A stretch of 33,193 nucleotides of DNA from Clostridia bacterium (GTDB taxonomy: Bacteria > Bacillota > Clostridia > Oscillospirales > Acutalibacteraceae): assembly GCA_017625095.1 (NCBI GenBank), contig JAGALQ010000003.1, positions 1 through 33,193 of the forward strand. The letters run 5' to 3'. The translations under genes and the position numbers were made by a program. Every line of letters starts with the position of its first letter. Positions within the stretch are counted from its first letter, which is position 1. Below the pieces are notes generated by a model, which did not search any database, was not told where the DNA came from, and saw only the letters and a program-made list of their open reading frames with translations. Shown in pieces: positions 1 through 33,193 of this stretch.

Positions 1-584
1 CCATTTTTCAAATCAAGAAATGTATCAACGATAACCCTTTCATCATTTGAAACAATATTCCGCAATTCACTTTGATGTTTTATGTATTTGGCTGTTCGCT
101 TGAAAGCAATTGCCTGTACAACAAAAGAAGCCGATTTATATAACCCTCTTAAAATATCGTCGCTCTTTTCGTGGAGCATATTGTGAACGCAGCCATGATA
201 GATGTTGCAGGCACCGATTTTGATTGCTCGGTTCACGGCACTGTCGTCAACAATAGCCATCACCTCGTCAAGGCTTCCCTTGATGGGTGTGGTGTCATAG
301 CAAAATTGGAACAAGTCCGACGGCTCCCAATTCATAATTTCCTTTTTTCCTGAAAGAAAACCGCAAATCAGTTCTCTGTGGGACAAGGTGTCCAACATAG
401 CATTGTAAACTTTTATATCTGCGGAAGACAATTCATTCAAAATAACAACAACATCAATATCGCTTTTGTCGCCAGCTTCGCCACGACCATAACTACCTTG
501 CAGGCCAACAAACCATACACGGTTTGCAAAGGTTTCATTTAATGCTTGTAAAAAGTCTTCCATCCAAGCAGTAATATCGATCAT
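1..584 (-). CDS. Nucleotidyltransferase-domain protein (partial, runs off left edge)
   Basis: An open frame reads leftward from the ATG at 582-584 to the window edge with no stop, giving 194 residues of an incomplete protein. Near the N-terminus is the DNA polymerase beta-type nucleotidyltransferase signature: GSYGRG with G30-S31, then SDID with D42 and D44 as the likely metal-binding pair. Proteins with this fold transfer a nucleotide to a small molecule (as in aminoglycoside adenylyltransferases) or to a protein. The rest (about residues 100-190) looks helical and matches no family I can name. An AGGTG ribosome site lies just upstream. It follows the hydrolase gene by 28 bases on the same strand, so the two probably share one transcript. 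A resistance role is possible but not shown by the sequence. I am sure of the fold and unsure of the substrate. Confidence 0.8.
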   Translation of the reverse strand, partial: MIDITAWMEDFLQALNETFANRVWFVGLQGSYGRGEAGDKSDIDVVVILNELSSADIKVYNAMLDTLSHRELICGFLSGKKEIMNWEPSDLFQFCYDTTPIKGSLDEVMAIVDDSAVNRAIKIGACNIYHGCVHNMLHEKSDDILRGLYKSASFVVQAIAFKRTAKYIKHQSELRNIVSNDERVIVDTFLDLKN

Positions 585-612
585 CTTAATCACCTCGTTA
601 AATTGGAATTGG

Positions 613-1542
613 TCAAATTGAAATTATTGCTTCCACAAACTGGTTTGCCTTTTCTGTATGAATACCGTGTCCACAGTCAAATTGCTTGATTTTCATGTTT
701 TCAATCAAGGTATTGACCCTCTGCAAATCTTCATCAGACAATGCGCCTTGCAACAAACCATTCTCACCAATCGTTGTTTTTGCTTTCATAAACAGAGTGT
801 CGCATTTGATTTTAGAAAGGAGGTCATTGTAATCAACAGTGTCATTGAATGAATCGTTATAAAAGGCTTCTCCAAAATGAGGGTCATAATATTGCAGGCC
901 ATTAAAGCCTTCTAAAAACTTTTTAGGCCAAAACAGAACTTTCAGATTTTTGTCGGGATGTTTGGTTCGGTATTTCAATGCGAAACCGCTCAGTTTTTCT
1001 CTGACAGTTTCTCTGGATTCATCCGGAAAGAAATTCCAGCAATACTGATTCTTGAAATAATAATAGACGAAATCCTTTTCCACATCCTGTAAAAGGAAAT
1101 TATGGCAGACAGAGGACAAATCCATGTAATTGTATGTATTATATCTTCTTTCGCCCCAGCTTGAGAAGAACGGAGGGTCTTCCAGTATTAGTTTGGTGCA
1201 TCTGGGAGATTGCGCTGCAATGTATGCTGCAATCAGTCCACCTGACGAATGACCCAACACGGCAACAGAATCACAAATCACATTTTCAATAAAGACCATG
1301 ATGTCGTTGCCGATACTGACCAGATTGTATTTTTCCGGATTGCGGGAACTCTTTCCGTGTCCATAATAATCTACCATGTACACATGGTAGTACTTTGCAA
1401 GTTTTGTAACAACATTACCGAAGCTACAAGAGTTTGTCCCCTGAGCATGAATCAGTAATAATTTGTTTTTTGCGGTTCCAACCTCATAGTAGTTCAAAAT
1501 ACTGCTATCATCAATTTTATACTGTGCATTATGAATCTTCAT
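613..1542 (-). CDS. Alpha/beta hydrolase
   Basis: The product has 309 residues and no signal peptide, so it is probably cytoplasmic. It has the alpha/beta hydrolase layout: an oxyanion-hole loop HAQGTN near residues 32-37, a GHGKS turn at 61-65, the nucleophile elbow G97-H98-S99-S100-G101 with S99 as catalytic serine, and a late GHG motif whose H292 is the likely catalytic histidine. The acid residue is not assigned with certainty. Members hydrolyse esters, lactones, amides or epoxides, and the substrate here cannot be predicted. The start at 1542 is preceded by a GAGGTG ribosome site, and a promoter lies at 1583-1612. The nucleotidyltransferase gene follows 28 bases after the stop. Both genes point away from the mobilisation genes, as cargo often does. 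Confidence 0.88.
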   Translation of the reverse strand: MKIHNAQYKIDDSSILNYYEVGTAKNKLLLIHAQGTNSCSFGNVVTKLAKYYHVYMVDYYGHGKSSRNPEKYNLVSIGNDIMVFIENVICDSVAVLGHSSGGLIAAYIAAQSPRCTKLILEDPPFFSSWGERRYNTYNYMDLSSVCHNFLLQDVEKDFVYYYFKNQYCWNFFPDESRETVREKLSGFALKYRTKHPDKNLKVLFWPKKFLEGFNGLQYYDPHFGEAFYNDSFNDTVDYNDLLSKIKCDTLFMKAKTTIGENGLLQGALSDEDLQRVNTLIENMKIKQFDCGHGIHTEKANQFVEAIISI

Positions 1543-1582
1543 GCTGTATACTCACCTCGCCAAATTCTTATTTGTCGAACCC

Positions 1583-1612
1583 ATTATACCACAACCACAC
1601 CACAAATTTCAA
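1583..1612 (-). promoter_or_regulatory. Sigma-A type promoter for the hydrolase/nucleotidyltransferase operon
   Basis: Read on the minus strand, TTGAAA (1607-1612) is followed after 18 bases by a perfect TATAAT (1583-1588). The hydrolase start codon is about 40 bases downstream, a normal leader length. Confidence 0.7.
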
Positions 1613-1622
1613 TCCGTTACAT

Positions 1623-1658
1623 GCACCTGTTGCTTCAAAAGTAGCAGGTGCTTTTTTT
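1623..1658 (+). terminator. Rho-independent terminator, plus strand
   Basis: GCACCTG (1623-1629) pairs perfectly with CAGGTGC (1645-1651), and seven T residues follow. No plus-strand gene lies immediately upstream in the window, so it probably stops read-through or antisense transcription entering the mobile element. It sits just upstream of the minus-strand promoter, which may mark a junction between cargo and element backbone. Confidence 0.65.
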
Positions 1659-1689
1659 ATGCCTAAAATTGTGATTTTGGGTATATGAA

Positions 1690-1714
1690 TACTGCGACAC
1701 ATTTTTTCGCAGTA
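1690..1714. repeat. Perfect 8-base inverted repeat upstream of the VLP gene
   Basis: TACTGCGA (1690-1697) and TCGCAGTA (1707-1714) are exact reverse complements separated by nine bases. It lies about 35 bases before the cysteine-rich VLP start codon. It could be an operator or an RNA hairpin in the leader. I found no convincing -35/-10 pair next to it. Confidence 0.45.
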
Positions 1715-1747
1715 CAACTAAATTTTTAAAGAAAGGAGGAACCCCTC

Positions 1748-2143
1748 ATGCAAAAACTCAACCTTACCCTTAAGCAATTTGCGGAAATCAAGACAATGAT
1801 TAAAAGCCGATGCTGTAACTGTTATCAGGGCAACTGTCTGCTTCTTGATGACGGTGACATCCACACCTGTCCGCAGTTCATAACACCGAGCCATATTATC
1901 TGCAGATATTTTCTCGCCTGTGTGCTGCCGAGTGACAATGCCCTATTAAAAAGTGTCACAGGTCAAACACCTGCCGAAACGGTTGTCTGTGCTTTGTGCG
2001 GCAGTAAAACAGAGAGAACAGGCAGAAATCAGAAATTCTGTCCCGACTGTGCAAAGAAGAAACAGAGACAGAGAAATGCAGAATATATGTCTGCAAAAAG
2101 GTCACGGGTGGATGTTTATGACGCCCTGAAGCCGCCAAAATAA
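1748..2143 (+). CDS. Cysteine-rich VLP protein
   Basis: The product has 131 residues. The first 65 match what I know of the cysteine-rich VLP domain family: a KSRCC start near residue 20, GNCLLLDDG at about 33-41, a later C-P-Q segment, an aromatic CRYF run, and a VLP tripeptide that gives the family its name. The C-terminal part has a second Cys set, CALCG and CPDC, of zinc-ribbon form, followed by a basic tail, which suggests nucleic acid binding. The family is typical of Firmicutes integrative and mobilisable elements, and its function is not established. The start follows a strong AAAGGAGG site. Together with the ATPase, MobC and relaxase genes downstream it identifies the element backbone. 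Confidence 0.85.
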   Translation: MQKLNLTLKQFAEIKTMIKSRCCNCYQGNCLLLDDGDIHTCPQFITPSHIICRYFLACVLPSDNALLKSVTGQTPAETVVCALCGSKTERTGRNQKFCPDCAKKKQRQRNAEYMSAKRSRVDVYDALKPPK

Positions 2144-2428
2144 AGGCTTAAAAACGGTGGAATGCCTATGGCAATATACTTTTATGTTATTGCCTTTTAA
2201 AACATCCACACACAAGAGGTAAACATTTTACAACAAAAATCTGAAACCCGAACAAACGAACAAACCGATATGAAGCCCTATGCTATTGCCTTGCAGCGTT
2301 CGGCTTTGTAGCGTACAGCGTGGCACATTGTACGGATAATACCCGAACAGATAAATGTTTTATGTTATTGAAGATTTGTAACGTCTGTACGGATGTTCGG
2401 AAAATAAATCCATTAATGAGGTGAAAAT
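2144..2428. promoter_or_regulatory. 285-base non-coding gap with iteron-like repeats, possible origin or control region
   Basis: No gene is visible here. The direct repeat TTTTATGTTATTG occurs at 2180-2192 and 2358-2370, with a relative (CTATGCTATTGCC) near 2279-2291. TGTACGGAT occurs at 2329-2337 and 2386-2394. ACCCGAACA occurs at 2246-2254 and 2341-2349, with an inverted partial copy TGTTCGG at 2394-2400. GGCAATA (2170-2176) and TATTGCC (2188-2194) can form a hairpin followed by four T. Repeats of this kind directly before a possible replication protein gene are compatible with an origin or an autoregulatory site. This is inference. Confidence 0.45.
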
Positions 2429-4294
2429 TTGGAAAACTATTTATACTATTCAGACCCGTTCTTTGCATACAACAATGCACTGTATATTGAAAGGACGATA
2501 AACGGTAAGCCGGTAAACATTAAACTTAGCAATTTCCTTGCAAGGATAACCGAAGATATTACCTGCACCAACGGAGCCGAGAACGAAAGATTTCTTTCTA
2601 TTGTCGGCACAGACGAGAAAGGTAATGACCTTCGCAAAATAACGGTACCACTGAAAAACTTCTCTCAACTTGACTGGGCGCAGGAGTATTGGGGTATCAA
2701 CTGTGTTATTGAATCAGGCTACGGCAACCGTGACAATCTCCGTCAGGCTATTCAGTCAACGGCAAAGTATGCAGAGACAAAAACTATTTACGGCACAACA
2801 GGCTGGTGGGAAACTGCAACGGGCTGGCAGTTCTGTATGCCCGGTAACAGTAACACAGAGGTTGAACTAACTGAAAAGACAAAGGGTTATTCATTTAAAA
2901 CTGATGCTGATGTAATTGAGACAATGAACATTATGAAAGCTTTGCCTTACTCTGTTGCACCGAAAGAGATTATGTTTCCTATGCTCGCTTACACTTTGGT
3001 CAGCGTACTCGGTACTTTTATGGCGAAGGCGGGTAAAGAAACAAAAACGGTCATTATGCTTTACGGTAAAACAGGCTCAATGAAAACAACGCTGTCACTT
3101 TTAATCAATTCCCTTTTCGGCAGGTTCAATGAAGACAATATCCCGATGAACTTCCGTGATACACCAAAGAGTATATTGAACTATTGCTTCACACTTAAGG
3201 ACTGTGCAGTTATCATTGACGACTATCATCCCGGCTCAGGCAGAGAACAGTCAGCGCAGGATGCAACCACTCAGGCACTTATCCGTGGTATATGTAACAG
3301 AGAAGCAAGAGGTGCTCTTGATAAAAGCGGAAGACAGAGAGCAGCCAAAAGACCGCAGTGTAATGTGATAATGACTGCAGAGTATCTTCCCAATGTGGGT
3401 GAAAGCGGTGTGGCAAGATTCCTTTCTCTTGAGCTGAAGCCCGGTGACATTAACCTAAGTGAGCTGACAAAGTATCAGAGGGAAGCTGAGGAAGGAGCCT
3501 TATCACACTTTACTTTCCTTGCAACTGAAATGCTGAAGGCAAAATTTCTTGACAAAGAAAACGGAGTGAAAGAGCTTTTAGAAAAACTCAAAAGCGGTTT
3601 TCTTTCTAACAGAAGGTTCTATAAATCCAAAGCTGATGAAATGAATTTTCATATCAGACCAAGATTATGTGACGACCTTGCAAATTTAAGAATCGGTTTT
3701 GAGCTTTATTGTGAAACTCTTTTGTACTATGAAGGCATCACAGCAGAAACAAAAACTCAAATGTTAAATGAGCTTGACGGAATTTTATTAAGGCTCGCTG
3801 TGTCACAGCAGTTGCTCACAGAAACTGAACAGCCAACGGAAATATTTATCCGTAAGCTTCGCTGTCTGATTGATATAGGTAAAGTAAATCTTGTTGAGCG
3901 TATGATAAGACCTATTGATATGCCGAGAAACCTTGTCGGTTATTATGACGATGAAAACTTTTATTTCGAATCCGATGCAGCTTATGCGGCAGTTATAAAA
4001 TCCTGTAACGATGTGGGTGAACACTTCCCTTTAACACAGAAAGCCTTAATAAAAGCTCTGAAGAATGAAGGTGTCAGTATCTGTTCAAAGGGAGAATGCA
4101 CAAGAAATGTCAGAGTGTTCGGTACCCCTAAGAGAGTTATATGTATATCAAAGGAAGCATTTAACAAAAGCTTACCGCCCGATGAGGATGAAGTATCCGA
4201 TGATGAAGACTTACCCTTTGGTCCCGGTAAGATAATATCTACTGAAGAAAGCGAGTCCGAACAGCTCACCTTTTCTTATGCGGCGGGTAATTAA
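2429..4294 (+). CDS. DUF927-like P-loop ATPase, possible replication protein of the element
   Basis: The product has 621 residues and starts at a TTG codon preceded by GAGGTG. An N-terminal region of about 180 residues leads into an ATPase core with Walker A GKTGSMKTT at residues 213-221 and a Walker B CAVIIDD ending in D264-D265. The YGTTGWW segment near 115 and the layout resemble the DUF927 family, a primase/helicase-associated ATPase found in phages and mobile elements. The C-terminal third has no motif I recognise and ends in an acidic tail. In mobilisable elements this position is often held by a protein needed for replication after excision or transfer, which the repeat-rich region just upstream would fit. 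The helicase role is inferred from the fold, not shown. Confidence 0.78.
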   Translation: MENYLYYSDPFFAYNNALYIERTINGKPVNIKLSNFLARITEDITCTNGAENERFLSIVGTDEKGNDLRKITVPLKNFSQLDWAQEYWGINCVIESGYGNRDNLRQAIQSTAKYAETKTIYGTTGWWETATGWQFCMPGNSNTEVELTEKTKGYSFKTDADVIETMNIMKALPYSVAPKEIMFPMLAYTLVSVLGTFMAKAGKETKTVIMLYGKTGSMKTTLSLLINSLFGRFNEDNIPMNFRDTPKSILNYCFTLKDCAVIIDDYHPGSGREQSAQDATTQALIRGICNREARGALDKSGRQRAAKRPQCNVIMTAEYLPNVGESGVARFLSLELKPGDINLSELTKYQREAEEGALSHFTFLATEMLKAKFLDKENGVKELLEKLKSGFLSNRRFYKSKADEMNFHIRPRLCDDLANLRIGFELYCETLLYYEGITAETKTQMLNELDGILLRLAVSQQLLTETEQPTEIFIRKLRCLIDIGKVNLVERMIRPIDMPRNLVGYYDDENFYFESDAAYAAVIKSCNDVGEHFPLTQKALIKALKNEGVSICSKGECTRNVRVFGTPKRVICISKEAFNKSLPPDEDEVSDDEDLPFGPGKIISTEESESEQLTFSYAAGN

Positions 4295-4302
4295 ACGAGG
4301 AC

Positions 4303-4397
4303 AATCCAACGCTTGCTTATACTTTTTGGATTTTGGTCCGAAGTTTAGCAAGCATTGGATTTGTATCCGCAAATCCGTAAAAACAGAGCGTTTTTAC
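4303..4397 (+). other. Candidate origin of transfer (oriT)
   Basis: A 15-base inverted repeat, AATCCAACGCTTGCT (4303-4317) and AGCAAGCATTGGATT (4347-4361), pairs fully apart from one wobble and encloses 29 bases. Directly after it is TATCCGC (4364-4370), which resembles the ATCCTG-type nick region of MOBP origins. A second perfect inverted repeat, GTAAAAAC (4377-4384) and GTTTTTAC (4390-4397), follows. A 15-base near-direct repeat (12 of 15 identical) also lies at 4326-4340 and 4355-4369. The region sits just before mobC and the relaxase gene, the usual place for oriT. The nick position is a guess. Confidence 0.6.
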
Positions 4398-4438
4398 CAC
4401 CACACTCAAACACAAAAATCAAAGAAAGGAGAATTAAT

Positions 4439-4777
4439 ATGTCAAAACGTAAACGTGATATTGATTTTCATATCTATCTCAGTGAAGAAGAAAATGAAAT
4501 CTTAAACAAATTTTGTGCTGTTATGAAAACCGACAGAAGCAAAATTATCAGAGCAATGATTTTAGGCACAAGGCTTGTTGAAGCTCCGCCTGTTGATTAC
4601 AAACATTTTATTATTGAGCTTCGCAGAGTCGGTACTAATCTTAATCAGCTTACAGCTAAAGCAAATGCAATCGGTTTTATTGACCGTAATGAGTGCAAGG
4701 AAGTTTTATCTGAGGTTCGTTCTCTCGAATCGGATATTGCAAAATATTTTAAACCCGGCAAAGGGAGGTTCCAATAA
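4439..4777 (+). CDS. mobC: MobC-like mobilisation accessory protein
   Basis: The product has 112 residues. Its N-terminus (residues 8-45) reads like a ribbon-helix-helix DNA-binding segment, and the stretch RRVGTNLNQLTAKANA is the hallmark of the MobC mobilisation family. Such proteins bind oriT and help the relaxase open the strand at the nick. The ATG at 4439 has an AAAGGAG site eight bases upstream, so the longer in-frame extension to 4355 is rejected because it would run into the oriT-like region. The stop overlaps the relaxase start by one base (TAATG), indicating translational coupling. The position between the candidate oriT and the relaxase supports the call. Confidence 0.85.
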   Translation: MSKRKRDIDFHIYLSEEENEILNKFCAVMKTDRSKIIRAMILGTRLVEAPPVDYKHFIIELRRVGTNLNQLTAKANAIGFIDRNECKEVLSEVRSLESDIAKYFKPGKGRFQ

Positions 4778-6240
4778 TGGCAGTTACAAGAATATGGCCG
4801 ATAAAAAATAACATTCATCAGGTTGTGTCTTACGCTGCTAATAAAAGTAAAACGGACTTGTCAAAATACTCTGACCTCGTTTCATCACTTCACTATGCCG
4901 CCGATAAGGAGAAAACAAATCTTGAAAGTGAACAGCGACTTCTTGTTGACGGCATCAATTGTGATCCTGATATTGCTGCACAGCAGATGATTGATACAAA
5001 AGAAATGTATGGAAAGATGGGAGGTGTTGTTGCCTATCACGCATATATTTCTTTTAAACCGGGAGAGGTTACTCCTGAAGAAGCACAGCAGGTTGCAATG
5101 GAGGTTGCTAATAAAATGTGGGGAGTTGATTATGAAATGGTTGTTGCTACTCACATGAATGCCAACTGTATTCACTGTCATATAGTTATTAATTCTGTTT
5201 CAATGACTGACGGAAGAAAGATGAATGAAGACAGAGCTATGTATCAGCTTTTCAGAAAGACGAGTGATGAAATCTGTCTTGAGCACGGACTGTCTGTTAT
5301 TGAAAATCCGAAAGGCAAACGAATACCCTACAATGTTTACAAGGCAAAACAGAAAGGTATCAAAACAAAATATGATTATATGCGTGAAGATATTGATTAT
5401 GCTATTCCGAGAAGCAGAAGTATAAAACAGTTTTTCAGAATTATGAGTCAGAAGGGTTATTGGTTTGATGATGGCAAGATTGGTTACCGTACCGACAAGC
5501 ACGGTGTTAAGCTTTCAAACCTTGGTGATGAATACTCTTATGAAAGTCTTTGGGACAGGATTAATCATCAGCGTCTTTATGAGGTGGATGAAAATTTTTA
5601 TAACTACACCCGTGCAAATAACTATCTTAAAAACCAAATCTTTGTTTTCAATTACAGAGGTTATGAGTTTAAAGAATCAGCAGAGCACTACCGACACCCT
5701 GAAGCCTTCAGCAGAACTGTTTCTGATTTTACAAAGCTTATTGTGGGCGGTGCCGTACTCGGTGCTCCTGTTGTTTCACTTTTGTTTATTGCTCTCTTGT
5801 TTGTGGGAGCGATAGCAGAAAAGAACAACTGTAATCCGCATCCGTTCTCACCTAAGATGAAATATTCAGCACCGAGGATAGAGTTTATGCATAAGCAGAT
5901 TGAACTTGCTATTGATGAAAAGCTTTATGATTTTGCAGAGGTTGACAAATTCATTTCAAGAACTGACATCCGTATGGAGGAGCTTAAAACTCAGCGAAAC
6001 AAAATTTACAACCAAATCAGAAGATGCAAAGACCCGACGGCGAAGGTTGACCTTATTGCCCGTCGGGATTTTCTTACGTCTGAAATCGGAGCGTTGCGAG
6101 AAAAGATTAACATTGCAAAAAGAATTATTAAAGACAGACCGGGGCTTGAGGAAAGCCTTGAAGCGGAGAAGGCACTTATCCGTGAATGGTACTTCCCCGA
6201 AAGAGCTCAGGTCAAAGAAAAATATTATGAAGGGAGGTAG
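4777..6240 (+). CDS. MOBP-type relaxase with an internal hydrophobic segment
   Basis: The product has 487 residues. The N-terminal 200 form a relaxase/mobilisation nuclease domain: the opening MAVTRIWPIKNN, a candidate catalytic tyrosine at Y18 or nearby, and the metal-binding histidine motif with H126, H133 and H135 (THMNANCIHCHIVIN). Relaxases nick oriT and carry the strand into the recipient. Residues 321-347 form an uninterrupted hydrophobic run rich in Val, Leu, Ile, Gly and Ala that would make one transmembrane helix, which is unusual for a relaxase. The C-terminus (about 370-487) is highly charged and probably coiled-coil. The gene is coupled to mobC by a one-base overlap and followed after five bases by a small gene. 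It could tether the relaxosome to the membrane coupling complex. Confidence 0.88.
   Translation: MAVTRIWPIKNNIHQVVSYAANKSKTDLSKYSDLVSSLHYAADKEKTNLESEQRLLVDGINCDPDIAAQQMIDTKEMYGKMGGVVAYHAYISFKPGEVTPEEAQQVAMEVANKMWGVDYEMVVATHMNANCIHCHIVINSVSMTDGRKMNEDRAMYQLFRKTSDEICLEHGLSVIENPKGKRIPYNVYKAKQKGIKTKYDYMREDIDYAIPRSRSIKQFFRIMSQKGYWFDDGKIGYRTDKHGVKLSNLGDEYSYESLWDRINHQRLYEVDENFYNYTRANNYLKNQIFVFNYRGYEFKESAEHYRHPEAFSRTVSDFTKLIVGGAVLGAPVVSLLFIALLFVGAIAEKNNCNPHPFSPKMKYSAPRIEFMHKQIELAIDEKLYDFAEVDKFISRTDIRMEELKTQRNKIYNQIRRCKDPTAKVDLIARRDFLTSEIGALREKINIAKRIIKDRPGLEESLEAEKALIREWYFPERAQVKEKYYEGR
6033..6067 (+). repeat. Nested inverted repeat inside the relaxase gene
   Basis: CCCGACGG (6033-6040) pairs perfectly with CCGTCGGG (6060-6067), and AAGG/CCTT within the loop can add an inner stem. 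ATTTTC follows. It lies inside the coding sequence, so it may be incidental, or may damp transcription of the downstream genes. Confidence 0.4.
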
Positions 6241-6245
6241 ATGCT

Positions 6246-6428
6246 ATGAACGCTGAAGAACTTTGCAAGAAAATGCAGGAAGAGAAAAAGGCTGACAGTG
6301 ATGAGTATTATGAAGAAATATCATCGAAGGAATATCTTGATAAATATTTCGGCACACCGTATTTTTCTGTCAGAAAATTCTTCAGACTTTGTGATGAAGA
6401 GAGAAGAAAATTCAGAAGAAATTATTAA
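6246..6428 (+). CDS. Small acidic hypothetical protein of the mobilisation operon
   Basis: The product has 60 residues and is rich in Glu, Lys and Tyr. It is predicted helical at the N-terminus and ends in a basic stretch of the form RRKFRRNY. I recognise no family. The gene is supported by a GGGAGG site, a five-base gap after the relaxase stop, and an 18-base gap before the ParB-like gene, so it fits as a translated member of the operon. It may be a relaxosome accessory protein, but nothing in the sequence shows this. Confidence 0.65.
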   Translation: MNAEELCKKMQEEKKADSDEYYEEISSKEYLDKYFGTPYFSVRKFFRLCDEERRKFRRNY

Positions 6429-6446
6429 TTTTTATGGAGGTAATTT

Positions 6447-7316
6447 ATGTTGAATAAAAATATCAAATCACCGGTTAATATACCGGTATCAAAAATTCAT
6501 CCCTTTGAGGGAAATCCGTATAAGGTTTTGGATAACGATGAAATGAACACTCTTATATGCAGCATTCAGGAGCAAGGTATTCTTACTCCTATAATTATCC
6601 GACCTATTGAAAACACAGATGAATATGAGGTGATAAGCGGACACCGACGCTTACACGCTACAGTCAAAGCAGGGATGAAAGAAGTCCCTGCTTTTATTTA
6701 TGCCGTGAACAGAGATGAAGCAGCGATTATGCTCGTTGACAGTAATCTGCACCGTGAGCATATTCTTCCGTCGGAAAAGGCATTTGCTTACAAATTGAAG
6801 CTTGAAGCGATCAAGAGGCAAGGTGAAAGAACAGACCTAACTTCCGACCAAGTTGGTCGGAAGTTGGAATCAGCAGAGCTTATTGCAAATAAATCTGATG
6901 ACAGTAAAACACAGGTCAGACGTTATATCCGTTTGACTTATCTTATCCCCGAATTGCTTGACCTTGTTGATGAAAAGCGAATTGCATTTACGCCTGCGGT
7001 AGAGCTTTCATATCTCAATGAGGTGGAACAGGCAGATTTAGTCGAAGAAATCCGTGTCTGTGATGCTACTCCTAATTTATCTCAGGCTCAAAGGCTTCGT
7101 GCAATCAGCAGAGAAGAAGGTCTTACTCCTGAGGATATAGGTGAAATCTTGGCGGAAGAAAAAGCAAACCAAAGGCCTATGTTTAAGGTGCCTATGGAAA
7201 GGTTGCAAAAACTTGCTCCTAAAATTAAAGAAAGTGACCTTGAAAACTTTGTTATGAAAGCCTGTGAGCATTATTACAGATATCTTCAGCGACAGCGAAA
7301 CAGAGATGCGAGGTGA
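6447..7316 (+). CDS. ParB/Srx-fold DNA-binding protein
   Basis: The product has 289 residues. Residues about 8-100 form the ParB N-terminal domain: VSKIHPFEGNPYK, an SIQEQGILTPIIIRP segment, and the nucleotide-binding box SGHRRLHA, followed by an N-LHREHI motif. Residues about 110-220 hold a helix-turn-helix region. Members of this family bind centromere-like sites and use CTP. In mobilisable elements their role in partition or regulation is less clear. No ParA partner is present, so a classical partition system is incomplete here. The start has a strong GGAGG site. A 27-base palindrome lies within the gene, between the ParB box and the helix-turn-helix. The next gene begins six bases after the stop. 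Confidence 0.87.
   Translation: MLNKNIKSPVNIPVSKIHPFEGNPYKVLDNDEMNTLICSIQEQGILTPIIIRPIENTDEYEVISGHRRLHATVKAGMKEVPAFIYAVNRDEAAIMLVDSNLHREHILPSEKAFAYKLKLEAIKRQGERTDLTSDQVGRKLESAELIANKSDDSKTQVRRYIRLTYLIPELLDLVDEKRIAFTPAVELSYLNEVEQADLVEEIRVCDATPNLSQAQRLRAISREEGLTPEDIGEILAEEKANQRPMFKVPMERLQKLAPKIKESDLENFVMKACEHYYRYLQRQRNRDAR
6839..6865. repeat. 27-base perfect palindrome within the parB-like gene
   Basis: The arms AACTTCCGACCAA (6839-6851) and TTGGTCGGAAGTT (6853-6865) are exact reverse complements around a single central G. It encodes the variable linker before the helix-turn-helix. Its size and symmetry resemble a parS-like site or operator, though a coding-region hairpin of no function is also possible. 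Confidence 0.6.
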
Positions 7317-7322
7317 TGCGTA

Positions 7323-7562
7323 TTGATTAGCAGAATTATAGATTTATATGAGAGCATAAAGGATGGTTTTGTAAAAACTATCAGCGATATAAAAGGCGAA
7401 TATACTTTTAACATCCCTGATGTTTCAACCTTCACCAAAGAACAGAAAATAGCATTTGACCAAATGATAGATTTCCTTGCAGATATGATTGAGAAATACG
7501 GTGACAAGATACCGAAAGGCGAAGCAGAAGCTATAAAACAACCAAATAAGAAAACAGCTTAA
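7323..7562 (+). CDS. Small hypothetical protein downstream of the ParB-like gene
   Basis: The product has 79 residues and starts at a TTG codon with GAGGTG upstream, overlapping the end of the ParB-like gene region. It reads as mostly amphipathic helix with a Lys-rich C-terminus, has no cysteines, no signal peptide and no membrane segment. I do not recognise a family. Its six-base spacing from the previous gene suggests co-translation. It is followed by a stem-loop and then the promoter of the recombinase, so it is probably the last gene of the mobilisation transcript. Confidence 0.6.
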   Translation: MISRIIDLYESIKDGFVKTISDIKGEYTFNIPDVSTFTKEQKIAFDQMIDFLADMIEKYGDKIPKGEAEAIKQPNKKTA

Positions 7563-7568
7563 ATCGTT

Positions 7569-7593
7569 GTGGGGCAGGTTTAGCCTGCCTCAC
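7569..7593 (+). terminator. Stem-loop at the end of the mobilisation operon
   Basis: GTGGGGCAGG (7569-7578) pairs with CCTGCCTCAC (7584-7593) with one wobble and a five-base loop. The stem is strong, but the T-tract after it is poor (ACATTTG), so it is a weak terminator or an RNA-stabilising hairpin. Confidence 0.5.
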
Positions 7594-7597
7594 ACAT

Positions 7598-7626
7598 TTG
7601 TCGAATATGCGAAAGAAAAATATAAT
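7598..7626 (+). promoter_or_regulatory. Promoter of the serine recombinase gene
   Basis: TTGTCG (7598-7603), a 17-base spacer and a perfect TATAAT (7621-7626) precede the recombinase ATG at 7659, which has its own AAGGAG site. Independent expression of the recombinase is plausible. Confidence 0.6.
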
Positions 7627-7658
7627 CAAAATGAAAAATTATAAGGAGTTGAAAATAT

Positions 7659-9338
7659 ATGAAACGATTAAATTGCTATATCTACACCCGTGTTTCAACA
7701 TCAATGCAGGTTGAAGGCTTCAGTCTTGATGCACAGAGAGAAAAGCTCCGTAAATATGCCGAATATCAGGAAATGCATATTGCAGGTGAATACAGTGACG
7801 AAGGTAAATCAGGTAAAAACATTGGCGGAAGACTTGAGTTTCAGAGGATGTTATCAGACATCGCAAGTGGCAAAGACAGTATAGATTATGTGCTTGTTTT
7901 CAAACTGTCCCGTTTCGGTAGAAATGCTGCTGATGTACTTTCATCATTACAGATTATGCAGGACTACGGAGCCAATCTTATTTGTGTCGAAGACGGTATA
8001 GACAGCTCAAAGGACAGCGGTAAGCTAATGATTTCTGTTTTATCTGCCGTAGCCGAAATTGAGCGTGAGAATATTCTTGTTCAGACTATGGAAGGCAGAA
8101 AACAAAAAGCAAGAGAAGGTAAGTGGAACGGTGGCTTTGCCCCTTACGGATATTATCTTGAAAAAGGTGAATTAAAGATTGCCGCAGATGAGGCTGAAAC
8201 CATACGCATTATATTTGATAAATATATAAATACCAATTTAGGAGCAAATGGTATTGCCAAATATCTCAACCAACACGGTATTGCTAAAAAGCCAAGGCAG
8301 AATGGTACATTAGATACCTTTTCTGCTCATTTTATAAAGTTGGTTATACAGAACCCTGTGTACTGCGGAAAGATAGCTTTCGGTAGGCGTAAAACTGAAA
8401 AGATTAACGGTACCCGAAATGAATATCATATAGTCAAGCAAGAACAATATCCTATTTATGACGGTATTCATGAAGCTATTGTATCTGTTGAAGATTGGGA
8501 ATTAGCACAGCAGAAACGAAAGAAATTAGGTGTTAAACGTGAGAAGATTTACAACCTTGACCACGAGCATTTATTATCCGGGTTGCTTCGCTGTCCTGTT
8601 TGCGGTGCAGCAATGTACGGAAACATTAACCGTAAGAAAAGGCCTGACGGTACAATCTACAAAGACCATTTTTATTATGCCTGTAAGCACCGAATGAGAG
8701 TTGACGGACATAAGTGCGATTATCACAGACAATGGAATCAGACTGTTGTTAATAGTGCAGTTGAAGAAGTTATTGAAAGACTTGTTTCTAATCCTGAGTT
8801 TGAAAAAGCCTTGTGTGAAAAGATAAACACAAGAGTAAGCACAGAAGGACTTGAAGAAGAGCTTGCAGTATTTAAAAAGCAACTCAATCAGCTTGTTATG
8901 TCAAAGAGAAAGCTTGCATCTCAAATGGATAGCCTTGATGTTACAGACAGGCATTATGATAAAAAGTATCAGGATATGCAAAACAGACTTTATGACTTCT
9001 ATGATGAGATAGAGGTTGTAGAAGAACAAATAACAGAATTACAATCCCGTATAGCAAATATAAAAGAAGAAAAAATATCAGGTGAAAATGTCTATCTTTT
9101 TCTGCATTATTATGGTACAATGTACAAAGAGTTTACTGATGCTGAGAAAAAGAAGTTTCTCAATACCTTCATTGAGAGTGTTGAGATATTCAAAGAAGAG
9201 CAACCCAACGGCAGACTGTTAAAGTGTATCAATTTCAAATTCCCCGTCTTTTATGACGGGGATGAGAATGTGACACATATCCGTTGGGACAGTGAAACAA
9301 CAGTCGAGACGGTTGTTCAGTTGACAAGGAACGGTTAA
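7659..9338 (+). CDS. Large serine recombinase (site-specific integrase/excisionase)
   Basis: The product has 559 residues. The resolvase catalytic domain occupies about 1-150, with YTRVST giving nucleophile S13 and the later KLSRFGRN motif. It is followed by the recombinase domain (about 160-270), a zinc ribbon with C312, C315, C342 and C353, and a coiled-coil region (about 390-470) rich in Glu, Lys and Gln. This is the layout of large serine recombinases of the TnpX/TndX type, which integrate and excise elements through short attachment sites without a divalent metal. Length is normal for the family and the gene looks intact. It is the last gene of the element, the usual place next to one attachment site. 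I could not find the paired site in the window. Confidence 0.95.
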   Translation: MKRLNCYIYTRVSTSMQVEGFSLDAQREKLRKYAEYQEMHIAGEYSDEGKSGKNIGGRLEFQRMLSDIASGKDSIDYVLVFKLSRFGRNAADVLSSLQIMQDYGANLICVEDGIDSSKDSGKLMISVLSAVAEIERENILVQTMEGRKQKAREGKWNGGFAPYGYYLEKGELKIAADEAETIRIIFDKYINTNLGANGIAKYLNQHGIAKKPRQNGTLDTFSAHFIKLVIQNPVYCGKIAFGRRKTEKINGTRNEYHIVKQEQYPIYDGIHEAIVSVEDWELAQQKRKKLGVKREKIYNLDHEHLLSGLLRCPVCGAAMYGNINRKKRPDGTIYKDHFYYACKHRMRVDGHKCDYHRQWNQTVVNSAVEEVIERLVSNPEFEKALCEKINTRVSTEGLEEELAVFKKQLNQLVMSKRKLASQMDSLDVTDRHYDKKYQDMQNRLYDFYDEIEVVEEQITELQSRIANIKEEKISGENVYLFLHYYGTMYKEFTDAEKKKFLNTFIESVEIFKEEQPNGRLLKCINFKFPVFYDGDENVTHIRWDSETTVETVVQLTRNG

Positions 9339-9473
9339 TCTTGATGCGAGTGTTTCAATCTGAAAGCAAATAATGCTTATTTTTATATTAAAAATGCTTT
9401 GGGTTTTAGCACTTGGTCAACCGGTATTTGAAGCGTAATATCCCTTTTCTGTTTGTCGGATAAGGCGGATTAT

Positions 9474-9512
9474 TCCCTTTGAGAATCAAGAGATTTTCAG
9501 AGGGATTTTTTT
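9474..9512 (+). terminator. Strong rho-independent terminator between the element and the giant-protein operon
   Basis: TCCCTTTGAGAATC (9474-9487) pairs with GATTTTCAGAGGGA (9492-9505) with two wobbles and a four-base loop, followed by seven T. It separates recombinase transcription from the next operon. The rest of the 297-base gap (9339-9635) holds a weak AT-rich hairpin near 9364-9405 and the promoter at 9568-9596, and no gene. Confidence 0.85.
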
Positions 9513-9567
9513 ATGTGAACGGTGCAATATATCTTACTGAAAATAGCCATGTTTTTTGATGTTCGCA

Positions 9568-9596
9568 TTGACTGTGTGTTTATAAAGGTGTATAAT
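9568..9596 (+). promoter_or_regulatory. Strong sigma-A promoter of the giant repeat-protein operon
   Basis: TTGACT (9568-9573), a 17-base spacer and a perfect TATAAT (9591-9596) stand 39 bases before the ATG at 9636. GAGGAGG precedes that ATG. The promoter lies inside the longer open frame that begins at 9522, which fixes the real start at 9636. Confidence 0.85.
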
Positions 9597-9635
9597 AATA
9601 CAGCGTTTTTGTATCCTAATTTGAGGAGGAATTCT

Positions 9636-12600
9636 ATGAAAAAAACAATCAAACGCGTCATCTCATTTATGCTTTGCTGTGTTATGATGGCTTCGGCACT
9701 TTGTGTCGGAAACATAGGCGTTTTTACAGCAGATGCAGCTTGCTACGCAGGCTGCGTGAGTGACGGCACATTGGATTACAGCTACTCAGGCTGTAAAGAA
9801 CCTACATGCACAGATAAAGGCTTTGCCATATCGTTTTGTGCTGTATGTGGCGGAGAGATGATGGTTGAGGTTGCACCGAAGGGACACGCAGATCCCGACT
9901 ATTCGGCTGTTACCGAAACTGTTGCTCCTACTTGTACAGATGCGGGTCTCGGCACATATTTCTGTGCGGACTGTCTTGCACCCTGTACTTGCGGAATACC
10001 CGCTACAGATCATGATTCTGCATCGGCTGAATGGAAAACCGTAGAAGCAGCATCCTGCAAAGAACTTGGTATGAAGGTGAAATACTGTTCAACTTGCGGT
10101 GAAGTTGCAGAAACTGATTATTTTTCGGTTGAGCATTCGGCAGGTCCCTGGCTGATTTCAATTGTACCTACATGCACAAGCGACGGTGAAAGAATCAAGA
10201 AGTGTACGATTTGCAGCGAAATAATCGAAAGCGAAATTATTCCTGCAGTCGAACACATAAAGGGCGAGAAAATCAAGGTAGAATCTGCTTGCGGCAAAGA
10301 CGGATACACTCTTATCCGTTGTGCTGATTGCGGCATCTGTCTCGAACAGACACCGATTGCAGCTGAAGAACACCAAGCAGGAGACTGGAAAATTATATCG
10401 GCTCCTACTTGTTCTTCCGAAGGTTATAAAGAAAAGACATGTAGAGATTGCGGCGCTGTTGTCGAAAGCAAAACAATTGCTGCAACAGGTCACGTGCGTA
10501 TATCTGAAATTGATCCCGCGACATGCCTTTCAAACGGCTCAAGAAGAGAGTTCTGTGGTGTTTGCGATACAACTTTATCCATAACTCCCATCAATGCCGA
10601 AGGACATTCAAAAAGCTATACACAGATTACCAAAGAGGCAACCTGTACTCAGCAGGGTGAAAAGATTACCCGTTGCGGTGTTTGTGACAAGGTTATTAGC
10701 GCTGTTCAGCTTCCGCTGGCGGCACATACAAAAGGCTCATGCGTTGTTACAAAAGAGCCTTCCTGTACAGATGTCGGAAGAGAAACCGTTTCTTGCGTAA
10801 ATTGTGAGAAGGTTCTTGAGGAAAACAGCATAGATGCACTTGGCCATTCATACGGCCCCTATATCTTTACTGTTGAACCTACTTGTGACAGTGACGGCGA
10901 AAAGGTTAAGATCTGTGCTCGCTGCGGTGTAGCGACAGAACCCGAAGTTGTCGCAGCACATGATTGTGTTCCCGGTGAGTGGAAAGTTCTCACGGTAGAA
11001 AACTGCGTGCAAAACGGATATAAATATCAGGAATGTGAAGATTGCCATACTGTACTTAAAGAAGTCATAACTCCTGCAACCGAGCATATCGCAGGTGAGT
11101 TTGAAACAACAATTCAGCCAACTTGCTGCTCGAACGGAGAAATGGTTAAGAAGTGTACGGCATGTAATGGTGTTATTGCGGTTAAAACCGTTAATAAGCT
11201 TGCACATACAGATGGAGCACCTAAGGTAGTTACAGAAGCCACTTGCTCAACAGACGGTAAGATTATTACCGATTGTGCTGTTTGCGGTACGGTTCTTGAA
11301 ACAGAAAAAATCCCGGCTAAGGGACATTCATACGGCGTTGAAATTTTTGTTGTTAATCCTACTTGTTCAAAGGATGGCGAAAAGGTTAAGGTGTGTGCCG
11401 ATTGCGGTAAAGCAACCGAACCGGTAATCGTTCCCGCAACAGGACACAGAGAGATTAAGGAAACACAAAATGCAACTTGTACGGAAGACGGACAAACCAA
11501 AACTTATTGTGGCATTTGCAATGAGGTTATTTCCGTAGATAAGGTTAAGTCAACAGGACACAGTGCTGAATACACAAGAGTTACAAAGGCTGCAACATGC
11601 ACCGAAAAGGGTGAAAAGGTTACACGTTGCGGCGTTTGCGATGCGATAACTGCAGTTGAGGAAACAGATATTGCAGAACACGTTGCGGGCACGGCTGTTG
11701 TTGTTCTTGAACCGACCTGTACTGCCCCCGGTAAAGAAGCAGTATATTGCATCAATTGCAATGCTGTTTTGGAAGAGAATGCAATTGCAGCTCTTGATCA
11801 CAGTTACGGTCCCTATATTTTCACGGTTGAACCCACTTGCATTTCTGCCGGCGAAAAGGTTAAGGTATGTGCACGCTGCGGTGAATCATCCAAACCTGAA
11901 GTTGTTCAGGCTCACGATTGCATACCGGGCGAATGGAAAGTGCTTTCCGTTGCAAGCTGTACTAAAGCCGGATATAAGTATCAGGAGTGTTCACATTGTC
12001 ACTCCATGCTTCAGGAGATTGTAACTCCTGTAATTGATCATATCCCAGGTGCATTTGAAATTTCTGTAGCTCCCACTTGTACAACTTCAGGTGAAAAGAT
12101 TCAGAAGTGTACGGAATGTAAGAGCGTTATCAAGACCGAGAAGATTGAGATGATTGCTCATGCAGAAAAAGCACCTGTAACCGTAATTGCTCCCACATGC
12201 AAAAAAGCAGGTAAGTCAGTTACTGAATGTGCTTATTGCAATAAAGTTCTCAAAGAGCAGGCTCTTCCCGCTCTTGGTCACAGCTATGGCGAGTTTATTT
12301 ACACATCTGAAGCTGACTGTGTAAAAGACGGTGAAAAAGTCAGAGTATGTGCACAGTGCGGTGAGGCAGGTGAGGCAATTGTCGTTCCTGCACGCGGACA
12401 TTCGGTTATTACCGAGGTCGTTCCCGCTACCTGTGTAAATACCGGTTATGAAAAACAGTTCTGCGGTATTTGCGACGCAGTTGTATCACTTAAACTTCTT
12501 GCACTTGAAGAGCATTCTGAAGAATACACACAGATCACTAAGGAAGCAAGCTGCACACAAAGAGGCGAAGCGGTAACACGCTGCGGTGTTTGTGACGGAA

Positions 12601-14483
12601 TAACCAAGGTTGAGCAACTCGGAAAGACTGCTCACATAGGCGGTACTGCACAGGTTGTAGTTGAGCCTACCTGCGAAAAAGCAGGCAAAGAGATAATTAC
12701 ATGTATTGATTGCGGTTTTGTAATCAAAGAGAGCAGAATTGTCGAACTCCACCACAGCTACGGTCCGTATATATTTATTGTTGAGCCTACATGCGTCAAC
12801 AGAGGACAGCGAGTAAAGGTATGTGCACGTTGCGGTGAATCCACAGACATAGAATATGTTGAAGCACATGAGTGCCTCCCCGGCGAGTGGAAGATTGTTT
12901 CCGTTGCAAGCTGTACTCAGGACGGATATAAGTATCAGGAGTGTTCACATTGTCATACAGTGCTTAATGAAACTATTACTCCTGCAACCGATCACATCAC
13001 AGGTGCTTACGAAACTACTATAGTTCCTACCTGCACGACTGTGGGTGAAAAAGTAAAGAAATGCGCTGTTTGTAACGTTGTAGTTGAAACAGAAACAATA
13101 AGCAAAGTGGCTCATGTTGAAGGTACACCTGAAATCGTTGTTGAACCTACTTGTACCACTGAAGGAAAGTCGGTCACAAACTGCGCATATTGCGACAGAT
13201 TCCTTTCATCCGAAACCATAGAGGCTAAGGGCCATATTGAAAGTTCATGGAAGGTTGTTTACGAACCCACAGCACTTAACAAAGGCCTTATGGCAAAGAA
13301 TTGTACTGTTTGCGGAATTACCCTTGAAACAGCTGATATTCCCTCTCATCAGCATACTGCAGGTGCATGGGCAATTGTTACCGAAGCCACCTGTACTACG
13401 GACGGATACAAAGTTCAGGAATGTACGGTATGCGGTGCGGAAATGGATGATGAGGTTATTCCTTCCCTTGGTCACGATGAGTGCAAAGAATGGATAACAA
13501 CAACAGCCCCCGACTGTACACACAAGGGTATTCAGGTTAAGAGCTGTACCCGTTGTAACGTTGTTCTTAAGGAGCAAAGCACAGACGCTCTCGGACATGA
13601 GAAAAGCAATAACTGGATAATTGTTACAGAAGCTACTTGTATTCGTGACGGACTTAAGGCAAGAAAGTGTACACGTTGTGATCTTGTTTTTGAAACCGAA
13701 ACATATAAAGCCCATAATCATACCCCCGGCGAATATGTTACAACAACCCCTGCAACATGTGCATCAAAAGGTCAGTCCACAAGCTCATGTGAGGATTGCG
13801 GTGTTGTAGTTGATGTTCTTGAGATTCCCGAAATCGGTCATAAGTATAACGGTCCGTGGATTGAAACAAAGGCTGCAACCTGTACTGCAGGCGGTATAGA
13901 AACAAAGTACTGTCCCGTTTGCTCACTTGCAATTGATACAAGAACTACAGCTCCTCACGGTCACAGCGAAAGCGGTTGGATTACATCTGATGCCTCCGAC
14001 TGTATGACTGAAGGCGAAAAGTATACTCAGTGTACTGTATGTAAGAGTGTGGTAACCACTGCTGTTGTTCCTGCAAAGGGTCACACATACGGACCTGCAC
14101 ACAACTGTACGGAAGATCAGAAATGTCTTGTTTGTTCTGAAATACTTACTCCTCACGACGGCGAGTCTCATGTCTGGAGCGAATGGTCAGAATATAAGAA
14201 AGCAACATTCTGCAGAGATGAAAAACTCAAGAGAAATTGCAAGAAGTGCGATGCTGTTGAGTACAAAGATGTTGAGTTCTCTTCAGGTATCCATACATTG
14301 TGGCCTCATTCTGAGAAAAACGGTGATTGCATTGCTTGTAATATAGCCAAATCTATTCAGAATGCTTTGGACACGGTTATCAGATTCCTTCATTACATAA
14401 TAGGCGGCAACACAATCGCTAAATTCTTCTACAGCGATCTCTGGGGCCTTGAATGGGATTCATGGATGTTCCCTTATGAATAA
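9636..14483 (+). CDS. Giant secreted Cys/His-repeat protein, 1615 residues
   Basis: The start at 9636 follows a promoter and a GAGGAGG site and gives a signal peptide: basic MKKTIKR, a hydrophobic core, and a likely cut after A34 (ADA). The mature part is about 36 tandem units of about 40 residues plus one degenerate unit, each of the form PTC-x3-G-x5-C-x2-C followed after about 14-17 residues by GH, DH or AH. Each unit so offers three Cys and one His, a metal-binding or disulphide set. Units 7-30 form three copies of an eight-unit super-repeat. There is no sortase motif. The C-terminal 60 residues are non-repetitive and aromatic-rich. The next giant gene begins 32 bases later, so the two are co-expressed. 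No catalytic domain is seen. Structural, adhesive or metal-binding roles are possible. Confidence 0.85.
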   Translation: MKKTIKRVISFMLCCVMMASALCVGNIGVFTADAACYAGCVSDGTLDYSYSGCKEPTCTDKGFAISFCAVCGGEMMVEVAPKGHADPDYSAVTETVAPTCTDAGLGTYFCADCLAPCTCGIPATDHDSASAEWKTVEAASCKELGMKVKYCSTCGEVAETDYFSVEHSAGPWLISIVPTCTSDGERIKKCTICSEIIESEIIPAVEHIKGEKIKVESACGKDGYTLIRCADCGICLEQTPIAAEEHQAGDWKIISAPTCSSEGYKEKTCRDCGAVVESKTIAATGHVRISEIDPATCLSNGSRREFCGVCDTTLSITPINAEGHSKSYTQITKEATCTQQGEKITRCGVCDKVISAVQLPLAAHTKGSCVVTKEPSCTDVGRETVSCVNCEKVLEENSIDALGHSYGPYIFTVEPTCDSDGEKVKICARCGVATEPEVVAAHDCVPGEWKVLTVENCVQNGYKYQECEDCHTVLKEVITPATEHIAGEFETTIQPTCCSNGEMVKKCTACNGVIAVKTVNKLAHTDGAPKVVTEATCSTDGKIITDCAVCGTVLETEKIPAKGHSYGVEIFVVNPTCSKDGEKVKVCADCGKATEPVIVPATGHREIKETQNATCTEDGQTKTYCGICNEVISVDKVKSTGHSAEYTRVTKAATCTEKGEKVTRCGVCDAITAVEETDIAEHVAGTAVVVLEPTCTAPGKEAVYCINCNAVLEENAIAALDHSYGPYIFTVEPTCISAGEKVKVCARCGESSKPEVVQAHDCIPGEWKVLSVASCTKAGYKYQECSHCHSMLQEIVTPVIDHIPGAFEISVAPTCTTSGEKIQKCTECKSVIKTEKIEMIAHAEKAPVTVIAPTCKKAGKSVTECAYCNKVLKEQALPALGHSYGEFIYTSEADCVKDGEKVRVCAQCGEAGEAIVVPARGHSVITEVVPATCVNTGYEKQFCGICDAVVSLKLLALEEHSEEYTQITKEASCTQRGEAVTRCGVCDGITKVEQLGKTAHIGGTAQVVVEPTCEKAGKEIITCIDCGFVIKESRIVELHHSYGPYIFIVEPTCVNRGQRVKVCARCGESTDIEYVEAHECLPGEWKIVSVASCTQDGYKYQECSHCHTVLNETITPATDHITGAYETTIVPTCTTVGEKVKKCAVCNVVVETETISKVAHVEGTPEIVVEPTCTTEGKSVTNCAYCDRFLSSETIEAKGHIESSWKVVYEPTALNKGLMAKNCTVCGITLETADIPSHQHTAGAWAIVTEATCTTDGYKVQECTVCGAEMDDEVIPSLGHDECKEWITTTAPDCTHKGIQVKSCTRCNVVLKEQSTDALGHEKSNNWIIVTEATCIRDGLKARKCTRCDLVFETETYKAHNHTPGEYVTTTPATCASKGQSTSSCEDCGVVVDVLEIPEIGHKYNGPWIETKAATCTAGGIETKYCPVCSLAIDTRTTAPHGHSESGWITSDASDCMTEGEKYTQCTVCKSVVTTAVVPAKGHTYGPAHNCTEDQKCLVCSEILTPHDGESHVWSEWSEYKKATFCRDEKLKRNCKKCDAVEYKDVEFSSGIHTLWPHSEKNGDCIACNIAKSIQNALDTVIRFLHYIIGGNTIAKFFYSDLWGLEWDSWMFPYE
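9795..14280 (+). repeat. Array of about 36 Cys/His units in the first giant protein
   Basis: The core spacing is C-x9-C-x2-C followed by a histidine. Most units begin with PTC or ATC and have a glycine four positions after the first Cys. The unit near 13270 has lost its first Cys (PTA), and the last unit (about 14210-14270) is degenerate. Confidence 0.9.
10518..13379 (+). repeat. Three tandem copies of a 954-base (eight-unit) higher-order repeat
   Basis: Equivalent ATC codons mark the copies at 10518, 11472 and 12426, exactly 954 bases (318 residues) apart. Landmarks recur at the same offset: CGVCD in unit 2, SYGPYIF before unit 4, and PGEWK followed by GYKYQEC in unit 5. The third copy has a divergent last unit. 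Units at the same position in different copies resemble each other more than their neighbours do, which indicates duplication of the whole octamer. Confidence 0.85.
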
Positions 14484-14515
14484 GCTTTTGTTTTCAGAGG
14501 AGGTAAATAAGTAAG

Positions 14516-17500
14516 ATGAGTAAAATTGCTAAGCAAATACTTTCTTTTTTCCTCGTTGTTATAATGATGTTCGGCGCAGCCACTCCCGGCATTTCGGCGG
14601 TAGTGGATATGAGTCTTAACGCTAAGGCGGTAAGCAATTACAGCGCAACAGCCGCGGCAAAATATGCCATGGAATGGTGGAACGGCAGAAATAACGACAT
14701 CTGGTCAGACTATGATAAATGGGGCGGCGACTGTGCTAACTTTATTTCACAGTGCCTTTATGCCGGCGGTATCCCCATGACTCCGAAGTGGTATTTCCAC
14801 AAGAGAACGGGACCTAACCCTTCCGGTCTTTCAACCGAAAGAACGGAATCCTTCACAATGGTTAACGGTCTTAAGGGTCACACAACAGAAGATAACCGTT
14901 CTCTTTACAGATACCTTATCAGTATCGGCGGACAGGTTATAAAGAATCCCAGCGCATCCGATGTATCTGTCGGTGACGTTCTTTTCTACGACTGGGAAGG
15001 TGACGGATTTTACAACCACGTTGCAATCTGTGTTGATATAGTTAACGGTATTCCTAAAGTTGCATGCCACTATAGTGACAGATGTACTGAGAACTGGACT
15101 ATCGGTGCAGCTCAAAGCAATATGGCGGTAATCAAGCTTTACGGAACACCTTGTGTCAATTCAGCTCCCAGCTATGACGTATATAAAGTAACAGCCAAGA
15201 GTATTATCCTCAGAAGTGATGCTTCAACCTCATCTGCCGGAAAGGGTGTTTCGGCAGGCGTTGACTTTATTCTCCACGTTACCGAAACAAAAAATGTTAA
15301 CGGATATACCTGGGGTAAATGTAAGGTTAAGGGTGTTGAAGGTTGGCTCAGACTTACAGGCTATACAAGATACATCACACATGTTGATTCAATCCCCGTT
15401 GACCACGTCTGGGGCGATTGGTATGTTGTAACAAAGCCCACTTGCGTTGACAAGGGCCTTGAAAAGCGCAACTGTAAGCGTTGCGGTCTTGAGCAACAAA
15501 GGGAAACCGCATGCGGCGGACATAAGGAAGTAAGACCTGCAACTTGCCTTGAGGCTTCGTACTGTTCAGCCTGTGGCGCGCTTGTTTCTCCCGCCCTTGG
15601 TCACAGCTACGGAAGCTGGCAGACTCATATTCCGGCTACCTGCCTTGAAGGCGGTCAGGATAAGCACATCTGTACACGTTGCGGTCATACAGAATACAAG
15701 GATTCTCAACCGCTCGGCCATGATCATCAGCCGACAGTAAAGCTTCCTTTCTGTGAGACAGAGGGTGAAACGGTATACAAGTGTACACGATGCAATGATT
15801 CATATACGGATAAGAGTACATGGTCTGCATGGACAACACTCGATGACCCGTCGGTTCTTTCAAAATATCCGTCTGATGTTTGGGAAAGCAAAACGCAGTA
15901 TAGGTATCAGGACAGGTATTATACTGATGCCTACGAAGAAACCAAAACAACTAATCCCATTCCTGCAGGCGATAATTATATTGTCAAAACCAAAGAAATC
16001 ATAACAAAACAGATTTGGTATCAACTTGACTATTACTGCACAAGAACCAGTAACCAAGTTCGTCACTTCAGAACAGAGAGTATAAACGGACAGTATTCTG
16101 CCTATGGAGTGGACTCGAATTATGGTGAGTACCATCTCAGCACTGCCCATGGAGAGGTTTGGGTCACCCAAGAAACACTTAACTCTCTCCAGAAAGTAAA
16201 CCCGGGCGAACGCTTATATGCATCACAGGGTGGTATAAATAAAAGTAGTCAGGTAGCTTATGCTTATGAATACAATCCCCAGTTGAAATATACAGCACCT
16301 TGTTTTGTTATGGGTGAAAAAACGGAAGAAAAAAAAGTCGTTGAATACTACAAGTCATATATCAACTGGACTGATTTTACCGACTGGAGCGACACTCCGG
16401 TAACTGCAACCAATGACAGAAAAGTAGAAACCAGAACAGTTTACAGATTTAAGCAGGCTGCCCTTAACCACGATGATGTATATTCAACCGTTCAGAGAAC
16501 CTGTTACGAAGACGGCTGTACAAGAGCTACCTGTCAGCGTTGCGGCAGAACATATGATACCGAAATCGTCCCCAAGGGAAACCACGTTACAATGGGCGAA
16601 TGGTATCAGTGGACTCCCGAAAACAGCAACGATCCCGATATTGTTGTTTACCGCAGAGACTGTAAAACAACTCCCGGCTGTGATTATTATGAGCTTAAAG
16701 AGCTTAAAATCACAAGAAAGGTTGTTGAACCCAACTGTACAGCAGAGGGTTATACTCTCGTAACAATTACCGATAGTTCCGGAAAAGTTGTTGCAGAGTA
16801 TGAAGAAGAGGGAAGCAGAGTTCCCGCTCTCGGTCACGATATGAGCGAATTTAAAATGATATTGCCTCCTACATGTACCGAAAAAGGTCAGAGCGAAGCT
16901 AAATGTAGGCGTGACGGTTGTAAGCATAAGGAATATAAGGATATAGATCCTCTCGGTCACATAGAGGTTGTTGATCCTGCTATTGCTCCCACTTGTACTA
17001 TCACAGGTCTTACCCAGGGCTCACACTGCTCACGCTGCGACAAAGTTGTTGTTGCACAGGAAGTTGTTCCTGCAACAGGCCATAATATGGGCGAATGGAA
17101 ACCATATTCACCCGAAGAATATGTAAACGGTGAAATCATGTGCGGCGGTATGGGCACAGACAGACGTTTCTGTCAGAACCAGAACTGTGAGTATTATGAA
17201 GACAGACACGTAGACGGTCCTGAACATAATTTTGTTGTTGTTGACAGCAAAGATGCAACCTGTACTCTTCCCGGTTTCATTCAGAAAGAGTGTTCAAGAT
17301 GCGGCTTGCCCGATGCAACGTTTACAATTGAACCTCTCGGTCACATCAAAGGCGACGAGTACACTGTATATCCCACCTGCCTTGATGATGGCTTTACCGG
17401 TTGGGACTGCCAGCGAGAAGGATGTGACCACACAGAGAAGACAAAGCAGCTTCCCGCTACAGATCACAATCTCAAAGAAGAGTATCATCCCAGCACCTGT

Positions 17501-20500
17501 ACAACAGGCGGATATTGGGAATACAGCTGTCAGAATACAAATAAAAACACAAACCAACCCTGTGGATATTATTATATCGTTACAGAAGATCAGCTTGGCC
17601 ATGAATGGGGCGATTGGGAAGTTGTAACTCCCGCAACTTGTGATGCTCCCGGTATGGAAAAGCGTGAGTGTATCAGACACGACGCAGAGGAAACCAGAGT
17701 AATAAATCCCATCGGCCATAATTATAAGCCGACTAAGGTTGAAGCTGACTGTCTGAACAATGGCGGAACAACCTATGTCTGCCAGAACGATTCAAGCCAT
17801 ACATACACAGACGATATTGTTCCCGCACTCGGTCACGATTGGGGTAAATGGGAAACTGTTACAGAACCCGGCTGTATCACGGAAGGCGTCAAAAAGCATA
17901 TTTGTAACAGAGATTCATCACACGTTGAAACAGACAAAATCCCCGCTCTCGGCCATACACCCGTAACAGATAACGGCAAGCCCGCAACCTGTCTTGATAA
18001 GGGTATAACCGAAGGCGCTCATTGTTCGGTTTGTAAGACGACTCTTACTGCTCAGGAAGATATTCCCGCACTCGGTCATGATTGGGGTGAGTGGGATATC
18101 AAAGAACCTACCTGTACAGAAGACGGATACAAAAAACATATATGTAACAGAGATTCTTCACACGTTGAGCAAGAACCTCTTAAAGCACCCGGACACACAA
18201 CTGAAATTATTCCCGGTGTTGCACCTACCTGTCTTGATGACGGTCTGACCGAAGGTCTCGTGTGTACCACCTGTAAGGAAGTTCTTGTAGCACAGGAAGT
18301 TATCCCTGCGCTCGACCACGATTGGGGTGAATGGCAGGTTATTTCCGCTTCATCCTGTGTTGCAGAAGGTAAGGAACACAGAGTATGTAAGAGAGATGCA
18401 TCCCACGTGGATTACAGAGGTGTTGCTAAGGATCCTCATCCCATAGTTATAGATGAAGGCTATTCGGCAACTTGTGAAAACACCGGTCTTACCGAAGGCT
18501 CTCATTGCTCAAGCTGTAACGAAGTTCTTGTTGCACAGGAAGTAATTCCTGCTCTCGGCCATGACTGGAGCGAATGGACACGTGTTGAGCCTTCTTGCCT
18601 TGAAGACGGCTATGAAAAACGTGTATGTAAGAGAGATCCCTCTCACGTTGAACAAGTGGTTATTCCTGCGACGGGTCATATTCCCGTAACAGATGAAGCG
18701 GTTCCTGCAACTTGCCTCAAAACCGGTCTGACAGAGGGTTCTCATTGCTCTGCTTGCGACGAGATTCTTGTTGAACAGACGGTTACTCCTGTTCTTGGAC
18801 ATGACTGGGGTGATTGGGAAACAATAACAGCACCCGATTGCCTTACTGACGGCGAGCAGAAGAGAGTATGTCACAGAGATGCCTCTCACGTTGAAAAGAC
18901 AAAGATTCCCGCTCTCGGTCACGATGCAGTGATAGATGCACCGGTAGATGCAACTTGTCTTAAATCCGGTAAAACTGCAGGCTCCCACTGTTCTGCTTGT
19001 GATGCAGTGATTGAAAAGGCGGAATATATTGCACCTCTCGGTCACGATTGGGGTGCATGGGATATCAAGAATCCTACTTGTGAGGAAGACGGTTATGAAA
19101 AGCGCGTATGTGAGCGTGATTCCTCTCATAAGGAAGAAAAAACGCTTGAAGCAACCGGTCATTCAAGTGAAGCAGTAAGAGGAAAAACTCCCACTTGCCT
19201 TGAAACCGGTCTCACCGAAGGCTCTGTATGCTCAACTTGCGATAAAGTTCTTGTTGAACAAGAGATTATTCCCAAGCTCGGCCACGATTGGGGCGAATGG
19301 GAAGATATTGACAGTGACTGTGTAAACGACGGCAGCAACAAGAGAGTATGTAACCGAGATTCTTCTCATACTGAAGAAAAAATTATTCCTGCAAAGGGAC
19401 ACACAGTTGTTGAGGACGAAGGCAAGGCAGCAACTTGTGAAAGCACCGGTCTTACAGGCGGTTCTCATTGTTCAGTCTGTGATGAGACAATAGTTAAGCA
19501 GGAGGTTATTCCCGAACTCGGTCACGATTGGGGCGAGTGGAATATAAAAGAACCCACTTGCGAAGAAGATGGTTATAAGGACAGAGTTTGTAAGCGAGAT
19601 CCTTCTCATACAGAACACGAAGATCTGCTCCATACGGAACACACGGTTGTAATCGATAAGGCAGTTCCTCCGACCTGCCTCGAAACCGGTCTTACAGAAG
19701 GCTCACATTGTTCCGGTTGCAATGAGGTTATCGTTGCACAGGAAGTTGTTCCGGCATTGGATCATGATTGGGGCGATTGGAAGATAACAACTGAAGCCGG
19801 ATGCATTACAAATGGCGAAAGAAAGGCTGTTTGTAACAGAGATGCTTCTCATATCAAAACAGAAGTAATTCCTGCCAAAGGACATACTTCGGTCAGTGAA
19901 GACGCTATACCCGCAACATGCCTTAATTCCGGTAAAACCGAAGGTTCACACTGTTCCGTTTGTAACGCTGTTATAAAGAAAGCGGAATATATCGCACCTC
20001 TCGGTCACGATTGGGGCGAATGGGACGTTAAAGATCCCACTTGTACAGAAGACGGTTATGAACACCGTGTATGTAAGAGAGATCCTTCACACGTTGAACA
20101 CGAAGATATCAAGGCACTTGGTCATTCAGCCGAAACAATTCCTGCTGTTGAACCGACATGTGAGGATACAGGTCTCACAGAAGGCTCTGTATGCTCAACT
20201 TGTGATAAAGTTCTTGTTGAGCAAGAGGTTGTTCCCGCACTTGGCCACGATTGGGGCGAATGGGAAGAAATCAACAGCGATTGTATAAACGATGGCAGCC
20301 GTAAGAGAGTATGTAACAGAGATATTTCTCATATTCAGGAAGAGGTTATTCCTGCGGCAGGTCACGTTATAGTTACAGATCCCGGTAAAGATCCGACATG
20401 TGAAGATGCAGGTCTTACAGAAGGTTCACATTGCTCAACCTGTAAGGAAATAATCGTTAAACAGCAGATTATCCCTGCACTCGGTCACGATTGGGGCGAG

Positions 20501-23500
20501 TGGGATATCAAAGAACCCACCTGTACAGAAGAAGGTTATAAAAACCGCGTATGTAACAGAGATTCTTCACATACACAGGGCGAAATTCTTTATGCAAAGG
20601 GTCATACAGAAGAGATTGATACAGGTTATTCGGCAACTTGTGAAGAGCCCGGTCTTTCTAAGGGGTCACATTGTTCCGAATGTGGTGAAGTTCTTGCTGC
20701 TCAGGAGGTTATTCCTGCTCTCGGTCACGATTGGGGCGAATGGCATATAATCAATAAACCCGATTGTCTTAACGAGGGAAATCAGGAACGAATCTGTAAC
20801 CGTGACAATTCTCACGTTGAAAAGTTAACTCTTCCGCCACTTGGCCACACTGTTGTAATTGACCCCGCCGTTGAACCCACCTGTACACAATCAGGCTCAA
20901 CTGCAGGTTCACATTGCTCAGTCTGTGACGGTGTAATCGAAAAAGTTGAAACAATCGATCCGCTCGGTCACGAAATGGGTGAATGGTACATTGTTACTCC
21001 TGCTGATTACGGTGTTGAAGGTCTTGAACAGTGTGACTGTATCAGAGGCGACAAGAGCGAAACCAGACCCATTCCCGCTCTGATCAAAAATACATATACC
21101 GCAACCTTTGTTATTGGTGATGAGATTATCGGAACGGTAACCTTCGAAGAGGGCGCAAAGAGCATTGACGAGCCTCCGATTCCCGAAAAGGATAACTACA
21201 TCGGCAGATGGGATGATTATGTGCTCGGTAATGAGAATATAGTCATCGAAGGTCACTATGAACCTAAGAATTCCGATAATGTTTCTGACCTCGAAAAGGA
21301 AAAAACAGCTGAGTATAAGGACGGAATTGCAAAAATTACTCTCAGCGCTCATGCACAGACGAAGGCAATTAACATTCTTTCGGAAAAGACAAAGCCCGTT
21401 GACGTTGTACTTGTTCTCGACCAGTCGGGAAGTATGGATGAGGCTATGGGCAAAACAAATTCCGAAAAGAAAATAAATGCGCTTCTTAAATCGGCAAATG
21501 CGTTTGTTGATTCCGTTTACGATAATGCTGTTGCAACCGGTGCTGACCACAGAGTGGCTATCGTTGGATTTGCATATTCAGATTTAAAAGAAGACAGCAA
21601 GTTTGTAAACACCGAAATTATTACAACATTAGACGGTGAACCCATAGGATACACAGCGTCAGGCAATAATAGCGCATATAAGAATGCTCTTATGCCTATA
21701 ATGGCACAGAACGGCGAAATTAATCCTCTTGTTAAGGGTGTTATCACTTCCGAAAAGATTGTACCTGAAGGTGCAACAGCTGCAGACGCCGGTCTTGATA
21801 TGGCTAAACGTGTTTTCTCCAACAATCCCATTGCTGCGGGAGAAGAGCGAGAAAGAATAGTTCTGTTTATTACAGACGGTGTTCCGACAGCTTGGGGTGG
21901 TGAGCAATACAGTGCTATCAAACTTATTCCCAACGATGCGCTTAAAATAGCAAACGAAATCAAAAATTCTCTTGGAGCAAAAATCTATAGCGTCGGTATT
22001 TCAGAAGGTATTGACCCTGCGGCTGATTTCAAGAAAATTGAAGATGAGTTCGGATGTTACAATATAAACAGAAGTAAAGATACGGCAAGCTTTGATTTCA
22101 ACAGATTCCTCCATTACGTTTCATCTAACTATCCGGATGCAACAGCTATGGATTTCGGAGGAACAGGTGATAAAGCCAGCGGCTTCTATCTTGCAGCTAC
22201 CGAAACAGACAAACTTCAGTCTATTTTCAGCGATATTCTTTACAGCAGCGTTTATGCAGTAACAACGTTTGACAAAGTTTCTCTTATTGATACTGTTTCA
22301 GCTGAATTTACAATGACAATGGAACAGGAAGATGCTTTCAGAGCAAATCTTGCTGCAGAAAAGGGCCTTGGTGATGAGAATATTACCATCACTCGTAATG
22401 CGGACGGAACAACCACAATAAGAGTTGATAACGTCAAGGCTGAAAAGGTATATGACGAAGAAGGAAAGGCTTACTACAGAGCTGAAGTATCCTTTGAGGT
22501 AACCGCTAACAAGAATGCGCTCGATCCCGGCAAGTACGAAACAAACACTGACGATGCCGGTATTATGATTGACGGAGTATACGTTGAAAAATTCGATGTT
22601 CCCACAATTATCATCACTGAACCGCGAAACATTGTTGTTTTCACAATTAACGGCAATGTTTACAGAATAGATGAAGGCAAACTCGGCGACAGTATTACTG
22701 TTCCCGAAAGCGATCTTGCTAAGTGGGATATACCCGATGATGCTGTTATAACCGAAAGCTATATGGAAATTGAGGCTTCGGAAATCTGTGCAGATGAGTA
22801 TACAATCGTCTGGAAGATTAATGATGAAAGCATCGTAACAAAACATAAGGTCGGAACGGTTATTGAACCCATCGAAGTTGCGGCTCCTTCGTCTGAGCTT
22901 GAGTTTGCAGGTTGGTCACCGGCTCTTCGTAACACAATGCCTGCTATGAATCTTGTTTATACAGCAACATTCAAGTCAACTCATGAACACGAGTTTGTTG
23001 AAACAGGAAAAAGCGGTGACTGTGAATCAGGAATCATCACTTATAAAGAGTGTGCCTGCGGCGAAAAGACTCAGTCAGTATCTGCTTCTTCCCAGCATAC
23101 ATATAAGGTTGATATTGACGAAAACAGCACAGATACCATTGATGAACTGTTCTGCACAACTTGCGGTAAAACAGATGACCGTGTTGTTAAGTACACTTGT
23201 GCTTATAAATCATGGAGACCGAATCAGACAATAGAAATGAATCTCTATGAGGATGACATTCAGGTTCAGCTTGAAGACGAAAAGATTTATGTTAAGATTC
23301 CCATTGAAAGCAGCCTTCGCAAAAAAACTTTTGTTGTTAAGAGAACTAACGCAGACGGAACAACAGATATACTGGATAGCCGAGTAGAAAACGGTTGTCT
23401 TGTATTCGAAGTAGATCACTTCAGTATTTACAATATTTTGGCTGTAGACGATGAAACGGGTCTTCCTGTTGAAGAACCTACTTACGAGCAGAGTGTATGT

Positions 23501-24583
23501 GCTCTCCATGGCCATAAAACAGAAACCACGGTTGTTGCTCCCACATGTGAAAGAGATGGTTACACAAAGCATCTCTGCACAAACTGTGGCTACTTCACTT
23601 ATACTGATGAAGTTCCTGCAACAGGCCATACTTACACAGACACAACAGTTAAGCCTGACTGTACGCACGACGGTTATGTTGAGCATGTTTGTGATTCCTG
23701 CGGTCATACCTTTAAGGACAACGAGACAGTTTCTCCCGGACACAGTTATGCAACAGAAGTAACTGCTCCTACCTGTACTCTTGATGGCTACACCACTTAT
23801 ATATGCTCTGCGTGCGGTCATACCTATAAGGGTGACGAGGTTGAAAAGACTGGTCACAAGTATAAGACAACTGTTGTTGAAGCAACTTGTACAGCAGCCG
23901 GTTACACTCTTAATGAGTGTGAAAACTGCGGTACCGATTTTATTGATAACCATACTGCTTCTCTGGGTCACAGCTACGTGGATACGGTTGTTGAATCCAC
24001 CTGCACCAGTGAAGGCTATACTTCACATGTCTGCTCACGTTGCTCGTATACATATGTTGATTCCACAACTGCATCAGCAGGACACAGCTATGTTTCAACT
24101 GTTGTTGCTGCAACCTGTACTCAGGGTGGATATACGGTAAACGAATGCTCTGCTTGCGGACATTCTTACAAGAGTGACGAGACTGCTGCGAAGGGTCATA
24201 CACCTTCAGGCGATTGGGTTGTCAAAGACGGAAAGCATGTACAGCTTTGCGCTGATTGTAACGAAGTTGCACACAGTAAAGATATTGTTATTGATGTTCC
24301 CGATAATGTCACAATTTCAGGCAATAATCTCATTGTGTTCTACAAGATGTCAGACAAGCTGGATATTACGGTTTCTGAAGGAAAGTTAATCTATCAATCA
24401 GCAGATCCGAGAATTGCGGTTGTTGACGAAAACGGTAAGGTAACCGGTCTCAAGACGGGTTCAACCACGATAACTGCGGTTGCCGAAGGCTCTGATACTT
24501 CTGTAACAATTAATGTTCAGGTTCGTTACACTTGGTGGCAGTGGATTATTATGATTTTCTTCCTTGGTTTCCTCTGGTATTAA
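14516..24583 (+). CDS. Giant multidomain surface protein (amidase, SH3b, Cys/His repeats, VWA, BIG2), 3355 residues
   Basis: The ATG follows AGAGGAGG, with a signal peptide cut near A28. Domains in order: putative amidase (Amidase_6-like, about 39-215; C73 in GGDCANFISQ and H168 in YNHVAIC as likely catalytic pair); SH3b-like (about 221-287); Cys/His units (about 295-440); an aromatic, Tyr/Trp-rich insert (about 440-650); further units (about 655-2160), including three 321-322 residue super-repeats; an InlB B-repeat-like segment (about 2192-2248); a VWA domain (about 2291-2535) with MIDAS D2302-x-S2304-x-S2306 and D2454 in ITDG; a second InlB-like segment (about 2761-2822); six more Cys/His units (about 3000-3240); BIG2 (about 3262-3338); and a hydrophobic C-terminal tail (3339-3355). 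The amidase and SH3b parts suggest peptidoglycan contact, and VWA suggests metal-dependent binding. It has no LPXTG motif, so the tail or SH3b region may anchor it. Confidence 0.88.
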   Translation: MSKIAKQILSFFLVVIMMFGAATPGISAVVDMSLNAKAVSNYSATAAAKYAMEWWNGRNNDIWSDYDKWGGDCANFISQCLYAGGIPMTPKWYFHKRTGPNPSGLSTERTESFTMVNGLKGHTTEDNRSLYRYLISIGGQVIKNPSASDVSVGDVLFYDWEGDGFYNHVAICVDIVNGIPKVACHYSDRCTENWTIGAAQSNMAVIKLYGTPCVNSAPSYDVYKVTAKSIILRSDASTSSAGKGVSAGVDFILHVTETKNVNGYTWGKCKVKGVEGWLRLTGYTRYITHVDSIPVDHVWGDWYVVTKPTCVDKGLEKRNCKRCGLEQQRETACGGHKEVRPATCLEASYCSACGALVSPALGHSYGSWQTHIPATCLEGGQDKHICTRCGHTEYKDSQPLGHDHQPTVKLPFCETEGETVYKCTRCNDSYTDKSTWSAWTTLDDPSVLSKYPSDVWESKTQYRYQDRYYTDAYEETKTTNPIPAGDNYIVKTKEIITKQIWYQLDYYCTRTSNQVRHFRTESINGQYSAYGVDSNYGEYHLSTAHGEVWVTQETLNSLQKVNPGERLYASQGGINKSSQVAYAYEYNPQLKYTAPCFVMGEKTEEKKVVEYYKSYINWTDFTDWSDTPVTATNDRKVETRTVYRFKQAALNHDDVYSTVQRTCYEDGCTRATCQRCGRTYDTEIVPKGNHVTMGEWYQWTPENSNDPDIVVYRRDCKTTPGCDYYELKELKITRKVVEPNCTAEGYTLVTITDSSGKVVAEYEEEGSRVPALGHDMSEFKMILPPTCTEKGQSEAKCRRDGCKHKEYKDIDPLGHIEVVDPAIAPTCTITGLTQGSHCSRCDKVVVAQEVVPATGHNMGEWKPYSPEEYVNGEIMCGGMGTDRRFCQNQNCEYYEDRHVDGPEHNFVVVDSKDATCTLPGFIQKECSRCGLPDATFTIEPLGHIKGDEYTVYPTCLDDGFTGWDCQREGCDHTEKTKQLPATDHNLKEEYHPSTCTTGGYWEYSCQNTNKNTNQPCGYYYIVTEDQLGHEWGDWEVVTPATCDAPGMEKRECIRHDAEETRVINPIGHNYKPTKVEADCLNNGGTTYVCQNDSSHTYTDDIVPALGHDWGKWETVTEPGCITEGVKKHICNRDSSHVETDKIPALGHTPVTDNGKPATCLDKGITEGAHCSVCKTTLTAQEDIPALGHDWGEWDIKEPTCTEDGYKKHICNRDSSHVEQEPLKAPGHTTEIIPGVAPTCLDDGLTEGLVCTTCKEVLVAQEVIPALDHDWGEWQVISASSCVAEGKEHRVCKRDASHVDYRGVAKDPHPIVIDEGYSATCENTGLTEGSHCSSCNEVLVAQEVIPALGHDWSEWTRVEPSCLEDGYEKRVCKRDPSHVEQVVIPATGHIPVTDEAVPATCLKTGLTEGSHCSACDEILVEQTVTPVLGHDWGDWETITAPDCLTDGEQKRVCHRDASHVEKTKIPALGHDAVIDAPVDATCLKSGKTAGSHCSACDAVIEKAEYIAPLGHDWGAWDIKNPTCEEDGYEKRVCERDSSHKEEKTLEATGHSSEAVRGKTPTCLETGLTEGSVCSTCDKVLVEQEIIPKLGHDWGEWEDIDSDCVNDGSNKRVCNRDSSHTEEKIIPAKGHTVVEDEGKAATCESTGLTGGSHCSVCDETIVKQEVIPELGHDWGEWNIKEPTCEEDGYKDRVCKRDPSHTEHEDLLHTEHTVVIDKAVPPTCLETGLTEGSHCSGCNEVIVAQEVVPALDHDWGDWKITTEAGCITNGERKAVCNRDASHIKTEVIPAKGHTSVSEDAIPATCLNSGKTEGSHCSVCNAVIKKAEYIAPLGHDWGEWDVKDPTCTEDGYEHRVCKRDPSHVEHEDIKALGHSAETIPAVEPTCEDTGLTEGSVCSTCDKVLVEQEVVPALGHDWGEWEEINSDCINDGSRKRVCNRDISHIQEEVIPAAGHVIVTDPGKDPTCEDAGLTEGSHCSTCKEIIVKQQIIPALGHDWGEWDIKEPTCTEEGYKNRVCNRDSSHTQGEILYAKGHTEEIDTGYSATCEEPGLSKGSHCSECGEVLAAQEVIPALGHDWGEWHIINKPDCLNEGNQERICNRDNSHVEKLTLPPLGHTVVIDPAVEPTCTQSGSTAGSHCSVCDGVIEKVETIDPLGHEMGEWYIVTPADYGVEGLEQCDCIRGDKSETRPIPALIKNTYTATFVIGDEIIGTVTFEEGAKSIDEPPIPEKDNYIGRWDDYVLGNENIVIEGHYEPKNSDNVSDLEKEKTAEYKDGIAKITLSAHAQTKAINILSEKTKPVDVVLVLDQSGSMDEAMGKTNSEKKINALLKSANAFVDSVYDNAVATGADHRVAIVGFAYSDLKEDSKFVNTEIITTLDGEPIGYTASGNNSAYKNALMPIMAQNGEINPLVKGVITSEKIVPEGATAADAGLDMAKRVFSNNPIAAGEERERIVLFITDGVPTAWGGEQYSAIKLIPNDALKIANEIKNSLGAKIYSVGISEGIDPAADFKKIEDEFGCYNINRSKDTASFDFNRFLHYVSSNYPDATAMDFGGTGDKASGFYLAATETDKLQSIFSDILYSSVYAVTTFDKVSLIDTVSAEFTMTMEQEDAFRANLAAEKGLGDENITITRNADGTTTIRVDNVKAEKVYDEEGKAYYRAEVSFEVTANKNALDPGKYETNTDDAGIMIDGVYVEKFDVPTIIITEPRNIVVFTINGNVYRIDEGKLGDSITVPESDLAKWDIPDDAVITESYMEIEASEICADEYTIVWKINDESIVTKHKVGTVIEPIEVAAPSSELEFAGWSPALRNTMPAMNLVYTATFKSTHEHEFVETGKSGDCESGIITYKECACGEKTQSVSASSQHTYKVDIDENSTDTIDELFCTTCGKTDDRVVKYTCAYKSWRPNQTIEMNLYEDDIQVQLEDEKIYVKIPIESSLRKKTFVVKRTNADGTTDILDSRVENGCLVFEVDHFSIYNILAVDDETGLPVEEPTYEQSVCALHGHKTETTVVAPTCERDGYTKHLCTNCGYFTYTDEVPATGHTYTDTTVKPDCTHDGYVEHVCDSCGHTFKDNETVSPGHSYATEVTAPTCTLDGYTTYICSACGHTYKGDEVEKTGHKYKTTVVEATCTAAGYTLNECENCGTDFIDNHTASLGHSYVDTVVESTCTSEGYTSHVCSRCSYTYVDSTTASAGHSYVSTVVAATCTQGGYTVNECSACGHSYKSDETAAKGHTPSGDWVVKDGKHVQLCADCNEVAHSKDIVIDVPDNVTISGNNLIVFYKMSDKLDITVSEGKLIYQSADPRIAVVDENGKVTGLKTGSTTITAVAEGSDTSVTINVQVRYTWWQWIIMIFFLGFLWY
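15830..16480 (+). repeat. Aromatic-rich insert with two related Trp/Tyr modules in the second giant protein
   Basis: Two related segments flank it: TWSAWTTLDDPS with KTQYRYQDR downstream (from about 15818), and NWTDFTDWSDTPVTA with VETRTVYRFK (about 16363-16455). The pattern W-x-D-W, then VETRT-YR-(Y/F), is shared. Between them is a Tyr/Asn-rich stretch of about 140 residues with few Cys. It interrupts the Cys/His array and may be a separate binding domain. Confidence 0.6.
18095..20986 (+). repeat. Three tandem copies of a 963-966-base (four-dimer) higher-order repeat
   Basis: The copies are 18095-19060 (966 bases), 19061-20023 (963) and 20024-20986 (963). Each holds four dimers of about 80 residues. 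In a dimer, unit A is C-x9-C-x5-H (for example C..DGY..RVC-RD-SH) and unit B is C-x10-C-x2-C, with GHDWGEW linking dimers. Position-specific landmarks such as EYIAPLGHDWG and SVCSTCDKVLVEQ recur at the 963-base interval. Confidence 0.88.
23500..24290 (+). repeat. C-terminal block of six Cys/His units in the second giant protein
   Basis: Six units of about 41 residues share the form GHxYxTxVVxPTC-x3-GY-x4-C-x2-CG-x-Y/F, with a final shortened unit near 24220-24280. They are closer to each other than to the central array, with aromatic residues after the second CxxC, so they seem a separate amplification. Confidence 0.8.
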
Positions 24584-24599
24584 AATCCAATTAACAAAA

Positions 24600-24631
24600 A
24601 TACCGACATCGCTCAGGCGGTGTCGGTATTT
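24600..24631 (+). terminator. Terminator after the giant-protein operon
   Basis: ATACCGACATCGC (24600-24612) pairs with GCGGTGTCGGTAT (24617-24629) with one wobble and a TCAG loop. It lies 17 bases after the stop. The A-tract before it is good but the T-tract after it is short, so some read-through into the lipoprotein gene is likely. Confidence 0.7.
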
Positions 24632-24651
24632 CCCCTCGAAAGGAGCTTTTT

Positions 24652-25329
24652 ATGAAACGAATTACGGCACTTTTTTTGGCTGCTATTTCTGTGTTTTTGA
24701 TGCTTTCTTCCTGTTCGGAGGGTGCTGATAATAAAAAAGATTCGGTCGAAAGGCCCCGACCTGAAGCAAAGTATAATCCGTATATTCTTGATGCAGGAAG
24801 AATTAAAAATTCTCTTAACACAAGCGATCTTTGGTACCCGGATGGCGGAGACGGACACTCTTATATTTATTTCACGAAAATATCTGATAAATTTTATCTG
24901 ACATATGTAGATCATGATGCGGAAAAAGAGTTTCTGTGTACCGTTACCGAAGAAAAACACCTTGTTTCCGATAAGGTGGAGAATATGCAGTTTGATATCG
25001 CTTTTTATGATGCTTTTACTTGTTATGACTATAATACCAAAACCTGGTACTCGAGAGGAGATTCGAAAAAAATCGAATCAGCTTTTGCGGGCAAAACATT
25101 CGCTGAAGTGAGCGATAACTCAAATATTTATGTTTTTAACAGCGATGGAACCTGTACCGAAACATATAAGGGCGGAAATATCGAAGGCAAGTGGAGCATT
25201 ACCGCAGCAACTGTGATTGTTCTTACATTCGGTGATTATTCTTATACTTATGATATTGATTTTGATGATACCGGCAATATTACAGGAATATCACAGCGGG
25301 CCGGAAGAACGTTTGATATGGTCGATTAA
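24652..25329 (+). CDS. Small secreted lipoprotein of unknown function
   Basis: The product has 225 residues. A basic start, a hydrophobic core and a lipobox LSSC with C21 as the lipid-attachment cysteine mark it as a membrane-anchored lipoprotein. The mature part begins with a charged linker. The C-terminal half (about 135-225) is beta-rich, with repeated phrases such as VFNSDGTC and GKWSI, similar in style to small lipocalin-like or DUF5640-type domains, but I cannot assign it. AAAGGAG precedes the ATG. It lies 68 bases after the giant protein, behind a terminator with a short T-tract, so partial co-transcription is possible and a shared surface role is conceivable but unproven. Confidence 0.82.
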   Translation: MKRITALFLAAISVFLMLSSCSEGADNKKDSVERPRPEAKYNPYILDAGRIKNSLNTSDLWYPDGGDGHSYIYFTKISDKFYLTYVDHDAEKEFLCTVTEEKHLVSDKVENMQFDIAFYDAFTCYDYNTKTWYSRGDSKKIESAFAGKTFAEVSDNSNIYVFNSDGTCTETYKGGNIEGKWSITAATVIVLTFGDYSYTYDIDFDDTGNITGISQRAGRTFDMVD

Positions 25330-25339
25330 TAATATAGCA

Positions 25340-25361
25340 GTTTTGGGCTTGTGCCCGGAAC
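25340..25361 (+). repeat. Stem-loop just after the lipoprotein gene
   Basis: GTTTTGGGC (25340-25348) can pair with GCCCGGAAC (25353-25361), using two wobbles and a four-base loop. No T-tract follows, so it is not a typical terminator. It may protect the 3' end of the lipoprotein message. Confidence 0.35.
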
Positions 25362-25459
25362 AGAACAAGATGTAGAAGTGTAGCAGATAAAAACACAGTA
25401 TTGACAGTTCTCCTAAGATGGAGCATTGTAAAAACCTTGTCGGTACGAGGCGAAGGTAT

Positions 25460-25537
25460 ATGAGAAAAGCAATTCTTATTACGGCTTTTTTGTTGTGCGC
25501 CTTGGCTGATATGCTGCCTTCATATTTTTCAGAATAA
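25460..25537 (+). CDS. Possible 25-residue hydrophobic peptide
   Basis: An ATG at 25460 opens a 25-codon frame beginning MRKAILITAFLLCALA and ending at TAA 25535. It looks like a small membrane peptide or a bare signal sequence. GAGGCGAAGG lies 3-14 bases upstream as a possible ribosome site, and TTGACA (25401-25406) with a poor -10 (CATTGT) lies farther upstream. A terminator follows directly. It may equally be a decayed remnant of a longer secreted protein. Confidence 0.25.
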   Translation: MRKAILITAFLLCALADMLPSYFSE

Positions 25538-25539
25538 AG

Positions 25540-25578
25540 AACTCCTCCGATAGCATAAATCGCTGTCGGAGGAGTTTT
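25540..25578. terminator. Bidirectional terminator between the lipoprotein region and the HAD gene
   Basis: A 15-base stem starting AACTCCTCCGA (25540-25550) pairs with its partner ending TCGGAGGAGTT (25566-25576), with one wobble and a seven-base loop. TTTT closes it on the plus strand and TTCTTTATT on the minus strand. It is the only strong terminator at this convergent junction. Confidence 0.85.
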
Positions 25579-25586
25579 ATGTTTTC

Positions 25587-26327
25587 TTAAAAATGTGTTT
25601 TCAGGTGGTTGACCAGTTCTTGCCAATGGTTGACGGTCAGATATTCTTTTCCGCAGTCTGTTCTGAATTTATACGGTGTTTCGGCGTTTGCATCAATAAG
25701 CACGGGTGTCATTTCAACACCTGATGCGCCGTCAACGTCAGCCTCAATGCTGTCACCGCAGTACCAGCATTGAGTCGGGTCGAGGTGGGCGTATTTTGCC
25801 GCTGCCGTAAAAATATCCGTACAGGGTTTTGTCAGCAGCAGGTCGGCACTCGTTAGGATAAACTCCATCCGCTCATTCGGAATCCAGCGTTTTATTGCAA
25901 GCTCAAGACCTTCACCGCTCATGGCATTGTTACTGATTATTGCGGAACGTATGCCGAGTGAATGTATTGCGTCGAGCAGCTCCGGCACACCGTCGATAAC
26001 TTGTCGGTCAGAGTTGTGTCTGTCAAAAATTTCCTCCTGCTCGGCAATGGATATATCAAATCGCAGCCCTGCGTTCATCGTTATGTATTTCAGCTGTGCC
26101 GAAAGCGGAAAATCGAGTTTCACTCCTGTTTTGGATTTATGATCCGAGCCGATTTTTTCACTGTATTCATCCCACAGTGCGGCAAGCTCATCGTCTGTTA
26201 CATCCTGCGGATTCACAGCTGCAAGTCTGAGTGCGGCAAGTCCGTTGCGGGCAGAGAATTTTGAGCTGCTGAAGAGTGTACCGCCGACATCAAAGAGTAT
26301 CATTTTCGGCTTTATGTTATAATGCAT
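25587..26327 (-). CDS. HAD-superfamily hydrolase
   Basis: The product has 246 residues from the ATG at 26325-26327. That start is preferred to the ATG six bases upstream because AGGAGG (26336-26341) is eight bases from it but only two from the other. Motif I is F-D13-V-G-G-T, with the nucleophile aspartate but glycine in place of the usual second aspartate. Motif II is IISNN, motif III is the Lys in LTKP, and motif IV is CGDSIEADVDGA. The cap falls between motifs I and II, as in the HAD subclass I group that includes phosphoglycolate phosphatase and HDHD3-like proteins. The usual role is phosphate-ester hydrolysis of a small metabolite, unidentified here. The gene has its own promoter and diverges from the redox/glycosidase operon. 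Confidence 0.87.
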   Translation of the reverse strand: MHYNIKPKMILFDVGGTLFSSSKFSARNGLAALRLAAVNPQDVTDDELAALWDEYSEKIGSDHKSKTGVKLDFPLSAQLKYITMNAGLRFDISIAEQEEIFDRHNSDRQVIDGVPELLDAIHSLGIRSAIISNNAMSGEGLELAIKRWIPNERMEFILTSADLLLTKPCTDIFTAAAKYAHLDPTQCWYCGDSIEADVDGASGVEMTPVLIDANAETPYKFRTDCGKEYLTVNHWQELVNHLKTHF

Positions 26328-26356
26328 GGGCATTACCTCCTTAGTCTGCTGTTTTC

Positions 26357-26385
26357 AGTATACACACTGTGTGCGGATATGTAAA
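26357..26385 (-). promoter_or_regulatory. Promoter of the HAD gene with an overlapping palindrome
   Basis: On the minus strand TTTACA (26380-26385), a 17-base spacer and TATACT (26357-26362) form a good promoter. The spacer holds the palindrome CACACTGTGTG (26363-26373), which could be a repressor site. Confidence 0.65.
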
Positions 26386-26402
26386 GCGCGGATAATTTAT
26401 TG

Positions 26403-26431
26403 TTGATTATATTATTGCGGTTTGATATAAT
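26403..26431 (+). promoter_or_regulatory. Promoter of the redox/glycosidase operon
   Basis: TTGATT (26403-26408), a 17-base spacer and a perfect TATAAT (26426-26431) lie 36 bases before the GTG start of the first gene. It is divergent from the HAD promoter, with the two -35 boxes about 17 bases apart, so one regulator could act on both. Confidence 0.78.
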
Positions 26432-26467
26432 TCTTATAAGATACTTTGTGCTTTAGGGGGCAGTACC

Positions 26468-27691
26468 GTGACCGACACAATTCTTAACACACCGATTGAT
26501 CTTTGCGGCAGAACCTTGCCTAACAGAATCGTTTTTCAGCCGATGGAAGGCTGTGACGGTACGCTCAAGGGTGCGCCGGATGAGCTTACCAGCCGCAGAT
26601 ACCTGCGCTTTGCCTGCAGCGGTGCGGGCATAATCTGGTTTGAAGCAACTGCAGTAACTGCTGAAGGCAGAGCTAATCCAAGACAGCTTTATATCAACGC
26701 TGAAACGGTAGGGGATTTCAAGGAGCTCGTCGGTAAAATCAAAATCACTGCGCTTGAGAAATGCGGTTTTGAGCCGCTTGTTATCGTTCAGCTCACTCAC
26801 AGCGGCAGATTCAGCAAACCCAACGGTACACCCGAGCCTATCGTCGCTTATCGCAACGAGCTGTGGGAAAAAGGCAAGGAGAATCAACCGTACACAGTTG
26901 CAGATGATGCTTATCTTGCTTCTGTCACCCAAAGCTATGCGGCGGCAGCACAGCTTGCAATGGATGCGGGCTTTGACGGAATTGACGTCAAGTGCTGTCA
27001 CGGCTATCTGTTCAATGAGCTGCTTAGCGCAAAGAAGAGAAGCGGAATCTACGGCGGCAGTTTTGAAAACAGAACAAAGCTGTTTTTCGACTGCATCGAT
27101 GCAGTTAAAAAAGTTCTAGGCGATAAGCTTATCGTTACAACACGTCTCAATGCGTGTGATTGCTTTCCTTATCCTTACGGCTACGGTGTTGATGAAAATA
27201 ATAATATCGACCTGACTGAGGCAGAAAAGATTATTGCTGTCCTTGCAGAAAAAGGCATTGAGCTTATAAATATCACGCTCGGTAACCCTTATCTGATTCC
27301 GCACATCAACCGCCCCTGTGTCAATTCACCCGAGGACGGCAATATCGGACTTGAGAGAATTTATAATATCACTAAAGCACTTAAAAAAAGATTTCCTGAT
27401 ATTAAAATCGTTTCGTCGGGTCTTACGTTCCCGGGCGAAAATGCTGTTACCTATGCGGAAAAACTTATTGACGAAAACGTATGCGATTTTGCAGGCTTTG
27501 GCAGAATGACATTTGCTTATCCGCAGTTTTTCAGCGATTACCTTGAGAAAGGTGAGCTTGATAAGAACAAAGTCTGCCTCAAGTGCAGTAAGTGTACTGA
27601 GCTTATGAGAAGCGGTACTGTCACGGGCTGTCCCATCAGAGACAGTGAGGTCTATATGCCTTATTACAAGAAGTACGTGCTTGATAAATGA
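26468..27691 (+). CDS. Old Yellow Enzyme-family NADH:flavin oxidoreductase
   Basis: The product has 407 residues and starts at GTG after AGGGGG. It has the FMN-binding TIM barrel of the family: an N-terminal PNRIVFQPMEG segment, and YGGSFENRTKLF near 195-206. At the substrate-binding step the usual H-G-A-H is replaced by K175-C-C-H178, a variant I associate with a distinct subgroup of the family. The C-terminus carries C370, C373, C376 and C388, spaced like the 4Fe-4S site of 2,4-dienoyl-CoA reductase, but the second flavin/NADPH domain of that enzyme is absent (the family with it is over 600 residues). Such enzymes reduce activated C=C bonds. It is the first gene of the operon, and the SDR gene follows after 19 bases. 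The substrate is unknown. Confidence 0.88.
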   Translation: MTDTILNTPIDLCGRTLPNRIVFQPMEGCDGTLKGAPDELTSRRYLRFACSGAGIIWFEATAVTAEGRANPRQLYINAETVGDFKELVGKIKITALEKCGFEPLVIVQLTHSGRFSKPNGTPEPIVAYRNELWEKGKENQPYTVADDAYLASVTQSYAAAAQLAMDAGFDGIDVKCCHGYLFNELLSAKKRSGIYGGSFENRTKLFFDCIDAVKKVLGDKLIVTTRLNACDCFPYPYGYGVDENNNIDLTEAEKIIAVLAEKGIELINITLGNPYLIPHINRPCVNSPEDGNIGLERIYNITKALKKRFPDIKIVSSGLTFPGENAVTYAEKLIDENVCDFAGFGRMTFAYPQFFSDYLEKGELDKNKVCLKCSKCTELMRSGTVTGCPIRDSEVYMPYYKKYVLDK

Positions 27692-27710
27692 TTTTTGGGA
27701 GTGGAAAATA

Positions 27711-28448
27711 ATGGTAGCTGTAATTACCGGCGGCAGCAGAGGTATAGGTTTTGGTATAGCAAAAGAGCTGCTTAAAGATGATTATACCGTTGTGCTCACT
27801 GCAAGAAGCAAGAGCGACGACGTTTCAGTACTTGAAAAAGAATACGGTGACAGAGTTGTTTTTGTTGCTTGCGATATTTCGGATGAAGCTGAGGTTAATA
27901 ACCTTGTTGTTAAGGTTAATGAAAGCTTCGGCAAAATTGACCTTCTTGTAAATAATGCAGGTGTTGCGCCGAAGGTGAGAAAGGACATCCTCGAAATCAC
28001 ACGTGAGGATTTTGACTATGTTGTCGATATCAATCTCAGGGGCACTTTCTTTGTTACACAGAGCTTTGTGCCGCTTCTTATCGCAAACGAAAAGTCGAGA
28101 ATTGTCAACATATCTTCAATGTCGGCATATACCGCAAGCGTTAACCGTGGCGAATACTGCGTATCAAAGGCAGGCATATCAATGCTGACAAAGCTCTTTG
28201 CTGCAAGGCTCGCCGAATACGGTGTGAGCGTTATTGAAATCAGACCGGGTATAATTGAAACTGATATGACCGCAAAGGTCAAGGAAAAATACGATGCGCT
28301 CATTGCCGACGGCATTACACCTATTAAGCGTATGGGCACACCCGATGATATAGGCAAGTGTGTTGTGAGCATTGCAAAAGGTAATTTTGATTTCTGCACG
28401 GGCACGGTGATTGACTGTGACGGCGGTTTTAACGTGAGAAGCTTATGA
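27711..28448 (+). CDS. Short-chain dehydrogenase/reductase (SDR)
   Basis: The product has 245 residues from the ATG at 27711, which has GGGAGTGG upstream; the longer frame from 27645 lies inside the previous gene. It is a classical SDR: nucleotide-binding TGGSRGIG at residues 6-13, N81-N82-A83-G84, the serine in the NISSMS segment (about 134-137), and Y149-x3-K153. These are the full catalytic set, so it should be an active NAD(P)-dependent ketone reductase or alcohol dehydrogenase, close in style to FabG. The acidic or basic residue after the second strand (TARSKSD) suggests NADP use but is not decisive. The stop overlaps the next start (ATGA), indicating coupled translation with the flavoprotein. 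Confidence 0.92.
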   Translation: MVAVITGGSRGIGFGIAKELLKDDYTVVLTARSKSDDVSVLEKEYGDRVVFVACDISDEAEVNNLVVKVNESFGKIDLLVNNAGVAPKVRKDILEITREDFDYVVDINLRGTFFVTQSFVPLLIANEKSRIVNISSMSAYTASVNRGEYCVSKAGISMLTKLFAARLAEYGVSVIEIRPGIIETDMTAKVKEKYDALIADGITPIKRMGTPDDIGKCVVSIAKGNFDFCTGTVIDCDGGFNVRSL

Positions 28449-30247
28449 GAAAAGTATACGATGCTGTAATTATCGGCAGCGGTGCGGCGGCTTACAGTGC
28501 CGCAGACTGGCTGTTTAAAAAGAATATTAAAAACATTGCAATAATAACCGAAAACAGACTCAGCGGCACTTCACGCAACACGGGCAGTGATAAGCAGACC
28601 TATTACAAGCTGTCGCTTGACGGCAATTATCCCGACAGCCCGTATAAAATGGCTACGGATATATGTAAGGCAGGCTGTACCGACGGCGAGAAGATGTATC
28701 TTCAAGCGATCAACAGTGTGCGTTGTTTTCTTCGTCTTTGTGATTACGGTGTGGGTTTTCCGACTGATGAGTTCGGCGGTTATCCGGGTTACAAAACAGA
28801 CCACGACGATACTGTCAGGGCAACTTCTGTAGGTCCGCTTACGTCAAAGGTGATGACACAGAAGCTTGAAGAAAAGGTGCTCGGTTCAAACAGCACCGTT
28901 CTTTTTGACAAAAGACAGGTTGTCGAAATAATAACTAAAGAAAACAGAGCGTACGGTGTTGTAACACTTAATACAGACACACAGGATTTTGAGATTTTTG
29001 CGGCGAAGAACGTTATCTGTGCTACGGGTGCACCTGCTTGTATCTACGAAAACTCGGTTTACCCTCATTCGCAGCACGGTATGACGGGTGTCATGATTAA
29101 TGCTGGTGTAAAGTTGTGCAACTTTACGCAGTGGCAATACGGTATGGCTTCCGTCGATTTTCGCTGGAATGTTTCGGGCAGCTTTATGCAGGTTGTTCCG
29201 CGGTTTGTAAGTGTTGATGAAAACGGTGCAGAGCGTGAGTTCCTGCGTGATGTTTTTGCCGATAGCAGAGAAATGTTTGACAGCGTTTTTTTGAAAGGTT
29301 ATCAGTGGCCATTCAGCTATGAACGGCTTAACACCTCGTCAAAGGTTGATATTGCCGTACATAACGAGATCTGTCAGGGCAGAAAAGTATACCTCGATTA
29401 TACGAAGAATCCTTCGGGTTTTGATTTCGGCTTGCTCGGTGATGAGGCGAAGGAATATCTGCTCGCCAATAATGCCGTTGCGGCTACTCCGATTGAGCGG
29501 CTTGTGCTTCTCAACTCCAAGGCTATAGATGTATATGCTCGTCAAGGCATAGACCTTTACAGTGAAAAACTCAGGATTGCCGTATGTGCACAGCATAACA
29601 ACGGCGGTGTCAGCACAGATAACGGGTATGAAACCGATGTGGAAGGGCTTTTTGCAATCGGTGAGGCGGCAGGCACATTCGGTCTTGCGCGTCCCGGCGG
29701 CACTGCGCTTAACGATACGCAGGTTGGCGGTCTGCTTTGCGCAAACCGTATCGCGCAGAAGTCTGATAACAGCTTTGACGGCGAAGATATTTTTGCAGAG
29801 TATGAGCAGAAGTATGCTGAATTGATTAATTCTTTCAAACCTGATATGTCGGTTGATTACTCTCATATCCCTCATAAGATGAGCGCTTGCGCAGGATTTT
29901 TAAGAGATAAAAATGAGTGTGTCAATTTACTTGCAGAAGTTGAAGCGATCCTCAGAAACATCAGCTTTGCTCATAAATCAATGAGCGATTATTTTTATGA
30001 TTATGATATGTTGGTCAGCGTGAAGTCACTTCTTACAGCGATACTCGGTGAGATGGAGCTTACGGGCAGCAGAGGCGGAGCGGTGTTTATCCGTGACGGA
30101 AATCCTGTGCCCGAAAACAAAGAATATCGCAGATATCTTACCGTAACAAACGGCGATTCGGTTGAATTCAGGGCGGTTACCCCTGTACCGATCGTTAATA
30201 AACCCTTTGAGCAATATCTCAACAGAATTGACGAATCAGAATTTTGA
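28445..30247 (+). CDS. FAD-dependent oxidoreductase, fumarate-reductase/SdhA-like
   Basis: The product has 600 residues. The N-terminus holds a Rossmann dinucleotide site, GSGAAAYSA with G11, G13 and the following alanines, and a second FAD-contact region lies near 385-420 (GLFAIGEAAG, then GLARPGGTALND). QHNNGG near 380 corresponds to the conserved HxMGG region of fumarate reductase and L-aspartate oxidase relatives. The C-terminal 150 residues are helical, as in that family. There is no signal peptide and no CXXCH haem motif. Members add or remove two hydrogens next to a carbonyl or activated double bond. It starts within the SDR stop (ATGA) and is followed by the isomerase gene after 16 bases. 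The electron partner is not evident. Confidence 0.85.
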   Translation: MRKVYDAVIIGSGAAAYSAADWLFKKNIKNIAIITENRLSGTSRNTGSDKQTYYKLSLDGNYPDSPYKMATDICKAGCTDGEKMYLQAINSVRCFLRLCDYGVGFPTDEFGGYPGYKTDHDDTVRATSVGPLTSKVMTQKLEEKVLGSNSTVLFDKRQVVEIITKENRAYGVVTLNTDTQDFEIFAAKNVICATGAPACIYENSVYPHSQHGMTGVMINAGVKLCNFTQWQYGMASVDFRWNVSGSFMQVVPRFVSVDENGAEREFLRDVFADSREMFDSVFLKGYQWPFSYERLNTSSKVDIAVHNEICQGRKVYLDYTKNPSGFDFGLLGDEAKEYLLANNAVAATPIERLVLLNSKAIDVYARQGIDLYSEKLRIAVCAQHNNGGVSTDNGYETDVEGLFAIGEAAGTFGLARPGGTALNDTQVGGLLCANRIAQKSDNSFDGEDIFAEYEQKYAELINSFKPDMSVDYSHIPHKMSACAGFLRDKNECVNLLAEVEAILRNISFAHKSMSDYFYDYDMLVSVKSLLTAILGEMELTGSRGGAVFIRDGNPVPENKEYRRYLTVTNGDSVEFRAVTPVPIVNKPFEQYLNRIDESEF

Positions 30248-30263
30248 GAGTAATGGTGAAAAT

Positions 30264-31007
30264 ATGAGTGCGTTTAAAATCGGTATGACAAGCGTAACCT
30301 TCCGCAACAAAACGGTAGCGGAGGTTGTTGAAATCTGCCGCAGAGAAGATGTAAATTATATCGAGTGGGGCTCGGATGTTCACGTCAAAACACGTGAAGA
30401 TGCGCTGAATGCGAAAAAGCTCTGCGATGAAGCAGGCATCACAGTCAGCTCTTACGGCAGCTACTACCGTGTGGGCAGCGGCACTGCTGAAGAATGGCGC
30501 GCGCTTTGCGAAAATGCAAGCGTTATGGGCGCGGCGTCAATCCGTGTGTGGCTCGGCACAAAGGACAGCGAAAAAACAAGCGATGAAGAGTATCAGGTGC
30601 TTTTAAACGATTGCCGCAGTATCTGTGACGTCGCAAAGGAATACGGCATTCTTGTATGTCCCGAGTGTCACGATAATACGTTTAACAATAATACAGATGC
30701 AATAATCCGCTTCAGAAACGATCTTGACAGAGATAATTTCAGGACATATTTTCAGTCGAGATATTTCCGTATGGAATATGATCTTGACAGAATCGACAGA
30801 ACCTTTGACTTTATCAGGGATATGCACGTTTCATATTCCGATCTCAAGCGTGAGCAGATGTTCCGTAAGAAAGATAAAAATTATCTTGATACTCTGCTTA
30901 ATAAAATGATTTCAAAGGGATTTGACGGTATAGTAATGCTCGAATTCACACAGAACTCAAGCGAAAAAGCATTTAAAAAAGACATTGACAAACTGAAAAA
31001 ATATTGA
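30264..31007 (+). CDS. Sugar phosphate isomerase/epimerase-type TIM-barrel protein
   Basis: The product has 247 residues from the ATG at 30264, with GGTGA upstream. It has the AP-endonuclease-2/xylose-isomerase-like barrel pattern: an opening KIGMTSVTFRN strand, a YIEWGSD step near 32-38, VCPECHDNTF near 131-140 with acidic and His residues for metal binding, and FDGIVMLEFT near the end. Members isomerise or epimerise sugars or keto-sugars, or cleave unusual glycosides as in DgpC-type C-deglycosidase components. It could process the sugar released by, or attached to, the substrate of the neighbouring glycosidase and oxidoreductases. The sequence does not settle which. The next gene follows 32 bases later. 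Confidence 0.83.
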   Translation: MSAFKIGMTSVTFRNKTVAEVVEICRREDVNYIEWGSDVHVKTREDALNAKKLCDEAGITVSSYGSYYRVGSGTAEEWRALCENASVMGAASIRVWLGTKDSEKTSDEEYQVLLNDCRSICDVAKEYGILVCPECHDNTFNNNTDAIIRFRNDLDRDNFRTYFQSRYFRMEYDLDRIDRTFDFIRDMHVSYSDLKREQMFRKKDKNYLDTLLNKMISKGFDGIVMLEFTQNSSEKAFKKDIDKLKKY

Positions 31008-31039
31008 TTTGTTGTAAACCTTGTCGAGGAGGAAGAGAT

Positions 31040-33109
31040 ATGAACTTCAGCAGAGCACTTGAACTTTACAAAGCTGAGCCTACGTTGGAAAAGGCTAAGT
31101 TGCTTGCCGCGGAGCTTGCAGGCGAGATGACTTCAAAAGAAAAGGTGCGTATGCTTCGGGGGCACGCAATGGGCATAACCGTGAAGAATACGCTGAAAAA
31201 CGGCAGATTCTATAACGGCGAAGCTTATCCTGCAGGCGGCTGCAAGCGTCTTGGAATTCCGCCCGTGCTCTTTACGGACGGTCCGAGAGGCATTGTTATG
31301 GGCAAGTGCACATGTTTTCCCGTTTCAATGCTCAGGGGTGCGGCGTTTGATGATGAGCTTGAGTATGAGGTCGGTGAGGTGTTTGCAAAGGAAGCGAGTG
31401 CGCACGGAGCCAACCTCTTTGCAGGCATATGTATAAATCTTCTGCGTAACCCGATGTGGGGACGTGCGCAGGAAACATACGGCGAGGACCCGTATCTGCT
31501 CGGCAAAATGGGCGAAGCACTTACCAGAGCTATGCAGGATAACGGCATTATCGCATGCCCCAAGCACTATGCGCTCAACAGCATTGAGGATTTGCGCTTT
31601 TCAGCCGATGCAATTGCTGATGAGCGTACACTGCACGAGGTTTATCTGCCTCACTTCAAAAAGTGTGTTGACGCAGGCGCAATGTCAATAATGGGCGCAT
31701 ATAACAAGGTTAACGGAACATACTGTTGCGAGAGCAAGGAGCTGCTTGTTGATATACTCAGAGATATGTGGGGCTTTGAAGGATTTTCACTGTCTGATTT
31801 CTTCTACGGAATTTATGACGGTCCGAGAAGTCTTATGGCAGGTATGGATGTTGAAATGCCTTACACATTCCGCTATGCAACTCTTCACTCTGCACTCAAA
31901 AAAGGCAAAATCACCGAGGAACAGCTTGATTTAAGTGTCTGTCGTGTGCTCACTGCGCTTATCACAACTCTTCCTAAGCATAAAGATTATCCGAAGTCGG
32001 TTATCCTGAGTTCCGAGCATACCGCGCTTTCACGCAAGGTTGCAGGCAAGGGTACGGTGCTTCTCAAAAACAGCGGTAACATTCTTCCGATACCGCAAGG
32101 CAAAAAAATCGCCGTTGTCGGCAGATATGCTGATAAGGTCAACGTCGGTGACCACGGAAGCAGTAACGTGTTCAGTCCGTATACCGTAACAGCATTCAAG
32201 GGAATACAAAAGAGATTCGGCGAAGCAAACGTCAGCGTATATAACGGCTGCGATACGAAGAAGGCGACAGCTGCTGTGAAAGACAGCGAATATATTGTCG
32301 TGTGTGTCGGCAGCGACTGGCTTCAGGAGGGTGAGTTCCTCGTGAATCTCGGCAATATCAAGAAAAAGCCCAAGGGCTCAGGCGGTGACAGAGCGAATCT
32401 GCGCATTCCGTCAGAGGATGTTGCGCTTATCAGAGCGATGGCTTCACTCGGCAAAAAGCTTGTGGTCAATATTATGGGCGGCAGTGCCTATGTTATAAAC
32501 GAGTGGCACGGTGTTGCCGATGCCATTATCTGCTCATTCTACAGCGGTCTTGAGGGCGGCAATGCACTTGCCGATGTTATCAGCGGCGATGTAAACCCCG
32601 GCGGTAAGCTGCCGTTTACAGTTGCAAAGCGCGAGGAGGATTATCCGCCATTCCTTCATATCGGATGTAAGGATAAGCGTATCGAATACGGATACTATCA
32701 CGGCTACACTCTGTTTGATAAAAAGAATATCGAGCCTGAATATCCGTTCGGCTTTGGTTTGTCATACACTGATTTTGAGCTGTCCGATTCCTCTGTCAGT
32801 CAGGATGAAAACGGCATCAGCGTTTCGGTAAAGGTTAAAAATGTCGGATCTGTTGACGGCGATGAGGTCGTTCAGGTCTACGTTTCGGGCAATAATGATA
32901 AGGCTGACCGCCCCGTAAAACTGCTCAAAGGATTTAAGAGAGTGAGTGTCGGAGCAGGTGAAACTGTTACTGCAGATATAACGCTTGATATTGACGATAT
33001 AAAATTCTTCAACCCCGATAAAGAATTATGGGAGCTTGATAACAGCTACGACGTTTTTGTCGGCAACAGCAGCAGAAACGTCACACAGGTCGGAACGCTT
33101 GAGATTTAA
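31040..33109 (+). CDS. Glycoside hydrolase family 3 beta-glucosidase-like enzyme
   Basis: The product has 689 residues from the ATG at 31040, which has GAGGAGG upstream (the longer frame from 31004 lacks it). There is no signal peptide, so it acts in the cytoplasm on imported glycosides. Features: an N-terminal barrel with VLFTDGPRG, KHYALNS, GAYNKVNG and the nucleophile D253 in FSLSDFF; a central alpha/beta sandwich (about 330-550) with VVGRYADKVNVGDHGSSN; and a fibronectin-III-like C-terminal domain (about 590-689) ending with the VFVGNSSRN strand. This is the usual GH3 order and length. Beta-glucosidases, beta-xylosidases and N-acetylglucosaminidases share it, and the specific sugar is not read from sequence. 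It completes the catabolic set with the three redox enzymes and the isomerase. Confidence 0.93.
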   Translation: MNFSRALELYKAEPTLEKAKLLAAELAGEMTSKEKVRMLRGHAMGITVKNTLKNGRFYNGEAYPAGGCKRLGIPPVLFTDGPRGIVMGKCTCFPVSMLRGAAFDDELEYEVGEVFAKEASAHGANLFAGICINLLRNPMWGRAQETYGEDPYLLGKMGEALTRAMQDNGIIACPKHYALNSIEDLRFSADAIADERTLHEVYLPHFKKCVDAGAMSIMGAYNKVNGTYCCESKELLVDILRDMWGFEGFSLSDFFYGIYDGPRSLMAGMDVEMPYTFRYATLHSALKKGKITEEQLDLSVCRVLTALITTLPKHKDYPKSVILSSEHTALSRKVAGKGTVLLKNSGNILPIPQGKKIAVVGRYADKVNVGDHGSSNVFSPYTVTAFKGIQKRFGEANVSVYNGCDTKKATAAVKDSEYIVVCVGSDWLQEGEFLVNLGNIKKKPKGSGGDRANLRIPSEDVALIRAMASLGKKLVVNIMGGSAYVINEWHGVADAIICSFYSGLEGGNALADVISGDVNPGGKLPFTVAKREEDYPPFLHIGCKDKRIEYGYYHGYTLFDKKNIEPEYPFGFGLSYTDFELSDSSVSQDENGISVSVKVKNVGSVDGDEVVQVYVSGNNDKADRPVKLLKGFKRVSVGAGETVTADITLDIDDIKFFNPDKELWELDNSYDVFVGNSSRNVTQVGTLEI

Positions 33110-33121
33110 GAGGAGCAGACG

Positions 33122-33193
33122 ATGAAAACGAGTCCATATTCGCCCGACGCATTTATGCAGTCGCTTTACGGTGAGACTTACTCGGATCCTTTC
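33122..33193 (+). CDS. Start of a further gene of the operon (partial)
   Basis: An ATG at 33122 is preceded by AAGAGGAGC and lies 12 bases after the glycoside hydrolase stop, on the same strand. Only 24 residues are in the window, beginning MKTSPYSPDAFMQSLYG. No domain can be assigned. Its spacing makes it a likely sixth member of the operon. Confidence 0.6.
   Translation, partial: MKTSPYSPDAFMQSLYGETYSDPF

Follow-up and report, generated by a model that had tools for sequence, protein, structure and literature searches.

The window analyzed here is one whole contig of 33193 bases, from a genome of 2.46 Mb in 53 contigs that is 87% complete. It contains two long genes, P1 and P2, that encode arrays of Cys/His units of about 40 residues (Table 1). 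The genes are consecutive on the same strand, separated by 32 bases, and P2 has a GAGGAGG sequence of its own. GAGGAGG also precedes the ATG of P1, which is most likely the start of this gene, rather than GTG 9522. The short gap, the GAGGAGG of P2, and the promoter-like site and ribosome-binding sequence of P1 indicate that the two genes probably form one operon. A promoter-consensus scan found 2 sites in the stretch, compared to 1.4 in shuffled sequences. On the 3' side of P2 are HAD, FMN oxidoreductase, SDR, FAD-binding, sugar-isomerase-like and GH3 genes.

From the N-terminus, P2 is composed of an Amidase_6 domain, a group of units, an insert with a W-S-x-W motif, a long array of two alternating unit types (A and B), a vWA-like domain, a tail array, a Big_2 domain and a hydrophobic C-terminus. 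No Pfam match was reported in the insert. Both vWA scores are just below the curated Pfam cut-offs. A D-x-S-x-S motif within 21413-21436 resembles the start of a MIDAS. The C-terminus of P2 belongs to a W-Q...L-F-G-W-I-W-Y-like aromatic type that is also found in three other array proteins, L114, L093 and L094, and that follows Big_2 in P2, L114 and L093. It is perhaps an unrecognized membrane or sorting signal.

Table 1. Features of the P1/P2 locus, in window coordinates
Feature	Position	Strand	Remarks
Mobilizable element	1748-9338		Cys_rich_VLP, NikA/MobC-like, relaxase, ParB, large serine recombinase; left third of window, ends just 5' of P1
Terminator-like hairpin	9474-9505		Between recombinase gene and promoter-like site of P1
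Promoter-like TTGACT-17-TATAAT	9568..9596	+	Ahead of P1; 11/12 consensus matches
P1, 1615 aa	9636..14483	+	ATG 9636, stop 14483; signal-peptide-like start (by eye), about 36 Cys/His units, hydrophobic C-terminal tail
P1 candidate N-cap	9738..9755	+	C-x3-C ahead of first unit; suggested by cap rule, form not H-x-H
P1 unit array	9807..14120	+	Units counted from first Cys
P1 octamer copy 1	10518..11471	+	954 bases; aa 295
P1 octamer copy 2	11472..12425	+	954 bases; aa 613
P1 octamer copy 3	12426..13379	+	aa 931; last unit (from 13272) diverged
P2, 3355 aa	14516..24583	+	Signal-peptide-like start (by eye), hydrophobic C-terminus
Amidase_6 (aa 41-204)	14636..15127	+	Pfam, E 1.7e-27
W-S-x-W insert	15818-16453		Between N-terminal units and main array of P2; like sequences in L119, L178, L179
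P2 main array	16502..21085	+	Last unit 20966-21085 without C1 and closing His, as cap rule predicts
P2 octamer copy 1	18095..19060	+	966 bases; unit Cys aa 1200
P2 octamer copy 2	19061..20023	+	963 bases; unit Cys aa 1522
P2 octamer copy 3	20024..20986	+	963 bases; unit Cys aa 1843
vWA-like domain	21404..22048	+	VWA_2 E 1.2e-05 (26.4 of 27 bits), VWA E 1.1e-04 (22.9 of 23.8 bits)
P2 tail array	23495..24307	+	H-x-H N-cap 23504-23524; last unit 24194-24259 without C1 and closing His
Big_2 domain	24374..24490	+	E 8.5e-07
P2 C-terminal hydrophobic/aromatic segment	24527..24580	+	Ends W-Y

Octamer blocks and array length

A sequence-only reading of this DNA had claimed that both arrays carry three copies of an eight-unit block, with a C-x2-C in all units of P1 and alternating units in P2. 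Our analysis confirmed the coordinates and spacings of the blocks in both genes. It also confirmed the C-x2-C in the P1 unit list, in which one unit (at 13272) lacks the first Cys and contains an H-x-H (S-H-Q-H, 13344-13364).

The triplication in P1 is well supported. The best self-offset of the gene is 954 (48.8% of bases identical), followed by 1908 (43.3%) and 120 (39.6%). Units eight apart share an identity of 0.447, compared to 0.329 in shuffles (z 8.6), and none of 5000 shuffles reached the score. The nearest unit lies at a multiple of eight for 22 of the 23 units from 7 to 29, and for 25 of 36 over the whole array. In an IQ-TREE tree of units 7-29, which carries the program's warning of few columns, units group by octamer position. 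Supported clades of three are found for positions 1 (97/98), 3 (96/90), 4 (96/91) and 5 (98/98), and position 8, with two copies in the tree, forms a pair (89/83). Positions 2, 6 and 7 have no resolved grouping. This is strong support for octamer duplication. The eighth unit of the third copy, at an identity of 0.31, is no closer than chance, and the homology spans about 23 units, just short of three octamers.

In P2, the claim of a triplicated octamer was supported in part. The main repeat signal is the A/B alternation, which explains much of the periodicity, and the two types are separated at 100/100 in the unit tree. When lags were measured within each class, lag 8 was supported for the A units (reached in 3 of 5000 shuffles) and had no support for the B units (254 of 5000), for which lag 4 was better (40 of 5000). 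The tree gave weak support: position 8 groups in three copies and position 2 in copies 2 and 3, whereas the other positions do not group. Whole octamers share a mean identity of 0.60 (copies 1 and 2, 2 and 3) or 0.57 (1 and 3), compared to 0.53-0.58 when shifted by four units. The best self-diagonal of P2 has an offset of 321 and covers 563 residues at 61% identity (residues 1279-1841 against 1600-2162).

Copies of the octamer are 57-59% identical in bases in P1 and 66.7% in P2, where the base-level measure covers copies 2 and 3. In both genes, pS is 0.63-0.78 and pN is 0.25-0.33. Because the measured copies differ by 33-43% of bases at such pS values, the sequences indicate that the octamers are old segmental duplications under constraint. 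The divergence excludes an assembly artefact, which the sequence-only reading had raised.

Relatives of P2 allowed us to examine how its array became long. At E ≤1e-15, matches to the head of P2 were found in 11 of 398 family genomes, its own included. Three measurable relatives have a related head, array and vWA: L119 (2205 aa, with Amidase_6 and VWA by Pfam), L178 (2035 aa) and L179 (2338 aa, truncated by contig ends outside the array). L180, L181, L184 and others were left out of the length comparison, owing to contig-end cuts or to the lack of an array. Measured from the end of the W-S-x-W insert to 100 residues before the vWA motif, the array region is 1552 aa long in P2, compared to about 660 in L119, 560 in L178 and 900 in L179. 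No octamers were found in the arrays of these three relatives, and their best self-diagonals score 71, 77 and 183, respectively, compared to 1988 in P2. L119 aligns to P2 residues 1-1274 (29%) and 1714-3090 (34%), and L178 to 1-1143 (32%) and 1716-2975 (32%). Since relatives with a related head and vWA hold shorter arrays without octamers, the octamer zone of P2 is an expansion of roughly 650-1000 residues (roughly 16-25 units), most simply on the P2 lineage. Between genera, array length differs among the P2 relatives.

A search of 59 relatives gave no ortholog of P1, and in 33 of them the matches were to the repeat only. Lengthening of P1 is suggested by its octamers alone. Two array proteins of a same-genus genome, L076, with 14 and 13 units, are at most candidate orthologs of P1. 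They adjoin each other (L076:6093-11084) and are 51% identical over 620 residues, a tandem gene duplication unlike P1 and P2. Adjoining same-strand array genes were seen in 4 of the 55 array regions examined. Another array protein is encoded in the genome of P1 and P2 (L073, G000:C15:36000-52000). It has 1983 aa, with a BspA-type LRR, roughly nine units and a vWA region that shares 35% identity with its counterpart in P2, an arrangement that by its sequence is domain shuffling around the same kind of array.

The equal block size in two neighboring genes had suggested a common cause, either an eight-unit structural period or a single recombination process in the two genes. The best lag was measured for each array of at least 8 units found by the strict detector, 15 in the first set and 10 in the held-out set. 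Among the seven arrays with at least 16 units, lag 8 is the best lag only in those of P1 and P2, and the two genes adjoin. Both also show a weaker four-unit echo, with a lag 4 z of 2.0 and a clade of positions 4 and 8 (90/94) in P1, and a lag 4 z of 2.4 for the B units in P2. However, the other five long arrays peak at 1, 3, 4, 5 and 15 (5 and 15 weakly), lags 2, 3 and 4 reach z of at least 2.5 in other arrays, and another protein has a repeat of 417 residues, which corresponds to about ten units. A two-unit period, under which best lags would be even, was rejected: 14 of 15 best lags were even in the first set, but 8 of 10 were odd in the held-out set, with lag 3 at z 6.2 and 4.1. Finally, a comparison of the P1 and P2 octamers in all registers gave no match (means 0.309-0.353), which agrees with the earlier view that one array is not a copy of the other. 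A common cause is rather doubtful on this evidence, and the results do not support an eight-unit structural period common to the two proteins. The same amplification mechanism in both neighbors, given the equal block size, is possible. We conclude that block size is free, and that its equality in P1 and P2 reflects chance or a shared recombination history that is no longer legible.

The unit, its predicted fold and the array ends

Units share a mean identity of 0.33 in P1 and 0.43 in P2. Type A units have four conserved ligand-like residues, arranged as C1-x9/10-C2-x2-C3 with a closing H. In type B units, an S-H contributes its H in place of C3, giving two Cys and a second His compared to three Cys in type A. 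No Pfam or NCBIfam model for the unit was found in P1 or P2. AlphaFold2 models, calculated without metal, had a mean pLDDT of 92.1 for the P2 tail array and 95.1 for a stretch of A/B units. Both contain three strands per unit, 21 in the seven units of the tail array and 15 in the five of the A/B stretch. In the models, H is located before strand 1, C1 after strand 1 and C2-x2-C3 at the end of strand 2. This strand order is predicted to place C1 and the next H at one end of the up-and-down sheet, and C2 and C3 at the opposite end. A Foldseek search with the model returned matches to β-propeller chains among the 50 rows listed, with rmsd values of 47-62 Å and query TM scores of 0.08-0.13, as expected for an extended chain. 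Compared to solved chains, P1 has only one match below E 0.1, residues 864-979 of an IgA protease (9qa6_A, phmmer E 1.2e-5). The remaining 11 rows for P1 list kinases, with E values of at least 0.11. With P2 as a single query, no solved chain was matched at E ≤0.1.

The array ends were examined in three sets of segments: a discovery set (33 of 48 segments after duplicate removal), a held-out set (41 of 64 after overlap removal) and a distant set of eight segments from three genomes (G374, G399 and G247) of the same phylum outside the class. One chain rule was applied to all positions, framed after the strict counts in the discovery and held-out sets had been seen; the other ligand rules were framed on the discovery set. 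The sets include some short antisense or chance frames. Since the segments share ancestry, they are less independent than the shuffle and Fisher values imply.

Last units often lack both C1 and the closing H. In the discovery set, this was found at 19 of 30 ends compared to 1 of 300 other positions. The counts were 27 of 41 compared to 0 of 346 in the held-out set, and 8 of 24 compared to 0 of 137 in the distant set. C2-x2-C3 is retained in the last units. Taking the discovery and held-out sets together, 46 of the 71 ends lack both residues, 15 lack C1 but not H, 2 lack H but not C1, and 8 retain the pair. The pair is retained at 12 of 24 ends in the distant set, where C1 alone is missing at 25 of 137 inner positions. 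Many of the exceptional ends appear, by eye, to be breaks inside arrays.

At the other end, first units are often preceded by an N-cap, [HC]-x(1,2)-[HC]. It was found ahead of 18 of 33 first units compared to 19 of 233 internal units, and ahead of 20 of 55 compared to 12 of 241 in the held-out set. Inside the arrays, ligands appear to be exchanged. Units without C3 have another C or H within seven residues in 56 of 65 cases, compared to 33 of 239 units with C3 (held-out set, 47 of 54 compared to 19 of 276). Such Cys-to-His exchange at one site fits a metal site rather than a disulfide. Inner units without C1 contain a second H or C near the closing H in 8 of 14 cases in the first set; in the held-out set this holds for 3 of 3, compared to 33 of 238 units with C1, although the units without C1 are few. 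The P1 unit at 13272, with its S-H-Q-H, is an example.

A second kind of C-cap is found in L119, L179 and at some other ends. It contains the closing H, a D/N-rich loop and C-D-x-C-G, in a pattern of the H-x-D-x-N-x-D-G-x-C-D-x-C-G kind. This cap may bind calcium as well.

A putative metal joint between units

The losses at array ends and the extra H-x-H-like pair before first units suggested a site shared between units, formed by C1 and H with C2-x2-C3 of the next unit. In the model that we propose, P1 and P2 would be exported, probably surface-held proteins, with an extracellular rod as their bulk. A metal ion, most likely zinc, would staple every joint between neighboring units. Site k would be formed by C1 and H of unit k-1, or the N-cap, together with C2 and C3 of unit k. 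The N-cap, often present at the start of an array, would supply the missing H/C pair, and the last unit would have lost C1 and H because it has no following unit to join. Separate old block duplications in each gene would have lengthened the rod, in P2 between the Amidase_6 head and the vWA-like domain, with eight as the size of the copied block and not a structural period. The array ends and the ligand exchange fit, indirectly, four Cys/His ligands shared across the unit interface. Metal binding itself we infer from these sequence patterns. We consider the whole model, with metal-jointed surface rods, inter-unit sites, caps and growth by octamer blocks, to be likely.

The four ligands could instead belong to self-contained zinc ribbons, in which C1, C2, C3 and H of one unit hold one metal and the array resembles beads on a string. 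Each ligand occurs once per unit, zinc ribbons commonly contain three Cys and one His in a span of 40 residues, and no array of such units turned up among solved structures in the sequence search. However, this arrangement does not predict that last units lose exactly C1 and H while keeping C2-x2-C3, nor the extra H-x-H ahead of first units. The predicted strand order also sets C1 and the next H at the end of the sheet opposite to C2 and C3. We regard independent ribbons as unlikely. Disulfides within or between units, with the His residues incidental, would suit Cys-rich proteins that are probably exported. Yet A units have three Cys and B units two with a second His, and units that lack C3 tend to have a C or H close by instead. 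The IgA protease, which has related domains, showed no disulfides in its experimental structures or models (PMC12237041), although the experimental structures stop before these domains. Disulfides as the main linkage are highly improbable.

If the joint rule of the metal-jointed model is true, a very common kind of surface protein in these bacteria becomes readable from sequence, with the number of units giving the rod length and missing half-sites marking its ends. Of the whole proposal, the joint rule most deserves testing, and the P1 and P2 arrays also offer a case for studying how rods grow when blocks are duplicated. At about 37 Å per unit, a value taken from the model in PMC12237041, the predicted length would be near 29 nm for an octamer and near 130 nm for P1. 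More tentatively, these arrays could represent an undescribed, widespread class of metal-jointed rod, with every joint a tetrahedral site of two half-sites on neighboring units, N-caps and C-caps encoded as half-sites, as many metals as joints, a stalk stiffness and reach that could depend on the metal supply, and growth by blocks of any size, here octamers. This wider reading is possible, and we hold it as a conjecture.

Occurrence and comparison with known systems

The unit is common in the family, with matches in 87 of 150 sampled genomes (E ≤1e-3), and rare in a phylum sample, with matches in 8 of 249 genomes (E ≤1e-10), the genome of P1 and P2 included in both; the two thresholds differ, so the counts do not form a ratio. 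In 13 array proteins of relatives that were scanned, the array is accompanied by BspA-type LRR, GH25, CE2_N, cohesin, Flg_new, vWA or Amidase_6. Three of the 13 also contain dockerin, one SLH and four Big_2; some have none of these. By analogy, this company is that of a surface stalk. Among the 73 C-termini listed, three look sortase-like, and one further pattern match is spurious. The sequences suggest that P1 and P2 are probably surface-held, and the models predict the rod shape.

Small Cys/His units in tandem are known from zinc ribbon and zinc finger arrays. Unlike these, P1 and P2 are probably extracellular, and their metal site would, judging from the sequences, be common to neighboring units.

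The closest similarity is to the ZBD1 and ZBD2 of the Thomasclavelia ramosa M64 IgA protease (IgAse), the protein matched by P1 (entry 9qa6, which belongs to PMC12237041). According to that paper, the experimental structures end at N876, before the ZBD region. ZBD1 and ZBD2 were modeled with AlphaFold3, with zinc at the subdomain interfaces 'pending experimental validation'. Each modeled subdomain has a three-stranded sheet, four Cys/His ligands are located at the interfaces, and three subdomains measure 110 Å. Unlike the P1 array, which forms the main body with about 36 units, the ZBDs are protease accessories of three and two subdomains. The published sites come from a model, whereas the inter-unit sites proposed for P1 and P2 are suggested by array ends in many proteins.

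Periscope proteins, bacterial surface stalks of tandem repeats (PMC9704523), are similar in that a single chain carries an N-terminal functional domain on a long stalk of repeats, and repeat duplication sets its length. The repeats of Periscope proteins show high mutual identity, and strains differ in how many they have. In contrast, units in P1 and P2 share much less identity, as do the octamer copies (57-67% of bases), and for this reason no rapid length switching is expected. The available text of PMC9704523, a paper that uses the word zinc once, contains no mention of metal joints.

Distant array matches were also seen in a 518 kb plasmid-collection record of Monoglobus pectinilyticus (NZ_OY725736.1:176740-177432, 26% identity) and in two unannotated faecal phage records (MT837831.1 and MT836599.1).
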